The notes under the pieces were generated by a model that worked only from the letters and a program-made list of their open reading frames with translations, was not told where the DNA came from and searched no databases. The translations under genes were made by a program, and so were the position numbers. From Massilia sp. UMI-21 (lineage in GTDB: Bacteria; Pseudomonadota; Gammaproteobacteria; Burkholderiales; Burkholderiaceae_D): a stretch of 64,000 bases of DNA. The stretch spans positions 186,001 through 250,000 of the forward strand of contig CP063848.1 in the NCBI GenBank assembly GCA_015277795.1, in the 5' to 3' direction. This document shows positions 1-64,000 of this stretch, piece after piece; position 1 is the stretch's first letter, and each line of letters opens with the position of its first letter.

Positions 1-492
1 GCCGCCTTCATGACGGCCGCGCTGCTCAAGCGAGTGAACGTGTTCGAAGCCTTCATCGAAGGCGCCAAGGGCGGCATCGAGACCTCATTGCGGATCATTC
101 CCTACCTGGTCGGCATGCTGGTGGCGATCAGCGTGGTGCGCAACTCGGGCATCCTGGGCATGATCGTGAGCGGCTTCGCCTGGCTGTTCGGCGCGCTCGG
201 CCTGCCGACCGACTTCGTCGGCGCGCTGCCGACCGCGCTCATGAAGCCGCTGTCGGGCAGCGGTTCGCGCGCCATGATGATCGATGCGATGACCACCTAC
301 GGCGTCGATTCCTTCGTCGGCCGCCTGACCGGCATCCTGCAGGGCGCGGCCGATACCACCTTCTACGTCGTGGCGCTGTATTTCGGCTCGGTCGGCATCC
401 GCAAGACCCGCTATGCGATCGGCTACGGCCTGCTGGCCGACCTGGCCGGCGTCATCGGCGCGATCTTCGTCGCCTACCTGTTCTTTGGTTAA
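1..492 (+). CDS. Nucleoside-recognition (SpmA/SpmB-like) membrane protein, 3' part
   Basis: The frame is open to the left edge, so the gene begins outside the window and only its last 163 codons are present. The protein is almost entirely hydrophobic with four or so membrane segments, and it carries the glycine/serine-rich stretch PLSGSGSRAMMIDAM, typical of the SpmB half of the spore-maturation/nucleoside-recognition (Gate) family. In Gram-negative bacteria these proteins are usually SpmA-SpmB fusions of about 400 residues with no known role in sporulation. Transport or membrane gating is the family inference; the substrate is unknown. dacB follows 11 bp downstream, as it does in other genomes, suggesting co-transcription and perhaps a cell-wall link. 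Confidence 0.75.
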   Translation, partial: AAFMTAALLKRVNVFEAFIEGAKGGIETSLRIIPYLVGMLVAISVVRNSGILGMIVSGFAWLFGALGLPTDFVGALPTALMKPLSGSGSRAMMIDAMTTYGVDSFVGRLTGILQGAADTTFYVVALYFGSVGIRKTRYAIGYGLLADLAGVIGAIFVAYLFFG

Positions 493-503
493 GGAGTAAG
501 CCC

Positions 504-2012
504 ATGTTTCGTCGCCTGACGCTCGCCACCCTCTTGTTCGCTGCATGCAGCGCCCATGCCCAGCTGCCGGCCCCGGTCGCGCAGGTGCTGGCGCAACAGG
601 GCCTGCCGGAAGACGCGCTCGGCGTGCTGGTGCTCAAGGGCGATTCGGTGCTGCTGTCGCACCAGGCCGACCGGCCGATGCAGCCGGCATCGACCATGAA
701 GCTGGTGACGACCATGGTGGGCCTGGAGCGCCTCGGTCCCGCCTTCCGCGGCCGCACCGAGCTGCGCACCACCGGCGAGATCGACAAGGGCGTGCTGCGC
801 GGGAACCTGATCCTGAAGGGCGGCGCCGACGCCGACCTGTCGGGCGAGGGCCTGGAGAACATGCTGCGCGCCCTGCACTACCAGGGCATCCGCCGCATCG
901 AGGGCGATCTGGTGCTGGACCGCAGCCTGTGGCAGCCGGCGCGCCCGGACGTCGGCGCGCCGCCTTTCGACGAGGCCCCCGAGGCGTATTACAACGTCAT
1001 CCCGGACCCGCTCCTGGTCAACAAGAACATGCTGCAGATCGACATGCGTTCCACCGGCAAGCGCTTGAAGCTGGCCATGCAGCCGCAACTCGAGCGCGTG
1101 AGTATCGGCTCCGATATGAAACTGGTCGACGCCGACTGCGCGACCTGGGAAGACGGCTGGAAGCTGCCGGAAGCGGTGCGCCAGAAAAACGGCCGCATCA
1201 AGGTGCTCCTGCACGGAACCTTCCCGAAAGACTGCGCGCGCAGCTACAGCATCAACGTGCTGGACCGCGACGACTACGTGGGCCGCCTGTTCCGCCAGAA
1301 GTGGAAGGAACTGGGCGGCAAATTCAGCGGCAAGGTCGTGGCAGGCACCGCGCCGTCGGAATCGACCCTGCTGGCCCAACACACGTCGCGCATGCTGCCC
1401 GAGCTGGTACGCGACACCAACAAGCCTTCCGACAACCTGCTGGCGCGCACCCTGTTCCTGAGCCTGGGCAGCCTGCAGCCGGATCCGGCGGCGGGCAGCT
1501 TCGCCCTTCCCGCCAACGGCGAGACTACATTCGCGCGCGCCGACGCCGCCGTGCGCGAATGGATGCGCGGACAGCGCATCGACGATACCGGGCTGGTGAT
1601 GGAAAACGGCTCGGGCCTGTCGCGCATCGAACGCATCACGCCGCAGCAGATGGCCCACCTGCTGCAGGCCGGCCTGCGCAGCGCCTGGATGCCGGAATTC
1701 CAGGCCAGCATGCCGATCGCCGGCATCGACGGCACCCTGCGGCGCCGCCTGCAGGGAACCCCGGCCGCGGGCCGCGCGCGCCTGAAGACCGGCACGCTGC
1801 GCAACGTGGTGGCGCTGGCGGGCTATGTGCCGGATGCGAACGGGGAGCAGAACGTATTCGTCGCCATGGTCAACAGCGAGCAGGCGGGCAACGGGCGCGG
1901 ACGCGCGGTGCTGGATGCGCTGGTGGATTGGGTGGCCAGGTCGGGGACGGCGCCGCAACCGGCCCCGGCGCCCGTGGCACCCGTGGCACCGGCGGCGCCA
2001 GTGATGCCATAA
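504..2012 (+). CDS. dacB: D-alanyl-D-alanine carboxypeptidase/endopeptidase (PBP4, DacB)
   Basis: Periplasmic low-molecular-weight penicillin-binding protein (peptidase S13) that removes terminal D-Ala from stem peptides and cuts peptide cross-links. A signal peptide (about residues 1-19, ending AHA) precedes the catalytic region. The three active-site motifs are intact: S63-T-M-K66, S309-D-N311 and K428-T-G430. The length (502 residues) fits PBP4. The start is set by an AAGGAG ribosome site 7 nt upstream. The C-terminus is an Ala/Pro/Val-rich tail after about residue 480. It lies directly after the SpmB-like gene and near the murein salvage locus, to which its product D-Ala would be a substrate (inference). 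Confidence 0.93.
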   Translation: MFRRLTLATLLFAACSAHAQLPAPVAQVLAQQGLPEDALGVLVLKGDSVLLSHQADRPMQPASTMKLVTTMVGLERLGPAFRGRTELRTTGEIDKGVLRGNLILKGGADADLSGEGLENMLRALHYQGIRRIEGDLVLDRSLWQPARPDVGAPPFDEAPEAYYNVIPDPLLVNKNMLQIDMRSTGKRLKLAMQPQLERVSIGSDMKLVDADCATWEDGWKLPEAVRQKNGRIKVLLHGTFPKDCARSYSINVLDRDDYVGRLFRQKWKELGGKFSGKVVAGTAPSESTLLAQHTSRMLPELVRDTNKPSDNLLARTLFLSLGSLQPDPAAGSFALPANGETTFARADAAVREWMRGQRIDDTGLVMENGSGLSRIERITPQQMAHLLQAGLRSAWMPEFQASMPIAGIDGTLRRRLQGTPAAGRARLKTGTLRNVVALAGYVPDANGEQNVFVAMVNSEQAGNGRGRAVLDALVDWVARSGTAPQPAPAPVAPVAPAAPVMP

Positions 2013-2013
2013 G

Positions 2014-2042
2014 GCCGCAGGCCTGCGATCAGGCCTTGCGGC
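2014..2042. terminator. Hairpin between convergent dacB and PEP-CTERM gene
   Basis: An inverted repeat of 11-12 bp (arms gccgcaggcct and aggccttgcggc, loop gcgatc) lies 2 nt after the dacB stop and overlaps the last codons of the convergent gene. There is no T-run on either side, so it may be a rho-assisted or mRNA-end hairpin, not a classical terminator. Confidence 0.4.
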
Positions 2043-2631
2043 GGCGCTTGAGGCCCAGCCCGACCAAGCCAAGGCCCAGCAGCGCCAGCGATGCCGGTTC
2101 CGGCACGTCGGCGGCCGGGCGCACCGCGCTGATCTTGGTGCTGAAGTAAGCTTGGTTGTTCAGGTCGGCGTTACCGGCCCAGATCCATTGCGTGTCGGAC
2201 GAGACATTTTGCCAGCCCCATGGCGCTGCGCCATTACCGCCGAGTTCGGTCAAATCGCCATAGACGCCATTGAAACCGCTGTTATTGCCCTTCCAGTGGA
2301 TCGCGTTCGTCATCAGGAACTGGGAACCATTGGCGAACACGTGCTGCTCGTCATCGATCGAGAGCTGACCCAGCATGCCCGCGATACCACCCTGGTCGTA
2401 GGCGAAGATGTGCAGGTAGTAATCCTGGCCGGCTTGCAGCGTGGCGGTGTTGACATAGCCCGCGCCCCAGTTGTTCCCTGCCCCGAAAGCAGTGCCGGTC
2501 TCGGTGTCACTGGTGGACAGATAAGCGACGAAGCCATTGTCGACGTGCAGCTGCGTGGTCAGCGTACCAGCGAACGCGCTCGAACCGGCGAACGCGGTGG
2601 CAAGGACGAGGGTCTTCAGGAAGGATCGCAT
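2029..2631 (-). CDS. PEP-CTERM sorting-domain secreted protein
   Basis: Exported protein of 200 residues. It has an N-terminal signal peptide (MRSFLKTLVLATAFAGSSAFAG) and a C-terminal VPEPASLALLGLGLVGLGL segment followed by RRRKA. This is the PEP-CTERM signal: a V-PEP motif, a hydrophobic helix and a basic tail, processed by an exosortase in EPS-producing Gram-negatives. The middle (about residues 22-170) is rich in G, N, W and T and I cannot assign a function to it. No exosortase is in the window. The insertion sequence sits 88 bp upstream of its start codon and may have displaced its promoter. Confidence 0.85.
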   Translation of the reverse strand: MRSFLKTLVLATAFAGSSAFAGTLTTQLHVDNGFVAYLSTSDTETGTAFGAGNNWGAGYVNTATLQAGQDYYLHIFAYDQGGIAGMLGQLSIDDEQHVFANGSQFLMTNAIHWKGNNSGFNGVYGDLTELGGNGAAPWGWQNVSSDTQWIWAGNADLNNQAYFSTKISAVRPAADVPEPASLALLGLGLVGLGLKRRRKA

Positions 2632-2710
2632 TATTTCTCCAGATAAATTTTTGATTCCTTACGTTAAGCAATCAATGTGCCAGAGAAATAAATTTATTAA
2701 AAACAATGGC

Positions 2711-2718
2711 TTATCTTT
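2711..2718. repeat. Left 8-bp target-site duplication of the ISL3-type element
   Basis: TTATCTTT directly abuts the left inverted repeat and is repeated exactly at 4052-4059. An 8-bp duplication is the usual size for the ISL3 family. Confidence 0.9.
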
Positions 2719-2742
2719 GGTTCTTCGCGGGAAATGGGGGAA
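2719..2742. repeat. Left terminal inverted repeat of the ISL3-type element
   Basis: Begins GGTTCTTCGCG and pairs with the complement of 4028-4051, which begins GGTTCATCGCG. About 16 of 24 positions match; the first 11 differ only at position 6. Confidence 0.85.
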
Positions 2743-2836
2743 GACGGTATCGACTGGCTGAGCGGGAGGTGGTGGCGGAGGTCTGATGTTGGTAGATTGA
2801 TAGTCGCCAAACAAATCAGTCTGTCAAACCACCGCC

Positions 2837-4048
2837 ATGCTCAATGCTATGTCGTCTGTCTCATTTTGGGAAGGCCATATTGTCGACACCGTCCAGGAAC
2901 AAGAAGACGGGTCGCTGTTAATCGTTCTCGACACCTGCCCGGCAAGTGATGCCGTGTGCGGAGCGTGCCTCCAGCCTTGTGCCCTGGTGCATGAACGCCG
3001 AAGGCGTAAGGTGCGCGATCGTGACGTTCTGGACAAGCGCGTCTGGCTCGATGTGCCGGTTCGGCGGCTGGACTGTCATCACTGCAATGCACGGGTGGCC
3101 GAGCACATTGTTTGGCTTGACCGGGGAGCTCGCATTACGCACCGCGTGCGCCTTTGGGTCGAGGCGTTGGCGCAGCTGCTCCCGATAGCCCATGTGGCCC
3201 GACTGACCGGCCTGCACTGGCACACCATCAAGGACATCGATCATCGGCGGCTGAAACACCTGCATGGTGACTTCTCGGCAGAAGGCGTTCAGCGCTTGGT
3301 CATGGACGAATTCGCGCTGCACAAAGGCCACCGCTATGCCACTGTGGCCTTGGATGCCGAGCGAATGCGGGTGCTGTGGGTTGGAGAGGGTAATAGCCGG
3401 GAAGCGATCCGACCATTCTTCGAGCTGCTGGGAGAGCAAGGCTGTCAGCGAATCGAAGCCGTAGCCATGGACATGAACACGGCGATGGACCTCGAAGTTC
3501 GCCAGCAATGCCCGAACGCGGAAGTCGTCTACGACCTGTTTCACGTGGTGGCCCGCTTCGGCCGCGAAGTGGTAGACCGGGTTCGCGTCGACCAAGCCAA
3601 TGCCTTGCGTGCCGAATCAAAGGCCCGCAAGGTCATCAAGCGTAGCCGCTGGCTGTTACTGCGCAACCGCGACAACCTGAAAGCCGAACAGGCCGTCAAA
3701 CTGGAGGAGCTGCTGGCTGCCAACCAGCCTTTGGCGACGGTCTACCTGCTCAAGACCGAGTTGAAGGAAATCTGGTATGCCCCATCGGTCCGGGAAGGTG
3801 CTCGTCGATGGAAAACCTGGCTCAAACTCGCCCTTCAAAGCCAAATCGCTCCGGTAATCCAATTCGCCAAACGTTTGGCCAAATACCGGCGCGGCATCCT
3901 GGCTTCGGCCATCTATCCGATGAGCTCATCGATCCTGGAAGGCGTCAACAACCGCATCAAGGTCATCAAGCGCATGGCCTACGGATTTCGGGATGCATCT
4001 TATTTCTTCCTGAAAATCAAGGATGCGTTCCCCGGCAAAGCGCGATGA
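2837..4048 (+). CDS. ISL3-family transposase
   Basis: DDE transposase of 403 residues, a normal ISL3 length. The N-terminus carries a cysteine cluster (C34, C41, C44, C48, then C80 and C83) consistent with the family zinc-binding/HTH region. The catalytic triad is visible: D157 in VMDEFALHKG, D212 in AVAMDMNTAMD and E368 in SSILEGVNNRIK. The stop codon lies inside the right inverted repeat. ATG at 2837 is the first in-frame start and follows a 118-bp leader that would hold the promoter. No frameshift is seen, so the enzyme is probably functional. Confidence 0.95.
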   Translation: MLNAMSSVSFWEGHIVDTVQEQEDGSLLIVLDTCPASDAVCGACLQPCALVHERRRRKVRDRDVLDKRVWLDVPVRRLDCHHCNARVAEHIVWLDRGARITHRVRLWVEALAQLLPIAHVARLTGLHWHTIKDIDHRRLKHLHGDFSAEGVQRLVMDEFALHKGHRYATVALDAERMRVLWVGEGNSREAIRPFFELLGEQGCQRIEAVAMDMNTAMDLEVRQQCPNAEVVYDLFHVVARFGREVVDRVRVDQANALRAESKARKVIKRSRWLLLRNRDNLKAEQAVKLEELLAANQPLATVYLLKTELKEIWYAPSVREGARRWKTWLKLALQSQIAPVIQFAKRLAKYRRGILASAIYPMSSSILEGVNNRIKVIKRMAYGFRDASYFFLKIKDAFPGKAR

Positions 4049-4051
4049 ACC
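4028..4051. repeat. Right terminal inverted repeat of the ISL3-type element
   Basis: Imperfect inverted partner of 2719-2742; read on the minus strand it starts GGTTCATCGCG. It contains the transposase stop codon. Confidence 0.85.
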
Positions 4052-4059
4052 TTATCTTT
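4052..4059. repeat. Right 8-bp target-site duplication of the ISL3-type element
   Basis: Exact second copy of TTATCTTT found at 2711-2718, immediately after the right inverted repeat. Confidence 0.9.
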
Positions 4060-4113
4060 TCGCGCTGGCGCTCGTGTAAATATTATCGACACGGGCGGGC
4101 GCCGCTGGAGGAT

Positions 4114-4725
4114 TCAGAGCACGCGGCGGTAGGTGGCGCGCACCAGTTCGCGGTCGCCGCAGTCGAAGTGCCACCATTCGGTATTGATGCCGAAGAAGCC
4201 GGCCTGCAGCATCCCTTCACGCAGCAGGCGACGGTTGGCCACCTGCGCCTCGCTGAGCTTGCCGGCCGCCAGGAAGCCTTCTTCCAGCGCCGGGTGCGAC
4301 AGGTCGGTCATATCGTCGAAGCCGGTGCCCATGTCGAGCTCGCGGCCCGCTTCGTCGAGCAGGGTGATGTCGAGGGCCATGCCGTACGAGTGGATCGAGC
4401 CGCGCACCGGGTTGGCCAGGTACATCTGCAGGCCGGTGCCCGCCAGGGCATCCCACAACTGCTGCTGCACGCGCTGCGGACGCAGGGCGTCCAGCACCAG
4501 GGCGGTGTAGCCGGGGCGGCGCTCCTTGAGCCAGGCCACGAGCTGCTCGAGGGCCGCGGCGGCGTCGCGGTGCAGCCAGGCGCAGTCGAAGGGCGAGTAC
4601 AGGTCACGTCCGACGAAGTTGTTGCCGGTCGCGTAGCGCAGGTCGATCGCAATCCCTTCGATGCTGGTGAGATGGCGGAATTCGGGGCTGCCGGCGATGT
4701 CTTCGCTGGCCACAGTGTCACTCAT
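4114..4725 (-). CDS. ddpX: D-alanyl-D-alanine dipeptidase, VanX/DdpX type
   Basis: Zinc dipeptidase (M15D) that hydrolyses free D-Ala-D-Ala. All expected ligands are present in 203 residues: H112 and D119 in SIHSYGMALD, E183 and H186 in TEWWHFD, and R82 in the ALRPQ segment. No signal peptide is seen, so it acts in the cytoplasm, as DdpX does. Its ATG overlaps the stop of the upstream LysR gene (ATGA), which implies translational coupling. In glycopeptide-resistant bacteria VanX gives resistance together with VanA and VanH, which are absent here. With the neighbouring murein salvage genes and dadA, feeding D-Ala into catabolism is the more likely role (inference). Confidence 0.9.
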   Translation of the reverse strand: MSDTVASEDIAGSPEFRHLTSIEGIAIDLRYATGNNFVGRDLYSPFDCAWLHRDAAAALEQLVAWLKERRPGYTALVLDALRPQRVQQQLWDALAGTGLQMYLANPVRGSIHSYGMALDITLLDEAGRELDMGTGFDDMTDLSHPALEEGFLAAGKLSEAQVANRRLLREGMLQAGFFGINTEWWHFDCGDRELVRATYRRVL

Positions 4726-5663
4726 GATGCACCAGCTTTTTCGAGACAGGCGCGCGCGGTCGCGCCGATACAATTGGCCAGCTCCCGCGCTCCGTGCGAC
4801 AAGGGAGAGTGGCTGGCACTGAGCAGATACAGGTGCACCGGCATCGCAGGCACCCACTGGCGGCACTGCACCTTGGCTGGGTCGGCCGAGGCTGCGGTGA
4901 AGGGGTCGAGCACGGCCAGGCCGGCGCCGGCTTCCACCAGCGAGCGTGCGATCTGGTAGGTCTGCACCACCGTGTGGTAGACCGGCTGCACACCCTGCGC
5001 TTCGCAGGCTGCGACCACGATCTCGCCCAACGGGTCGCCGTCGTTCAGGCCGATCAGCTCCCCGGTCAATCCTTCGACGCCGAAAGGCCTGGACAGCGCT
5101 TCCTCGCTCCAGGTGCCGCGCGGCGCCATCACGGTCAGCATCCCATGGGCGATCGGCTCGGCCACGATGCCCGGGTGGCGCGGGTCTTGCAGCGACAGCG
5201 CCATGTCGGCTTCGCCCAGGCGCAGCGCGTTCACGATCTCGCTGGTGTGCTGGGTCGCCAGCTCGCAGCGCGCCTCCGGGAAGTCGCGGCGCCATACCGT
5301 CATCGCCTGCGGCAGCACGCCGATCGCGATGGTCGGCGTCGACACCAGGCGCACGGTCTCGACCGCGCGGCTCTTCAGGCTGGCGGCAAGGCGGCGGATG
5401 CCCTGCAGGTCGCGGTTCAGCTTCTCGGTTTCGGCGAACAGGCGGTGCGCCTCGGGCTTCGGATAGAGCTTGCCGCGCACGCGCTCGAACAGGGGCATGC
5501 CCAGCTGCAGCTCGGCATGTTGCAGGACTTTCGTCACCGCCGGCTGCGAGATGTGGAGAACCTGGGCGGCACCGCTGATGGTGCCGACCTGCATGATGGC
5601 GTGGAAAACTTCGATATGACGCAGGCGCATCGCTTTATCCTTGAGTAGAGACTCCGCGCGCAT
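4722..5663 (-). CDS. LysR-family transcriptional regulator
   Basis: An N-terminal winged helix-turn-helix (RHIEVFHAIMQVGTISGAAQ followed by SQPAVTKVL) precedes a substrate-binding domain typical of LysR regulators. The ORF gives 313 residues, but the family start is more likely the internal ATG at 5630 (MRLRHIEVF), giving 302. The HTH most resembles the OccR/NocR-like branch. It overlaps the dipeptidase gene by 4 nt and starts 48 bp after the amidase stop, so it may be on the same transcript. The inducer is unknown; a murein dipeptide or D-amino acid is a reasonable inference from the coupled gene. Confidence 0.88.
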   Translation of the reverse strand: MRAESLLKDKAMRLRHIEVFHAIMQVGTISGAAQVLHISQPAVTKVLQHAELQLGMPLFERVRGKLYPKPEAHRLFAETEKLNRDLQGIRRLAASLKSRAVETVRLVSTPTIAIGVLPQAMTVWRRDFPEARCELATQHTSEIVNALRLGEADMALSLQDPRHPGIVAEPIAHGMLTVMAPRGTWSEEALSRPFGVEGLTGELIGLNDGDPLGEIVVAACEAQGVQPVYHTVVQTYQIARSLVEAGAGLAVLDPFTAASADPAKVQCRQWVPAMPVHLYLLSASHSPLSHGARELANCIGATARACLEKAGAS

Positions 5664-5711
5664 GGCGCGGATTTTGCGAAGGATACAGGGAAAATCCGGC
5701 TGGGGCGACCG

Positions 5712-6752
5712 TCACGGCGCGATCACGACAGCCGGGCTGGCCGGAACCGCCGGTACGGGCGGTGCCGCCGGCATCGGAACGGGGGGCGTGGCCGGGCTCG
5801 GCGCCGGGCTGGGCTGGGCCGGCGTCGGCATCGGCATCGGTACCGGCACCGGCTGCGCCGGCATGGGCACCGGCGCCGCCGGGACCGGCGTCGTCGCCGG
5901 TGGCAGCAGCGGCACCGGCGTGGTGATCACCGGCGGCGGCATGATCACCGGCAGCGGCGCATTGGCCGGGGTGGTCAGGACTTCCAGCAATGCTGCGGTT
6001 TCCGCATCCGGATTGCCCGAGAAATCCGCCGGACGGTACTTCATCTGGAAAGCCTGCAGCACGGTGCGGGTCTGCGGGTCGAGCATCCCGGTCTGCTGGA
6101 TGGCGAAACCGTGGGTCGCCAGCTTGCGCTGGAACCAGAACATGTCCGGCAGCGTCGCATCGAAGATCGGGCGCACGAGGGCGACGCGGTTCGCGTCCGG
6201 CCACAGGATCAGGCCTTCGCTGGCCAGGCGCGCCCACGGGAACAGCGGTCCCGGATCCTGCTTGCGTTGGGGCGCGATGTCGCTATGGCCGAGCACGTTC
6301 TCGGGAGCGATGCCGTGGCGCTGGACGATGTCCTTGAGCAGCGGGATCAGGGCCTCCACCTGGGCCTGCGGGAAGGGGTAGAACATCCGGCCGCCGTCCG
6401 GGGTGCTGGTCCAGCCCGGGTTGACGATTTCGATGCCGATCGAGCTGTTGTTGAGCTGCGTATAGTTCTTCCAGCTCGAATTGCCGGCATGCCAGGCCGC
6501 GCGGTTTTCATCGACCAGGCGGTAGATGATCGGCTGGGCATGATTCGTGACGAGGTAGTGAGCGCTTACCTCTTTCTCGGTCAGGATCTTGATCGAGCTC
6601 GGGTTGTCGGACACGGTGTAGTGCAGCACCAGGAAGCGCGCACGGCTCGACTGGCCCTTGGCGTTATAGGTGGTATCGATCTTCGGGCCGACCGGGCCGG
6701 TGGCGCAGCCTGCCAGCAAGGCGAGAATGAGGGGGACGATCAGGTTTTTCAT
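5712..6752 (-). CDS. amiD: N-acetylmuramoyl-L-alanine amidase lipoprotein, AmiD-like
   Basis: Zinc amidase that cleaves the bond between MurNAc and L-Ala, freeing stem peptides. The N-terminus is a lipoprotein signal with lipobox LAGC (C16), so the enzyme is probably membrane-anchored in the periplasm. An Amidase_2 domain (about 33-190) has LHYT and HSDIAPQRKQDPG, carrying the zinc and catalytic residues. A PG_binding_1 domain follows (about 197-258). Unlike E. coli AmiD it ends in an 85-residue Pro/Ala/Val/Met-rich tail (from about 260), perhaps a wall-spanning linker. It lies 20 bp downstream of the kinase gene. Confidence 0.92.
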   Translation of the reverse strand: MKNLIVPLILALLAGCATGPVGPKIDTTYNAKGQSSRARFLVLHYTVSDNPSSIKILTEKEVSAHYLVTNHAQPIIYRLVDENRAAWHAGNSSWKNYTQLNNSSIGIEIVNPGWTSTPDGGRMFYPFPQAQVEALIPLLKDIVQRHGIAPENVLGHSDIAPQRKQDPGPLFPWARLASEGLILWPDANRVALVRPIFDATLPDMFWFQRKLATHGFAIQQTGMLDPQTRTVLQAFQMKYRPADFSGNPDAETAALLEVLTTPANAPLPVIMPPPVITTPVPLLPPATTPVPAAPVPMPAQPVPVPMPMPTPAQPSPAPSPATPPVPMPAAPPVPAVPASPAVVIAP

Positions 6753-6772
6753 CGAGGTGGAATCCTGTTTGA

Positions 6773-7732
6773 TTAAAGGGCGCAGCGCGCCGGCTCTGCT
6801 GCCAGCCGCGCGGCCGCATAGTGGGCGCGCATGCCGGTCTGGGTGAGTATGGTATCCGGGGGCAGCGCCGCACGCATGGTTTCGACGATGGCCGGATGCA
6901 GTTCGGCGGCGCGGCCGGCCAGTGCGACCGGGCGCGCACCGAAACGCTTGATCAGCGCCTGCGCCAGCCTGGCCAGTTCGCGGCCGGCTTCGCGCAGGAT
7001 GGCGGCGGCGGCCGGATCGCGTTCGGCGGTGGCGGCGACCGCGATCGCCAGCTTGCCGACTTCGCCGCGCTCACGACCATAGATGAACTGGCGCGAGAAC
7101 GACCAGTCCGAGCCGCCCACGTGCTGGAACACGGCATGCGCCATCGGCGAGCTTTCCCAGGCGCCCGGCTGCTCGTCTTCCCTGCGCCAGATCTGGCGAA
7201 GGGCTTCGCGCGCGATCCAGAAGCCGCCACCGCCGTCGTCCAGCACCACGCCGCGCCCGCCGGCGCGGTGGAAACCCCCGCCGGCGTCGATATAGGCGCC
7301 GATCGAGCCGGTACCGGCATACACCAGATAGCCCTCGCCCGGCTTGAAGCTGGCGAGGTAGGCGATTTCGATGTCGTTGCTGAGCACGACCGCCTGCGGG
7401 TCGAGGCCGAGCAGCTCGCCCAGGCTGCGCTGCAGCGGTCCGCCATCGCCGCCGAAACCGGTCACGCCGGCGCGCACCGCCGCCGGCCGGCCATGCGGCA
7501 GTACGGCGTCGGCGATGGCGCCGAAGGTCGCCTGGACGGCATCGCGTCCTTCGGCACTGCCCATTTGCAGGGCCGACAGCCCGGCCGCCGTTCCTTCGGC
7601 AACGATGCGCCCGCCCGGCGCCGCGAGGGCCCAGCGTGTCTGGGTGCCGCCGGCGTCGATGCCGAGGCCGAGATGTTGCGCTTGTTGCGCTTGTTGCGCT
7701 TGTTGCTGCTGTTGCTGTTCGGGATTAAGCAT
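6773..7732 (-). CDS. BadF/BadG/BcrA/BcrD-family sugar kinase (GlcNAc/MurNAc kinase)
   Basis: ASKHA-fold ATP-dependent kinase of 319 residues. The phosphate-1 loop is LGIDAGGTQTRWAL (22-35), followed by further family glycine motifs (AGTGSIGAYI, DDGGGGFWI). Members phosphorylate N-acetylglucosamine, and some also N-acetylmuramic acid (Clostridium MurK). In this operon, with murQ and no anmK, amgK or murU nearby, it is the obvious source of MurNAc-6P and GlcNAc-6P (inference). The first 20 residues are a Gln/Ala run coded by tandem repeats and look dispensable. A downstream start cannot be excluded, but no other ATG precedes the phosphate loop. Confidence 0.85.
   Translation of the reverse strand: MLNPEQQQQQQAQQAQQAQHLGLGIDAGGTQTRWALAAPGGRIVAEGTAAGLSALQMGSAEGRDAVQATFGAIADAVLPHGRPAAVRAGVTGFGGDGGPLQRSLGELLGLDPQAVVLSNDIEIAYLASFKPGEGYLVYAGTGSIGAYIDAGGGFHRAGGRGVVLDDGGGGFWIAREALRQIWRREDEQPGAWESSPMAHAVFQHVGGSDWSFSRQFIYGRERGEVGKLAIAVAATAERDPAAAAILREAGRELARLAQALIKRFGARPVALAGRAAELHPAIVETMRAALPPDTILTQTGMRAHYAAARLAAEPARCAL
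7675..7701. repeat. 9-bp tandem repeat (GTTGCGCTT x3) in the kinase N-terminus
   Basis: Three exact copies of GTTGCGCTT, continued by degenerate GTTGCTGCT and GTTGCTG units to about 7719, encode the poly-Gln/Ala segment (residues 5-19) of the minus-strand kinase. The unit length is a multiple of three, so copy-number change would keep the frame. Confidence 0.85.
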
Positions 7733-7827
7733 GGCCCGCGAGTGTAGGTTGTCGGTCCGCCGGCATGCGCATGCATGCTGGCGGTCCTTGCATGAACCGA
7801 GGTGATGTACCCGGCTTGTTCAATATA

Positions 7828-9435
7828 TCAAGGCTTGCGCCATGCCTGCACGCGCGCGCTTTCGTTGCCGAGGCGGTCGACCGCGCTGACCAGCACCAGG
7901 TCGGCGCCGCCGAGCTTGGCGTCATCCGCGACGGTCCAGCCCACGCGCAGCGCCGGCACTACCGCGAAGCGCCACGCGCCCCCATGGCGGGACCAGACCG
8001 CGTACAGCGCGTTCGCCTTGCCGGCCTTGAGCCTGAGCGCGACGCCATCCTTGCCGCGCGTGGCCGTGACCAGCGGGGTTCCCGGGCCGTCCGATTTCAG
8101 CCAGGGGGTGGCCGGCACCAGCGCCTGGCCGGCGTAGGGTCCGGCGCGCAGCAGATCGCTGATGCCCTGGCGATTCTGGCTCAGGGCCGCCATGCTGAAG
8201 TGGACGTGGCCGCTCGACTGTGGACGCTGGCGCGTCAGGGCGATCTGGTCCAGGATTTCCTTCGGCTCGTAGGTCTTGGTCGGCGCCGCCGCGCCGATGC
8301 GGCTGGTGAACAGGCCCGGCCAGATATGGCGGCCTTGCGTGTTCTGGCTGAGCCAGTAGTCGAGCAGCACCGGGTAGGACTGGGCGGTCTGCGCGATCGG
8401 CCAGTACAGCTGCGGCGTGAAATAGTCGAGCCAGCCCTTCTCCAGCCACAGCTCGGCATCCGCGTACAGCTTGTCGTACTGCGAAAAGCCCGAGATGCCC
8501 GGCGGGCGGCGGTCCGGGCGCCCCATGCCGAACGGGCTGATGCCGAAGCGCACCCAGCTCTTTTCCTGGTGGATGCCCTTGTACATGGCCTCGATCAGGC
8601 GGTTGACGTTGTCGCGGCGCCAGGAAGGGCGATCGAGCTTGCCGCCACCCAGCAGATAGCGTTCCCAGGCCGGGCCGTCGGGGAAGTCGAGTTCCTTGGC
8701 CGACGGCTTGCCGCTGTTGTCCAGCGCCTGCGCATTGCCGGCCACATCCGGCGCGGCAATCGGGTAGGGGTAGAAGTAATCGTCGATGTGTACGCCGTCG
8801 ATGTCGTAGCGGCGCACCACGTCGAGGATGACGTCCATGGTCTGCTTCGACGCAGCCTCTTCGCCCGGGTCCATCCACATGAACTTCCCGTAACGCTTGA
8901 CCGCGTGCGGAATGGTGTTGGTGATGTGGTTCGGCGCGGCTGGCGAGCGCGCATTGTCGTGGCGCGCGCGGTAGGGGTTGAACCAGGCATGCAGCTCGAG
9001 GCCGCGCGCATGCGCTTCGGCGACCCAGAACTTGAGCGGGTCATACCAGGGCATTGGCGCCTTGCCCTGGGCGCCGGTCAGGTACTCGGACCAGGGCTCG
9101 ATCTTCGATGGGTAGATCGCATCGGCCGCCGGACGCACCTGCAGCACGATCGCGTTCAGGTTCAGGCTCACCGCGCGATCCAGGATCGCGATCGCCTCCG
9201 CCTGCTGTTGCGCGGCAGGCAAGCCCGGCTTGCTCGGCCAGTCGATATTGGCGACCGTCGAGACCCAGGCGGCGCGGAATTCGCGCGGCGCGGGCGGCGG
9301 CGTGTCGCCTGCCCCGGCTTCGGGAACGGTCGGCTGGGTGGTGCAGGCAGTCAGGAAGCTGCCCAGGGTCAGGGCACCGGCCATGCCGGCCATGCCGGCC
9401 AGGGTGAACGCACGTTTTTTCAGGTTGGGCTTCAA
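7828..9435 (-). CDS. digH: GHL10 (DUF187) glycosidase lipoprotein, DigH/YddW-like
   Basis: Lipoprotein of 535 residues: basic start MKPNLKKR, hydrophobic stretch, lipobox LTAC near residue 31, Pro-rich linker, then a glycosyl-hydrolase-like family 10 domain beginning REFRAAWVSTVANIDWPSK. E. coli YddW (DigH) of this family cuts peptide-free (denuded) peptidoglycan glycans. That matches its place between an amidase that makes denuded glycan and genes that use the sugars. The start is a TTG at 9435 with an AAGGAA ribosome site about 6 nt upstream; the next ATG (9393) would lose the basic signal-peptide n-region. Confidence 0.85.
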   Translation of the reverse strand: MKPNLKKRAFTLAGMAGMAGALTLGSFLTACTTQPTVPEAGAGDTPPPAPREFRAAWVSTVANIDWPSKPGLPAAQQQAEAIAILDRAVSLNLNAIVLQVRPAADAIYPSKIEPWSEYLTGAQGKAPMPWYDPLKFWVAEAHARGLELHAWFNPYRARHDNARSPAAPNHITNTIPHAVKRYGKFMWMDPGEEAASKQTMDVILDVVRRYDIDGVHIDDYFYPYPIAAPDVAGNAQALDNSGKPSAKELDFPDGPAWERYLLGGGKLDRPSWRRDNVNRLIEAMYKGIHQEKSWVRFGISPFGMGRPDRRPPGISGFSQYDKLYADAELWLEKGWLDYFTPQLYWPIAQTAQSYPVLLDYWLSQNTQGRHIWPGLFTSRIGAAAPTKTYEPKEILDQIALTRQRPQSSGHVHFSMAALSQNRQGISDLLRAGPYAGQALVPATPWLKSDGPGTPLVTATRGKDGVALRLKAGKANALYAVWSRHGGAWRFAVVPALRVGWTVADDAKLGGADLVLVSAVDRLGNESARVQAWRKP

Positions 9436-9456
9436 ATCCGTTCCTTCATTCTATTC

Positions 9457-10599
9457 TCAGACTTTGACGAACCACCGCTTGCGCCACATGCCGAGCGCGA
9501 TCGCGAACATGCAGGCGTTGAACAGGATGGCATATAACAGCGAGGTATTGGCGGCGCCCAGCGGCAGCGCCTTGATCGGGCCGTACAGCATGCGGCCGAG
9601 CGACAGCTGGCTGCCGTCCGGCTGTGCCAGCTTGATAAAACCGAACATCTTGGCGACGAAGCCCGAGAACGCAAAGATGAACAGCGCGTTCATGCCGTAG
9701 ATGACGAACGGCGTGGCCCAGGCGGCCGCGCGCTCGCGCACCACCTTGTAGGGATTGGCGTCGAGCAGCCAGTAGAACATGCTGAAGGCGAGCAGCGCCC
9801 AGCCGCTGGTCCACAGGCAGTAGGATACCGTCCACAGGCTTTTATTGATCGGCATGAGCACCGCGTCCAGGCTCGAGCCCAGGGCCAGCAGCACCAGCCC
9901 GGCAAACAGCATCCACGCGGTCTGCTCGACGCGCGCCAGCTTCAGGGCCAGCAGGCGCCCGGCGAGCACGCCGAACAGCTGGCTGCACAGGGCGGGGATG
10001 GTGCTGACCAGGCCTTCCGGATCCCAGGTCTTCGATTGCACCCACAGGTGGCCGTCCAGCAGCATGCGATCGACGTACGCGCCGAAATCCTGGCCCGGCG
10101 CCAGCACGCCGGCCCCGATGCCCGGCACCGGCACCCACAGCATCAGCACCGAGTACAGCGCCAGCAGGCCGGCGATCACGGCCAGTTGGGCGCGCCAGCC
10201 GAGGTAGACGACGATCGGCGCGGCCAGCAGCGTGCACAGGGCGATGCGCTGCAGCACGCCCGGAATGCGCACGGTCTCGAAGTCGAAGCGCGGGATCAGG
10301 TTCAGCAGGAAGCCGATCAGGAAAATCAGCGCGGCGCGCCTGGCCAGCTTGATCAGCAGGCGTGGCTTGTCGGCGCCGGCGGCGGCCAGCCGCCCCAGCG
10401 ACAAGGTCATGGCGACGCCGCCGATGAACAGGAAGAAGGGGAAGATGCAGTCGGTGAAGGTCCAGCCGTTCCATTTGGCGTGGGCCAGCTGCGCATGCAG
10501 GTTGCCCCAGTCGCCCGGATTGTTCACGAGGACCATCGCGGCGATGGTAAAGCCGCGGAAGGCGTCGAGCGAGGTCAGGCGCACGGGTACATCGCGCAT
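9457..10599 (-). CDS. nagX: NagX/DUF5009 (heparan-acetyltransferase-like) membrane protein
   Basis: Inner-membrane protein of 380 residues with about ten predicted helices. It begins RLTSLDAFRGFTIAAMVLVN and carries FTDCIFPFFLFIGG, the signature of the COG4299/DUF5009 family, related to heparan-alpha-glucosaminide N-acetyltransferase. Family members are recurrently found in GlcNAc and MurNAc utilisation clusters (nagX) and have been proposed to transport or acetylate amino sugars. Here it lies 21 bp before the glycosidase gene and follows the permease gene after a 145-bp gap that holds a REP-like repeat pair. Uptake of murein sugars across the inner membrane is the favoured inference. Confidence 0.85.
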   Translation of the reverse strand: MRDVPVRLTSLDAFRGFTIAAMVLVNNPGDWGNLHAQLAHAKWNGWTFTDCIFPFFLFIGGVAMTLSLGRLAAAGADKPRLLIKLARRAALIFLIGFLLNLIPRFDFETVRIPGVLQRIALCTLLAAPIVVYLGWRAQLAVIAGLLALYSVLMLWVPVPGIGAGVLAPGQDFGAYVDRMLLDGHLWVQSKTWDPEGLVSTIPALCSQLFGVLAGRLLALKLARVEQTAWMLFAGLVLLALGSSLDAVLMPINKSLWTVSYCLWTSGWALLAFSMFYWLLDANPYKVVRERAAAWATPFVIYGMNALFIFAFSGFVAKMFGFIKLAQPDGSQLSLGRMLYGPIKALPLGAANTSLLYAILFNACMFAIALGMWRKRWFVKV

Positions 10600-10627
10600 T
10601 ACTGCATGGTCTCCTTGTGATTGTTCT

Positions 10628-10734
10628 GTAGGGTGGTCGGCTCGGCCGACCGCGCGTTCAACCTGCTGATGAATGGACGATACATCTGCTCATGTGATGG
10701 CTGGACGCGTGGGCGGGAGACCCGCCCACCCTAC
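10628..10734. repeat. REP/BIME-like pair of inverted palindromic repeats
   Basis: Two copies of a roughly 30-bp unit face each other in the gap between the permease and nagX genes. One starts GTAGGGTGGTCGG (10628) and the other, read on the minus strand from 10734, starts GTAGGGTGGGCGG. Each has an internal palindrome (GGTCGG..CCGACC and GGGCGGG..CCCGCCC) and ends CGCG(T). This is the architecture of REP/BIME elements. It could modulate mRNA stability between the two genes. Confidence 0.7.
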
Positions 10735-10744
10735 GTACTTATGG

Positions 10745-12010
10745 CTACTTTTTACCGAACTCGGGGTCGATCTTCACCAGCGCCGCCATGATGAAGGCGG
10801 GAACGGTCGACAAACACGCCCAGATGAAGAAGTGCTGGTAGCCGAGGTATTCCTGCAGCTCGCCGCTCCACATGCCCGGCACCATCATGCCGAGCGCCAT
10901 CAGGCCGGTGCAGATCGCGTAGTGGGCGGTCTTGTGCTCGCCCTCGGAGACCATGATCATGTACAGCATCATCGCGGTGAAGCCGAAGCCGTAGCCGAAC
11001 TGCTCGACGGCCAGCGAGGCGCACACCACGGCGAAGCTGGTCGGCTGGGCCTGCGACAGGTAGACGAACACCAGGTCCGGCAGGTGCACCGCGAACACCA
11101 TCAGCCACAGGCAGCGCTTCAGGCCCAGGCGCGAGATCAGGTAGCCGCCGGCCAGTCCGCCCAGGGTCAGGAACGCGATGCCGATGGTGCCGTAGGCGAT
11201 GCCGTACTGCTCGGTGGTGAGGCCCAGGCCGCCATTCGCCAGCGGGTCTTTCAGGAAAGGCGCCACCAGCTTGAGCAGCTGGGCCTCGCCCAGCCGGAAG
11301 GTCAGGATGAAACCCAGGATCAGCCAGATGTCGCGCTTGCGGAAGAACAGCGCGAAGGTCACGAAGAAGTCGCGCAGCGGATTGCTGCTGCCTTTCACCG
11401 CGTGGTCGCTGTCCGGCTTGGGCAGGACCAGCTGGTGCCACATGAAGGCCGCGAAGAACAGACCGGCCAGCACGAAGAACACGATCGACCAGGCCTGGTT
11501 GACGTCGCCCAGCTGGGTAGCAAGGTAGCCGGCCAGCACCACCAGCGGGCCTTGCCCCGCCAGGGTCGCCAGGCGGTAGAAGGTCGAGCGCACCCCGACG
11601 AAGGCCGCCTGCTGCTGCTGGCGCAGGCCGAGCATGTAGAAGCCGTCGGCCGAGATGTCATGGGTGGCGGAGCTGAATGCCATCAGCCACATCACGGCCA
11701 GGCTGGCGACGAAGAAGTTCGGCAGGTGCAGCGACATGCCCACCGCGACCAGCGAGGCCGCGACCGCCAGCTGCAGCAGCACGGTCCAGCGGCGCTTGGT
11801 GCCGAACATGTCGACGATCGGCGACCACAGGGGCTTGATCACCCACGGCAGGTACAGCAGGCTGGTATAGAAGGCGATGTCGGAGTTCGATACGCCCATG
11901 TCCTTGTACATGATGACCGAGAGGCTCATCACCACGACGTAGGGGATGGCCTGGGCGAAGTACAGGGACGGCACCCAAAACCACGGGCTCTTGGCTTGCG
12001 AAGTCTGCAT
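10745..12010 (-). CDS. ampG: MFS permease, AmpG-like muropeptide transporter
   Basis: Twelve-helix major facilitator protein of 421 residues. MQTSQAKSPWFWVPSLYFAQ leads into helix 1, then the loop D-M-F-G-T-K-R-R between helices 2 and 3, and later GYLISRLGLKR. The pattern (SLYFAQAIPYVVVMSLSVIMYKDMG) matches the AmpG/SLC33-like branch, which imports GlcNAc-anhydroMurNAc and its peptides. The ATG at 12010 is chosen because sequence further upstream loses all family similarity. It lies 59 bp downstream of murQ with a small hairpin between. AmpG identity rests on family resemblance plus gene context; another murein-sugar permease is possible. Confidence 0.8.
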   Translation of the reverse strand: MQTSQAKSPWFWVPSLYFAQAIPYVVVMSLSVIMYKDMGVSNSDIAFYTSLLYLPWVIKPLWSPIVDMFGTKRRWTVLLQLAVAASLVAVGMSLHLPNFFVASLAVMWLMAFSSATHDISADGFYMLGLRQQQQAAFVGVRSTFYRLATLAGQGPLVVLAGYLATQLGDVNQAWSIVFFVLAGLFFAAFMWHQLVLPKPDSDHAVKGSSNPLRDFFVTFALFFRKRDIWLILGFILTFRLGEAQLLKLVAPFLKDPLANGGLGLTTEQYGIAYGTIGIAFLTLGGLAGGYLISRLGLKRCLWLMVFAVHLPDLVFVYLSQAQPTSFAVVCASLAVEQFGYGFGFTAMMLYMIMVSEGEHKTAHYAICTGLMALGMMVPGMWSGELQEYLGYQHFFIWACLSTVPAFIMAALVKIDPEFGKK

Positions 12011-12035
12011 AGTTCTTTCGTGGTCGTCAGGTGCG

Positions 12036-12062
12036 GTACGCCTCGAAGGACTTGAGGCGTAC
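12036..12062. other. Hairpin between murQ and the permease gene
   Basis: Perfect 9-bp inverted repeat GTACGCCTC / GAGGCGTAC with a 9-nt loop, just after the murQ stop and 26 bp before the permease start. It has no T-run, so it is more likely an mRNA-processing or attenuating hairpin than a terminator. Confidence 0.5.
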
Positions 12063-12069
12063 GGACGTC

Positions 12070-12948
12070 TTACGCGATGGCTTCGCGCACGCTGCCGTGC
12101 GCCGCCTCCAGGAGGGCTTGCGCCTGCTCGACACTGGTTTGTTTGATCAGGGCCACCACCGCGGTCTTGACGTGGTAGCCGCACTGCTCGAGCACCGCCT
12201 GCGCGGCTGCGTCGTCGGCGCCGGTGGCGAACACGGTCAGGCGGATGGCGCGTCGCACCAGCTTGGCGTTGGTAGCCTTCAAGTCTACCATCAGGTTGCC
12301 GTACACCTTGTGCAGGCGGACCATCAATGCGCTGGAAAAGGTGTTCAGTGCGATCTTCTGCGAGGTACCGGCCTTCAGGCGGGTGGAGCCCGAGATGACT
12401 TCCGGCCCGGTGTCGAGCGTGATGCCGATCTCGGCATCCTTGGCCACCGGGGCGTCGGCATTGTTGGCGAAACCGACCGTCAGCGCGCCTGCCGTGCGTG
12501 CGGCGTCCAACGCGCCCAGCACGTAGGGCGTGAAACCGGATGCGGCGATCAGCAGCACCACGTCGTTGGCGCCCACGTTCACGTTGCGCAGGTCGGCGGC
12601 GCCCTGGTCGAAATCGTCCTCGGCGCCTTCGACTGCGACGAACATCGCGTCCTGGCCGCCGGCCAGCAGCGCGACCGCGCGCTCGTGCGGCCACGAGAAG
12701 GTCGGGTACAGCTCGACGCTGTCGAGCACACCGAGGCGGCCCGAGGTGCCGGCGCCGACGTAGATCAGGCGCCCGCCCGCTTCCACGCGCGGCAGCGCGG
12801 CGGTGACGGCGGCGGCGATGCGCGGCGCGGCGGCGCGTACCGCGTTGACGGCGTTGAGCTGGTCGTCGACCAGGACCTTGACCAGCTCCACGGTCGGGTA
12901 CTGGTCGAGGGAAGCGTGGTCCTGGGCCGGGGTTTCGGTTTTCAGCAT
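12070..12948 (-). CDS. murQ: N-acetylmuramic acid 6-phosphate etherase
   Basis: Cytoplasmic SIS-domain lyase that splits the lactyl ether of MurNAc-6P to give GlcNAc-6P and D-lactate, the step that joins murein recycling to amino-sugar metabolism. The 292-residue length is normal. The SIS core RLIYVGAGTSGRLGVLDSVE and the downstream GFANNADAPVAKDAEIGI segment, with catalytic-type acidic residues, are clear. It is the first gene of the minus-strand salvage operon, preceded by a 126-bp gap holding a possible regulator site. A MurNAc-6P source is needed; the BadF-type kinase of the same operon is the candidate. Confidence 0.96.
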   Translation of the reverse strand: MLKTETPAQDHASLDQYPTVELVKVLVDDQLNAVNAVRAAAPRIAAAVTAALPRVEAGGRLIYVGAGTSGRLGVLDSVELYPTFSWPHERAVALLAGGQDAMFVAVEGAEDDFDQGAADLRNVNVGANDVVLLIAASGFTPYVLGALDAARTAGALTVGFANNADAPVAKDAEIGITLDTGPEVISGSTRLKAGTSQKIALNTFSSALMVRLHKVYGNLMVDLKATNAKLVRRAIRLTVFATGADDAAAQAVLEQCGYHVKTAVVALIKQTSVEQAQALLEAAHGSVREAIA

Positions 12949-12981
12949 TGCCGTCTCTTCTGGTGCGGAGTGATCGATAAA

Positions 12982-12998
12982 ACCAGTGTAATACCAAT
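12982..12998. promoter_or_regulatory. Possible GntR-type operator upstream of murQ
   Basis: The sequence accagtgtaataccaat, 34 bp upstream of the murQ start, shares the pattern ACCA-N5/6-ATACCAAT with the region upstream of gntR (13919-13938). The half site ATTGGTAT resembles operators of NagR/DasR-type regulators, but here the halves are direct rather than inverted. Binding is inferred only. Confidence 0.35.
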
Positions 12999-13074
12999 TG
13001 CCCTGGACGGCCCATGAAAGCTGGGGCCGTCGTCATGCCGAAAAGTTATGCTGCGCCAGGGCGCCCGATAAGCC

Positions 13075-13815
13075 TCAGGCGCTCGGCCGGCGCAATTCGG
13101 CAACGAAATCGTAATGGTCGCTGAGACAGTAGGAATGCGTCAGCTCCACCGGCTCGCCCGATTCCAGGTAGCCGACCCGCGTGATGAACAGCACCGCGCG
13201 GCCTTCCGGCACGTCCAGGCGCGCCGCCAGTTCGGCCGACGCATTCATGGCGCGCAGGTGCTGCAGCGCGCGCACCGGCATGTGTCCGGTCTTGGCCAGG
13301 TGCGCGTACAGCGAGCCGCCGACGTTCTCGGGACGCGGCAGCACGGTGGCCGGAATCACGCTGACTTCATAGGCCATCACCACCTCGTCGGCCAGGCGCA
13401 GGCGTTCGAGGCGCGCCACCCGCGTGTTCGGCGACAGGCCGAGCGACAGCTGTTCGTCGGCGTCGGCCAGCATCACCTCGCGCCGCAGCCAGTGGCTGCC
13501 GGGCGTGTAGCCGCGCTGCTGCAACTGCTCGGAGAAACTGGACAGGTCCGACAGCGGCTGCTCGATGCGCGGCGCGATGTAATTGCCGGAACCGCGCCGC
13601 CGCACCACCAGGCCCTGTTCGACCAGTTGGTCGATCGCCTTGCGCGCGGTCACGCGCGACACGTCGAGCTGCTCGGACAGCGTGCGCTCGGAAGGCAGCG
13701 CCTGGTCGGCCTGGTAGCGGCCGTCGCGCACGTCTTGTGCGAGCTTGCGCGCCAACTGCATGTACAGTGGCGAGTTGTCGTTCAGGTCGACGTGGAAGGT
13801 GGGCTGGCTTGTCAT
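13075..13815 (-). CDS. GntR/HutC-family transcriptional regulator with UTRA domain
   Basis: Regulator of 246 residues: N-terminal winged helix (about 12-78; SPLYMQLARKLAQDVRDGRY and LPSERTLSEQLDVSRVTARKAI), then a UTRA ligand domain (about 95-240). NagR/DasR/NagQ regulators of amino-sugar metabolism have this architecture and respond to GlcNAc-6P or related phosphosugars. The start at 13815 (MTSQPTFHVDLN) is preferred over an upstream in-frame ATG that adds 40 residues foreign to the family. It lies between murQ and the divergent beta-lactamase-fold gene, well placed to control both (inference). Confidence 0.88.
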   Translation of the reverse strand: MTSQPTFHVDLNDNSPLYMQLARKLAQDVRDGRYQADQALPSERTLSEQLDVSRVTARKAIDQLVEQGLVVRRRGSGNYIAPRIEQPLSDLSSFSEQLQQRGYTPGSHWLRREVMLADADEQLSLGLSPNTRVARLERLRLADEVVMAYEVSVIPATVLPRPENVGGSLYAHLAKTGHMPVRALQHLRAMNASAELAARLDVPEGRAVLFITRVGYLESGEPVELTHSYCLSDHYDFVAELRRPSA

Positions 13816-13918
13816 CGGCGTGGTGAGAATGTCACGTGCAGTGTAATGGCAACATTCGCTTCCGACACGGCGCATCCCATGAAAAAGCTTTGTATATGCA
13901 TGCTCCTGGCTTATGAGC

Positions 13919-13938
13919 ATACCACTTGATACCAATAT
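13919..13938. promoter_or_regulatory. Possible GntR-type operator in the gntR / hydrolase intergenic region
   Basis: ATACCACTTGATACCAATAT contains two direct ATACCA units 10 bp apart (one helical turn) and matches the site-like sequence upstream of murQ. It lies between the divergent gntR and hydrolase genes. Recognition by the GntR protein is a guess from position and similarity. Confidence 0.35.
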
Positions 13939-14060
13939 AAATGGGTTATGCCAAGGCCACGGCTATTCATTTGGCAATCCTTCCTGTCACTCCGTATCCT
14001 CATCCGCAGATTGCCAAGTACTTTATCGATGAGCAGCCGCCAGGCCGACAAGGAGACCGG

Positions 14061-15449
14061 ATGAACGAGCGCAGGCGAAACCTGTTGGGCATGGCGCTGC
14101 TGGGCATGGCCGAGCCACTGTTCGCAGCGCCGTTCGCGCCCGCGAGCTCACCTGGCATGCCGGCCGCCGCACGCCGGGCGCTGGACGCCGAACTGGCGGC
14201 CGTCGTCAACGATCCGGCGATGCAACTGGCCAGCCTGTCGGTGGTGGCGGTCCGCGCCGGCCAGCCGGTATATGAACAGGCGTTCGGGCGCCGCTTCATC
14301 GGCAAGGGCAGCCTGCCCGACCGGCCGGCCACGCCTGCAACCCTGTTCCGGATCGCCTCGATCTCCAAGATGATGACCACGCTGGGCCTGATGCGCCTGG
14401 TCGAGGCGGGCCGCATGGACCTCGAGGCCGACGTCTCCGCCTACCTGGGCTTCGGCCTGCGCAACCCGCACTTCCCGGACCGCCCCATCACCCTGCGCAG
14501 CCTGCTCACGCATCGCTCGTCGCTGCGCGACGAAGGCGGCTATTCCTGGCCGCTGAGCACCGCGCTGAAGGACGTGCTGCTGCCGGGCGCACCGCTGTAC
14601 GGCGACGGCAAGATGTGGTCGAACCGGGCCGGACCGGGCGAGTACTTCACCTACTGTAACCTCGGCTGGGGAGTGATCGGCACGGCGATGGAACGCGTGA
14701 CAGGCGAGCGCTTCGACCTCTTGATGCAGCGCCTGCTGCTGCAGCCGCTCGGCATCGATGCCGGCTTCCTCCCTGCGGCGCTGCCACCCATGGCGCTGGA
14801 CAAGCTGGCCACCCTGTATCGCAAGCGCACGGTCGACACCGAGATCTGGAACGCCGAAGGCCCCTGGATACCTCAGGTGGACGACTTTTCGGTAACGCCG
14901 CCGGCGCTGCCCGCCGGTATCGCAAGCTACGTCCCCGGCACCAATGCCACCCCCTTCAGCCCGACCGGCGGGCTGCGCATCACCGCGCGCGACATGGGCG
15001 TCATCATGCGCATGCTGATGCACGGCGGCGTGCATGGCGACGGCCGAGACGGCGCCCGGCTGTTCCAGCGCAGCACGCTCGAGCGCATGTTCGCGCGCCA
15101 GTGGACCTTCGATGCCAAGGCCGGCAACGGCGATTCGCTGGGCGGCGTGTTCAATGCCTGGGGACTGGGCAATGCCCACTTTCCGGATCGGCCCGGCATG
15201 GCGCTGGTCGAAGGCGGCGGCTTCGACGCGGTCGGCCACCTGGGCGACGCCTATGGCCTGCGCTCGGTGTTCGCGGCCGACCTGGCGCGCGGCAACGGCA
15301 TGATCGTGCTGGCCGGCGGCAGCGCGGCCGACCCGGAACTGCAAAAAGGACGCTATTCGGCGCTGGCGCGCTACGAGGAGCGCATCCTGACGGCGCTGTA
15401 CCGTCATGCCATTGCCGGCAACGACGTCAGCCAACCGGCAGCAACATGA
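14061..15449 (+). CDS. Serine beta-lactamase-fold hydrolase (class C/EstB/DD-peptidase-like)
   Basis: Exported protein of 462 residues with a signal peptide (MNERRRNLLGMALLGMAEPLFAA). Active-site motifs of the class C beta-lactamase/penicillin-binding fold are present: SxxK as S-I-S-K in RIASISKMM, YxN as Y-C-N in TYCNLGWGVIG, and H-L-G in FDAVGHLGDAYG in place of KTG. Such proteins include D-aminopeptidases, DD-peptidases and esterases as well as beta-lactamases, so substrate cannot be read from sequence. Start 14061 has an AAGGAGA ribosome site. Its place between gntR and dadA suggests release of D-Ala or D-amino peptides in the periplasm (inference). Confidence 0.88.
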   Translation: MNERRRNLLGMALLGMAEPLFAAPFAPASSPGMPAAARRALDAELAAVVNDPAMQLASLSVVAVRAGQPVYEQAFGRRFIGKGSLPDRPATPATLFRIASISKMMTTLGLMRLVEAGRMDLEADVSAYLGFGLRNPHFPDRPITLRSLLTHRSSLRDEGGYSWPLSTALKDVLLPGAPLYGDGKMWSNRAGPGEYFTYCNLGWGVIGTAMERVTGERFDLLMQRLLLQPLGIDAGFLPAALPPMALDKLATLYRKRTVDTEIWNAEGPWIPQVDDFSVTPPALPAGIASYVPGTNATPFSPTGGLRITARDMGVIMRMLMHGGVHGDGRDGARLFQRSTLERMFARQWTFDAKAGNGDSLGGVFNAWGLGNAHFPDRPGMALVEGGGFDAVGHLGDAYGLRSVFAADLARGNGMIVLAGGSAADPELQKGRYSALARYEERILTALYRHAIAGNDVSQPAAT

Positions 15450-15558
15450 TGTCAATGCGTACATATACCGCGGTTATGACGCCCGGCAGCACTTTCATTG
15501 GCCCTTGTCGGGCCCGGAGCCTAAGCTCCCCCCTCGTCACCAATAAGAAGAGTGCAGG

Positions 15559-16803
15559 ATGCAGCAAGTATTAGTCATTGGCGGCGGTGTCGTCGGCCTG
15601 ACCTCGGCCTGGTGGCTGGCGGAAGCCGGCTACCGTGTCCGCCTCCTTGAACGCGCGCCCGAGGTCGGCAGCGGCTCCAGCTACGGCAATGGCGGACAGC
15701 TCAGCTACCGCTACGTGTCGCCGCTGGCCGACGAAGGCGTGCCGCTGAAGGCCCTGCAATGGATGTTCCAGGACACCGGCCCCCTGCACTTCCGCCCCGA
15801 AGCCGACCTGCGCCAGTACCGCTGGCTGGCCAGCTTCCTCGCCCACTGCCGCGCCGACGTCAACCGCCGTACCACCGCCAAGCTGCTAGAACTGGGCGAG
15901 CTGTCGCGCCAGGGCATGAAGCAGCTCGAAATCACGATTCCTCCCGAGGAGTTCGCGTGGCGCGACGCCGGCAAGCTGGTGGTGTACCGCTCGCGCGACG
16001 TGTTCGAGAAAGCGGCCGGCAAGCCCGGCGCCGGCGAGATCTGGTCGGCCGCCGACTGCGCCGCGCGCGAGCCTTCGCTGGCTGCCGCCGAGCCCATGCT
16101 GGCCGGCGGCATCTACAACAGCGGCGAAGCGGTGGCCGACTGCCACGCCTTCTGCGTGGCGCTGGCCGAGCGCCTGCGTGCCCATCCGCGCTTCGACGGC
16201 TTCGTCCATGGCGAGGCGCGTCGCCTGCTGGCCCAGGACGGGCGCAGCGGCCGCATCACCGGTATCGAACTGGACACCGGCACCATCCAGGCCGACGGCT
16301 ACGTGCTGGCGGCCGGCATCCAGAGCCGCACCCTGGCGGACACGGTCGGCATTTCGCTGCCGCTGTATCCGCTCAAGGGCTACAGCCTGACGGCGCCGAT
16401 CCGCACCGACGACGTGGCGCCCGAGATCAGCGTCACCGACTTCGAAAGAAAAGTGCTGTATGCGCGCATCGGCGACAAGCTGCGCGTGGCCGCCATGGTC
16501 GACATGGTCGGCGAAGACCTGAGCCACACCCCGAAACGGGTCGAGGGCCTGACCCGGCAGGTGAAGGAAACCATGCCGCGCGCGGCCGACTACTCCAGGA
16601 TCTCGGTCTGGGCCGGCCTGCGTCCCGCCACCCCGAGCAGTGCCCCGATCATCGGCGCCACGCCCTACGCCAACCTGTGGCTGAACGTCGGCCATGGCCC
16701 GCTGGGCTTTACCTTCGCCTGCGGCAGCGCCAGCCTGCTGGCCGGCGCGATGCAGGGCGAGACACCGCCGTTCGCACTGGATGGCCTGACCCTGCGCGCC
16801 TGA
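15559..16803 (+). CDS. dadA: D-amino acid dehydrogenase
   Basis: FAD-dependent oxidase of 414 residues that deaminates D-amino acids, chiefly D-Ala to pyruvate, passing electrons to the respiratory chain at the inner membrane. The FAD-binding Rossmann motif is at the start (VLVIGGGVVGLTSAWWLAE), followed by GSGSSYGNGGQLSY. The C-terminal GLRPATPSSAPIIG and LNVGHGPLGFTFACGSA are typical of DadA. It is 109 bp downstream of the hydrolase gene. No alanine racemase gene (dadX) is next to it. In this neighbourhood it would consume D-Ala freed by DacB, VanX and related peptidases. Confidence 0.93.
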   Translation: MQQVLVIGGGVVGLTSAWWLAEAGYRVRLLERAPEVGSGSSYGNGGQLSYRYVSPLADEGVPLKALQWMFQDTGPLHFRPEADLRQYRWLASFLAHCRADVNRRTTAKLLELGELSRQGMKQLEITIPPEEFAWRDAGKLVVYRSRDVFEKAAGKPGAGEIWSAADCAAREPSLAAAEPMLAGGIYNSGEAVADCHAFCVALAERLRAHPRFDGFVHGEARRLLAQDGRSGRITGIELDTGTIQADGYVLAAGIQSRTLADTVGISLPLYPLKGYSLTAPIRTDDVAPEISVTDFERKVLYARIGDKLRVAAMVDMVGEDLSHTPKRVEGLTRQVKETMPRAADYSRISVWAGLRPATPSSAPIIGATPYANLWLNVGHGPLGFTFACGSASLLAGAMQGETPPFALDGLTLRA

Positions 16804-16839
16804 CCCGCCATCCCTGCCGGTCGTGCAAAATGGCGGATA

Positions 16840-17289
16840 ATGACGGCCATGTCCATCACGACCAAACCCGAAGCCTGCCCCTGCGGCGGGCCGTCGCTGG
16901 CCGCCTGCTGCGGTCCTTTCATCGAAAGCCGCGCCCTGCCGCCCACGGCCGAGGCCCTGATGCGCTCGCGCTATACCGCGTATACGCAGAAAAACGAGCC
17001 CTACCTGCGCGCGACCTGGCATCCCACGACGCGCCCGCGCGAACCCCTCATCGATGAGCAGGAAGCCATTCGCTGGCTCGGACTTGAGGTAAAATCTGCT
17101 TTACGTTTACGTCAACGTAAAGTAGATTTGCCGGACGATCCAGACAGCGATACCGTGGAATTCGTCGCCCGCTTCAAGCTGGGAGGACGGGCGCACCGGC
17201 TGCACGAAGTGAGCCGTTTCCTGCGCGAGCCCGACCCGGAGACGGGGGTGAAGCGCTGGTATTACCTGGACGGCAGTTTTCCAAAATAA
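16840..17289 (+). CDS. ychJ: YchJ-family SEC-C motif protein
   Basis: Protein of 149 residues of the YchJ/UPF0225 family. The N-terminal zinc-binding SEC-C-like motif is [16 protein letters not shown], followed by the family signature [11 protein letters not shown] and the C-terminal WYYLDG. Function is unknown; it has an NTF2-like fold in known structures. The region coding residues about 85-97 ([13 protein letters not shown]) is unusual: it contains a 38-bp near-perfect palindrome that may be an operator for the downstream leucine-degradation operon. An alternative ATG is three codons later (16849). mccB starts 25 bp after the stop. Confidence 0.9.
17092..17129. promoter_or_regulatory. 38-bp near-perfect palindrome inside ychJ, candidate LiuR-type operator
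   Basis: Two 16-bp arms (15 of 16 pairing) flank a 6-bp centre TACGTC; the inner 9 bp of each arm, CTTTACGTT and AACGTAAAG, are perfect. The site is about 190 bp upstream of mccB. The TTTACGT...ACGTAAA pattern resembles, from memory, the motif described for LiuR (MerR family), activator or repressor of leucine degradation genes. The assignment needs a motif comparison; the palindrome itself is directly visible. Confidence 0.55.
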
Positions 17290-17314
17290 ATACAGTAGAG
17301 ACTTAGAGGACAGC

Positions 17315-18922
<1,608 letters not shown>

Positions 18923-18948
18923 CGGCAGGATGTAAAGGGAACTTGACA

Positions 18949-19734
18949 ATGGAATACCAGACTCTCACCGTTTCGATCGACGACAAGGTGGCCGCCGTCA
19001 CCCTGAACCGGCCCGACCTGCGCAATGCCTTCAACGAGCACGCCATCGCCGAACTGGCGCTGGCCTTCGACGAACTCGGGCGCAATGAACAGGTGCGCGC
19101 CATCGTGCTGGCGGCCAACGGCCCGGCCTTCTGCGCCGGCGCCGACCTGAACTGGATGAAGAAGATGGCCGGCTACTCGCACAGCGAGAACCAGCAGGAC
19201 GCCGCGCGCCTGGCCGACATGCTGCGCACCATCTACCTGTGCCCGAAGCCGACCGTGGCCAAGGTGCAGGGCGACTGCTACGCCGGCGGCATGGGCCTGG
19301 TGGCGGCCTGCGACATCGTGGTCGCCAGCGAGCTCGCGCACTTCTGCCTGTCCGAAGTGAAGCTGGGCCTGATTCCCGCCACCATTTCGCCCTACGTGAT
19401 CAAAGCCATGGGCGAGCAGGCCTCGCGCCGCTACTTCCTTACCGCCGAGCGCTTCGATGCCCGGGAGGCCCGCCGCATTGGCTTTGCCCACGAGGTCGTG
19501 CCGCTTGACGCGCTCGACGCCACCGTGGCCGGCATCGTGAAAGGCCTGGTGTCGAACAGCCCGAACGCCGTGGTACAAGCGAAAAAGCTGGTGCGCGAGG
19601 TCGTGGGCCAGCCGGTCGACGAGGCGCTGCTGGCGGATACCGCGAATCGCATCGCGGAAATCCGCGCTTCCCTGGAAGGCCGCGAAGGCGTCGCTTCCTT
19701 CCTCGAGAAGCGCAAGCCGGGCTGGCTGAACTGA
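18949..19734 (+). CDS. liuC: Methylglutaconyl-CoA hydratase (enoyl-CoA hydratase family)
   Basis: Crotonase-fold enzyme of 261 residues that hydrates 3-methylglutaconyl-CoA to HMG-CoA. The oxyanion-hole segments are AFCAGADLNWMKKM and GDCYAGGMGLVAACDIVVAS, and the family-specific FCLSEVKLGLIPATISPYV is typical of LiuC. The start at 18949 (MEYQTLTVSIDD) lies 26 bp after mccB; upstream in-frame sequence overlaps mccB and is not family-like. The next gene, bioA, starts 26 bp downstream, so it is very likely on the same transcript. Confidence 0.9.
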   Translation: MEYQTLTVSIDDKVAAVTLNRPDLRNAFNEHAIAELALAFDELGRNEQVRAIVLAANGPAFCAGADLNWMKKMAGYSHSENQQDAARLADMLRTIYLCPKPTVAKVQGDCYAGGMGLVAACDIVVASELAHFCLSEVKLGLIPATISPYVIKAMGEQASRRYFLTAERFDAREARRIGFAHEVVPLDALDATVAGIVKGLVSNSPNAVVQAKKLVREVVGQPVDEALLADTANRIAEIRASLEGREGVASFLEKRKPGWLN

Positions 19735-19760
19735 CTCGTACCTGACGTATTGGAATCATC

Positions 19761-21101
19761 TTGAAGCAGCACACCTCTTCCGACTGGATCGCACGCAGCC
19801 TGCGCAGCGTGTGGCACCCGTGCACCCAGATGCAGCACCACGAAGAGGTGCCGCTGATCGCGGTCAGCCGCGGCAAGGGTCCGTGGCTGTACGACCACGA
19901 AGGCCGCCGCTACCTGGACGGCATCAGCTCCTGGTGGGTGAACCTGTTCGGCCACGCGAACCCGCGCATCAACGCGGCCCTGAAGGACCAGCTGGACAAG
20001 CTGGAACACGCGATGCTGGCCGGCTTCACCCACGAACCGGTGATCGAACTATCGGAAAAGCTGGCCGCCCTCACCGGCCACCAGCTCGGCCACGCCTTCT
20101 ACGCCTCGGACGGCGCCTCGGCGGTCGAGATCGCCATGAAGATGAGCTTCCATGCCTGGCGCAATGCCGGCCACCCCCGCAAGCAGGAATTCGTCTGCCT
20201 GCAGGGCAGCTACCACGGCGAGACCATCGGCGCCCTGGCGGTCACCGACGTGCCGCTGTTCAAGGACGCCTATGGCCCGCTGCTGCGCGCCTCGCACGTG
20301 GTGCCGGCGCCGGATGCGCGCAATGCGCACGAGGGTGAATCGGCCCAGGACGTGGCCAGGCGTGCTATTTCAGCCGTGCGCACCCTGTTCGAGGAGCGCG
20401 GCGACAAGATCGCGGCCATCATCGTCGAACCGCTGGTGCAGTGCGCCACCGGCATGGCGATGTACGACCCGCTCTACCTGGAACTGCTGCGCGCGTTGTG
20501 CGACCAGCACCACGTGCACCTGATCGCCGACGAGATCGCGGTCGGCTGCGGCCGCACCGGCACCTTCTTCGCCTGCGAACAGGCGGCGATCTGGCCCGAC
20601 TTCCTGTGCCTGTCGAAAGGCATCAGCGGCGGCTACCTGCCGCTGTCGCTGGTGCTCACCGTCGATTCCATCTACCAGGCCTTCTACAGCGAAGACATCA
20701 CGCGCGGCTTCCTGCACTCGCACTCGTACACCGGCAACCCGCTGGCCTGCCGCGCGGCCCTGGCCACGCTCGCGATCTTCGAGGAAGACGACGTGCTGAA
20801 CCGCAACCGCGAGCTGGCCACCAAGCTGACCATCGCGCTGGCGCCGCTGGCCGAGCACGAGCGCGCCCGGCATTTCCGCCAGCGCGGCATGATCTTCGCC
20901 TTCGATGCGGTGGAGCCCGACGCGGCGCGCGCCGCGAGCTTCGCACGCCGCTTCTTCACCACCGCGGTGGAGAACGAACTGTTGCTGCGCCCGATCGGCC
21001 GCACCGTGTACCTGATGCCGCCCTACGTGCTGGACGACGAGGAGGTCGCCGGCCTGGCGGCGCGCACCCGCAAGGTCTTCGAATCGGTCATCGCGGGCTA
21101 G
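19761..21101 (+). CDS. bioA: Adenosylmethionine-8-amino-7-oxononanoate aminotransferase
   Basis: PLP class III aminotransferase of 446 residues that makes 7,8-diaminopelargonate in biotin synthesis. The first conserved residues ([18 protein letters not shown]) start four codons in, so translation must begin at the TTG at 19761; no ATG is available upstream of this block. [13 protein letters not shown], the PLP lysine in [13 protein letters not shown] and [14 protein letters not shown] are typical of BioA. A TTG start suggests weak initiation. It is the first of four biotin genes nested in the leucine operon. Confidence 0.95.
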
Positions 21102-21115
21102 GAACTGGACTAGAG

Positions 21116-22303
21116 ATGAACCTGATCGCAACGATCGACCGCAAGCTCGACGCCATCGCCGCGCAAAGCCTGACGCGCCGCCTGCGCGTGGCCGACAGCC
21201 CCTGCGCCCCGCGCCAGGTCGTGGACGGCCGCGCCATGCTGGGCTTCTGCAGCAACGATTACCTGGGCCTGGCGGCGCACCCGGCCGTGATCGCGGCGCT
21301 GCAGGAGGGCGCCGCACGCTATGGCGCCGGCAGCGGCGCATCGCACCTGGTCAGTGGCCACAGCCGCGCGCACGCGCTGCTCGAGGAGCGCTTCGGCGAG
21401 TGGCTGTCGCCCCATATCGACCAGGCACGCGCCCTGTACCTGTGCACCGGCTACATGGCCAACCTCGCGGTGCTCACTGCGCTGGGCCTGGACGCCGACG
21501 CGATGATCTTCTCGGAAGCGCTCAACCACGCCTCGCTGATCGACGGCGCGCGCCTGGCCAGGGCCGGCGTCACGGTTTATCCGCACGGCGACCTCGAGGC
21601 GCTGGAACAGCAGCTGCGCACCAGCACGGCCGGCACCAGGATCGTCGTCACCGACAGCGTCTTCAGCATGGACGGCAATCTTGCTCCGTTGCCGCAACTG
21701 CTGGCGCTGTGCGAGCGCTACGGCGCCTGGCTGGTGGTGGACGACGCCCACGGCTTCGGCGTGCTGGGCGAGCGTGGCCGGGGCGCGCTCGCGCATTTCG
21801 GGCTGTCGTCGTCGCAGCTGGTGTACATCGGCACCCTCGGCAAGGCGGCCGGCGTGGGCGGCGCCTTTGTTGCGGCGCATGCCAGCGTGATCGAACTGCT
21901 GGTGCAGCGTGCCCGCCCCTACATCTACACGACCGCCGCGCCGCCGGCGCTGGCCCATGCGCTGCAGGCCAGCCTTGCCATCATCGGCGGCGAAGAAGGC
22001 GCGCGGCGCCGTGCCCACCTGGCCGCGCTGGTCGACCACCTGCGGGACGCCCTGCGCCTGCAACGCTGGCAACTGCTGGCATCCAGCACCGCGATCCAGC
22101 CGATCGTCATCGGCAGCAACGAGGACGCGCTGCGCGCGGCCGCCGGCCTGCACGAGCAGGGCCTGTGGGTGCCGGCGATCCGTCCGCCGACCGTGGCGCC
22201 GGGCACGGCACGCCTGCGCGTGACCTTGTCGGCGGCGCACACTCACGATGAAGTCGCGCTGCTGGCACGCGCGCTGAACGAACTGGAAAGGGCCTGCGCA
22301 TGA
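21116..22303 (+). CDS. bioF: 8-amino-7-oxononanoate synthase
   Basis: PLP alpha-oxoamine synthase of 395 residues joining pimeloyl-ACP/CoA and alanine. The start at 21116 gives [23 protein letters not shown], a normal BioF N-terminus. Key segments are [38 protein letters not shown] and the PLP lysine in [14 protein letters not shown]. It lies 14 bp after bioA and its stop overlaps the bioD start (ATGA), indicating translational coupling. Confidence 0.95.
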
Positions 22304-23142
22304 AGAACCTCAACGAACCGCGCCAGCCGCTGGCGCTGACGCCGGTGGTCACCGCGCCCGGCAGCGCCGGCGCCCCGGTCGCCGAGGCGGCACCGGCCGA
22401 GCCGCAACCGGAAGCGCTGCCGCTGGATGCCGTGCCCTCGCGTTTCAGCTGCTTCGTCACCGGCACCGACACCGAGATCGGCAAGACGCTCATCTCGGCC
22501 GCCATCCTGCACAAGCTGGCGGCCAGCGGCCGCCGTGCCTGCGGCATGAAGCCGGTCGCGGCCGGCGCCGAACTGCGTGACGGCGAACTGCACAACGAAG
22601 ACGCCGACATGCTGCGCGCGGCCGGCAACGTGCACCTGCCCAGCAGCATCACGACGCCTTTCATGCTGAAGGAACCGGCGGCGCCGCACATCGCCGCCGC
22701 GCTGGAAGGCGTGACCATCGAGCCGGTGCCGATCCTGGCGGCCTACACCGAAATCCATGCTGCCTCCGATGCGGTCGTGGTGGAAGGCGTGGGCGGATTC
22801 CGCGTGCCCTTCAACGACGATTTCGACAGCGCCGACCTGGCCGCACAACTCAACCTGCCGGTGATCCTGGTGGTGGGGCTGCGCCTAGGCTGCATCAGCC
22901 ACGCCCTCCTGACGGTGGAAGCCATCGTGGCGCGCGGCCTGGTGCTGGCCGGCTGGGTCGCCAACACGGTCGACCCTGACATGCGCTTCGGGCGCGAGAA
23001 CATCGACGCGCTGGAACAACGCATTCCGGCGCCGCTGCTGGGCCATGTGCCCCGCCTCGAACAGGCGACGGCAGAAGCCGCCGCAGAATACATCGACCTC
23101 GCGGGGCTGCCGGGCTGGCATTCGCCGCGTGTCCAGACTTAA
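22300..23142 (+). CDS. bioD: Dethiobiotin synthetase with N-terminal extension
   Basis: ATP-dependent ligase forming the ureido ring of dethiobiotin. The P-loop is [15 protein letters not shown] (K62), with MKPVAAGAE and [13 protein letters not shown] as further BioD motifs. At 280 residues it is about 50 longer than usual because of an Ala/Pro/Glu-rich leader (residues 1-45) before the first conserved residue. That leader starts exactly at the ATGA overlap with bioF, which supports the long form. The extension has no recognisable domain and could simply be tolerated. Confidence 0.94.
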
Positions 23143-23153
23143 GGAAAACCAAG

Positions 23154-24185
23154 ATGTCCCAATCGAATACCGTTGCGTTGCACCGTCCCGTCGCCATCAA
23201 GCAGGCCGAGAATGCGACCTGGCCGCTGGCCGACGTACTGGCCCTGTTCGAACTGCCTTTCAATGAACTGATGCACCGTGCGCAAGAAGCGCACCGCGCC
23301 AACTTCCCGGACGGCGACGTCGAGCTGGCCACCCTGCTGTCGATCAAGACCGGCGGCTGCGAGGAAGACTGCGGCTACTGCCCGCAGGCGGCACGCTACG
23401 ACACCGGGGTCGAAGCCAAGAAGATCCTCGACCTCGATACCGTGCTGGATGCGGCGCGCCAGGCCAAGGCCAGCGGCGCCACCCGTTTCTGCATGGGCGC
23501 CGCCTGGCGCAGCCCGAAGGAGCGCGACATGGAAAAGGTCGAAACCATGGTGCGCGAAGTGAAGGCGCTCGGCATGGAAACCTGCGCCACCCTCGGCATG
23601 CTCGAGGAAGGCCAGGCCGAACAGCTCAAGAAGGCCGGGCTGGACTACTACAACCACAACATCGACACCGCGCCCGATTTTTATGACAACGTGATTTCGA
23701 CCCGCGAGTACCAGGACCGCCTGGATACGCTGGGCCGCGTGCGCAGCGCCGGCCTGAAGGTCTGCTGCGGCGGCATCGTGGGCATGGGCGAGACGCGCGC
23801 GCAGCGCGCCGGCCTGATCGCCCAGCTGGCCAACCTGAACCCGTATCCGGAATCGGTGCCGGTCAACCACCTGGTGCAGGTCGAAGGCACCCCGCTGCAC
23901 GGCGTCGAAAAACTCGACCCGATCGAATTCGTGCGCACCATCGCCGTGGCCCGCATCACCATGCCGCAGGCGCGCGTGCGCCTGTCGGCCGGCCGCCGCG
24001 AGCTGGGCGAAGCGGTGCAGGCGATGTGCTTCATGGCCGGCGCCAATTCCATCTTCTACGGCGACAAGCTGCTCACCACCGGCAACCCGGAAGCGGACGA
24101 CGACCGCGTGCTGCTCGAGAAGCTGGGCTTGAAGACGCGCGCCGCGACGCTCGATTCGGCGCCGAAGGCTGCCTGCGGCTGTTAA
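23154..24185 (+). CDS. bioB: Biotin synthase
   Basis: Radical-SAM enzyme that inserts sulfur into dethiobiotin. The cluster-binding motif C69-E-E-D-C73-G-Y-C76 is intact, and [21 protein letters not shown] and [11 protein letters not shown] (the arginine ligand region of the [2Fe-2S] cluster) are present. The length of 343 residues is typical. It lies 11 bp after bioD and 70 bp before mccA, whose product needs the biotin made here. Confidence 0.96.
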
Positions 24186-24255
24186 GCATGTGCGGCCGGG
24201 GAGACACGGCCGCGTTTGAACCCATTTGAACAACCAAGAAGCGAAAGACAAACGC

Positions 24256-26289
<2,034 letters not shown>

Positions 26290-26332
26290 CAAGGCGGCGT
26301 CACACCAACAAGACCAGAACGAAAGGGGAGAC

Positions 26333-27262
26333 ATGCGCATACTCCTGTACCGCGGAGACGGCGTGATCGAGCCATGGGCGCGCGAGTTCGCCGCCGCCAT
26401 GCCGCAGGTGGAGACCGTCGCGTGGAAAGAAGGCACGGCCCTGCCGCCGTGCGACTACGCGGTGGTGTGGAGCCCCGCGCCGGCCCTGCTCGACCAGCTT
26501 GCCCACGTCAGGGCGATCTTCCTGATGGGCGCCGGTGTCGATGCCCTGCTCAAGCTGGGCAGTGCGCTGCCGCCGGTGCCGATCGTGCGCCTGGGCGACG
26601 CCGGCATGGGCGTGCAGATGGCCGAATACGTCGCGCACGCGGTGCTGCGCTACTACCGCCACTTCGACGATTACGAACAGCAGGCCCGCCAAGGTGTCTG
26701 GGACCCGCTGCCGCTCACGCCCAAGGCCGACTTCGCGGTCGGGATCATGGGTCTCGGCAAGCTCGGCCTGCCGGTGGTCGAGGCGATGCGCCTGTTCGGC
26801 TTCCCGGTGCGCGGCTGGAGCCGCACGCCCAAGGATCTCCCCGGCGTCGAGTGCTTCCACGGCGCCGACGGGCTGGATTCCTTCCTGCGCGGCACCCGGG
26901 TGCTAGTCTGCATGCTGCCATTGACGCCCGATACGGCCAACCTGCTCGACCGCCACAACCTAGGCAAGCTCCAGCCGGGCGCTTATCTGATCAACGTGTC
27001 GCGCGGCGCCATCCTGGCCGAGCCCGACCTGATGACCCTGATCCGTTCCGGCCACATCGCCGGCGCCACGCTCGACGTGTTCCGCCACGAGCCGCTGCCG
27101 GCGCCGCACCCGTTCTGGAACGAGCCGCGCATCAGCATCACCCCGCATATCTCGGCGCTTACCGTGCGCCGCGACGCCGTGCTCCAGATTCTCGAGAAGA
27201 TCGCGAAGCTGGAGAGCGGCCAACCCGTCGACGACGTCGTCGACCGCGATCTAGGATACTGA
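26333..27262 (+). CDS. ghrA: Glyoxylate/hydroxypyruvate reductase A-like 2-hydroxyacid dehydrogenase
   Basis: D-isomer-specific 2-hydroxyacid dehydrogenase of 309 residues, GhrA branch. The NAD(P)-binding motif is GIMGLGKLGLPVVEAM followed by RGWSRTPKD, which has the Ser-Arg pair usual for NADPH. Catalytic-type residues occur in NVSRGAILAEPDL and in the C-terminal ITPHISALT. A GGGGAG ribosome site precedes the ATG. Position between mccA and mvaB (4 bp gap) makes it part of the leucine operon. Its role there is unclear; reduction of a 2-oxo acid is the family chemistry. Confidence 0.88.
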   Translation: MRILLYRGDGVIEPWAREFAAAMPQVETVAWKEGTALPPCDYAVVWSPAPALLDQLAHVRAIFLMGAGVDALLKLGSALPPVPIVRLGDAGMGVQMAEYVAHAVLRYYRHFDDYEQQARQGVWDPLPLTPKADFAVGIMGLGKLGLPVVEAMRLFGFPVRGWSRTPKDLPGVECFHGADGLDSFLRGTRVLVCMLPLTPDTANLLDRHNLGKLQPGAYLINVSRGAILAEPDLMTLIRSGHIAGATLDVFRHEPLPAPHPFWNEPRISITPHISALTVRRDAVLQILEKIAKLESGQPVDDVVDRDLGY

Positions 27263-27266
27263 AAGA

Positions 27267-28187
27267 ATGAACCAGCAACCCACGTTACCCGAGAAGGTCA
27301 GGATTGTCGAAGTGGGGCCGCGCGACGGCCTGCAGAACGAGAAGGAAGCCTTGTCCGCCGCCGTCAAGATCGAACTGGTGAACCGCCTCGCGCGCGCCGG
27401 CTTCGCCAACGTCGAGGCGGCGTCGTTCGTGTCGCCCAAGTGGGTGCCGCAGATGGCCACCAGCGCGGAGGTGATGGCCGGCATCGAACGCCTGCCCGGC
27501 ACGATCTACTCGGCGCTCACGCCGAACATGCAGGGCTTCGAGGCGGCGCTGGCCGCGAAAGCCGATGAAGTCGTGATCTTCGGCTCGGCCTCGGAAGCCT
27601 TCTCGCAAAAGAACATCAACTGCTCGATCGCCGAATCGATCGCGCGCTTCGAGCCGGTGGCGAAGGCGGCCAAGGCCAGCGGCCTGCGCCTGCGCGGCTC
27701 GATCAGCACGGCCTTCGGCTGTCCCTACCAGGGCGAGGTGCCCCTGGACGCGGTGGCCGACGTGGTGCGCCGCATGCGCGATCTCGGCTGCGACGAAATC
27801 GACATCGCCGACACCATCGGCGTGGCGACCGCCCGCAAGACCCAGGCCGTGATGCTGGCAGCAAGCCGGGAATTCCCGCTGCAACAGCTGTCCGGCCACT
27901 TCCACGACACCTATGGCCAGGCACTGGCCAACATCTACGCGGCGATGGAAGTCGGCGTGGCGATCTTCCATTCCTCGGTGTCGGGGCTGGGCGGCTGCCC
28001 CTACGCCAAGGGCGCGACCGGCAACGTCGCCACCGAGGACGTGCTCTACCTGATGAACGGGCTCGGCATCGAGACCGGCATCGATCTCGACCAGGTGGTA
28101 GATGCCGGGCAATTCATCTCGCAGCAACTCGGCCGCAAGGGCGCGAGCCGCGCGGGCAATGCCATCGCGGCCAAGCGCGCGGGCTGA
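27267..28187 (+). CDS. mvaB: Hydroxymethylglutaryl-CoA lyase
   Basis: DRE-TIM metallolyase of 306 residues, last step of leucine degradation, splitting HMG-CoA to acetyl-CoA and acetoacetate. The N-terminal VEVGPRDGLQNEKE holds the catalytic Arg-Asp pair. SGHFHDTYGQALANIYAA provides the metal ligands, and SVSGLGGCPYAKGATGNVATED contains the active-site cysteine loop. It ends the operon and is followed 44 bp later by a strong terminator. Confidence 0.95.
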   Translation: MNQQPTLPEKVRIVEVGPRDGLQNEKEALSAAVKIELVNRLARAGFANVEAASFVSPKWVPQMATSAEVMAGIERLPGTIYSALTPNMQGFEAALAAKADEVVIFGSASEAFSQKNINCSIAESIARFEPVAKAAKASGLRLRGSISTAFGCPYQGEVPLDAVADVVRRMRDLGCDEIDIADTIGVATARKTQAVMLAASREFPLQQLSGHFHDTYGQALANIYAAMEVGVAIFHSSVSGLGGCPYAKGATGNVATEDVLYLMNGLGIETGIDLDQVVDAGQFISQQLGRKGASRAGNAIAAKRAG

Positions 28188-28231
28188 ATCGCAGGGGGCG
28201 GCTCGCCCCCTGCGAAACGATGTCGGAAACG

Positions 28232-28266
28232 AAAAAAGCCGACAGTGTTCACTGTCGGCTTTTTTC
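28232..28266. terminator. Bidirectional intrinsic terminator between mvaB and tRNA-Pro
   Basis: A perfect 9-bp GC-rich stem (gccgacagt / actgtcggc, loop gttc) is flanked by six A on the left and six T on the right. It can therefore end both the plus-strand leucine/biotin operon and the minus-strand tRNA. Confidence 0.9.
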
Positions 28267-28273
28267 TTGAAGC

Positions 28274-28350
28274 TGGTCGGAGTACAAGGATTCGAACCTT
28301 GGACCCCCTGGTCCCAAACCAGGTGCGCTACCGGGCTGCGCTACACTCCG
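28274..28350 (-). tRNA. tRNA-Pro (anticodon TGG), CCA encoded
   Basis: A 77-nt cloverleaf on the minus strand. The acceptor arm CGGAGTG pairs with TACTCCG (one G-T pair), followed by discriminator A and an encoded CCA at 28274-28276. The anticodon stem CTGGT..ACCAG encloses loop TTTGGGA with anticodon TGG. The T arm carries GGTTCGAATCC. TGG reads CCA/CCG/CCU-type proline codons. It is a single isolated tRNA gene with its own promoter and terminator. Confidence 0.95.
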
Positions 28351-28359
28351 AAGACAAAG

Positions 28360-28388
28360 ATCATAGCGCGTTGCCGAGCCCAGGTCAA
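28360..28388 (-). promoter_or_regulatory. Sigma-70 promoter of tRNA-Pro
   Basis: Read on the minus strand: -35 TTGACC, 17-nt spacer, -10 TATGAT, with the -10 ending 9 bp before the mature tRNA 5' end. The match to consensus and the ideal spacing make this the clearest promoter in the window. Confidence 0.85.
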
Positions 28389-28459
28389 GGCTTAAGGACC
28401 AAATAAGCGGATCGCCGTATTCTCTGTCGCATTATTTCAAACATGGCCAAGCAGGCAAT

Positions 28460-29068
28460 ATGGCGAACCTGGCAGCCGAATACGGCGTACATGAGGGCAG
28501 GACACCGGGAAACAGGCGCTTCCTGGTGGGTGTCGGCGTGTCGCTTGCCATGCATCTGCTGCTGCTGTTCGCCTACCGGCATACGGGGCCGTCCGCGCCG
28601 GTGTTCCAGCCTGAGGCGCCCTCTTCCATCACGATCACGATCCGGCCACCAGCGCCGGCCCTGCCGCCACCAACGCCAACAACGCCTGCCGCATCTGCAG
28701 CGCCGCGTCGCGCGCGCCCCTCCACGTCGACGCCGGTCATCGCCGTGCCGCCGGCGCCGGAAAGCACCGGGGATCCGTTCGCGGTGCAGCAAGCTGCCGA
28801 GCCGATGCAGGGCAGCGCCAGCGATACGCCGGCGTTCGACATGAATGCCGCAAGACAAACGGCACGGCAACTGGCGGGTCAGACCAAACTCGGCCGAGAG
28901 GGAACGGCGCACGCGCAATTCCCCGATCCGCCCCTGGAAACCGAATCGAAGTTCGCGAAAGCCATCAGCAAGGCCAAGCGCCGCAACTGCAAGGATGGCA
29001 TTCCGGGCGGCTTGCTGGCGCCGCTGTTCCTGGCCATGGACAAGAAGGACAGCGGCTGCAAGTGGTAA
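28460..29068 (+). CDS. Membrane-anchored protein with TonB-like N-terminus, function unknown
   Basis: Protein of 202 residues. A short cytoplasmic head is followed by one membrane helix (about 21-40, FLVGVGVSLAMHLLLLFAY), then a Pro/Ala/Thr-rich stretch (about 50-105) and a charged C-terminal part. This ends in KRRNCKDGIPGGLLAPLFLAMDKKDSGCKW, with two cysteines that could form a disulfide. The layout matches the N-terminal half of TonB/energy-transducing proteins, but no TonB C-terminal domain is recognisable. It stands alone between tRNA-Pro and rsmI. I do not recognise a specific function. Confidence 0.75.
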   Translation: MANLAAEYGVHEGRTPGNRRFLVGVGVSLAMHLLLLFAYRHTGPSAPVFQPEAPSSITITIRPPAPALPPPTPTTPAASAAPRRARPSTSTPVIAVPPAPESTGDPFAVQQAAEPMQGSASDTPAFDMNAARQTARQLAGQTKLGREGTAHAQFPDPPLETESKFAKAISKAKRRNCKDGIPGGLLAPLFLAMDKKDSGCKW

Positions 29069-29131
29069 AGCTTGGCCTACCCGGTCTTCGCCGCAATGCT
29101 CTGCAGCAACCGCGGCACCGGAACGCTGCGC

Positions 29132-30037
29132 TTACTCGCCCTTGATCTGCAGGGCCCGCTCGTAGAGGGCGTTCTTCTTGCGCCCGGTAATCTGCGCCGC
29201 CAGGTTGGCGGCCTGCTTCACCGAACACTCCGTCAACAGGATCTGCAGGATGCGTTCCGCTTCCGCATCCTGCGCATCGGTGGCGAGGACCGCCCCTTCC
29301 ACCAGCACCACGAACTCGCCGCGCTCGCGGTGCTGGTCGGCTTTCACCCAGGCCAGGGCCTCGCCGAGCGGGCAGCGGTGCACTTCCTCGAACAGCTTGC
29401 TCAGCTCGCGCGCGAACACCACCTGGCGGGTCGGCTCGAACGTCGACATCAAGGCTTCGACGCAATCGACGATGCGGTGCGGCGCTTCGTAGAAGACGAG
29501 CGTCGAGGTCTCGCGCGCCAGTTCGGCCAGCGCGCTTTCGCGCTGCTTCGATTTCGCCGGCAGGAAGCCGACGAAGTGAAACCGGTCGTTGACCAGCCCG
29601 CTGGCCGACAGGGCGGTGATGGCCGCCGACGGCCCCGGCAGCGGTACCACGTTCAGCCCGGCGGTGCGTACCGCGTCGACGATGCGCGCGCCCGGGTCGG
29701 ACACGGCCGGCGTGCCGGCGTCCGACACCAGCGCCACGCGCTGTCCGCCTGCCAGGCGCTCGACGATCTTGTCGGCCACCTCGCGCTCGTTGTGCATGTG
29801 CGCGGCAATGGTCTGCTTGTTCAGGCCGAAGCGCTGCAGCAGTGCGCCGGTCTTGCGCGTGTCTTCGCAAGCCACGACATCGGCGAGCGCCAGCAGGTGC
29901 AGTGCGCGCAGCGTGATGTCGGTGACATTGCCGATCGGTGTAGCCACGACATACAGCGTTGCGGTAGGATAGGACTGCTGGGCCGCTTCGCCCATGACGG
30001 GAAGCTGGGCGATGTCGATGGTCTGCTGTTCTGTCAT
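29132..30037 (-). CDS. rsmI: 16S rRNA (cytidine-1402-2'-O)-methyltransferase
   Basis: Tetrapyrrole-methylase-fold SAM enzyme of 301 residues that methylates the ribose of C1402 in the ribosomal decoding centre. Motifs include TLYVVATPIGNVTDIT, CEDTRKTGALL, VSDAGTPAVSDPG and PLPGPSAAITALS. The start at 30037 (MTEQQTIDIAQLP) is chosen because further upstream sequence is antisense to lpoA and not family-like. It is divergent from lpoA with only 10 bp between the start codons, so the two genes' promoters must lie inside each other's coding region. Confidence 0.95.
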   Translation of the reverse strand: MTEQQTIDIAQLPVMGEAAQQSYPTATLYVVATPIGNVTDITLRALHLLALADVVACEDTRKTGALLQRFGLNKQTIAAHMHNEREVADKIVERLAGGQRVALVSDAGTPAVSDPGARIVDAVRTAGLNVVPLPGPSAAITALSASGLVNDRFHFVGFLPAKSKQRESALAELARETSTLVFYEAPHRIVDCVEALMSTFEPTRQVVFARELSKLFEEVHRCPLGEALAWVKADQHRERGEFVVLVEGAVLATDAQDAEAERILQILLTECSVKQAANLAAQITGRKKNALYERALQIKGE

Positions 30038-30047
30038 AAGGATTCCG

Positions 30048-31319
30048 ATGCTGAAGAAGAAGAATATCAAGGCGCTGCTGACGATGGCCGCGTCTGGCGT
30101 GCTCGCTGGCGTATTGTCGGCTTGCTCAAGTACACCTTTGCCGCCCGACACCGGCTGCGGCGTACCGGGCGGATTTTGCGCGCCCGCCGCGCCGATAGCA
30201 AGCCCGCCACCTGCCGAGCCCAGCTATTCGCCTCCACCACCCGCTGGCCAGTTCCGCACCAATCCGGTCGACCTGCCCCCATCCGCCGGCGGCCGCCCGC
30301 TCGCTGCCGACCTGAACCGCCCGGGTACGCGCATCGCGCTGCTGCTGCCGCTGCAGTCCGACGCGCTCGCGCAGCCCGCCGAAGCGGTGCGCGCCGGCTT
30401 CATGGCCGGTTACGAGCGCGAGCGCCAGGGGGTGACGGTCAACGTGATCCCCACCGGCGATTCCGCACAGGCCACGCTCGACGCCTACGCGCGTGCGGCC
30501 GAGCAGAACGATATCGTGGTCGGTCCCCTGGCCCGCCCCGCCGTGGCGGCGCTGGCCACCAGCGGCGCCGTGACCAAGCCGACCGTCGCCCTCAATCACC
30601 CGCAGACCGGTGACCCGCTGCCGCGCCAGATGCTGGTGGTCGGCCTGTCGCTCGAAGAAGAAGCGCGCCAGGTAGCCGACTGGGCCGCGGCGGAACAGCC
30701 CGCCGGCCGCGCCCTGGTGCTCACCGGCAAGACCGCCTGGCAGCAGCGCCTGTCGGGCGCATTCACGGCGCGCTGGTCCCAGCTGGGCCTGAACAATGCC
30801 GTCGTCGAGCTGCCGAGCAGCGACGGCTATGTCGACGGCAATGCGCTGGCCGCCTTGCGCGCGCGCCTGCAGGTCGATCCGCCGCAGCTGGTGTTCGCCG
30901 CCCTCGACGCCGTCCAGCTGCGCCAGGTGCGCAGCGCCATCGGGACCTCGCTGCCGACCTACGGCACCGCCTCGATCAACCCGGGCCGCGATCCGGCCAT
31001 GGTCGCGCCCGAGCTGAGCGGCGTGCGCATCCTCGACCTGCCCTGGACCGTGCAGCCGGACAATCCGCTGGTGGCGAGCTATCCGCGCTGGGGCGGCGAC
31101 ACCGGCGGCTTCGACATGAAGCGCCTGTACGCGCTCGGCATCGACGCCTACCGCATCGCCCGCGAACTGGCCCTGCGTCCCAACGGATCGTTCGAGCTCG
31201 ACGGCGTGACGGGCCGCCTGTCGATCGACATGAGCACGGGCGCGCCGGTGTTCCGACGCGTCGAGACCGGCGCCGTGTACCGCGACGGCGCCTTCGAAGC
31301 AGTGGCTTTCGGGCGCTGA
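30048..31319 (+). CDS. lpoA: Penicillin-binding protein activator lipoprotein, LpoA/LppC family
   Basis: Outer-membrane lipoprotein of 423 residues (lipobox LSAC near residue 26). A short Pro-rich linker is followed by a periplasmic-binding-protein-like domain starting TRIALLLPLQSDALAQPAEAVRAGFMAGYE. E. coli LpoA activates PBP1A, but this protein lacks the N-terminal TPR half of E. coli LpoA, as is usual in betaproteobacteria. It is the first gene of the conserved lpoA-yraN-diaA-dolP operon; yraN starts 1 bp after its stop. It adds to the cell-wall genes in the window. Confidence 0.88.
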   Translation: MLKKKNIKALLTMAASGVLAGVLSACSSTPLPPDTGCGVPGGFCAPAAPIASPPPAEPSYSPPPPAGQFRTNPVDLPPSAGGRPLAADLNRPGTRIALLLPLQSDALAQPAEAVRAGFMAGYERERQGVTVNVIPTGDSAQATLDAYARAAEQNDIVVGPLARPAVAALATSGAVTKPTVALNHPQTGDPLPRQMLVVGLSLEEEARQVADWAAAEQPAGRALVLTGKTAWQQRLSGAFTARWSQLGLNNAVVELPSSDGYVDGNALAALRARLQVDPPQLVFAALDAVQLRQVRSAIGTSLPTYGTASINPGRDPAMVAPELSGVRILDLPWTVQPDNPLVASYPRWGGDTGGFDMKRLYALGIDAYRIARELALRPNGSFELDGVTGRLSIDMSTGAPVFRRVETGAVYRDGAFEAVAFGR

Positions 31320-31320
31320 C

Positions 31321-31677
31321 ATGTGGCCGCAGCGCCTGTCACCGCGGCAAGCTCAGGGCCGCGACTGGGAGCGCGCTGCCCTGCTCCACCTGCGGCGCCA
31401 CGGCTTGCGGCCGGTCGAGGAGAATTTTCGCTGCAAGGGTGGCGAAATCGACCTGATCATGCGCGACGGCGATACCCTGGTGTTCGTCGAGGTGCGCCAG
31501 CGCGCTGCCGACTCCCATGGTGGTGCGGCCGCCAGCATCACTCCCGCCAAGATTCGCCGCCTGGTGCGTGCGGCACAGGTTTACCTGTTGCGCTTTCCCG
31601 TCACACCACCCTGCCGCTTCGACGTGGTCGCCATCGATGGCGAGCGGCTGGAATGGCTGCAAGATGTGATTAACTGA
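31321..31677 (+). CDS. yraN: YraN/UPF0102 endonuclease-like protein
   Basis: Small protein of 118 residues with a restriction-endonuclease-like core: GRDWERAALLHLRRHGLR, then ENFRCKGGEIDLIMRDGDTLVFVEVRQR, which holds the E/D...ExK-type acidic residues (here with Q in the last segment, EVRQR). The family is thought to process DNA, possibly as a partner of recombination or Holliday junction factors; no biochemical role is firmly established. Position immediately after lpoA is widely conserved. Confidence 0.9.
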   Translation: MWPQRLSPRQAQGRDWERAALLHLRRHGLRPVEENFRCKGGEIDLIMRDGDTLVFVEVRQRAADSHGGAAASITPAKIRRLVRAAQVYLLRFPVTPPCRFDVVAIDGERLEWLQDVIN

Positions 31678-31744
31678 ACAAGCCTTCCTGATCGGAATGT
31701 AAGCAATTTTTACGCGGCTTGCCCGGCCCGGGTTGCCACTGCAC

Positions 31745-32981
<1,237 letters not shown>

Positions 32982-32986
32982 TGCCA

Positions 32987-33014
32987 ACGGCAGGACTGCG
33001 GTCCTGCCGTTTTT
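32987..33014 (+). terminator. Intrinsic terminator after dolP
   Basis: Perfect 10-bp stem (acggcaggac / gtcctgccgt), loop tgcg, running into five T. It lies 5 bp after the dolP stop and before the thioredoxin-like gene. Confidence 0.85.
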
Positions 33015-33032
33015 CCATCATCCGTTTCCGCC

Positions 33033-33551
33033 ATGACCGCCACTTCCTCTTCCCGTTCCTGGTTCAGGCCCGCCGCCATCGGCGCGGTGGTGCTGGCGCT
33101 GGCCGGCATCGGCTACGCCTCGTTCAACAGCGGCACGCCCGCGCCGAACGTCACCTTCATCAGCATCGCCGGCGACAAGATCAGTACCGAGTCCCTGCGC
33201 GGCAAGGTGGTGATGGTGAATTTCTGGGCGACCTCCTGCGTCACTTGCGTCAAGGAGATGCCGCAGATGGTCGAGACCTACAACAAGTACAAGGGGCAAG
33301 GCCTGGAGTTCGTGGCGGTGGCGATGCAGTACGACCCGCCCAACTACGTGCTGAACTTCACCGAGACCCGCCAGCTGCCGTTCAGGGTCGCGATCGATTC
33401 GGCCGGCGACATCGCGCGGCAGTTCGGCGACGTCAGCCTGACCCCGACCACGTTCGTGATCGACAAGAACGGCAAGATCATCAAGCGCTACGTGGGCGAG
33501 CCGTCCTTCCCGGAGCTGCACAAGCTGCTCGAGAAGGAACTGGCTACCTGA
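33033..33551 (+). CDS. TlpA/ResA-like membrane-anchored thioredoxin
   Basis: Protein of 172 residues: one N-terminal membrane anchor (about 13-31), then a redoxin domain with the active site WATSCVTCVKEM. The CVTC motif replaces the CxPC of most TlpA/ResA proteins, a variant also common in betaproteobacteria. The cis-proline segment LTPTTFVID is present. It probably reduces a periplasmic disulfide, as in cytochrome c maturation, but no ccm gene is adjacent. It starts just 19 bp beyond the dolP terminator. Confidence 0.88.
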   Translation: MTATSSSRSWFRPAAIGAVVLALAGIGYASFNSGTPAPNVTFISIAGDKISTESLRGKVVMVNFWATSCVTCVKEMPQMVETYNKYKGQGLEFVAVAMQYDPPNYVLNFTETRQLPFRVAIDSAGDIARQFGDVSLTPTTFVIDKNGKIIKRYVGEPSFPELHKLLEKELAT

Positions 33552-33552
33552 T

Positions 33553-33978
33553 CTAGGGCGCCTTGGGATAGAGGATCATCTGGGTGCAGCGGAACAGGGC
33601 AATGGTCTTGCCGCTGTCCTTGTCCGTGACGATCGCATCCCACACCTGCGTGGTGCGGCCCAAATGCACGGCGGTCGCCCTTACTGCGATCGTGCCCTGG
33701 CGTGCGGTGCCGAGATGGTTCGATTTCAGCTCGATGGTGGTGAAGCTGGTGGCGCCTTCCGGCAGGTGGGCGACGCAGGCGTAGCCGGCCGCGGTGTCGG
33801 CCAGCGTGACCACGCTGCCGGCGTGCAGGTAGCCGTTCGGGGCCAGCAGATGGGGCTGGACCGGCAGCTCGGCGCACACGCGGCCTTCGGCGACCTCGGT
33901 GATCTGGATGCCGAGGTGGCCGGGCAGGTAATCCTTGCCGAACTCGTTGAAGGATGCTGGGGTGTATTTCGGATTCAC
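33553..33978 (-). CDS. Hotdog-fold thioesterase, PaaI family
   Basis: Protein of 141 residues with the hotdog core: LPGHLGIQITEVAEGRVCAELPV, then HLLAPNGYLHAGSVVTLADTAAGYA (the PaaI-type N-G-x-x-H-A-G active-site helix), then LKSNHLGTAR. Members hydrolyse acyl-CoA or aryl-CoA thioesters. No ATG precedes the conserved block closely; the GTG at 33978 (VNPKYTPASFNEF) is the best start, while the longer open frame upstream is low-complexity arginine-rich shadow. It converges on the thioredoxin gene with 1 bp between the stops. Confidence 0.82.
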   Translation of the reverse strand: MNPKYTPASFNEFGKDYLPGHLGIQITEVAEGRVCAELPVQPHLLAPNGYLHAGSVVTLADTAAGYACVAHLPEGATSFTTIELKSNHLGTARQGTIAVRATAVHLGRTTQVWDAIVTDKDSGKTIALFRCTQMILYPKAP

Positions 33979-34054
33979 GGTTGACGCTTGGTTGACAAAA
34001 GCGCGATCGTACACCGTGCCCGAGGATCGTGCAGGCCAGCCCCCACTCATCCCG

Positions 34055-36037
34055 CTAGCGCCTGCGCTTGCCCTTGCCCGCCGACCCGCCGCGCTGCCGT
34101 GCCGCCGCATTCTGCTGCTGCAAGAGGGCATCCACCCGTTCCGACGCCTCGCGCGCCAGCTGCTGCGCCTCGCCGATGCTCGGGAAATACTGCGGCTCGC
34201 GGTAGCCCAGCCACGCATAGGCCGAGTACATGCGGCAGGTATCCTCGACCTCCTGCAGGTTCATGTAGAGCAGCTCCTGCGGATGCGGCGTCAGCTTGCA
34301 GACCTTCTTCCTGGCCAGCGACAGCGCCCAGTGCTCCCACGCGCTCTGCAGCACCGGCACCCGGCTGGAGATCGGCACCAGCGACAGCATGAACTTCTCG
34401 GCCACCGACAGCGGCAGCGTGTCGAGCCACTCGGCGCGCCCGTTCTGCTCTTCGGTGATGCGCGGATAGAAGAAGCCGTCCGGCACGTCGATGTTGTGGA
34501 CAAAACGGCGCAGCAGCTTCACCAGCGAGGTCTCGCCGGTCACCGACGAGATGCGGTGCAGCTGCTCGAGCGAAGGCGCGACCGCGAAACCGGTGGCGGC
34601 CACCGGCGGGATCTTCTCCTTCATCAGCGCGCGCATCACGGCGTGGGTGTCGTCGTCGTAGCCGGCCACGAAACCCTCTTCGTGCACGCCGTAGCGCCCT
34701 GCCCGTCCCGCGATCTGCTTGGCCAGCGCCGCCGGGATCTCTTCTTCCTCGACCCCGTTGTACTTGACGGTCGTCGTCATGACGATGCGCGCGATCGGCA
34801 TGTTCAGGCCCATCGCCAGCGCATCGGTGCCGACCACGATGTCGGCCTGCCCTTCGCGGAAGCGCTCGGCCTGGGCGCGCCGCACTTCCGGCGACAGGTT
34901 GCCGTACACGGTGGCGACCGACAAACCCTTCTCGGTGATCATGTCGCGCCACATCAGGACCTCGCGCCGCGAGAAGGCGATCACGGCGTCGCCGCGTCGC
35001 AGGTTGCCGAGCTTGCGCACCGGCGCGGGTTCCATCGCCAGCGGCGCCATGCGCTTCAACACATGGACTTCGAGCGGCACTTCCATGCGTTCGGCCAGTG
35101 CCTCGATCGCGCGCCGCGCTTCCGGCGCGCCCACCAGGAACACGGTGGATGCAGGGGCGCCGCACACGGCGGCGGTCCAGGCGGCGCCGCGGTCGCGGTC
35201 GGCCAGCATCTGGATCTCGTCGATCACCGCTACCTCGACCGGCGTTTTCGTATCCAGCATCTCGACGGTGCTGGCGACGTGGGTCGCATCCTCGGCGAGG
35301 CGGCGTTCTTCGCCGGTGATCAGGCTGACCTTGATCGGCTTGCCGTGCGGGCGCGCGTTCTGCAGGCGCTCGTAGTTTTCCAGCGCCAGCAGGCGCAGCG
35401 GCGCGAGATAGACCCCGCTCGCGGCCTTGGCCAGCGCTTCCATCGCGCGGTGGGTCTTGCCTGAATTCGTCGGCCCCAGCAGGGCGATGAACTTGCGCCC
35501 CATGCGGCTGGCCACGTCGAAGGATTCCGGGTATTCGGCCAGGTTGATGCTTTCCTTGGTACGCGCGGCATGGCGCTCTTCCTGCTCGCGCTCGACCGCG
35601 TGGGTCAGGCGCTGCGCGATGCGCTGGAACACGTATTCGGCCGGCTCCGAGGTTTCCAGCTCGTCGAGCACGTGCAGGAACAGCATCGGGTCCCAGCCGA
35701 AGTCGTCGGCTTGTTCCGCGATGTCGCGCACGAAGGCCTCGGCCTCGGTCTGCAGCTGTTCGATGGCGTCCGGCGTGGCGCGTTCTTCGAGCAGCTCGCG
35801 CCGCGCCGGCAGGTCCAGCTTGCGCCATTTACTGGGCTTGGCCAGCACGCCGCGCGCCGGCACCAGCCGATAGGGCACGCGCAGGCCTTCGTAGCGCACT
35901 TCGCCCGAGAAGCGCAGGAAGACGCGGCCCTCCATCTTGACCAGTTCGATGCCGCGCTCGGCGAAGTCGAGCTCGCGCTCGAGGAAGGCGTCGTCGGCGG
36001 TATCGGGCCCGGCGCTGTCGTTAGGGGAATTGCTCAT
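34055..36037 (-). CDS. SUV3-like ATP-dependent RNA helicase
   Basis: Superfamily 2 helicase of 660 residues. Motif I is GPTNSGKT (188-195), motif II DEIQ (273-276), and the C-terminal helicase half has VGTDALAMGLNMPIARIV and QIAGRAGRYG (motif VI). GPTNSGKTHRA and DEIQM are the signature of SUV3, the mitochondrial degradosome helicase, and of its bacterial homologues. An N-terminal region of about 180 residues is specific to this group. The likely role is RNA unwinding in decay, but the partner nuclease is not in the window. Its C-terminus is a basic tail. Confidence 0.88.
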   Translation of the reverse strand: MSNSPNDSAGPDTADDAFLERELDFAERGIELVKMEGRVFLRFSGEVRYEGLRVPYRLVPARGVLAKPSKWRKLDLPARRELLEERATPDAIEQLQTEAEAFVRDIAEQADDFGWDPMLFLHVLDELETSEPAEYVFQRIAQRLTHAVEREQEERHAARTKESINLAEYPESFDVASRMGRKFIALLGPTNSGKTHRAMEALAKAASGVYLAPLRLLALENYERLQNARPHGKPIKVSLITGEERRLAEDATHVASTVEMLDTKTPVEVAVIDEIQMLADRDRGAAWTAAVCGAPASTVFLVGAPEARRAIEALAERMEVPLEVHVLKRMAPLAMEPAPVRKLGNLRRGDAVIAFSRREVLMWRDMITEKGLSVATVYGNLSPEVRRAQAERFREGQADIVVGTDALAMGLNMPIARIVMTTTVKYNGVEEEEIPAALAKQIAGRAGRYGVHEEGFVAGYDDDTHAVMRALMKEKIPPVAATGFAVAPSLEQLHRISSVTGETSLVKLLRRFVHNIDVPDGFFYPRITEEQNGRAEWLDTLPLSVAEKFMLSLVPISSRVPVLQSAWEHWALSLARKKVCKLTPHPQELLYMNLQEVEDTCRMYSAYAWLGYREPQYFPSIGEAQQLAREASERVDALLQQQNAAARQRGGSAGKGKRRR

Positions 36038-36191
36038 GTCTGAAAAAGTGATGGATGCTTGTCATCACTATAACGCGGAAGCTGGCGGCCCCGGTTCCGG
36101 ATCGGCGCGGAAAAGTGTTGTGGGATGGATGAAAACGGTTAATCAGGCAATGATAAAGAAGAATTTTATTTTCCTCTTAGAAATTTTCAAC

Positions 36192-36197
36192 TATAGT
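36192..36197 (+). promoter_or_regulatory. Possible -10 box (TATAGT) upstream of the sensor kinase operon
   Basis: TATAGT lies in the only AT-rich stretch (36140-36215) of the 196-bp divergent region between the helicase and the sensor kinase, 36 bp before the kinase ATG. The matching -35 is weak. Low confidence. Confidence 0.3.
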
Positions 36198-36233
36198 AAT
36201 TTCCCGCGTAACAGTTTGCCGTCGCCCCGCCAC

Positions 36234-38054
36234 ATGAAAAACAACCGGATCGGCCTGATTCTCGTGATCTCGTCGCTGGCCGTGATCGCGCTGGTGGTGA
36301 CCCTCCTGCTGCAGCGCCAGCAGGCTTCCCATGCGGCCCAGGTCAAGGTCCAGGGCCTGGGCATGGTGCGTTCGCTGGCCGCGCTGCCGGTGTCGATGCT
36401 GGCCCCGGGCCAGGGGCCGGGCGTGCTCGGGTCGGTGCTCGCCTACCGCGATAACCCCGATTTCGCCTACGCCGCGGTCAGCGCCGAGAGCGGCAGCAAC
36501 CTGGCCGAAGTCGCCAGTCCCGGCAGCCTGGTTCCGCCGGCGGCGGCGCTGGTCCTGGCCGCTTTCGACGAACGTCTGCTGCCGGCCCGCCCGGGTCAGC
36601 GCGCGATCCGGGAATTCCGTGGTCCGCTGGCCGATGCCCAGGGCAGGCTGCAGGTACGGATCGGCTATTTCGAACCCGAACACCCCATCGGCCTGCAGGA
36701 CCTGCCCTTCTACGCCCTGATCGCGCTGGCGATGTTCCTGCTCGTGCCCCTCATCTACCTGGTGATCAAGCGCGAGATGGCCCCGCTCGCCGCCTTGAGC
36801 GAGCAGCTACGCGCGATCCCGCCCGTTTCCGGCCAGGCGCAGTCCAGCGCCGACGCCGAAGCCGCCCAGGACGTCCACGCCCTGGTCAACAAGCTCAATC
36901 ACTACATCGACCATGCCGGCGCGCGCATCCTCGCGCTGGAACAGGACAACGTGGCTCGCATGGCCGGCAGCCGTTTGCTCGAGTACGGCAGCAACAAGAT
37001 GCAGACCGTGCTGCACTGCCTGCCCGACGGCCTGCTGGTACTCGATCCGGCCGGCGATGTCACTTTCGCCAACGGCAAGATCGAGCCCTTGCTGGGTGTG
37101 CCGGTGAGCGACGTGCTGTCGAGTCCGGTCGAGGCCTGGTGCCGCGACGCCGAACTGCGCAACCTGCTCGCGCGTTTCCGCGGCGCCGGCGCCGACGGCC
37201 GCAGCCAGATCAGCATCGAGTTCACGCCGGACGGCGTGCCGGACAAGCGCCTGTTGGCCACGTCGCAGGCGCTGGCCGGCCACTCGATGGCCTACGGCAC
37301 CCTGGTCGTCGTGCGCGACGTCACCCGCGAGCACCTGGCGCGCCAGGCCGGCAACGACTTCGTCGCCCACGTCGCCCACGAGCTGAAGTCGCCGCTGAAC
37401 GTGATCGGCATGTATGGCGAAATGCTGGCCGACAGTGGCGAGGACGACCCGGCGATCCGGGTCGAAGCGGTCAACGTGATCCAGGACGAGGTCGAGCGCA
37501 TGGCCTCCCTGGTCAACAACCTGCTCAACGTCAGCAAGCTGGAAACCGGCAGCATGCGGCCTGAACGCCACCGCGTCAAACTCGACGAGATGCTGCGCGA
37601 TGCCTGGAACCAGGCGCTGTCGCGCGCCAGCAGCAAGGGCGTCACGCTCGAGCTGCAGGCGCCGCGCGAGATCGCCGCCGTCTCGATCGACAAGGACCTG
37701 TTCCGCATCGCCCTGAACAACCTGCTCAACAACGCGATCAAGTACAACCGTCCCGGCGGCAGCGTGATGCTCTCCGCGGAGGAAGGCGACCACGACGTGG
37801 TCGTCGCGGTGCGCGACAGCGGCATCGGCATGAGCCCGGAAGACCGTACGCGCGTGACGGAAAAATTCTTCCGCGTGCGCGAAACCGGCGACGCCCAGCG
37901 CGGCGGCCATGGCCTGGGCCTGTACCTGGCCAACCAGATCGTCGAGCTGCACCATGGCCGGCTGACGATCGACAGCGAACTCGGACAGGGAAGCGTGTTT
38001 TCCATCCACCTGAAGAAGATGCCGGCACTGGCCGACAGCACCCAAGTTTTATGA
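36234..38054 (+). CDS. Membrane sensor histidine kinase with PAS domain
   Basis: Kinase of 606 residues: helix 1 (about 6-25), a periplasmic sensor region of about 130 residues, helix 2 (about 162-180), a PAS-like domain (about 255-360), HisKA with phosphoacceptor H382 in VAHELKSPLNV, and a HATPase domain with N box NNLLNNAIKYN, G1 DSGIGM and G2 GHGLGLYLANQ. It is translationally coupled (ATGA) to the response regulator. It heads the pilus gene run, suggesting it controls that system (inference). The ligand is unknown. Confidence 0.92.
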   Translation: MKNNRIGLILVISSLAVIALVVTLLLQRQQASHAAQVKVQGLGMVRSLAALPVSMLAPGQGPGVLGSVLAYRDNPDFAYAAVSAESGSNLAEVASPGSLVPPAAALVLAAFDERLLPARPGQRAIREFRGPLADAQGRLQVRIGYFEPEHPIGLQDLPFYALIALAMFLLVPLIYLVIKREMAPLAALSEQLRAIPPVSGQAQSSADAEAAQDVHALVNKLNHYIDHAGARILALEQDNVARMAGSRLLEYGSNKMQTVLHCLPDGLLVLDPAGDVTFANGKIEPLLGVPVSDVLSSPVEAWCRDAELRNLLARFRGAGADGRSQISIEFTPDGVPDKRLLATSQALAGHSMAYGTLVVVRDVTREHLARQAGNDFVAHVAHELKSPLNVIGMYGEMLADSGEDDPAIRVEAVNVIQDEVERMASLVNNLLNVSKLETGSMRPERHRVKLDEMLRDAWNQALSRASSKGVTLELQAPREIAAVSIDKDLFRIALNNLLNNAIKYNRPGGSVMLSAEEGDHDVVVAVRDSGIGMSPEDRTRVTEKFFRVRETGDAQRGGHGLGLYLANQIVELHHGRLTIDSELGQGSVFSIHLKKMPALADSTQVL

Positions 38055-38419
38055 AGAAACAGATTCTGATCGTCGACGACGAAGCACACGTGATCCGCGT
38101 CCTGCGGCTCATGCTCGAGCGCGAAGGCTACGACGTGCAAAGCGCCGCGGACGGCCACGAAGCCCTCGAGAAAATGGCCGTGCGGCGTCCCGACGTCCTG
38201 GTCAGCGACATCCAGATGGAAGGCATGGACGGGCGCGAGCTGTGCCGGACGATCCGCGCACGCTATCCGGACGAGACCTTCCCGATCCTGGTCATGACCT
38301 CGATGACCGCCGCCAGCGAGCGCGAGTGGGTGCGCGAGCTGGCCCACATCGATTTTCTCGAAAAACCCTTGAGCCCGCGCCAGCTGGTGGCGCGCCTGGC
38401 CGCCCACTTCAGCCATTGA
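38051..38419 (+). CDS. Single-domain response regulator (CheY-like)
   Basis: Receiver domain only, 122 residues. Acidic pocket D9-D10, phosphoacceptor D53 in VLVSDIQMEGMDG, the MTSMT switch segment and the K in FLEKPLSP are all present. It has no output domain, so it must act by protein contact. Possible targets are the following HD-GYP protein and the pilus ATPase. The ATG overlaps the kinase stop and the HD-GYP gene begins 19 bp later. Confidence 0.93.
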   Translation: MKKQILIVDDEAHVIRVLRLMLEREGYDVQSAADGHEALEKMAVRRPDVLVSDIQMEGMDGRELCRTIRARYPDETFPILVMTSMTAASEREWVRELAHIDFLEKPLSPRQLVARLAAHFSH

Positions 38420-38438
38420 TCCTAGCGAAAACTCCGAC

Positions 38439-39956
38439 ATGCAAGCGATGCTCACGAACGACCTCGACTTTGCGCGCTACGCGCGCTGGCTGTGCCGCAT
38501 CACCGGCGCCGAGCACGACCTTGCCGTATGCGACGCCGGCGGCGCCGTGGTATGGGCGGCCCGCCCCGACGGCGGCATCGGCGACTGGCTCGACGGCCTG
38601 CGCGCGGCCGGCTTCGGCTGGCCCTGCACGGGCGAAGGCATGCAGCGCCACGACGCCGGCGCCGCCACGCTGCTGTACCAGCCGATCCAAGCCAAAGGCG
38701 GCGCTATCGGCTACCTGGCGGTGCGCATGGCCCCCTGCGCCACGCCGCCCACGTCCTGGGACGCGCTGGCGGAAACGCTCGACGACATCGCCGCCGGCAT
38801 CGCCGACGAATGCCGCCTGAAGGGAGAGCTCGACCACATGGCGCTCGAGCTGTCCGAGCGCTACGAGGAACTGCACCTGGTCTACGCGATCGACCGCCAG
38901 GTGCAGCAGCTCGATCCGGGCGCCGACCTGTTCCAGCGCCTGCTGCACAGCTGGGCCGAGCACATGGATGCGGACGTGGCGGCCTTCGTGAAGCCGGGCG
39001 AGAACCTGTGCGTGCACGCGACCAACCTGTCGGCGCCGATCCATAACCTCGACCTGGTGCTGGTCGAGATGCGCGGCGACCTGTACCGCTTCGCGCATTC
39101 CTCGCGCGCCCCGATCGTCATCAACGAAACGGACGACCCGCGCCGCGCCTACATCTTCACCGACCTGCCGTTCAAGCTGCTGTGCTGCCCGGTGATCCAG
39201 GACCGCAGCGTGGTTGCGATCCTGGTGCTGGCCAATCACCTGGCCAAACCGGACTTCTCGAACAGCGACCGCAAGCTCGGCGAACTGCTCGCCAACCAGC
39301 TTTCCGGCCTGTCGCGCATGTACGGGATGCTGGCCGAGACCCGCAAGTTCAACGAACAGATGGCCGATGCCCTGATCGAAGCGGTCGAGGCCAAGGACCC
39401 CTACACGCGCGGCCATTCCGAGCGCGTGCACCACATCGCGATGCAGCTCGGCCAGGCCATGAACCTGGGCACGCGCGAGACCGAAGACCTGTTCTGGGGA
39501 GCCCTGCTGCACGACGTCGGCAAGATCGGGATTCCCGATGCCGTTCTGTGCAAGCCGGGGCGCCTGACGCGCGACGAATACACCTTCATCATGGTGCACC
39601 CGGAGCGCAGCTACGAGATCCTGCGCCACATCGACCGCCTCAAGGGCGCGGTGCCGGGAGCGCGCCATCACCAGGAAAAGTTCGACGGCACCGGGTATCC
39701 GCACGGGCTGAAAGGCGCCGACATTCCGCTCAATGCGCGCATCATCGCGGTGGCCGACACCTACGATTCGATCACCAGTTCGCGCGCCTACCGCGCCGGC
39801 CGCAGCCACGAAGTGGCGATGGCCGAGATCGCGCGCGTGGCCGGCACCCAGCTCGACCCGGCGATCGTGCGCGTGCTGGAGGAAGTCTGCGCCCTCGAGC
39901 CGGAATGGATCGCACGCTTCAACATCCAGCGCGATCCGGTGGCCACGGCGGCGTAA
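38439..39956 (+). CDS. HD-GYP-domain protein with GAF-like sensor, putative c-di-GMP phosphodiesterase
   Basis: Protein of 505 residues. An N-terminal region (about 1-130) of unknown fold is followed by a GAF-like domain (about 145-300) and a C-terminal HD-GYP domain. Metal and signature residues are intact: H326 in RGHSERVHH, H358-D359 in LLHDVGKIG, and H410-H411 in HHQEKFDGTGYPHGLKG. Intact GYP indicates hydrolysis of c-di-GMP or related dinucleotides. Its stop overlaps the ATG of the ATPase that carries a c-di-GMP-binding-type domain, so a local control circuit is likely (inference). Confidence 0.92.
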   Translation: MQAMLTNDLDFARYARWLCRITGAEHDLAVCDAGGAVVWAARPDGGIGDWLDGLRAAGFGWPCTGEGMQRHDAGAATLLYQPIQAKGGAIGYLAVRMAPCATPPTSWDALAETLDDIAAGIADECRLKGELDHMALELSERYEELHLVYAIDRQVQQLDPGADLFQRLLHSWAEHMDADVAAFVKPGENLCVHATNLSAPIHNLDLVLVEMRGDLYRFAHSSRAPIVINETDDPRRAYIFTDLPFKLLCCPVIQDRSVVAILVLANHLAKPDFSNSDRKLGELLANQLSGLSRMYGMLAETRKFNEQMADALIEAVEAKDPYTRGHSERVHHIAMQLGQAMNLGTRETEDLFWGALLHDVGKIGIPDAVLCKPGRLTRDEYTFIMVHPERSYEILRHIDRLKGAVPGARHHQEKFDGTGYPHGLKGADIPLNARIIAVADTYDSITSSRAYRAGRSHEVAMAEIARVAGTQLDPAIVRVLEEVCALEPEWIARFNIQRDPVATAA

Positions 39957-41980
39957 TGAACGAACCGGTCACCCGCAGCCGCATCGGATCGATGACCTAC
40001 CTGGCGCCTGCCATGGCGCTGGTGGCGGTCGATGCCGTCGATGCGCTGGGAGCGGCGCTGGACGAATGCATCGCCCAGCACCAGGTCACGATCGTGCTCG
40101 ACCTGGGCAAGGTGCCCCTTCTGTCGGGCCGCGCGCTGGAACTGATGATTCGCAGCGCCGACCGACTCGACACGCTCGGCGGCTGGATCAAGCTCGCCTA
40201 TCCGAGCCCCTTGCTGCTCGACGTGCTGACCGTTACCGGCGTCGCCGGCCGCGTGGCGCTGTACGACGCGGCGCCCGCCCCGGCCCGCCAGGAGCGTCCC
40301 GCCGCCCAGGCCAAGCTGGGCGACATCCTGGTCGCGCGCGGCCTGGTCAGCGCGGCCCAGGTGAGCGAGGCGGCGCGCCTGCAGGACCAGACCGGCAAGC
40401 GCATGGGCTTCATCATGGTCGAGAAGAAGTGGCTGTCGGAAGCGGCGCTGTTCCAGACCCTGGCCGAACAGCTCGACCTGCCTTTCGTCAACCTGCGCGC
40501 CGGCCTGTACGACCCGGCCGCGGTGGGCCTGCTCGAACGCGACGTGGCGCGGCGCCTGAACGTGGTGCCGCTGTTCGTGGTCGAGGACAGCCTGACGGTG
40601 GCGACCAGCGAGCCGCAGGCGGTGCACGTGCTCGACGAAATCCGCGCCCGCACCGGCTGCCGCGTGCGGGTGGCGATGGCCGCGCCGGCCGAACTCGCCC
40701 GGGTGCGCGAGGATGCCTACGGCGGCGCCATGCCGACGTTCATCCACAGCGAGGCGAACGACCTGGAACTGGTCGAAGACCAGATCCCGGACGACTACAC
40801 CCAGATCGACGAGATGGCCGGCGCCAGCCCGGTGATCAACCTGGTCAATGCCGTGATCCAGCGCGCGATCCACGACAACGCCAGCGATATCCACATCGAG
40901 GTCTCGCGCAACAAGGCGCGCATCCGCCTGCGCATCGACGGCATCCTGTACGAAGTGATGTCGCCCGGCGTCGAGATGCATCCGGCCATCGTCTCGCGCC
41001 TGAAAGTGATGGCCCACCTCGACATCGCCGAGCGCCGCCTGCCGCAGGACGGACGGATCCAGGTCATGACGCAGGGCCGCACGGTCGACCTGCGCTTTTC
41101 CTCGCTGCCCGGCATCTACGGCGAGAAAGTGGTGCTGCGCGTGCTCGACAAGAACCAGTCGATCCTCGACGTCGACAAGCTCGGCATGAACAAGGGCGCG
41201 GTCGACAGCTTCAAGCGCCTGCTCGGACGCAGCCATGGGCTGATCCTGGTGACCGGCCCGACCGGTAGCGGCAAGACCACCAGCCTGTACGCGGCGATCA
41301 ACTACCTCAAGAGCATCGAGAAGAACATCGTCACGATCGAGGACCCGGTCGAGTACCAGCTCGACATCATCAACCAGAACCAGGTGAACGACGCGATCGG
41401 CCTGAGCTTTCCGAAGATCCTCAAGCACGTGCTGCGCCAGGACCCGGACATCATCATGGTGGGCGAGGTGCGCGACCGCCAGACCGCCGAGATCGCGGTG
41501 CAGGCCGCCCTGACCGGCCACCTGGTGCTCACCACCCTGCACACCAACGATACCCTGGGCGCGGTGGCGCGCCTGGTCGAGATGGGGGTCGAGCCCTACC
41601 TGCTGTCCTCGGCCCTGATCGGCGTGATGGCGCAGCGCCTGGTGCGCCGCGTCTGCCCCGGCTGCAAGACCAGCTACCTGGTGCCGCCGGACGCCGCCCG
41701 CGCCTATGGCTGGAAGGGCGACGGCAACCTCAAGCTGCTCAAGGGCCGCGGCTGCCCGTCCTGCTACGACTCGGGCTACAAGGGTCGGCTCGGCATCTAC
41801 GAGCTGCTCGAGGTCGGCGCCGACCTGCAGCGCATGATCGTGACCAATGCGAGCAAGGACGAGATGGCGCGCCAGGTCGCCAGCCTCGGACACCGCGACC
41901 TGTACGCGGACGGCATGGCGCGCGCCTTCGGCGGCGACACCACGCCGGAAGAGATCGCGCGCGTGGTGCATTCGCTGTGA
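39956..41980 (+). CDS. STAS-MshEN-GspE/PilB fusion assembly ATPase
   Basis: Pilus or secretion assembly ATPase of 674 residues with an unusual N-terminus. Residues 1-105 resemble a STAS domain (TIVLDLGKVPLLSGRALELMIRSADRLDTLGG). Next is an MshEN-type domain (about 115-255; KLGDILVARGLVSAAQVSEAARLQ), a fold that binds c-di-GMP in MshE. The ATPase core follows: Walker A G434-P-T-G-S-G-K440-T, Asp box GEVRDRQTAEIA, His box LTTLHTND and a CPGC...CPSC zinc knuckle. It starts 1 nt within the HD-GYP stop (TAATG). By context it extends the pilus of this locus. Confidence 0.9.
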   Translation: MNEPVTRSRIGSMTYLAPAMALVAVDAVDALGAALDECIAQHQVTIVLDLGKVPLLSGRALELMIRSADRLDTLGGWIKLAYPSPLLLDVLTVTGVAGRVALYDAAPAPARQERPAAQAKLGDILVARGLVSAAQVSEAARLQDQTGKRMGFIMVEKKWLSEAALFQTLAEQLDLPFVNLRAGLYDPAAVGLLERDVARRLNVVPLFVVEDSLTVATSEPQAVHVLDEIRARTGCRVRVAMAAPAELARVREDAYGGAMPTFIHSEANDLELVEDQIPDDYTQIDEMAGASPVINLVNAVIQRAIHDNASDIHIEVSRNKARIRLRIDGILYEVMSPGVEMHPAIVSRLKVMAHLDIAERRLPQDGRIQVMTQGRTVDLRFSSLPGIYGEKVVLRVLDKNQSILDVDKLGMNKGAVDSFKRLLGRSHGLILVTGPTGSGKTTSLYAAINYLKSIEKNIVTIEDPVEYQLDIINQNQVNDAIGLSFPKILKHVLRQDPDIIMVGEVRDRQTAEIAVQAALTGHLVLTTLHTNDTLGAVARLVEMGVEPYLLSSALIGVMAQRLVRRVCPGCKTSYLVPPDAARAYGWKGDGNLKLLKGRGCPSCYDSGYKGRLGIYELLEVGADLQRMIVTNASKDEMARQVASLGHRDLYADGMARAFGGDTTPEEIARVVHSL

Positions 41981-41995
41981 TGGGAAGGATGAACG

Positions 41996-43126
41996 ATGGC
42001 GCTTGAATGGGACGACCTGCAGCCGGCCGGCGCGGCCAAGCCGGCGCCCGCCGCGCGCAAGCCGCAATGGCAGTGGCAGGGCGCGGGGGAACGCGTCGGC
42101 AGCGCCGACCGCATGCAGTTCACCGAACGGCTGGCCCTGCTGCTGGAAACCGGTGTGGCCCTGCACGACGCGCTGCACACCCTGCAGCTGCAGAGCGCCA
42201 AGCCGCGCCTGTCCCGGATCATCGGCGACGTGGCCGAGGACATCGTGTCGGGCCAGCGATTTTCCGAGGCGCTGGCGCGTCACCCGGAACTGTTCCCCTC
42301 GACCTACGTCAACCTGATCGGGGCCAGCGAAGCCGGCGGCTTCCTGCCCGAGGTGCTGGAGCAACTGCGCGACATGGACGAAAAAGAACAGCAGCTGCGC
42401 AGCACGATCGTTTCCTCGCTCTCGTATCCGGGTTTCCTGGCCGGCTTTTCGGTGCTGGTGGTGGTGTTCATCCTGGTCGTGGTGTTTCCGAAGTTCTCGG
42501 TCATGTTCACCCAAATCCACGACCAGCTGCCGATCACGACCCGCTTCTTCATCGCGGCCAGCGACGTCCTCCTGCGCCATGGGCTGGCGCTCGGCTGCGC
42601 CCTGCTGGCGGCGGCTGCCGCCGGCCTGGCGGCGCTGCGCCGGCCCGCCAGCCGCGAATGGCTCGACCGCATGAAGCTGCGCCTGCCCCTGTTCAGGACC
42701 ATCTTCATCAAGATCTACCTCACCCGCCTGATGCGCGTGATGGGCATTTCGCTCGAGCGCGGCGTCACCATCCTGGCCACGCTCGAGGCTTGCCGCAACG
42801 TCATTCCCAACCACGAATTCCAGCGCTTCATCGGCACCCTCGAGATCCAGGTGACCGAAGGGCGCGGCATCGCCGCCGGTTTTCGCGACAGCGCCCTGAT
42901 TCCCGCCAGTTTGAAGCAGATGATCGATACCGGCGAGGAAACCGGCAACCTGGGACGCGTCATGGGAAGGGTGGCGGACTTCTACGAGCGCGACCTGACG
43001 CGCCAGCTGAACGCCCTGGCCAAGATGGCCGAGCCGGCCATGCTGCTCGTGATGGGCGTCCTGGTGGGCACGATCGTCACCTCGATCATCCTGCCGATCT
43101 TCAAAATGTCGCGTGCGGTCCACTAG
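41996..43126 (+). CDS. Type II secretion/type IV pilus inner-membrane platform protein (PilC/GspF/MshG)
   Basis: Platform protein of 376 residues with two repeated T2SSF domains (about 40-165 and 240-365) and three membrane helices. FTERLALLLETGVALHDALHTLQ, LIGASEAGGFLPEVLEQL and, in the second copy, MIDTGEETGNLGRVMGRVADFYE are the family repeats. A Gln/Ala/Pro-rich leader precedes the first domain. It lies 15 bp after the ATPase gene, its usual partner. It probably rotates or lifts pilin subunits under power from the ATPase. Confidence 0.93.
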   Translation: MALEWDDLQPAGAAKPAPAARKPQWQWQGAGERVGSADRMQFTERLALLLETGVALHDALHTLQLQSAKPRLSRIIGDVAEDIVSGQRFSEALARHPELFPSTYVNLIGASEAGGFLPEVLEQLRDMDEKEQQLRSTIVSSLSYPGFLAGFSVLVVVFILVVVFPKFSVMFTQIHDQLPITTRFFIAASDVLLRHGLALGCALLAAAAAGLAALRRPASREWLDRMKLRLPLFRTIFIKIYLTRLMRVMGISLERGVTILATLEACRNVIPNHEFQRFIGTLEIQVTEGRGIAAGFRDSALIPASLKQMIDTGEETGNLGRVMGRVADFYERDLTRQLNALAKMAEPAMLLVMGVLVGTIVTSIILPIFKMSRAVH

Positions 43127-43247
43127 TCAAACCGATTCCGCAACAAAAATGCATGATGATTCAAAGAAACGTTAATTTCCGTGATAACCTTCTTTTGCAT
43201 TCAGTAAATTTTTTTCGTCAATTTTCATTTCCATCAGACAAACTCAT
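43127..43247 (+). promoter_or_regulatory. AT-rich leader upstream of the major pilin-like gene
   Basis: A 121-bp gap, the only sizeable one in the pilus run, is markedly richer in A/T than its surroundings and includes a seven-T tract. It probably holds a separate promoter for the pilin gene. I could not identify a convincing -35/-10 or -24/-12 pair, and there is no obvious ribosome site directly before the ATG. Confidence 0.4.
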
Positions 43248-43838
43248 ATGACCATCAACCGCTCGCTTCACCGCCTGGCCGCGAAAGGGTTCACCCTGGT
43301 CGAACTCCTGATCGTCGTGATCATCATCGCGATCCTGGCGGCGATTGCCATTCCCCAATTTGCCGACAGCTCGAATGACGCCCAGGAAGCCGCGCTCGAC
43401 GCCAATCTCAAGACCATGCGTTCAGCCATCGAGATGTATCGGGTGCAGCACCGCAGCAGGTATCCATCAGCCGCCGCGGCCGATGATGCGACTGCAACGG
43501 CCGCTTGCACAGGCGCTAGCGGTACTGCCGGCACCGGTGATATCAATACGGACGTCGCATTCCGAGAGCAGCTGACGATGTTCTCGGATGCCGCTGGCAA
43601 TACCTGCTCGATCGCGGTGCCAGCTTCGGGCATCATCTATGGCCCATACCTGCGTGAAATTCCGCAAGAACAGATTTCGAATCCTGCCAGCCGTGAGGTA
43701 GTCATCGTGTCGACCGGTACCCGCGACCAGGAGCCTGACGCTGCAACCGGTGGCTTCCAGTTCGACAACCGTACTGGTCGTCTCGTGATGAACAGCAACG
43801 CCGTGGGCCGTCGCAATACCCCGTACTGGCAATACTGA
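43248..43838 (+). CDS. Type IV pilin / major pseudopilin (GspG/MshA-like)
   Basis: Prepilin of 196 residues. A short basic leader ends at the cleavage site KG-FTLVELLIVVIIIAILAAIAIPQF, with the required E5 and hydrophobic spine. The globular part (about 45-196) has a cysteine pair (one in TAACTGAS, one in GNTCSIAV) that may close a loop. It is the largest pilin-like protein of the set with its own leader region, so it is the candidate major subunit. Processing requires a PilD-type peptidase encoded elsewhere. Confidence 0.92.
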   Translation: MTINRSLHRLAAKGFTLVELLIVVIIIAILAAIAIPQFADSSNDAQEAALDANLKTMRSAIEMYRVQHRSRYPSAAAADDATATAACTGASGTAGTGDINTDVAFREQLTMFSDAAGNTCSIAVPASGIIYGPYLREIPQEQISNPASREVVIVSTGTRDQEPDAATGGFQFDNRTGRLVMNSNAVGRRNTPYWQY

Positions 43839-43857
43839 TCGCAGTCAGGGGCATGAC

Positions 43858-44415
43858 ATGATTCGTCCCGCGCGTTCGCAAGCCGGCGGGACGCTGGCAG
43901 AAATCCTCGTCGTCGTTGCTGTGCTCGCCATCGCACTGTCGGTGGCGATCCCGCGGGCGGACGTGATCAGCCCCGCCGTGGCCGACGCCGCCGCGACCGA
44001 GGTTGCCCAGGCCCTGCGCTTTGCCCGGGGCGAAGCGATGCGCACCCGGGCCTGGCACGTGGTCCGCTTCGACACGGCGGGCGACACGCTGCGCGTGTAC
44101 CGCCTGACCTCGGGCATCGCGGCCGAGGATACGGCCCAGCCGGTCATGCATCCCATCGACCACCGCCCGTATCGCGTCGTGCTGGGCGCTACCGCCAGCA
44201 GCCACGCGCGCATCGTGAGCGCGATCTTCGACTACGACAAGAACCTGATCACGGCCTATGCCACCTTCGGCCCCGACGGCAGCCCGGCCGATATCCACGG
44301 CAAACAGGCGAAGGACGCCAAGGCGCTCAGGAAGGACGGCCTGGTCACGCTCAGGCATGGTGCCGTCGAGCGCAGCGTGCGGCTCGCGCCCGTCACCGGC
44401 AGGGTGAGCACGTGA
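43858..44415 (+). CDS. Minor pseudopilin, GspH/MshC-like
   Basis: Prepilin-like protein of 185 residues: leader MIRPARSQAGG, then TLAEILVVVAVLAIALSVAIPRAD, which keeps E at position +4/+5 although the cleavage residue is followed by T in place of F/M. The C-terminal part resembles GspH (FARGEAMRTRAWHVVRFDT). It is the first of three short overlapping minor pilin genes; the next starts with a GTG overlapping its stop. Confidence 0.85.
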   Translation: MIRPARSQAGGTLAEILVVVAVLAIALSVAIPRADVISPAVADAAATEVAQALRFARGEAMRTRAWHVVRFDTAGDTLRVYRLTSGIAAEDTAQPVMHPIDHRPYRVVLGATASSHARIVSAIFDYDKNLITAYATFGPDGSPADIHGKQAKDAKALRKDGLVTLRHGAVERSVRLAPVTGRVST

Positions 44416-44843
44416 AAGCGGCAGCTGGCGCGCGCGGCTTTTCCTATGTGGAGGTGCTGGTGGCGACGATGGTGCTGGCGGTATGCGCCGCGCCGCTGGC
44501 CGACGCGGTCAAGAACGGCATCGACGCCTCGCGCATCGGCGTCGCCAAGGCGCAGGAGCTGCGCTGCATGAAGGAACAGATGGAAACCGTATTGGCCGAG
44601 CCCTACCAGCACCTGTGGAACGCCGCGCGCGGCACGGCCGTCGCGTCGAGCTACTCGCGCCCGGCCGATGCCGCCTGCATCGCGCGCGAGGTCCATATCG
44701 CCCGCTACGAGCACGAGAACGGCAAGTCGCCGGTGTTCCTGGATGACGGCGCCGCGCCCGCCCGGCTCGAAACCGCCATGCTGTACGTGACGGTGTCCTC
44801 GCCGGACAGCGGCTACACCTTTACCACCCTGGTCGCCCGATGA
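44412..44843 (+). CDS. Minor pseudopilin, GspI/MshD-like
   Basis: Prepilin-like protein of 143 residues starting with GTG that overlaps the previous stop (GTGA). The processing site is ARG-FSYVEVLVATMVLAVCAAPLADAV, with E5. The downstream part has KNGIDASRIGVAKAQELRCMKEQME, matching the V-x-A-Q-x-L amphipathic helix of GspI-type pilins. Likely part of a tip complex with the H-, J- and K-like partners encoded around it. Confidence 0.85.
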   Translation: MKAAAGARGFSYVEVLVATMVLAVCAAPLADAVKNGIDASRIGVAKAQELRCMKEQMETVLAEPYQHLWNAARGTAVASSYSRPADAACIAREVHIARYEHENGKSPVFLDDGAAPARLETAMLYVTVSSPDSGYTFTTLVAR

Positions 44844-45307
44844 GCTTGCGGTATTCCCGGGATCAGCAGGGCCTGAGCCTGATCGAGCTGCTGGTCGGCC
44901 TGGCCATCACGGGCCTGGTGATGGCGCCCCTGCTGCCGATGCTCGAGACCGCGCACGCGGCGGCGCGCATCACGGCCGAGCGCAACGACCTCGAGCGCAG
45001 CGCCAATTTCGCCCTGGCGCGCATTGCCGCCCGTGTGCGCGCGGCCGCGCCCTCGCCGGATCTGGCCGCGAAACCGCAGGAAAAATGGTTCGACCCGTAT
45101 TCCTACCTGGTCGTCGACGGCAATCTCGTCGAGCGTAACGACGACGACCACACCGATCGCGTGCTCGCCGATTCCGTGAAGCGCATCAGCCTGGATGCGC
45201 CGGCGGTGGACGCCGGCCGACCGCTGGTCACGATCAGCCTGGACCTGGAGCGCGGCCAGGCCAGCGCCACCGCCACCGCCACGGTGCGCATGGGGAGCGT
45301 GGAGTGA
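44840..45307 (+). CDS. Minor pseudopilin, GspJ/MshO-like
   Basis: Prepilin-like protein of 155 residues with processing site QQG-LSLIELLVGLAITGLVMAPLLPML and E5, then a helix rich in A/R/E (ERNDLERSANFALARIAARVRAAAPSPDL) typical of the GspJ/PilW group. ATG overlaps the preceding stop (ATGA), and its own stop overlaps the GTG of the next gene. Confidence 0.83.
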   Translation: MSLRYSRDQQGLSLIELLVGLAITGLVMAPLLPMLETAHAAARITAERNDLERSANFALARIAARVRAAAPSPDLAAKPQEKWFDPYSYLVVDGNLVERNDDDHTDRVLADSVKRISLDAPAVDAGRPLVTISLDLERGQASATATATVRMGSVE

Positions 45308-46188
45308 AGGAGCAGGCACAGCGCGGCATCCTGCTGCTTCCCGTGACGCTCACGCTTGCCGTGGTCGGCGCGCTCGCTTATGCCATGACACGCGGCGGCG
45401 GCATGGACCTGGCGGCCATCGATGCCGAGTACGACATCGAACGGGCCCGCTACCTGGCCGAGGCCGGGCTGCAGCTGGCGAAGTGGCAGAACGAACGGCT
45501 CGGTTGCAAGAGCCAGCGCGGTTTCGGCACGGTCGACCTGCCGGGCGGCCGTATCGTATCCGGCACCATGGACGAGGGCGGCGGCCAGCTCGCCATCTCA
45601 CTGACGGCGACGACGGCGACGGGCGCCGTCAACCAGGTTGCCGGCCGCAGGCTGCGCATGCACCGGGTGAACGACCCGACCGAGCTCGCCATCAAGCGCT
45701 CGGATATCGATGACACCTTCATCCGCGAGGGCTACCCGGGCCAGGGCAAGGGCAAGTACCTCGAAACCACCGATGACCAGGCCCACGGTCTGGTCGAATT
45801 CCATTTTCCGAAAGAGCTGAACGACGCCGTCGTGCTGCAGGCAGATTTCAGGCTCACCCAGGTCGATTCCAAGTCGGCCCAGCCGGCGCGCGCACTGGCC
45901 CTGCACCGCGTCACGTCCGACTGGAAGGAAGACGACGCCACCTGGACCGCTCCGTGGAGCACGGCCGGCGGCGACTACGTGGCCAGGCCGGCGGCCAGTA
46001 CCGTCATTGCCGGCAATGCCGAGTACAGCTGGCGCATCGATGCGCTGGTCGAGGGCTGGGTCAACAAGACCGTGCCCAACTACGGGATCCTGCTCAAGCC
46101 GACCGGCCTGCTCGAAGCGCGCTTCGCCAGCCACGAAGAAAACGCCAACCAGCCGCAGCTCCTGTTGCGCTACCTGCCCCGCTGCTGA
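45304..46188 (+). CDS. PilX/GspK-like minor pilin fused to a DNRLRE-type domain
   Basis: Protein of 294 residues. The N-terminus (RGILLLPVTLTLAVVGALAYAMTRGG) is a pilin-like helix without the usual E5, as in GspK/PilX/MshP proteins, followed by ERARYLAEAGLQLAKWQNERL. From about residue 125 to the end it switches to a beta-rich DNRLRE-type domain: DDTFIREGYPGQ, VTSDWKEDDATW, then ALVEGWVNKTVPNYGILLKP and a final LLLRYLP. Such domains occur in large surface proteins. A pilus-tip adhesive role is the inference. GTG start, overlapping the previous stop. Confidence 0.8.
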   Translation: MKEQAQRGILLLPVTLTLAVVGALAYAMTRGGGMDLAAIDAEYDIERARYLAEAGLQLAKWQNERLGCKSQRGFGTVDLPGGRIVSGTMDEGGGQLAISLTATTATGAVNQVAGRRLRMHRVNDPTELAIKRSDIDDTFIREGYPGQGKGKYLETTDDQAHGLVEFHFPKELNDAVVLQADFRLTQVDSKSAQPARALALHRVTSDWKEDDATWTAPWSTAGGDYVARPAASTVIAGNAEYSWRIDALVEGWVNKTVPNYGILLKPTGLLEARFASHEENANQPQLLLRYLPRC

Positions 46189-46195
46189 CCACGCC

Positions 46196-47359
46196 ATGCA
46201 TTCCGGACCAAGCGCCATGAAACGACATGCTCCCTCCTTCCTGCAGGGCCTGCGCGCGCTGCTGGCCAGGACCGGCGCGGGCGGCAAGGCGGCGCCGATC
46301 GGTGCGGATTTTGCCGCCCAGCGCCTGAACCTGCTGCAGGTCGCGGCCACGCCCGACGGGCCGCTGCTGCGCGCCGCCGTGTCGCTGCCCTATCCGGTCG
46401 AGCGCGCGCAGTTGCTGGGCGACCGCCGGCTGCTGAAGACCTTCGTGCGCGAGGCGCTGGCCAGCGCCCCCTTCGCGGGCCGGCGGGTGGTCTCGGCGCT
46501 GGCGCCGGGCGACGTGCGGATCCTGCCCTTGACGATGCACGTCGCCAGTGGACAGAGCGAACAGCAGGCCGTGGCCAGGGCCGTGCGCGACCAGCTCGGC
46601 GCCGACGCGGCCGATTCAGTGGTCGATTATTACCGGGTGCGCAGCGTGGACATGAACGGTCCCGAGCGGCAGGTGCTGGCCGCGGTGGCGCCGTCCACCA
46701 GCGTGCTCGCCTATCTCGAGGCGCTGCGCGGCGCCGGCCTCGAGGTGGCCGCACTCGACATCGGCCCGGCCGCGATCGCGCGCCTGCTGGCCACCATGCA
46801 GGAGGACGTCGAGCAGGCGGTCCTCTTGATCAACTTTGGCACCAGCAAGAGCTACCTCACGGTGATCTGGGGCCGGCGCCTGATGCTCGACCGCGAAATC
46901 GACTTCGGCGAAACGCAGCTGGTAGAGCGCCTGTCGCGCGCCCTCGGCCTGGCCGACGAGGTGTCCCAGGGACTGCTGCGCGAGCACGGCATCGGCAGCC
47001 CGGCCGCCCTGCTGCACGGCCAAGCCGGCGCGCAACCCGACATCGGACGCACGATCCGCGAGATCCTGTACCAGGAATTCGCCGCGCTGACCGAAGAGCT
47101 GGTGCGCACCCAGGTCTACGTGGCCTCGCGCACGCGCGGCAGCGCCCTGAGCCGCGTCTATCTCAACGGCAGCATCGCCCGCCATGCCCACTTGCGCGAG
47201 CGCGTCGCCGAAGTGGTGCGCACGCCGGTCGAGGTACTCGATCCGCTGCGGGCGTTCCGTTCCGGGCCGGCATTCGCGCGTCCCGGCGCCGATCCGCGCG
47301 ACCTGCACGGCATCGCCCTGGCCGCCGGACTGGCCCTGCGAGGAGAAGGACATGGCTGA
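46196..47359 (+). CDS. PilM/MshI-like actin-fold assembly protein
   Basis: Cytoplasmic actin-like protein of the PilM/GspL-N type, 387 residues from the ATG at 46196 or 380 from 46217; neither has a strong ribosome site. Recognisable parts are IGADFAAQRLNLLQVA at the start, VAALDIGPAAIARLL, LLINFGTSKSYLTVIWGRRLMLDREIDFG (nucleotide-binding loop) and YLNGSIARHAHLRERVAEVV. In type IV pili PilM binds the PilN tail and links the inner-membrane ring to the ATPase. The next gene overlaps it by 8 bp. Confidence 0.87.
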   Translation: MHSGPSAMKRHAPSFLQGLRALLARTGAGGKAAPIGADFAAQRLNLLQVAATPDGPLLRAAVSLPYPVERAQLLGDRRLLKTFVREALASAPFAGRRVVSALAPGDVRILPLTMHVASGQSEQQAVARAVRDQLGADAADSVVDYYRVRSVDMNGPERQVLAAVAPSTSVLAYLEALRGAGLEVAALDIGPAAIARLLATMQEDVEQAVLLINFGTSKSYLTVIWGRRLMLDREIDFGETQLVERLSRALGLADEVSQGLLREHGIGSPAALLHGQAGAQPDIGRTIREILYQEFAALTEELVRTQVYVASRTRGSALSRVYLNGSIARHAHLRERVAEVVRTPVEVLDPLRAFRSGPAFARPGADPRDLHGIALAAGLALRGEGHG

Positions 47360-48002
47360 CATCGACATGATCCCGCGCAGCTACCGGGAAGCGCTGCGCA
47401 CGCGCCGCACCCTCGTGGGCTATGGCACGGCGCTGGCGCTGCTGCTGGCGGCGGGCGGCGCCGGCGCCGCGCTGCTGCGCTGGCGGGTCGCCGTGGAGAC
47501 GCCGCGGCTCGAGGCGCTGCGCGCCGGCGCCATCCGGGCCGATGCAGTGCGCGCCAGCCTGGCAAGCGCCCAGCAGCGCAAGGATACCCTCACCGCGCAT
47601 GTCGGCGCACTGGCGGCGCTGCGCGGGAGCGGCGAAGTCGCGGCGCTGGCGCGCTCGCTCGACGGCGCGCTGGACCACAGGGTCTGGTTCGACAGCCTGC
47701 GTTTCTCGCGCACCCGCGAACTGCTGCAGGCGCCGTCGTCGTCGCCGCCGCCGCCCGGCGTGTTCCAGTCGCACTCGGCGGCGGGCGCGCCGCAGGCGTG
47801 GCGGCTCGGCAGCCACGTCGAGATCGCCGGCCAGGCGCTGGACCATGCGGCGATGACGGCTTTCCTCGCCAGGCTGGCGGCCGATCCGGCACTGGCGAAC
47901 GTGCGCTTCCTGCATAGCACTGCCGGTAGCGCGGACGAAGGCGGGGCCGTGTCCTTCGGCGTCGCGGCATCGATGGTGAAGAAGGAACAGCATGATGAAT
48001 GA
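47352..48002 (+). CDS. PilN-like alignment-complex protein
   Basis: Bitopic membrane protein of 216 residues. A short cytoplasmic tail, MADIDMIPRSYREALRTRR, is the expected PilM-binding motif (normally I-N-L-L-P, here I-D-M-I-P), followed by one helix (about 23-41) and a periplasmic part with coiled-coil and small alpha/beta domain. ATG lies in AGGAGAAGGACATG, a strong ribosome site inside the end of the pilM-like gene. Confidence 0.83.
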   Translation: MADIDMIPRSYREALRTRRTLVGYGTALALLLAAGGAGAALLRWRVAVETPRLEALRAGAIRADAVRASLASAQQRKDTLTAHVGALAALRGSGEVAALARSLDGALDHRVWFDSLRFSRTRELLQAPSSSPPPPGVFQSHSAAGAPQAWRLGSHVEIAGQALDHAAMTAFLARLAADPALANVRFLHSTAGSADEGGAVSFGVAASMVKKEQHDE

Positions 48003-48576
48003 GTCCCTGCTGCGCAAGGCGGCCGCGCTGCCGCAACGCCAGTTGCACCTGCTCGGCGCCGGCCTGCTGCTGGTATCGGCCGCCGCGCTATGGTTCTATG
48101 GACTGCGCGCGCCGCTGGCCGCGCTGCGCACCGTGCGCGCGGAGGCGGCGCAGCTCGCGGTTGCGGGCGGGCCGCCGCAGTTGAACTCGCAGCTGAACTC
48201 GCAGCTGAACGCGCAGCTGGCGGCGCTGGCCACCGACACCGAGGCACTGGCAGGCCGACTCGGCCCGGCCATGCCCGCCACGCAGCAGTTGATGGACCTG
48301 ATCGGCGAAGCCGGCGCCCTGGCCAGGCAGCATGGCGTCGCGCTGCACGGCGCGCAACCGGCTCCCGAAACAGCGGTGCTGGCCTTCCGCCAGGTCGGCT
48401 TCGACGCCGATGTGAGCGGCAGCTACGGCGCCCTGCTCGCGTGGCTGGCCGCCGTCGAACATGCGCGCCCCGGCCTGGCCATCGAAGGGTTCGACATGCG
48501 CGCCTCGAAGATGCCCGGCCAGGTCGACATGAAGCTGCGTGTCGTGGCCTACCGTGCGCAGGAGGACGGCCGATGA
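47992..48576 (+). CDS. PilO/MshJ-like alignment-complex protein
   Basis: Bitopic protein of 194 residues: one helix (about 21-39, LLGAGLLLVSAAALWFYGL), a coiled-coil segment including a small tandem repeat (QLNSQLNSQLNAQL) and a periplasmic ferredoxin-like region (about 100-190). It follows and overlaps the pilN-like gene by 11 bp, the conserved N-O order of pilus operons. The PilP-like gene overlaps its stop. Confidence 0.8.
   Translation: MMNESLLRKAAALPQRQLHLLGAGLLLVSAAALWFYGLRAPLAALRTVRAEAAQLAVAGGPPQLNSQLNSQLNAQLAALATDTEALAGRLGPAMPATQQLMDLIGEAGALARQHGVALHGAQPAPETAVLAFRQVGFDADVSGSYGALLAWLAAVEHARPGLAIEGFDMRASKMPGQVDMKLRVVAYRAQEDGR
48184..48219 (+). repeat. 12-bp tandem repeat (3 copies) in the PilO-like gene
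   Basis: AACTCGCAGCTG occurs twice exactly and a third time as AACGCGCAGCTG, encoding N-S-Q-L units in the coiled coil. Copy-number change would alter the coil by four residues and keep the frame. Confidence 0.85.
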
Positions 48577-48908
48577 AGCGCCTGGCCCTTGCCGTGCTGG
48601 CGGCCGTGGCGGCCGCGGCGCCGGCCGCCGCGCAAGCGCAGCCGCTGCGCGATCCGTTCGTCCGGCCCGCCCTGCCCGCGCCCGCGCAGCAGGGCACAGT
48701 TGCGGACGCCATGCCGGAGACGCCGCCGCGACTGCGCGCGATCGTGCTCGCGCCCGGCCGCTCGCTGGCGAACATCGACGGGCAGATCCTCGCCGTGGGC
48801 AATTGGTTCGGCGACTATCGGGTAATCAGGATACAGGAGCGCGCCGTCACGCTGCTCAGGCGTGGCGTGACGAGCGTGCTCGAATTGGACGAGGCAGGCA
48901 GGAAATGA
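48573..48908 (+). CDS. PilP/MshK-like periplasmic protein
   Basis: Small exported protein of 111 residues: signal peptide (about 1-22, ending AQAQ), then QPLRDPFVRPAL, a Pro-rich linker, and a beta domain PRLRAIVLAPGRSLANIDGQILAVGNWFGDYRVIRIQERAVTLLRRGVTSVLEL, characteristic of MshK and related PilP/GspC HR-type domains that contact the secretin. It is coupled by overlaps on both sides (ATGA at each end). Confidence 0.85.
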   Translation: MKRLALAVLAAVAAAAPAAAQAQPLRDPFVRPALPAPAQQGTVADAMPETPPRLRAIVLAPGRSLANIDGQILAVGNWFGDYRVIRIQERAVTLLRRGVTSVLELDEAGRK

Positions 48909-50218
48909 AACAGACCGTGAACAAACGTGCAGCCCTGGCGCTGCTGTGCGCCGCCCTCTGCGGACAGGCCGCTGCGGCGCCGCAAACGCTCCCGGCGGAC
49001 ACTACGCAGGGCACCTCCTTCATGTTCCGCGACACCCCGATCGCCGAGCTGTTCGAGATGATCGCGCGCCAGGCGCGCATCAACATCATGCTCGGCAAGG
49101 GCGTGACCGGCAACGTGGCGGTCAGCCTGTACGACATGAGCCCGGTCCAGGCCATCCATGCCATCGCCGAGGCGGGCGGCTACCAGGTCGTGGCGCGCGA
49201 CAATGGCTATGTGATCGTCAATCCGGGGCAGGCCGCGACGCTCGACCCAGCGGCGGCGGCGCGCATGGAAGTGCGCGCCCTGAAGGTGCTGTATTCCGAG
49301 CCGCAGCAGGCGGCCGACATCCTGTCCAAGCATGTCGGCAGGGGCGGCAAGGTGACCGCGATGCCGGCGCGGCGCATGATCGTGGTGGAAGACTCGCCCG
49401 CGGGCGTGAAACGCATCGAGACGCTGCTGCGCGAGATCGACACGGCGCCGCGCCAGATCATGATCGAGGCAAAGATCCTCGAGATCACGCTCGACGACAA
49501 CCAGCATTTCGGCATCGACTGGCAAAAGATCATCAGCGCGAACGGCATCAACCGCATCGGCACCGCCGGCGTCGCGCAGCGCGGGCCGGGACTGGTCTTC
49601 AACTACGTCAACGACAACGTCGAACTCTACCTGAACGCGCTGAGCAACAAGGGCAAGGTACGCACCCTGGCCACGCCCAAGCTCTTGACGCTGGAAAACC
49701 AGGAAGCGAGCACCAACATCGGCGACAAGCTCGGCTACCGCCTGACGACCACGATCAACAACGTCACCAGCGAGTCCGTCGAATTCCTCGAGACCGGCGT
49801 GATCCTGCGCGTGACCTCGGCCGTCGGTGCGGACGGCCGGATCGTGATGCGGGTGCGTCCGGAAGTCAGCTCCGACACGGTGCTGGGCGGAATTCCATCG
49901 AAGAAGACGACCGAGGTGAGCACCCAGCTGGTAGCGGACGACGGCCAGCCGATCCTGATCGCCGGCCTGATCAAGGCCAGCTCGGGCCAGCGCCGCATCG
50001 GCGTGCCGCTGCTGGGCGACGTCCCGGTGCTGGGGCATCTGTTTTCCAACGACGAGCATACCGGCACCCTGACCGAAACCATCGTCCTGATCACGCCGCG
50101 CGTCGTGCCCACCTACGCGGCCGGGCCCGACGTGAAGGTGATCGAGCGGGTCGAGCGCGCGGGGCAGGAAATCCGCCAGGCGCTCGAGAAGCCCACCGAG
50201 GCGCTGGACCGGCCCTGA
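48905..50218 (+). CDS. Outer-membrane secretin (MshL/PilQ/GspD-like), short form
   Basis: Secretin of 437 residues with signal peptide (about 1-24). It has an N0/STN-like domain (about 36-100; SFMFRDTPIAELFEMIARQARINIML), one N1-like NolW domain (about 110-175) and the C-terminal secretin channel (about 235-415) with VPLLGDVPVLGHLFSNDEHTGTLTETIVLITPRVV. It has fewer N-domains than most T2SS secretins. It forms the outer-membrane pore for the pilus or substrates. Last gene of the pilus run; a hairpin follows. Confidence 0.93.
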   Translation: MKQTVNKRAALALLCAALCGQAAAAPQTLPADTTQGTSFMFRDTPIAELFEMIARQARINIMLGKGVTGNVAVSLYDMSPVQAIHAIAEAGGYQVVARDNGYVIVNPGQAATLDPAAAARMEVRALKVLYSEPQQAADILSKHVGRGGKVTAMPARRMIVVEDSPAGVKRIETLLREIDTAPRQIMIEAKILEITLDDNQHFGIDWQKIISANGINRIGTAGVAQRGPGLVFNYVNDNVELYLNALSNKGKVRTLATPKLLTLENQEASTNIGDKLGYRLTTTINNVTSESVEFLETGVILRVTSAVGADGRIVMRVRPEVSSDTVLGGIPSKKTTEVSTQLVADDGQPILIAGLIKASSGQRRIGVPLLGDVPVLGHLFSNDEHTGTLTETIVLITPRVVPTYAAGPDVKVIERVERAGQEIRQALEKPTEALDRP

Positions 50219-50229
50219 CCCTAGCAAAA

Positions 50230-50260
50230 CGGCCGGCGCCGCATGGTGCGGGGCCGGCCG
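50230..50260. terminator. GC-rich hairpin between the secretin gene and lipA
   Basis: A 14-bp stem with one mismatch (cggccggcgccgca / tgcggggccggccg) and a 3-nt loop stands between convergent genes. There is an AAAA tract on the left but no T-run on the right, so it fits best as a terminator for minus-strand lipA, with possible use by the pilus operon. Confidence 0.65.
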
Positions 50261-50282
50261 GATTCGGGAAACGTCGATCGGC

Positions 50283-51272
50283 TTACGCGGCCACGCCCGC
50301 TTCGTGCGCCTGCTGGTCGGCATGGTAGGACGAACGCACCATCGCGCCCACGGCGGCGTGCACGAAGCCCATTTCGTAGGCCTTCTCTTCAAACATCTTG
50401 AAAGTGTCAGGGTGCACGTAGCGGCGCACCGGCAGGTGCGAGTTCGACGGCGCCAGGTACTGGCCGATGGTCAGCATGTCGATGTCGTGCGCGCGCATGT
50501 CGCGCATGACTTCCAGGATTTCTTCGTCGGTCTCGCCCAGGCCCACCATCAGGCCCGACTTGGTGACCGCGTTCGGGTACATCTTCTTGAAATCGCGCAG
50601 CAGCACCAGCGAATGCTGGTAGTCGGCGCCCGGGCGCGCTTCCTTGTACAGGCGCGGCACGGTTTCCAGGTTGTGGTTCATCACGTCCGGCAGGCCGTCG
50701 GCGAAGATGTTCAGGGCTTTTTCGAGACGGCCGCGGAAGTCCGGCACCAGCACTTCGATCTTGGTGCTGGGCGACAGGGCGCGGGTCTTGGTGATGCACT
50801 CGACGAAGTGGCCGGCGCCGCCGTCACGCAGGTCGTCGCGGTCCACCGAGGTGATCACGACGTAGGACAGGCGCAGGTCGGCGATGGTCTTGGCCAGGTT
50901 GCCCGGCTCGTTCACGTCGAGCGGGTCAGGACGGCCGTGGCCGACGTCGCAGAACGGGCAGCGGCGGGTGCACTTGTCGCCCATGATCATGAAGGTCGCG
51001 GTGCCCTTGCCGAAGCATTCGCCGATGTTCGGGCAGCTCGCCTCTTCGCACACCGTCACCAGGTTGTTGGCGCGCAGGATGTCCTTGATCTCGTAGAAGC
51101 GCGACGAGGCGGTGGCGGCCTTCACGCGGATCCAGTCCGGCTTTTTCAGGCGCTCGGTGTCGGCGATCGGGACGATCTTAATCGGGATGCGCGAGGTCTT
51201 GCTGGCGCCCTTCTGCTTTTCGGTGGCGTCGTAGGCTGCTGGGGCAGCGCCGGTGTTGGTATCGGTGGTCAT
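50283..51272 (-). CDS. lipA: Lipoyl synthase
   Basis: Radical-SAM enzyme of 329 residues that inserts two sulfurs into protein-bound octanoyl groups. Both cluster motifs are intact: the auxiliary cluster [12 protein letters not shown] and the radical-[11 protein letters not shown]. The start at 51272 ([19 protein letters not shown]) gives a 30-residue variable leader before the conserved RIPIKIVPI segment. It lies 26 bp downstream of lipB in the classic ybeD-lipB-lipA order. Confidence 0.97.
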
Positions 51273-51298
51273 TGGCTCGAGCCCTGGCGGGCTTCCAT

Positions 51299-51994
51299 TC
51301 AGAGGTTGTTCGGTTCCTGCTCGACCGCTTCGGTCGATGCCGGTTGGGGCACCAATTGATGAATCAACTGAAGCGCCAGCGCCTGCTGGACATCCGCCAG
51401 CGGGGCTTCCACGCCCATCGTGCGCATGTCGACCGTGGCCAGGCCCGCATATCCGCACGGGTTGATCCACGTGAACGGGGCCAGGTCCATTGCCACGTTC
51501 AGCGACACGCCATGGTAGGTGCAGCCGTTTCCGCGCACCTTGAGGCCGAGGGCGGCGATCTTCGCGCCCTTCATCGAGCCGTCCGCCATGTAGATGCCGG
51601 GGGCGCCGGCCACGCGTTCGCCCGCAAGATTATACGCCGCCAGCACCTCGATGACCGCCTGTTCGATTTTTTCCACAAACTGGCGCGCATACAGCTTGCC
51701 GCCCGGCTTGTTGCGGCGCAGGTCCATCAGGAGGTAGATCACGACCTGGCCGGGACCGTGATAGGTCACCTCGCCGCCGCGGTCGGTCTGGACCACGGGA
51801 ACGCCATGCGGCGCCAGAACGTGGCCACGGTCGGCCCCCAGGCCCAGCGTGAAAACGGGGGGATGCTCGACGATCCACAGTTCGTCCCGCGTGTCGGGCG
51901 TGCGCGCGTCCGTGAAGGCACGCATCGCGGCAAAAGTCGGTTCGTAGTCGGCGCGGCCGAGCTCACGGACAAGCGGCGTGGCGGGACGGTTCAT
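51299..51994 (-). CDS. lipB: Octanoyl-[acyl-carrier-protein]:protein N-octanoyltransferase
   Basis: Transferase of 231 residues that moves octanoyl from ACP to lipoyl domains. Conserved motifs are [65 protein letters not shown], with the catalytic lysine in GAKIAALG, and the catalytic cysteine in [10 protein letters not shown]. It ends in a short Gln/Glu-rich tail. Confidence 0.96.
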
Positions 51995-52081
51995 GAAGGG
52001 TATAGGAAGGAAGTATGGACAGCCCTGCCATTATAAGCCAGCGCGATGCGTTATGCCCGCCAGTCGCCCATGCCTCATTCC

Positions 52082-52348
52082 TTACAGCACCATTTTCACC
52101 ATGTGGTGCGAGGACAAGGCGCGGTACACGTCATCCAGCATCTCGCGGCTGGTGGCGCGCACGGTCACGGTCAGGCCGGTGTAGTTGCCCTTGGCGGATG
52201 GACGGCTTTGCATCTTGCCAGCATGGAAAGTCGGATCCAGTTGCACGATGATCTCGACGATCGTCGCCGCGAAGTCGACGTGCGTGGCGCCCATCACCTT
52301 GATCGGGAAGTCGCTCGGGTATTCGATGAGGGATTCTTTGGGGTCCAT
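52082..52348 (-). CDS. ybeD: YbeD/DUF493 (UPF0250) small protein
   Basis: Small alpha/beta (ACT-like) protein of 88 residues: SLIEYPSDFPIKVMGATHVDFAATIVEIIVQLDP, then SAKGNYTGLTVTVRATSREMLDDVYRALSSHHMVKMVL. Its function is not established, but the gene precedes lipB in many proteobacteria. The start at 52348 (MDPKESLIEY) fits the family length; a longer open frame upstream is not conserved-looking. Confidence 0.9.
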   Translation of the reverse strand: MDPKESLIEYPSDFPIKVMGATHVDFAATIVEIIVQLDPTFHAGKMQSRPSAKGNYTGLTVTVRATSREMLDDVYRALSSHHMVKMVL

Positions 52349-52408
52349 GGATATTTGTCCTGTGCAAAGCGGCATTGTAGCCGCTCCTATATGGTGCTGC
52401 AGCGGCGG

Positions 52409-52440
52409 AAAAAAAGAGGCCGGCGCTTCTGGCCGGCCTG
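52409..52440 (-). terminator. Intrinsic terminator, minus strand
   Basis: On the minus strand an 8-bp stem (aggccggc / gccggcct) with a 6-7-nt loop is followed by CTCTTTTTTT. It would stop transcripts from the DUF6600 gene before the lip operon. Confidence 0.75.
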
Positions 52441-52625
52441 AACTATTTCTTTTCCGAGAAATAGCGGGACAATCTGGTCGCTCGGCGCAGCTGCTGGCGG
52501 CGAGCGAGTGATGCCACTGTATCGGGCCGATGTCCACGCCGCGAGTGGAATGTGACGAACGGCAGTTTGGCGCGACAGGCGACGCAGATTGCGAAGCAGG
52601 CGGCGCCGCTGGCGGCGATGCGAAA

Positions 52626-52648
52626 GAGCCGGATGCGGCATCCGGCTC
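52626..52648 (-). terminator. Hairpin after the DUF6600 gene
   Basis: Perfect 11-bp palindromic arms around a single G (gagccggatgc / gcatccggctc), 26 bp after the stop. On the minus strand it is followed by TTTCG only, so terminator strength is doubtful; the T-run terminator further on may be the real end. Confidence 0.5.
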
Positions 52649-52673
52649 CTGCTCTTGCTCTTGTCCTGGACTG

Positions 52674-54344
52674 TCAGCGCGCGCGTTCGTTGGAACGGTT
52701 GTTGTCCAGGGCGTCGGCCCGGCGTTCGACCCTGGCGCGTCCCGCCGACGGTGCGGACGGGGCCGCTGCCGGGGGCGGCGCCATCACCCGTGGCGGCGGG
52801 GCGATCGCCTGCGGCGGCGGCGGCGGCGGCGCGGCCGGGGGCGGCGCGACCTGCATGGTGGGCCGAGGCATCGTCACCATCGGCTGCGGACGCTCGCGGC
52901 GGCCGTCGAAACGCTCGCCCCGCTCGCCGCGCTCGCCCCGCGGCGTGATCGTACCGGGCTGGAAAGGCAGCTGGCCCGGCGCCGGGTTGGTGCGCAGCAC
53001 CGGCGAACGCTGGCCGCGGTCGAGGAGGTGTCGCCCGGCGCCGTCGCGGTCGACCCGGTTCGGGATGCCGTCGCCGTCGCGGTCCTTGTCGAAGCGATCA
53101 CGAATGCCATCGCGGTCGCGGTCGCGGTCGAAACGGTTGCGGATACCGTCATTGTCCCGGTCACGGTCGACCCGGTTCGGAATGCCGTCGCCGTCGCGGT
53201 CACGATCGATGCGATCAGGGATGCCGTCGCGGTCGCGGTCGCGGCGGCCGCTCCAGTTGTTCAGGTGGCGCAGCCGCTCGTCGGACAGGCGGTAATGGGG
53301 CACGTACCGGTCGCGTGGACCGAGCGGATACCAGCCGGCGGGCGGACGCGCGCCACGCTGGTGGAAGTTCAAGCTCAAGCCGCTGCCGCCGACCCAGCCG
53401 ACCAGCGCCGGGGACCACACCGGGCGCCGATCGACCCGTCCGGGCGCCCAGGCCCAGCGGTTGCGCACCTGCACCCAGCGGCCGTAGTGGGAGGGCGCAT
53501 AGCCCCAGGGCGCGTTGTCGACCCAGGTCCAGCCCCATGGCGCGATCCAGGTCCAGCGGCCGTCACGGTAGGGCGCCCAGCTCGAGGACACCGCCGGAAT
53601 CCACAGCGGACCGTACTCGAGGTCGTCCTGCCAGATGCCATGGCGGTCCAGTTCCTCGTAGCCGGTCATCTCGGTAGTGAGGTAGCGTGCCGAGCGCGCG
53701 CCGTCGATGCTGCGGTCGCGCGCCAGCGCCCAGTCGTCGAAGGCGTCGCTGCGCGCCTGCAGGGTGCGCACGTCGTCGTCGCGCAGCTCGGCGCTGCGGC
53801 CGGCGCGAATCAGCAGGCTGGCGCCGGCGCCATCGACCTGGGCTTCGCCGTCGAACACGCTCACCACGCTGGTATCGCGCACGCGCTCGGCGTCCACCCG
53901 CAGGCGGCCGGGTTTGAGCATGCGCACACGGCCCTGCGGCGTGCTCAGCTCGAACTCGGGCAGCACGTCCTCGCTCAGGATGCGGATGCTGGCGCTGCCG
54001 TAGTGCAGGCGCAGGCGCAGGCTGTCGTCGTCGAGTTCCGTCACTTCGAGCGAACTGTCGCCGTCGATGCGGATCGCGGTCGAGCCGACGCGCAGCTCGG
54101 TGCGGCCGTTCGGTTCGGTGGTGACCAGGTTGCGCGTGGTGATCGGCCAGTTGACCAGGGCAGCGGTCGCGGACTCGCCCACGCCGCCGTTGATGCTGAC
54201 CTTGCCCTGCACCAGCGCGACCCGGCCGACCCGGCCGGGAGGCTCGGACTCCAGCGTAGTTTGCAGCGGCGCCTGCGCCAGGGCGACAGTGGATAAAGCC
54301 GTGAGCGCGAGCATCACGGCGGTCTTGGCGAATCGCTTGTTCAT
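52674..54344 (-). CDS. Secreted FecR-like/DUF6600 protein with acidic TSP3-like repeats
   Basis: Exported protein of 556 residues. Signal peptide (about 1-23) is followed by a FecR-like beta domain (about 35-185; VGRVALVQGKVSINGG, then RVRMLKPGRLRVDAE) and a W/Y-rich DUF6600-type region (about 225-360; WAPYRDGRWTWIAPWGWTWVDNAPWGYAPSHYGRW). Five 13-residue repeats R-D-R-D-x-D-G-I-P/R-x-R-x-D (368-432) resemble calcium-binding thrombospondin type 3 units. The last 120 residues are a Pro/Ala-rich tail. No function is established for DUF6600 proteins. Confidence 0.85.
   Translation of the reverse strand: MNKRFAKTAVMLALTALSTVALAQAPLQTTLESEPPGRVGRVALVQGKVSINGGVGESATAALVNWPITTRNLVTTEPNGRTELRVGSTAIRIDGDSSLEVTELDDDSLRLRLHYGSASIRILSEDVLPEFELSTPQGRVRMLKPGRLRVDAERVRDTSVVSVFDGEAQVDGAGASLLIRAGRSAELRDDDVRTLQARSDAFDDWALARDRSIDGARSARYLTTEMTGYEELDRHGIWQDDLEYGPLWIPAVSSSWAPYRDGRWTWIAPWGWTWVDNAPWGYAPSHYGRWVQVRNRWAWAPGRVDRRPVWSPALVGWVGGSGLSLNFHQRGARPPAGWYPLGPRDRYVPHYRLSDERLRHLNNWSGRRDRDRDGIPDRIDRDRDGDGIPNRVDRDRDNDGIRNRFDRDRDRDGIRDRFDKDRDGDGIPNRVDRDGAGRHLLDRGQRSPVLRTNPAPGQLPFQPGTITPRGERGERGERFDGRRERPQPMVTMPRPTMQVAPPPAAPPPPPPQAIAPPPRVMAPPPAAAPSAPSAGRARVERRADALDNNRSNERAR
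53049..53243 (-). repeat. Five 39-bp tandem repeats in the DUF6600 gene
   Basis: Five contiguous 13-codon units encode (R/K)DRDxDGI(P/R)(D/N)R(I/V/F)D. The units differ mainly at the residues after the first D-R-D and after G-I. Alternating D-x-D-x-D-G spacing suggests EF-hand-like or TSP3-like Ca2+ binding. Confidence 0.9.
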
Positions 54345-54480
54345 GTCATGGAACTCCGCAAATGTGGACGAAGGACGGCAAGCTCATTACAACGCAGCTG
54401 CGCCCACAGGGAATATGCAACTTACAGAAATTTGCAACTGCCGAGTAACAAATATACAAATTTTCCAGCTTGGCAGCGCC

Positions 54481-55128
54481 TCAGGTACGGCGGCCCGGCT
54501 CGACCAGGAACAGCAAGGAACCCATCAGCACCAGCACGGCACCGAACAGGCGGTTCTGGATCTTCACGGCGCGCACGTCGCGCAAGAAGCGCTGCATCAT
54601 GGACGCCATCGCGGCATAGCCGTGCATGACGATCGAATCGATGGTCACCATGGTCACTCCCAGGATCGCCAGCTGCGGCAGCAGGGGCGCGCCCTTGGCG
54701 ATGAACTGGGGCAGCACCGCGACCATGAAGATGATGCCCTTCGGGTTGGTGGCATTGGTGAGGAAGCCGGTCATCACGCGCTTGCCGAAGCTGGGGTGCG
54801 CGGGCAGGCCGGCGGTGCTCACGCCGGCGTCGACTGCCGGCTCGGCCCTGGCGCGCCACTGGGCGATGCCGAGATAGATCAGGTACAGCGCGCCGATGGT
54901 CTTCACGACGGTGAAGGCCAGCGAGGATGCCAGCAGCAGGGATCCGACGCCGGCGCCGGCGATCACCAGCACCAGGATCAGGCCGAACTGCAGGCCCAGC
55001 ACGGTGGCGCTGGCCTTCTTGAGCCCGTAGGCGAGGCCGTGCGACATCGACAGCACGGCGCCGGAACCGGGCGAAATGGCGATCAGCGAACCGGCGATGA
55101 CGAAGGCGATCCAGGTGGCGAAGCTCAT
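54481..55128 (-). CDS. LysE/RhtB-family amino-acid exporter
   Basis: Membrane protein of 215 residues with about six helices. MSFATWIAFVIAGSLIAISPGSGAVLSMSHGLAYG carries the family SPGP-like segment (here S-P-G-S-G), and FLTNATNPKGIIFMVAVLPQFI is the second family hallmark. Such exporters release amino acids such as leucine, threonine or homoserine lactones; the substrate here is unknown. Start 55128 is preferred over an upstream ATG that adds a proline/leucine leader. Confidence 0.88.
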   Translation of the reverse strand: MSFATWIAFVIAGSLIAISPGSGAVLSMSHGLAYGLKKASATVLGLQFGLILVLVIAGAGVGSLLLASSLAFTVVKTIGALYLIYLGIAQWRARAEPAVDAGVSTAGLPAHPSFGKRVMTGFLTNATNPKGIIFMVAVLPQFIAKGAPLLPQLAILGVTMVTIDSIVMHGYAAMASMMQRFLRDVRAVKIQNRLFGAVLVLMGSLLFLVEPGRRT

Positions 55129-55237
55129 GCTGCTGGCGGGGAAAAGGAGAAGGAGGGGAAGGAGAGGAGGGTAGCGCAAAACGGACCGGCGCGCGCGTCC
55201 GGAAAAACCGGAGCGCGGCGCGGGGCCTGGGTACTGC

Positions 55238-55522
55238 TTACTTCTTCTTTGGGTTGACGGCTGCTTTCAGCGTCGCACCGGCAGCGAAGCGCGGGGTCTT
55301 CGATGCAGCGATCTTGATGACATCGCCGGTTGCCGGGTTGCGGCCCTTGCGTGCAGCGCGCTTGGTGACCGAGAAGGTACCGAAGCCGGTGATACCGACC
55401 GTATCGCCCTTTTTCAGGCGCTCGGTGATGATCTCGATGATCGTGTTGACGGCGGTGTTGGCAGCCGCGCCGGACATTTCGGTGCGCTTCGCGAATTCCG
55501 CGATCAGTTCGCCTTTTTTCAT
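55238..55522 (-). CDS. hupB: HU-family DNA-binding protein
   Basis: Histone-like nucleoid protein of 94 residues: MKKGELIAEFAKRTEMSGAAANTAVNTIIEIITERLKKGD, then GFGTFSVTKRAARKGRNPATGDVIKIAASKTPRFAAGATLK, the beta arms with R-N-P-A-T-G. Binds and bends DNA as a dimer. The start at 55522 has the strong ribosome site GGAGGGA 4 nt upstream and matches family length. The N-terminal MKKGELI variant differs from the usual MNKSELI. Confidence 0.94.
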   Translation of the reverse strand: MKKGELIAEFAKRTEMSGAAANTAVNTIIEIITERLKKGDTVGITGFGTFSVTKRAARKGRNPATGDVIKIAASKTPRFAAGATLKAAVNPKKK

Positions 55523-55619
55523 AAGTCCCTCCGGGGTTAAAAGAGCGGGAAGATTAGCACAAAAGAATTGCTCTATGTAATCCCGTCCCGGAGGGAAACG
55601 CCAGGAAGCCCTAGGGCGT

Positions 55620-55724
55620 CTGACAAAACTCCAAGGGCGAGGCGCTTCGCCGCAGTGGCGGACCACGAAGACGGTACGCTGGTACGACGAGGCGATGCAA
55701 CGCCGCCACCGGAGGAATTGTCAG
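55620..55724. repeat. Non-coding element with inverted termini (CTGACAA..CC)
   Basis: CTGACAAAACTCC at the left end and, on the other strand, CTGACAATTCC at the right end bound a 105-bp GC-rich stretch with further internal complementarity. It sits between HU and the ribbon-helix-helix gene. It could be a small non-autonomous mobile element or a dispersed structured repeat; only one copy is in the window. Confidence 0.4.
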
Positions 55725-55728
55725 CCGC

Positions 55729-55938
55729 TCAGGCCAGGCTGCTTTCGACGCCAGGCGCCGCCAGGCGATGACGCAAGGCGGCGTTGATCAGGGTCTGGTA
55801 ACCGGTGCCGCAGCGCTCCGACAGGTTGCGGAATTCGTTCAGGACTTCGTCGTCGAGGTAGATCGTGATACGGGTCTTGCGCTTCGGCGGACGGGCGCGG
55901 CGTGCGGGTGCTGCATGCAGGGTCGATTCGGTATTCAT
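55729..55938 (-). CDS. BrnA-like ribbon-helix-helix protein (orphan antitoxin type)
   Basis: Small basic protein of 69 residues. KRKTRITIYLDDEVLNEFRNLSERCGTGYQTLINAALRHRL is the ribbon-helix-helix arrangement typical of BrnA-type antitoxins (beta strand TRITIYLDDEVL, then two helices). In BrnTA systems the toxin gene brnT lies immediately upstream; no such gene is present here. An isolated RHH repressor is therefore the cautious reading. Confidence 0.8.
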   Translation of the reverse strand: MNTESTLHAAPARRARPPKRKTRITIYLDDEVLNEFRNLSERCGTGYQTLINAALRHRLAAPGVESSLA

Positions 55939-56136
55939 GGGATCTCCTTCGGTAGCGAGGCTGCAGTACCGCAGCCAACAGAACGCACTATACGTACGCG
56001 CGACCTGGCATGCCCGGCAAAAGCGACGAGATGCAGATTTACGTGACTGAACTGCATAAAGCCGCGCTGAACCGTGTGACCGGCTTTGCGGCGTCGGGTA
56101 AGATGTGGTGAACTTGACATGATTGGAGTATGACCA

Positions 56137-57072
56137 ATGGCTGCAGGCAGTTTGCTGGCATTACTGGACGATATTGCATCGGTCCTCGACGACGTTTCCG
56201 TGATGAGCAAGGTGGCGGCCAAGAAAACTGCCGGCGTGCTCGGCGACGACCTGGCGCTCAATGCCCAGCAGGTGACCGGGGTGAATGCCGACCGTGAACT
56301 GCCGGTGGTGTGGGCGGTGGCCAAGGGCTCGCTCAAGAACAAGGCCATCCTGGTGCCGGCGGCGCTGGCGATCTCGGCCTTCATTCCCTGGCTGATTACC
56401 CCCTTGCTGGTGATTGGCGGCGCCTTCCTGTGCTACGAGGGTTTCGAGAAGCTGGCGCATAAATTTCTACACAGCAAGGAAGAAGACGCGCAGCGCAAGG
56501 CAGAACACGTCGCCCACCTGGCCGCCACCGAAGTCGACATGTGTGCGCTGGAGAAGGAAAAGATCAATGGTGCGGTGCGCACCGATTTCATCCTGTCGGC
56601 CGAAATCATCGTGATCGCCCTCGGTACCGTGGAAAACGCACCGTTCAGCCAGCAGGTCATGGTCCTGACCGCGATTGCGCTGGTGATGACGGTCGGCGTG
56701 TATGGCCTGGTGGCGGCCATTGTGAAGATGGACGATGCCGGGCTTTACCTGAGCCAGAAGGCCGGCAGCCTGGCACGCGGCACCGGCCGGCTGCTGCTCG
56801 CCACCGCACCCAAGCTGATGAAATTCCTGTCGGTGGTCGGCACCGCGGCCATGTTCATGGTCGGTGGCGGCATCATCGCCCACGCCTGGGCGCCGCTGCA
56901 TCACTTTGCCGAACAGGCGGCCGAGGTGACGGCAGGCGTGCCGGGCATCGGCGGCGTGCTGGCGGCGATCACCCCGACGGTGGTCGATGCGCTGGCCGGC
57001 GTGGTGGTCGGCGCCATCGTGCTGGCGGTGGTGACGGTCGTGCAGCGCCTGCGCGGCAAGAAGGGCCATTGA
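56137..57072 (+). CDS. yedI: DUF808-family (YedI-like) membrane protein
   Basis: Membrane protein of 311 residues. The N-terminal cytoplasmic block [48 protein letters not shown] is the DUF808 signature, followed by about six to eight helices and the [15 protein letters not shown] segment. Function is unknown; the family is widespread in proteobacteria as a single gene. It stands alone, in a plus-strand direction between two minus-strand genes. Confidence 0.92.
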
Positions 57073-57148
57073 TTGCAGCCACCCCGGCGCCAGCGCAGTC
57101 AAGCAAGGGGCAGGCATGGAGCGGCACGATTTTCGCGCCTGCTCTAGA

Positions 57149-57616
57149 CTAGCTGCGGCGGCTTAGCGCGGCGCCTGCCGCCAGTCCCAGCGCGAAGCCG
57201 GCGTACACGATCGCCAGCGACGGCTTGGACAAGTGCTTTTCATAGCCGGGCTGCAGGCGTTTGGGCGTGAGCTTGTAGTCGGCGAAGCAGGCGAAAGCCG
57301 AAGTGGCGGCTGCGGCGCCCAGGTAGCCGGCCGGCGTACTGCGGTCGAGATACCTGCCAGCGAAACGCTCGAACAGCACCGACCAGAACGTGGCGCTCAC
57401 ATGGTGGATCAGGTAACCCGGGACGGTGTATTGCATGGACGGGCCGGTGTGGCGCGCCGCCTTGTCGCCATGGATCCAGTGGCTGACCGCATTGGTGGGC
57501 GCGAAGGCGCTGCCGACCTCTTTCTTGCCGAGCGCGGCCAGGGCCACCGTCGAGAGCAGGCTGGAGGCGGTGCCGGAGACGAGGCCGCGCTGTAGTGCCG
57601 TGTTCCAGTTTTCCAT
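57149..57616 (-). CDS. Hypothetical membrane protein
   Basis: Protein of 155 residues with three or four weak membrane segments: about 8-30 (GLVSGTASSLLSTVALAALG), 67-83 (PGYLIHHVSATFWSVLF), 95-111 (AGYLGAAAATSAFACFA) and 131-150 (LAIVYAGFALGLAAGAALS). Start 57616 (MENWNTALQRG) gives a normal N-terminus; an earlier ATG adds 13 residues. I do not recognise the family with confidence; YagU/DUF1440-like proteins look broadly similar. Confidence 0.7.
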   Translation of the reverse strand: MENWNTALQRGLVSGTASSLLSTVALAALGKKEVGSAFAPTNAVSHWIHGDKAARHTGPSMQYTVPGYLIHHVSATFWSVLFERFAGRYLDRSTPAGYLGAAAATSAFACFADYKLTPKRLQPGYEKHLSKPSLAIVYAGFALGLAAGAALSRRS

Positions 57617-57657
57617 TGGATCCTCTTGTTGAATGCATGGCGTGAAAGGAAGCATGG

Positions 57658-58219
57658 ATGCGGATCTTGCTGACGGGAGCCAGCGGTTTCATCGGCCAGC
57701 ACCTGCTGCAGGCATTGCTGGCCGAAGGGCACCACGTGGTCTGCGCGCAGCGCCGGGCCGCAACGCCAGCCGAATCCGGCGCCGGCGCCGGGACACCCTG
57801 CGCCACCATCCATGCGGACTTCGCCCAAGATACCGATGAATCGGCCTGGCTGGCGCGCATCAAGGGCTCAAGGGCGGCCAGCGCGGCGGCGAGCACTGTC
57901 CAGGAAGGCGGTCGACGACTACCTGGCCTCGCTTCCGCCGCGCGCCTGCATCACCCAGTCCTCGCTGGTCTACGGCAGCGCGGGCGCCAGCAGCAAAGTC
58001 TTGCGCAGCCTGGCCAGCATGCCGCTGGCGCTGCGTTTCGTCAGCGCGCCGCAGCGGGTACGGCGCCGTCAGCTTCGACCCGGCGCCGGGCCTGGGCATC
58101 CTGTTCCTGAAGAAGCGGCGCAGTACTGGCGCTACTTCCGTATCTGGGTCATGCTCGGCGTCCCGGCCTTCATCGCCTTCATCGTGATTTTCTGGCTGAT
58201 GGTGGCCAAGCCGACCTGA
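57658..58219 (+). pseudogene. Decayed SDR/epimerase gene with DUF2269-type membrane tail
   Basis: Pieces of one protein lie in different frames. 57658-57867 gives MRILLTGASGFIGQHLLQALLAEGH, an NAD-binding epimerase start. A shift follows, and 57899-58045 gives DDYLASLPPRACITQSSLVYGSAGASSKVLRSLASMPLALRFV, the middle of the same family. Another shift leads to 58119-58219, QYWRYFRIWVMLGVPAFIAFIVIFWLMVAKP, a terminal membrane helix as in SDR-DUF2269-type fusions. The intact family is over 400 residues, so at least two large internal deletions plus frameshifts have occurred. Confidence 0.72.
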
Positions 58220-58256
58220 CCCGCCAACCGCAACTTTTTGATTGAAGGAGAACCCC

Positions 58257-59282
58257 ATGCGGGCTTACCAGATTCTTCCCGGTGCGAACATCGACGGGCT
58301 GCAATGCATCGACTACCCCGATCGCGATCTCGGCCACGGCGAGGTGCGCATTCGCGTGCACGCCGTCTCGCTGAACTACCGCGACCTGATGGTTGCCAGC
58401 GGCAACTACCTGGTCACGGTGGACGATCCCATCATTCCGTGCTCGGACGGCGCCGGCGAAGTGCTGGCGGTCGGCCCGGGCGTGACGCGGGTGCAGGTCG
58501 GCGACCGCGTGGCGGGCTCCTTCTTTCCCTACTGGCAGGACGGCGCAACATCTCCCGAGAAGATCCGCCATGCGCTGGGCGGCGACATCGACGGCATGCT
58601 GGCCGAGGAAGTGGTGCTGCACGAGGACGCGCTGGCGAAGATTCCGGCCTCGCTGAGCTTCGTCGAGGCGGCCACCATGCCCTGCGCCGGCGTCACCGCG
58701 TGGAATGCGATTTTTGTGTCCAGCAACCAGCTCAAGCCGGGCGACACCGTGCTGCTGCTCGGGACCGGCGGCGTCTCGGTGCTGGGGATGCAGCTGGCCA
58801 GGGCGGCCGGCCTGCGCACCATCATCACCTCGTCCAGCGACGAGAAGCTGCAGCGCGCCCGCGAACTCGGCGCCCACCATACGATCAATTACCAGGCGAT
58901 TCCCGAGTGGCACGAAGAGGTGCTGGCCGTGACGCAGGGCCGGGGCGCGAACGTGGTGCTGGAGGTCGGCGGCAAGGGCACCGTGAACCGCTCGGTGTCG
59001 GCGGCCGCGATGGGCGGTACGGTGGCGATCATCGGCGGCGTCAGCGGTTTTGGCGGCGAGGTGAATCCGGCTGCGCTGCTGGCGAGCGCCAAGCGCATGG
59101 TCGGCATTTTCGTGGGCAGCCGGGCGATGCTGGAGGACGTCATGCGCCTTGCCGACACCACGGGCCTGAAACCCGTGATCGACCGCGTGTTCCCGTTTGC
59201 ACAGGCGCAGGACGCCTACCGCTACATGGAATCGGGCTCGCACTTCGGCAAGGTGGTCATCGACGTGACCGGCCAGGCCTGA
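58257..59282 (+). CDS. Zinc/quinone-type alcohol dehydrogenase (MDR family)
   Basis: Medium-chain dehydrogenase/reductase of 341 residues. N-terminal GroES-like domain (HAVSLNYRDLMVASGNY, CSDGAGEVLAVGPGVTRVQVGDRVAG) and NAD(P)-binding domain (VLLLGTGGVSVLGMQLARAAG, a G-x-G-x-x-S variant). It lacks the full set of zinc ligands of classical alcohol dehydrogenases, so a zinc-free quinone-oxidoreductase-like enzyme is likely. GAAGGAG ribosome site 6 nt before the ATG at 58257; substrate unknown. Confidence 0.87.
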   Translation: MRAYQILPGANIDGLQCIDYPDRDLGHGEVRIRVHAVSLNYRDLMVASGNYLVTVDDPIIPCSDGAGEVLAVGPGVTRVQVGDRVAGSFFPYWQDGATSPEKIRHALGGDIDGMLAEEVVLHEDALAKIPASLSFVEAATMPCAGVTAWNAIFVSSNQLKPGDTVLLLGTGGVSVLGMQLARAAGLRTIITSSSDEKLQRARELGAHHTINYQAIPEWHEEVLAVTQGRGANVVLEVGGKGTVNRSVSAAAMGGTVAIIGGVSGFGGEVNPAALLASAKRMVGIFVGSRAMLEDVMRLADTTGLKPVIDRVFPFAQAQDAYRYMESGSHFGKVVIDVTGQA

Positions 59283-60053
59283 CTAGCGCTTCTGCGGCAC
59301 CAGCTCGATCTGGTACAGCTTGGGCCACAGCTTGCCGGTCACGAACAGGCGCTTGCCCTTGCTGTCCCAGGCGATGCCGTTCAGGACGGCGTCCGGATCG
59401 AGGGTGCCGCGCTGCGCGGGCGGCAGCAGGCCCTCCAGGTTGATCACGCCTTTCACGCTGCCATCCTGGGGATCGATGCGCACGATCAGGTCGCTGCCCC
59501 AGATGTTCGCGAACAGCTCGCCCTCGACCATCTCGAGCTCGTTCAGCTGGGCGATCGGCTTGCCCTGGTGCGTCACCTGGATGCGGCGCAGCTCCTTCAT
59601 GGTCTTCGGCTCCAGGATGCGAATGAAGGAGCTGCCGTCGCTCATGTACACATGTCTGGCATCGCTGGCCAGGCCCCAGCCTTCGCCGACGTACTTGAAG
59701 GTGCTCTTCAGCTTGAAGGTCTTGCGGTCGAACACGTAGCCGACCTGCGAGGTCCAGGTGAGGGCGAGGATGTCGTTCCCGACCGGGGTCGCGCCTTCGC
59801 CGAAGACTTCCGCCGGCATGTCGGCCTGCTGCAGCACCTTGCCGCTGGCCAGATCCACCCGGCGCACCCAGGACGTGCCGTTGCGGCCGGTGGTCTCGAA
59901 CAGGTGGCCATCGCGGAAGAACAGGCCCTGGGTAAAGGCTTTCGGATCGTGCGGGTAGGTGTTCTTGACAACGAAGCCGTAGATGGGGACGGCTGCCTGG
60001 GCTGCGCCGGCGAGGCTGACGGCGAGGGCGAAGGTGGCGAGTGGTTTCAGCAT
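59283..60053 (-). CDS. Glutaminyl-peptide cyclotransferase (plant-type), secreted
   Basis: Exported enzyme of 256 residues with a clear signal peptide (MLKPLATFALAVSLAGAAQA). The five-blade propeller signature includes YPHDPKAFTQGLFFRDGHLFETTGRNGTS, LTWTSQVGYVFDRKTFK, YVGEGWGLASD and LNGIAWDSKGKRLFVTGKLWPKLYQIEL. Family members form N-terminal pyroglutamate from glutamine on peptides. It converges on the dehydrogenase gene with no gap (stops adjacent at 59282/59283). Confidence 0.9.
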   Translation of the reverse strand: MLKPLATFALAVSLAGAAQAAVPIYGFVVKNTYPHDPKAFTQGLFFRDGHLFETTGRNGTSWVRRVDLASGKVLQQADMPAEVFGEGATPVGNDILALTWTSQVGYVFDRKTFKLKSTFKYVGEGWGLASDARHVYMSDGSSFIRILEPKTMKELRRIQVTHQGKPIAQLNELEMVEGELFANIWGSDLIVRIDPQDGSVKGVINLEGLLPPAQRGTLDPDAVLNGIAWDSKGKRLFVTGKLWPKLYQIELVPQKR

Positions 60054-60103
60054 GGTGCGGAAACTGTACCATGTTCGTGGGCGGCCGGCTGCGCCGCCCT
60101 CCG

Positions 60104-60787
60104 TTAAAACAAGGACAGGTTCGGCGACGGTTCGGCTGCCTTGCGAACCGTCTGCGGCGCAGCCCAGTCCTTCATGCGCGCCGCCGGATAGTGGCGGAGA
60201 AAAGTGCGCGCCGTCTCGACGTCGCGGCAGGCCAGCCAGTCGTCGAGTTCTTCCGGCGCGATCACGACCAGCGAACGCTTCTCGTCGCCGGGCTTGTGCA
60301 TGCGCGACATCAGGGGATGCGTATCGGCGTTGATGGTGATCTGGGTGAACGCGGACTCGACCCGGCCGTCGGCCTCGGTCCACTCGCGCCACAGACCGGC
60401 GACCAGGAAAGGGCTGTCGTCGTGCATGCCGATCGCGTGGCGCACGGCGCGCCCGCTTTCGTAGCAGGGTTCGTAGAACCAGCGCATCGGCACGGCGCAC
60501 AGCTGCAGCCGGCGCCAGGCCGGGGCGAACGAGCGCCGCTCGCCCAGCGTTTCGGCGCGCGCGTTCATGGTGTCGAAGGGCTTCACGCCGGGCGGAATGT
60601 GGCGGCGCGGCACCATGCCGTAGCTGGCCAGGCAGGCCGACGGGCTGCCGTCGCTGCCGCGGCGGATGATCGGCGCGCTATAGTCCTTCCAGACTTCGTC
60701 GGGCCAGCGCCAGTCGGCCGGCAGCTCGCTGAAGGCGCCGAGCGTGCCGAACTGCTCGCGGGTAGGGGTATGGTAATTCACGCACAT
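60104..60787 (-). CDS. yedK: SRAP-domain protein (YedK/HMCES family)
   Basis: Protein of 227 residues. The catalytic cysteine C2 (MCVNY) follows the initiator Met, as required for thiazolidine cross-linking to abasic sites in single-stranded DNA. MNARAETLGERRSFAPAWRRLQLCAVPMRWFYEP carries the asparagine and glutamate of the active site. The histidine is in NADTHPLMSRMHKP. It protects abasic DNA at forks; no SOS box was identified upstream. Confidence 0.92.
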   Translation of the reverse strand: MCVNYHTPTREQFGTLGAFSELPADWRWPDEVWKDYSAPIIRRGSDGSPSACLASYGMVPRRHIPPGVKPFDTMNARAETLGERRSFAPAWRRLQLCAVPMRWFYEPCYESGRAVRHAIGMHDDSPFLVAGLWREWTEADGRVESAFTQITINADTHPLMSRMHKPGDEKRSLVVIAPEELDDWLACRDVETARTFLRHYPAARMKDWAAPQTVRKAAEPSPNLSLF

Positions 60788-60794
60788 GATTCGG

Positions 60795-61406
60795 TCAGCA
60801 TAGTGCCGCAGCCCGGGCTTGGCAACCGGCAGGCTGGAAGTCGACCGGCAGCCGCCCCAGGACGTCCAGCCGGTCCGGGCCCGGACGTGCGACCACGATC
60901 CCGCCCGGCGCGACGAGTTCGTTCACCAGGGAGCGAATGTTGACATCGTGCGTGACCAGCACCAGGTTGGTCTTGCTGCCTGCATTTCCAAAGACGCCGA
61001 CGCGCGCCAGCACCGCGCGCCGCTTGGCGTCGGCGGCAGGCATGCTGTCCCTGAACATCGAATCGAGCATCGGCGCCAGTTCCACGCGGCCGAAGGCAAG
61101 GCGGGCGGTGTCGAGGCAGCGGCACCAGCGGCTCGACAGCACCGGCCCGAGCGGAATGCCGCGCCTGCGCAAGGACGCGCCGATCGCACGCGCATCCCGC
61201 TTGCCCTGTTCGGAGAGGTTGCGCTGGGTGCTGCACGCCGCGAGGCGAAAGCCGGGCGGGTCGCCGATGCCGGGATCGGTGGCGGCGTGGCGGATCAGCA
61301 GCACATGGCCGCCGTCCCGCAGGCGCTGCCACAGCGCGCGGTCGGCCGCCCACAAGGGCGCGCCGGCCAGCAAGGCGCCTGCTGCCAGAAAGCGTCGTCG
61401 TAACAT
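60795..61406 (-). CDS. Secreted histidine phosphatase family protein
   Basis: Protein of 203 residues with a signal peptide that has a Tat-like start (MLRRRFLAAGALLAGAPLWAA), then the branch-1 motif LLIRHAATDPGIGD (R-H-A in place of the usual R-H-G), RNLSEQGKRDARAIGASLRRRGI, SSRWCRCLDTARLAF and the second histidine in VLVTHDVNIRSLV. Start 61406 is chosen for the signal peptide. It ends 7 bp before the yedK start and may be co-transcribed. Substrate unknown. Confidence 0.88.
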   Translation of the reverse strand: MLRRRFLAAGALLAGAPLWAADRALWQRLRDGGHVLLIRHAATDPGIGDPPGFRLAACSTQRNLSEQGKRDARAIGASLRRRGIPLGPVLSSRWCRCLDTARLAFGRVELAPMLDSMFRDSMPAADAKRRAVLARVGVFGNAGSKTNLVLVTHDVNIRSLVNELVAPGGIVVARPGPDRLDVLGRLPVDFQPAGCQARAAALC

Positions 61407-61587
61407 GCGCGTCTCCTCGGATCGGCCTGCGGGCATTATCCGGCCGCGGGACATGGCCGGGCGCACGGCTGCGGATCGCGCTTGCATTGGTCTCGACCGG
61501 TCTCCAAGGACAAGACGCTTCCATGCGCCCGGCATGGACCGGGCGCAAGCATCTCGCTACACTGCGGTGATCACTCCTGGAGACAAC

Positions 61588-62280
61588 ATGCTTCGCACAT
61601 TCGTCCCTGTCGCGCTGCTGGCGGCCAGCCTGGCCCTGCCATCCCTTGCCACAGCCGCCGACACCTGCGGCGAGTACGGCGCCGGGCTGGCGGTGATGAG
61701 CACGGCGGACCAGGCCCTGCGCAAGCGCATCGACTACCTCGACCCGGACAGCAAGGCGCAGCGCAGACTGGACAGCCATATCGCGCTGGTGGACCGGACC
61801 AATATCGAACGCCTGAAAGCCTGGATCGCACGCTGCGGCTGGCCATCGACCGCCATGCATGGCGCCCGGGCGGTCAAGAATGCCTGGCTGGTGGTCCAGC
61901 ATGCGGACCGTGACCTGCTTTTCCAGAAGCAGGTGCTGGCCCTGATCGAGCAAGCCGCTGCCGCCGGCGGCGGCGGCCTTGATCAATCTTTTGCCTATCT
62001 GTACGACCGCATCGCGGTCATCGAAAAGCGACCGCAGCATTACGGGACGCAGCTATCGGCCCCGACAAATCATTACTGCGCCCTCGCGTTCGATCCCATG
62101 GACGAGCGCACGAAGGTCGAGGCGCGCCGCGCGCAGCTCGGAATGGCGCCGCTGGAGGCCTACAGGCGCATGGTGCTGGAGATGCAGCATTGTCCGGTTC
62201 CACCGCAGCATCCCTCGGATTATCACTATGCCCCGCCGGTCGAGCAGGGCAAGCAGGCAGCCGGGATCAAACGAAGGTAA
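61588..62280 (+). CDS. Secreted DUF6624-family protein
   Basis: Protein of 230 residues with signal peptide (MLRTFVPVALLAASLALPSLATAA). The DUF6624-type core follows: WIARCGWPSTAMHGARAVKNAWLVVQHADRDLLFQKQVL and YLYDRIAVIEKRPQHYGTQL. Several cysteines (CGEYG, ARCGW, HYCAL, HCPV) suggest disulfides. Function is unknown. Its 3' end overlaps the convergent nitroreductase gene by 14 bp. Confidence 0.83.
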   Translation: MLRTFVPVALLAASLALPSLATAADTCGEYGAGLAVMSTADQALRKRIDYLDPDSKAQRRLDSHIALVDRTNIERLKAWIARCGWPSTAMHGARAVKNAWLVVQHADRDLLFQKQVLALIEQAAAAGGGGLDQSFAYLYDRIAVIEKRPQHYGTQLSAPTNHYCALAFDPMDERTKVEARRAQLGMAPLEAYRRMVLEMQHCPVPPQHPSDYHYAPPVEQGKQAAGIKRR

Positions 62281-62920
62281 AGGTCAGCGCTTCCGGCAGG
62301 CGCGATTTCGGCAGGCCGGCATTGAAGTCGGCCTCGGCGTGATAGCCGAAGCTGGCCAGCACCACGCTGGCCAGGCCTTGCTGGTGCAGGCCGAACTCCT
62401 CGTCCAGGATCTGCTGGTCGAAGCCTTCCATCGGCGTGGCGTCGATGCCGAGCGAGGCCGCGCCCAGCAGGGCGGTGCCGAGCGCCAGGTAGACCTGTTT
62501 TTCGAGCCACTGCGGCATGTCGCGCGTGGTGTAGCGGTGCGTGCGCACATAACCGCGCCGGCCGGCGTCCTGCCCTGCACGGGCGGCATCGTCGCGAAAG
62601 CGCCCGTCGCGCGCTTCCTGCGCCAGCAGGCGCTCCAGGTGGGCGTCGTCCATGTCGATGCGCGAGCAGAACACGATCACGTGCGAGGCGTCGAGGATTT
62701 TGGACGAGTTGTAGCCGTAGCCGCCCTGCGCCGCCTTGGCCACGCGCGCCTTGCCTTCCGGCGTGCCGGCGACGATGAAGTGCCAGGGCTGCGAATTCAC
62801 CGACGAGGGGCTGTGGCGCAGCAGGCCGTACACCTGCTGCATCAGTTCTTCGGGAACGCGGCGTGCGCTGTCATAGGCCTTGGCGGTGTGGCGCTTGCGG
62901 GCTGCTGCGAGGATATCCAT
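62267..62920 (-). CDS. Oxygen-insensitive NAD(P)H nitroreductase, NfsB-like
   Basis: FMN-dependent nitroreductase of 217 residues, NfsB/DrgA type. KRHTAKAYDSARRVPEE and LLRHSPSSVNSQPWHFIVAGTPEGKARVAKAA form the FMN-binding start. ALGTALLGAASLGIDATPMEGFDQQILDEEF is the family dimer/active-site segment. It reduces nitroaromatics and quinones. A membrane role is unlikely. It precedes, with a 27-bp gap on the minus strand, nothing; the upstream oxidoreductase gene is read in the same direction and ends 27 bp before this start, so the two may form an operon. Confidence 0.92.
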   Translation of the reverse strand: MDILAAARKRHTAKAYDSARRVPEELMQQVYGLLRHSPSSVNSQPWHFIVAGTPEGKARVAKAAQGGYGYNSSKILDASHVIVFCSRIDMDDAHLERLLAQEARDGRFRDDAARAGQDAGRRGYVRTHRYTTRDMPQWLEKQVYLALGTALLGAASLGIDATPMEGFDQQILDEEFGLHQQGLASVVLASFGYHAEADFNAGLPKSRLPEALTFTFV

Positions 62921-62947
62921 GCTGTTTGCTTCCTTGATTGTTGTGAT

Positions 62948-63955
62948 TTAAAAACCTTCGAGCACGATCTTGCCAACCGCGCGGCCGCTCTCGACCAGGG
63001 CGTGCGCACGGCGCAGGTTCTCGGCCGAGATGCGGCCGAAGTGTTGGCCCAGCGTGGTGCGCAAGGTCCCGTCGTCGATCATGCCGGCGACGCGGTTCAG
63101 GAGCTGGTGCTGCTCCACCATGTCGGGCGTGGCGAACATCGAGCGCGTGAACATCAGTTCCCAGTGCAGCGAGATCGACTTGCGCTTGAGCGGCAGGGCG
63201 TCGAGCGTGGCCGGATCGTCGATCAGGGCGAACTGGCCCTGCGGCGCCAATATGTCGACGATGGCCTCGTAGTGCTGGTCGGTGTGCGTCAGGCTGATGA
63301 CGATGTCCACTGCGGGAAGGCCGAGCGCCTCCAGCTGCGGACGCAGCGGCTGCGCATGGTCGACGACGTGGTGGGCGCCGAGTTCGCGCACCCAGTTGCG
63401 CGTTTCGTCGCGCGAGGCGGTGCCGATCACGGTCAAGCCGGTGAGCTTGCGCGCCAGCTGCAGCAGGATCGAACCGACCCCGCCGGCCGCGCCGATAATC
63501 AGCAGAGACTTGCCTTCGCCGCCGCCCTCGACCAGCCTGAGGCGATCGAACAGCAGCTCCCAGGCCGTGATCGCGGTCAGGGGCAGGGCGGCCGACTGGA
63601 CGAAATCCAGGGTGGCCGGCTTGCGGCCGACGATGCGCTCGTCCACCGCCTGGAATTCGCTGTTCGAGCCGGGACGCACCAGCGAACCTGCGTAGAACAC
63701 TTCATCGCCGGGCGCGAACAGGGTCACGCTGCCGCCGACCGCGCGCACGATGCCGCTCGCATCCCAGCCCAGCACGCGTGGTTCCGTCACGGGCGCGCCA
63801 AGGCGGATCTTGGTGTCCACCGGGTTGACCGAGACGGCGCGCACTTCCACCAGCAGGTCGTGCGGACCCGGTAATGGCATCGGCAACTCGGTCTCGTGCA
63901 GGGACTGGGGGTCGCCGATGGGCATGCCGTGCTGGGTATACACTACTGCTTTCAT
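62948..63955 (-). CDS. Zinc-binding alcohol dehydrogenase family protein (quinone oxidoreductase-like)
   Basis: MDR-superfamily enzyme of 335 residues. The N-terminal GroES-like domain has VRAVSVNPVDTKIRLGAPVTEPRVLGWDASGIVRAVG, and the Rossmann part has LLIIGAAGGVGSILLQLARKLTGLTVIGTASR (A-A-x-G-G-V-G, typical of zinc-free quinone reductases). It reduces quinones or enones with NADPH as family chemistry. It lies 27 bp upstream of the nitroreductase gene on the same strand, a likely two-gene redox operon. Confidence 0.9.
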   Translation of the reverse strand: MKAVVYTQHGMPIGDPQSLHETELPMPLPGPHDLLVEVRAVSVNPVDTKIRLGAPVTEPRVLGWDASGIVRAVGGSVTLFAPGDEVFYAGSLVRPGSNSEFQAVDERIVGRKPATLDFVQSAALPLTAITAWELLFDRLRLVEGGGEGKSLLIIGAAGGVGSILLQLARKLTGLTVIGTASRDETRNWVRELGAHHVVDHAQPLRPQLEALGLPAVDIVISLTHTDQHYEAIVDILAPQGQFALIDDPATLDALPLKRKSISLHWELMFTRSMFATPDMVEQHQLLNRVAGMIDDGTLRTTLGQHFGRISAENLRRAHALVESGRAVGKIVLEGF

Positions 63956-64000
63956 GTTGAATCTCCGGTAAGTGTGGCTTGCCGAGGATTCTAATGACCG

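Follow-up and report, generated by a model that had tools for sequence, protein, structure and literature searches.

A 64,000-nucleotide stretch of the Massilia sp. UMI-21 genome (the window; coordinates are those of the window, except that the prefix C1 marks positions in the genome) carries a group of genes that we read, with a probability of roughly 0.6, as a locally regulated island for the catabolic salvage of peptidoglycan, the enzyme activities being those predicted from gene families. What is read from the DNA itself comprises these families, their order, conservation and co-occurrence, and a conserved operator-like site. A preliminary description had proposed a single pathway from wall cutting to D-Ala oxidation; a conserved locus that joins families for peptide removal, glycan cutting, import, BadF-type kinase, MurQ and D-Ala handling stands, whereas the roles given there to the kinase route, as a replacement for AnmK or AmgK-MurU, and to the NagX-like protein, in uptake, do not.

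Gene content and limits of the locus

All eleven adjacent genes of the preliminary description were confirmed within 4114-16803 by their reading frames and by Pfam and NCBIfam profile searches. Downstream of murQ lie seven genes in the same direction, separated by -4 to 145 bp with the start codons that we chose; a consensus scan of the locus for promoters and terminators gave none above chance. The limits of the block fared less well than its genes, since genes for SpmAB, PBP4, a family-5 binding protein, a TonB receptor and LdcA adjoin the cassette. At the left edge of the window stands the 3' part of an spmAB-like gene (10..492, plus strand; Gate domain, PF07670), whose 5' end precedes the window, followed by a gene for a PBP4/DacB-type D,D-carboxypeptidase of the Peptidase S13 family (504..2012, plus strand; PF02113, 3.3e-95). 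These two genes also adjoin one another in relatives, and pbp4, which here lies outside 4114-16803, accompanies the cassette at close range in 43 of 80 loci. Between pbp4 and the vanX-like gene is an ISL3-family transposase gene (2837..4048, plus strand; PF01610), which is no part of the salvage system, and the left limit at 4114 is merely set by this element and the start of the window. The right limit, at dadA, is our judgement.

Wall-cutting enzymes, permease and NagX-type protein

The gene at 5712..6752 (minus strand; PF01510, PF01471) codes for an AmpDh2/AmiD-type N-acetylmuramoyl-L-alanine amidase that has the Amidase_2 domain, the peptidoglycan-binding domain and the lipobox (a lipobox-like LAGC) of that class, and its PDB matches include AmpDh2 (4bpa, 1.3e-92) and AmiD (2bh7, 2.6e-62). 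A GHL10 (DigH/Cwp19-type) glycan-cleaving protein is encoded at 7828..9435 (minus strand; PF02638, 6.1e-59); it has the GHL10 domain and a lipobox-like LTAC, the two marks of the DigH class, to which it is assigned on this basis, and its nearest solved GHL10 relative is Cwp19 (5oq2, 2.6e-72). According to the available parts of the respective papers, E. coli DigH acts specifically on denuded glycan and gathers at the division septum (PMC12288456), and Cwp19 produces reducing ends on peptide-free MurNAc but is mainly a lytic transglycosylase that makes anhydro ends (PMC6016235), for which reason anhydro ends are also possible from the GHL10 protein studied here.

The permease (10745..12010, minus strand) belongs to the major facilitator superfamily and has the AmpG family as its best match, though at 174.6 bits it is below the TIGR00901 cut-off of 350; it matches AmpG in the PDB (9c3f, 3.2e-18) and is the sole match in its genome to two AmpG queries. 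In T. forsythia, AmpG is described in the portion available as taking GlcNAc-MurNAc (PMC7670621).

The protein encoded at 9457..10599 (minus strand; HGSNAT_cat/NagX), which had been counted among the uptake functions, is better read as a transmembrane N-acetyltransferase homologue, in agreement with the part of PMC9007349 available. NagX proteins are given there as distant relatives of MurT, the MurNAc transporter of the T. forsythia type of salvage, but in the present protein H40 aligns with the catalytic histidine H297 of HGSNAT (match 3.5e-39) and is invariant in 15 of 15 sequences, and its score against the NCBIfam equivalog model NagX_SO_3504 (NF046061) is 189.7 bits, under the cut-off of 480. 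The gene is absent from 30 of 80 loci, including each of the 18 that bear the name Duganella, Pseudoduganella or Rugamonas. A role in restoring acetyl groups that SddA removes from denuded glycan of the cell itself was considered and rejected, the SddA family (PF04748) being found in 0 of 97 family genomes and in two of 14 control genomes.

D-Ala handling

An M15-family D-Ala-D-Ala dipeptidase of DdpX/VanX-like type (4114..4725, minus strand; PF01427, 1.6e-30) has the motifs SIHSYGMALD and EWWH, which we take to be those of the zinc site; no signal peptide was seen by eye, and its scores are below the NCBIfam cut-offs for both PRK10178 (145 against 176 bits) and VanX (dipept_VanX, 58 against 320). 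The DadA-type D-amino acid dehydrogenase (15559..16803, plus strand) exceeds its cut-off (NF001933, 410.3 against 383 bits). Upstream of dadA, a hydrolase of the beta-lactamase/DD-peptidase fold (13941..15449, plus strand; PF00144, 7.5e-42) carries SISK and YCN motifs and has AmpH as its best NCBIfam model, at 62.1 bits against a cut-off of 266.

MurQ, the kinase and two routes for MurNAc in one genome

The MurNAc-6-phosphate etherase MurQ (12070..12948, minus strand) is barely over the TIGR00274 cut-off (311.3 against 302 bits). The BadF/NAGK-type sugar kinase (6773..7732, minus strand; PF01869) is proposed as a MurK-like candidate MurNAc kinase, although its residues do not settle specificity for MurNAc. 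Its profile matches 8zo3, named a MurNAc/GlcNAc kinase (8.6e-16), and MurK (8ow9, 1.1e-4); the best PDB match is the broad hexokinase of S. tokodaii, and the nearest NCBIfam model is the GlcNAc kinase NagK_SO3507, at 72.2 bits against a cut-off of 370. D120, which maps to the catalytic aspartate, is invariant in 20 of 20 aligned sequences, and R160 (19 of 20) is shared with the broad S. tokodaii enzyme. The positions of MurK S133 and P134 are occupied by G158 and G159, with no Glu or His there; as human NAGK also has glycine at these positions, and R160 does not set the protein apart from the S. tokodaii hexokinase, the comparison is permissive only. In homologues with Glu or His at these sites the lactyl group has no room, as stated in the part of PMC10465942 available.

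Among 97 genomes of the family, full-length MurQ was found in 23, the cassette kinase in 24 and both in 23 (Fisher 2e-21, kinship ignored). Outside the family, a search for the cassette kinase in 228 further genomes sampled from the class gave no match at an E-value of 1e-40; a first look scored at most ten candidates in the larger genomes shown, and the genomes listed include just two others of the order.

The kinase route had been thought to take the place of AnmK or AmgK-MurU, an idea that fails on the genome itself: the same chromosome has AnmK (C1:1157994-1159070; 2.8e-133, above the NF007139 cut-off) and an adjacent AmgK-MurU pair (MurU 320.1 bits, cut-off 250; AmgK as best model, 373.5 against 550), and AnmK and AmgK-MurU are present in all 23 MurQ-bearing genomes of the 97. 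AnmK occurs in 93 of the 97, with MurQ or without it; the distribution of the cassette kinase, by contrast, nearly coincides with that of MurQ. The nag locus of the same genome, elsewhere in the chromosome, has a NagA above its NCBIfam cut-off, NagB-II-like and NagK-like proteins below theirs, and a NagZ-type GH3 (beta-N-acetylhexosaminidase NF003740, 216.7 against 207 bits); the NagK-like kinase is closer to NagK (149.7 bits) and 32% identical to the cassette kinase. The genome has one further GH3 match, which was considered as a NagZ and set aside: it has a signal-like start, adjoins a GH1-like frame (both by eye) and looks like a secreted beta-glucosidase.

Regulators and an operator-like site

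A LysR-type regulator (4722..5663, minus strand; PF03466, PF00126; best NCBIfam model PRK11013, 111.6 against 288 bits) overlaps the vanX-like gene by 4 bp, and a GntR-UTRA regulator of HutC type is encoded at 13075..13815 (minus strand; PF07702, PF00392), the start being picked at 13815 in a frame open to 13935. An operator-like direct repeat, the 18-mer TTGGTATTACACTGGTTT (12980..12997, minus strand), lies 32 bp upstream of the chosen murQ start and includes TACACT, a possible -10 box. Across murQ loci it is more constant than the flanking bases, and it is found upstream of murQ with at most three mismatches in 52 of 80. The exact 18-mer has one copy in the 5.3 Mb genome, with one further site, at C1:69079, that has three mismatches; with up to four mismatches none was found in six other stretches of the genome, scanned with a wider nag regulon in mind. 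A related repeat, TTGGTATCAAGTGGTAT (13919..13935, minus strand), stands between the divergent genes for GntR and the beta-lactamase-fold hydrolase, and of 49 relatives searched with a strict regular expression 13 have a repeat like it. The murQ site is kept in 15 loci without an adjacent gntR match (14 from Massilia, one from a Janthinobacterium MAG). The GntR protein probably controls murQ and the genes after it through the conserved repeat, a putative operator, and such control would mean that the catabolic branch is switched apart from anabolic recycling by AnmK, AmgK and MurU.

Conservation in relatives

Conservation was assessed in the best 80 of 255 confirmed MurQ loci, eight of which are shorter than 20 kb and ended by contig ends. 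Conserved co-occurrence in related genomes, named in the preliminary description as a check, was found: ampG, digH, badF and amiD are all present in 68 of the best 80 loci, and at least seven of nine genes keep the reference order and strand in 61. The relatives compared are close kin, and the unrelated neighbours that served as a control, YchJ (nearby in 57/80) and an acyl-CoA carboxylase gene (56/80), are conserved as well, so that gene order in close relatives partly reflects shared descent. Stronger evidence for a cassette than plain synteny comes from eight rearranged loci, all without the YchJ and carboxylase neighbours, six of which retain the four core genes. Four Duganella MurQ loci carry none of the four.

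Proposed pathway and alternative explanations

In the pathway that we propose, the amidase would strip the stem peptides and so denude the glycan, which the GHL10 protein would cut, mostly hydrolytically, to GlcNAc-MurNAc whose MurNAc end is reducing. This disaccharide would enter through the AmpG-like permease and be split by the NagZ-type GH3 of the nag locus. Since that would release MurNAc rather than anhydroMurNAc, AnmK could not serve, and the BadF-type kinase would convert MurNAc to MurNAc-6P. MurQ would then yield GlcNAc-6P and D-lactate, with NagA and NagB of the nag locus to finish, and D-Ala-D-Ala would go to the dipeptidase and D-Ala to DadA.

In a rather unlikely alternative, the kinase would be one more GlcNAc kinase, or would act broadly on amino sugars, with AnmK feeding MurQ as in E. 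coli, so that the locus would be E. coli-like catabolic recycling gathered at one place. The presence of AnmK in all 23 MurQ-bearing genomes, the nearest profile and structural matches of the kinase and the anhydro ends made by Cwp19 (PMC6016235, in the part available) fit this account, but the nag locus already has a kinase nearer NagK, and it is the cassette kinase, not AnmK, that follows MurQ among genomes. Very improbable is a housekeeping cluster for division and wall remodelling with the sugar genes as passengers: PBP4, the amidase and GHL10 are indeed wall-remodelling families, but the conserved core includes MurQ and the kinase, and the kinase is patchy (24 of 97 genomes), unlike division genes.

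For the salvage island that we prefer, the source of the wall material is a separate matter. Of the 11 genomes examined, nine have the binding protein and eight a receptor close to the cassette; an Undibacterium cluster (L070) holds receptor, binding protein, YkuD and VanY genes, a MAG (L077) has a receptor and LdcA, and a further locus (L061) an Opp-like run. The nearby TonB receptor, binding protein and LdcA favour the use of outside peptidoglycan. They stand against the account, somewhat short of an even chance and compatible with the same enzymology, in which the locus recycles the cell's own wall only (turnover and division products) and receptor and binding protein serve other substrates. 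That account is helped by the lipobox-like motifs of the amidase and GHL10 protein, as in AmiD and DigH, by the septal position of DigH (PMC12288456, in the part available), by the variation of the receptor (82-86% identity in three genomes, 65-69% in three and 44-47% in two) and by a binding protein whose best named model, the glutathione-binding GsiB, is far below cut-off. More tentatively still, Massilia-type betaproteobacteria may have here a peptidoglycan-utilisation locus, comparable to a polysaccharide-utilisation locus: the TonB receptor and periplasmic binding protein would import foreign wall fragments, AmpDh2 and a hydrolytic GHL10 acting on denuded glycan would give reducing GlcNAc-MurNAc, NagX, where present, would re-acetylate de-N-acetylated fragments, MurK-MurQ would consume the sugar, controlled by GntR (sugar-phosphate) and LysR, and the cell's own wall would be recycled anabolically by AmgK-MurU.

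Comparison with known systems

Catabolic recycling in E. coli employs AmpG, NagZ, AmpD, AnmK, MurQ, LdcA, DdpX and DadA together with DigH and AmiD. Most of these single steps are common to the Massilia locus; the difference is that here many of the genes are in one locus, with an extra BadF-type kinase, and that the genome also has AmgK-MurU. The adjacent AmgK-MurU and the AnmK are shared with the anabolic AnmK-MupP-AmgK-MurU route of Pseudomonas and Caulobacter, which is without MurQ in the parts available of PMC5371407 and PMC13046382, whereas here both branches coexist.

The assembly of such genes into one locus, considered unusual in the preliminary description, is conserved here but has a precedent: the Tanf_08345-08385 operon of Tannerella forsythia includes ampG, ybbC, murT, murK, murQ and others (PMC5388701, PMC5790795), and thus unites an AmpG-family permease, a BadF-type MurNAc kinase and MurQ, the same families as here, in one unit for scavenging muropeptides and MurNAc (also PMC7670621; all as available in part). 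Peculiar to the Massilia locus are the AmpDh2-type amidase, GHL10, NagX-type protein, dipeptidase, DadA, GntR and LysR, and the ybbC domain of the T. forsythia operon is absent among the eleven genes scanned. As AmgK and MurU of T. forsythia are employed as tools in the available part of PMC13041923, this bacterium, outside the Beta- and Gammaproteobacteria, likewise seems to have both routes for MurNAc.

For the Beta- and Gammaproteobacteria, the available text of PMC5371407 gives either MurQ or AmgK-MurU, a statement from which the 23 of 23 MurQ-bearing family genomes with both routes depart. We found no report of this locus in Massilia or relatives in the open-licence literature, and the available parts of PMC13041923 and PMC5371409 do not report MurQ with AmgK-MurU in betaproteobacteria, though the tree of 1,773 taxa in PMC5371409 may show such cases. 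How one cell separates its catabolic and anabolic MurNAc routes thereby becomes a testable question, with the local operator as a candidate answer. The locus also offers a chemical rationale for pairing a MurNAc kinase with an enzyme for denuded glycan, and a genetic way into the study of bacteria that may live on the walls of others. Its NagX-type protein has the HGSNAT_cat domain and catalytic histidine in common with the NagX of chitin and glucosamine operons, from which it differs in its peptidoglycan setting and its sub-equivalog score.

Conservation of the locus

The locus of Massilia sp. UMI-21 (complete genome, 5.30 Mb, one contig) is a variant of the MurK-MurQ-AmpG salvage systems, notable for a wider gene set, a proposed GHL10-kinase logic and the presence of AmgK-MurU in the same betaproteobacterial genomes. 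The window covers G000:C1:186001-250000. The block of eleven genes reported in the preliminary description (window 4114-16803) was confirmed by ORF reading with Pfam and NCBIfam, while the interpretation was only partly right and is amended here for the replacement of AnmK or AmgK-MurU, the role of NagX and the extent of the locus. Nine genes lie on the minus strand, in transcription order gntR, murQ, an ampG-like permease gene, nagX, the gene of a GHL10 (digH-like) protein, a BadF-type kinase gene, an amiD-type amidase gene, lysR and the vanX-like dipeptidase gene, with gaps from murQ to vanX of 59, 145, 21, 95, 20, 48 and -4 bp; the beta-lactamase-fold gene and dadA are transcribed opposite to gntR.

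A search for MurQ in the species-genome collection confirmed 255 places, the closest named locus among the matches listed being that of Massilia alkalitolerans (96%). In the best 80 of these 255 loci a gene was scored as present where tblastn identity reached 40%, a count that overlooked at least one digH-like gene (in L061, visible as GHL10 by Pfam). The ampG-like gene was found in 74, digH-like in 73, amiD in 71, the kinase in 70, vanX in 67, dadA in 65, lysR in 63, the beta-lactamase-fold gene in 56, nagX in 50, gntR in 49, pbp4 in 43 and spmAB in 22. The conserved co-occurrence that had been proposed as a check is present, with ampG, digH, kinase and amiD together in 68/80 and at least one of these four in 76/80. 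The remaining four loci are from Duganella (L049, L060, L065, L066), where a TonB receptor (44-45%) and LdcA (58-61%) directly follow murQ, with lysR in three.

Reference order and strand are kept in 72 of the best 80 loci (six of them with only one or two of nine genes) and, with at least seven of nine genes, in 61. Two control neighbours adjoining dadA, YchJ and an acyl-CoA carboxylase gene, for which we know of no wall function, are also near in 57/80 and 56/80, so that shared gene order among close relatives partly reflects common descent. The eight rearranged loci (L058, L061, L070, L071, L074, L077, L078, L079), from Undibacterium, one Burkholderiales MAG and uncultured betaproteobacteria, all lack these neighbours, and six of the eight hold the core four complete.

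Among 97 genomes sampled from the family, full-length MurQ (E < 1e-80) occurs in 23, all with the cassette-type kinase (identity 55% or higher), which occurs in 24 (Fisher 2e-21, kinship ignored). Only 8 of the 23 MurQ proteins pass the TIGR00274 cut-off, the others scoring 280-301 of 302 bits; MurQ matches in the remaining genomes are short and weak (best E 1e-7 to 9e-4) and presumably represent other SIS-domain proteins. A second class of BadF kinase (~27-35%) is located elsewhere in the genomes. In G040, full-length MurQ was not found in the genome; the cassette on its contig C35 (L165) includes the kinase as well as ampG-like and digH-like genes, the kinase match being split in two pieces of a single 817-codon open frame. 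G045, which also has the cassette, carries a second MurQ (62%; L199, G045:C1:575000-590000) in a different arrangement: the gene immediately preceding it is of the AnmK family, and a GntR (54%) is encoded close by.

Coexistence with AnmK and AmgK-MurU

The kinase had been proposed to act in place of AnmK or AmgK-MurU, which does not hold. AnmK is present in 93/97 family genomes, our own among them, and is fragmented in G091; none of the four without it is a MurQ genome. In our genome an APH protein gene has lptD-, surA- and pdxA-like neighbours (read by eye), and a nucleotidyl transferase gene lies 16 bp behind it; the top NCBIfam model is AmgK for the first (373.5 of 550 bits, under cut-off) and MurU for the second (320.1 of 250 bits, over cut-off). 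MurU adjoins AmgK in all 22 other MurQ genomes (42-93% identity), and since all MurQ genomes have AnmK, MurQ, AnmK and AmgK-MurU coexist in 23/23. The AmgK query matches 95/97 genomes and is thus family background, no mark of the cassette. Borisova and others, in the portion of PMC5371407 consulted, describe Beta- and Gammaproteobacteria as holding either MurQ or AmgK-MurU. Having both is not without precedent: excerpts of PMC5388701 assign MurQ to T. forsythia, and excerpts of PMC13041923 describe use of its AmgK and MurU.

Enzymes of the proposed pathway

The closest structure to the amidase is AmpDh2 (1.3e-92), followed by AmiD, and the nearest solved structure to the GHL10 protein is Cwp19 (2.6e-72). 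Cwp19 produces 1,6-anhydro ends, but those of its products that have a reducing end terminate in peptide-free MurNAc, and its authors infer that a missing stem might lead to hydrolysis (PMC6016235, in excerpt). E. coli DigH is reported to be specific for denuded glycan (PMC12288456). Taken together, the predicted product of the amidase plus the GHL10 protein is reducing GlcNAc-MurNAc, which would be unusable by AnmK and usable by a MurNAc kinase. The T. forsythia AmpG imports GlcNAc-MurNAc (PMC7670621, in excerpt); with a canonical AmpG from G070 as query, the only match in our genome is the cassette permease (28%). In the nag locus (L138, C1:1684000-1703900), NagA passes its NCBIfam cut-off with 261.5 of 225.65 bits, as does a GH3 beta-N-acetylhexosaminidase with 216.7 of 207 bits; NagB-II (270.3 of 430 bits) and NagK (149.7 of 370 bits) are top matches that stay under theirs.

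The kinase profile A1, built from the window protein and 19 of 70 relatives, matched S. tokodaii hexokinase (2e2n) at 4.2e-19, a probable GlcNAc kinase at 4e-16, 8zo3, named MurNAc/GlcNAc kinase and presumably from Clostridium, at 8.6e-16, human NAGK at 1.5e-13 and MurK (8ow9) at 1.1e-4. With MurK numbers and the organism of 2e2n taken from excerpts of PMC10465942, and assuming equal spacing from T116 to D141 with no gap, MurK D95 maps to D120, S133-P134-L135 to G158-G159-R160 and N119 to I144. D120, G158 and G159 are invariant in 20/20 sequences and R160 in 19/20; at the G158-G159-R160 position the hexokinase has GGRG and NAGK GGWG. As far as sequence goes, these residues allow MurNAc as substrate, without proving it.

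NagX, previously read as an uptake protein, is better described otherwise: its best NCBIfam match is a transmembrane glucosamine N-acetyltransferase model (189.7 of 480 bits), and a profile that combines the window protein with 14 others, chosen from 50 found, matches human HGSNAT at 3.5e-39. H40 is invariant in these 15/15 sequences and, counted along the printed alignment, corresponds to HGSNAT H297. According to excerpts of PMC9007349, H297 is the catalytic histidine and NagX proteins are distant kin of the putative transporter MurT, an acetyltransferase role being preferred. nagX is absent from 30 of the best 80 of 255 loci, including all 18 named Duganella, Pseudoduganella or Rugamonas.

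Regulation

Before murQ, TTGGTATTACACTGGTTT occurs without mismatch in 27 and with at most three in 52 of the best 80 of 255 loci; none of 1600 mononucleotide shuffles gave a match with fewer than 5 mismatches. Across those 52 match-selected loci the commonest base accounts for 95% of a column within the site, and for 60% and 51% in the 20-nt stretches on its two sides. In our genome the sequence occurs once exactly and once with 3 mismatches, and a related repeat sits between gntR and the divergent gene. GntR is likely to act at this operator-like site, and only likely because 15 of the best 80 loci keep it with no adjacent gntR match found.

The LysR-type regulator (window 4722-5663, minus) has as top NCBIfam model, far under cut-off, PRK11013, which we take to be the diaminopimelate-sensing LysR of E. 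coli; this hints at a possible peptidoglycan-peptide signal. The 145-bp gap between the ampG-like gene and nagX holds a GC-rich repeat-like sequence (window 10624-10744), with GTAGGGTGGGCGGG and a second copy on the other strand (2 mismatches); the two matches in the window are no excess over chance.

The wider locus

The eleven genes stand as a block, and its limits are to be moved, as genes of wall and uptake families adjoin upstream. The preceding stretch (L145, C1:170000-186000) encodes an S66 LD-carboxypeptidase, whose top NCBIfam model is muramoyltetrapeptide carboxypeptidase at 156.3 of 378 bits, together with a TonB receptor and a binding protein of family 5, the latter with GsiB as top model at 93.3 of 594 bits; spmAB and then pbp4 follow, reaching into the window. 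Surroundings of limited length, fetched from eleven genomes (G011, G018, G027, G040, G048, G056, G060, G063, G067, G070, G079), contain pbp4 in 10, the binding-protein gene in 9, a TonB receptor in 8 (82-86% identity in three, 65-69% in three, 44-47% in two; a large family) and LdcA in 5, the distance between pbp4 and vanX being about 11 kb in G011 and 17 kb in G048. L077 carries LdcA; L061 has a five-gene run with a family-5 binding protein, permease and ABC ATPase (Pfam) that looks Opp-like; and the Undibacterium L070 adds a YkuD L,D-transpeptidase, an AstE/AspA-fold protein and a VanY carboxypeptidase, its cluster also enclosing a bacterial serpin (PF00079; L070 7782-9134, minus).

Between pbp4 and vanX lies an ISL3-family transposase gene (window 2837-4048) in DNA of lower GC; a search of window 2560-4120 for paired terminal inverted repeats of at least 12 nt bracketing it found none. 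A small protein (window 2029-2631, minus) ends in a PEP-CTERM-like sorting signal, VPEPASLALLGLGLVGLGLKRRRKA, recognized by eye.
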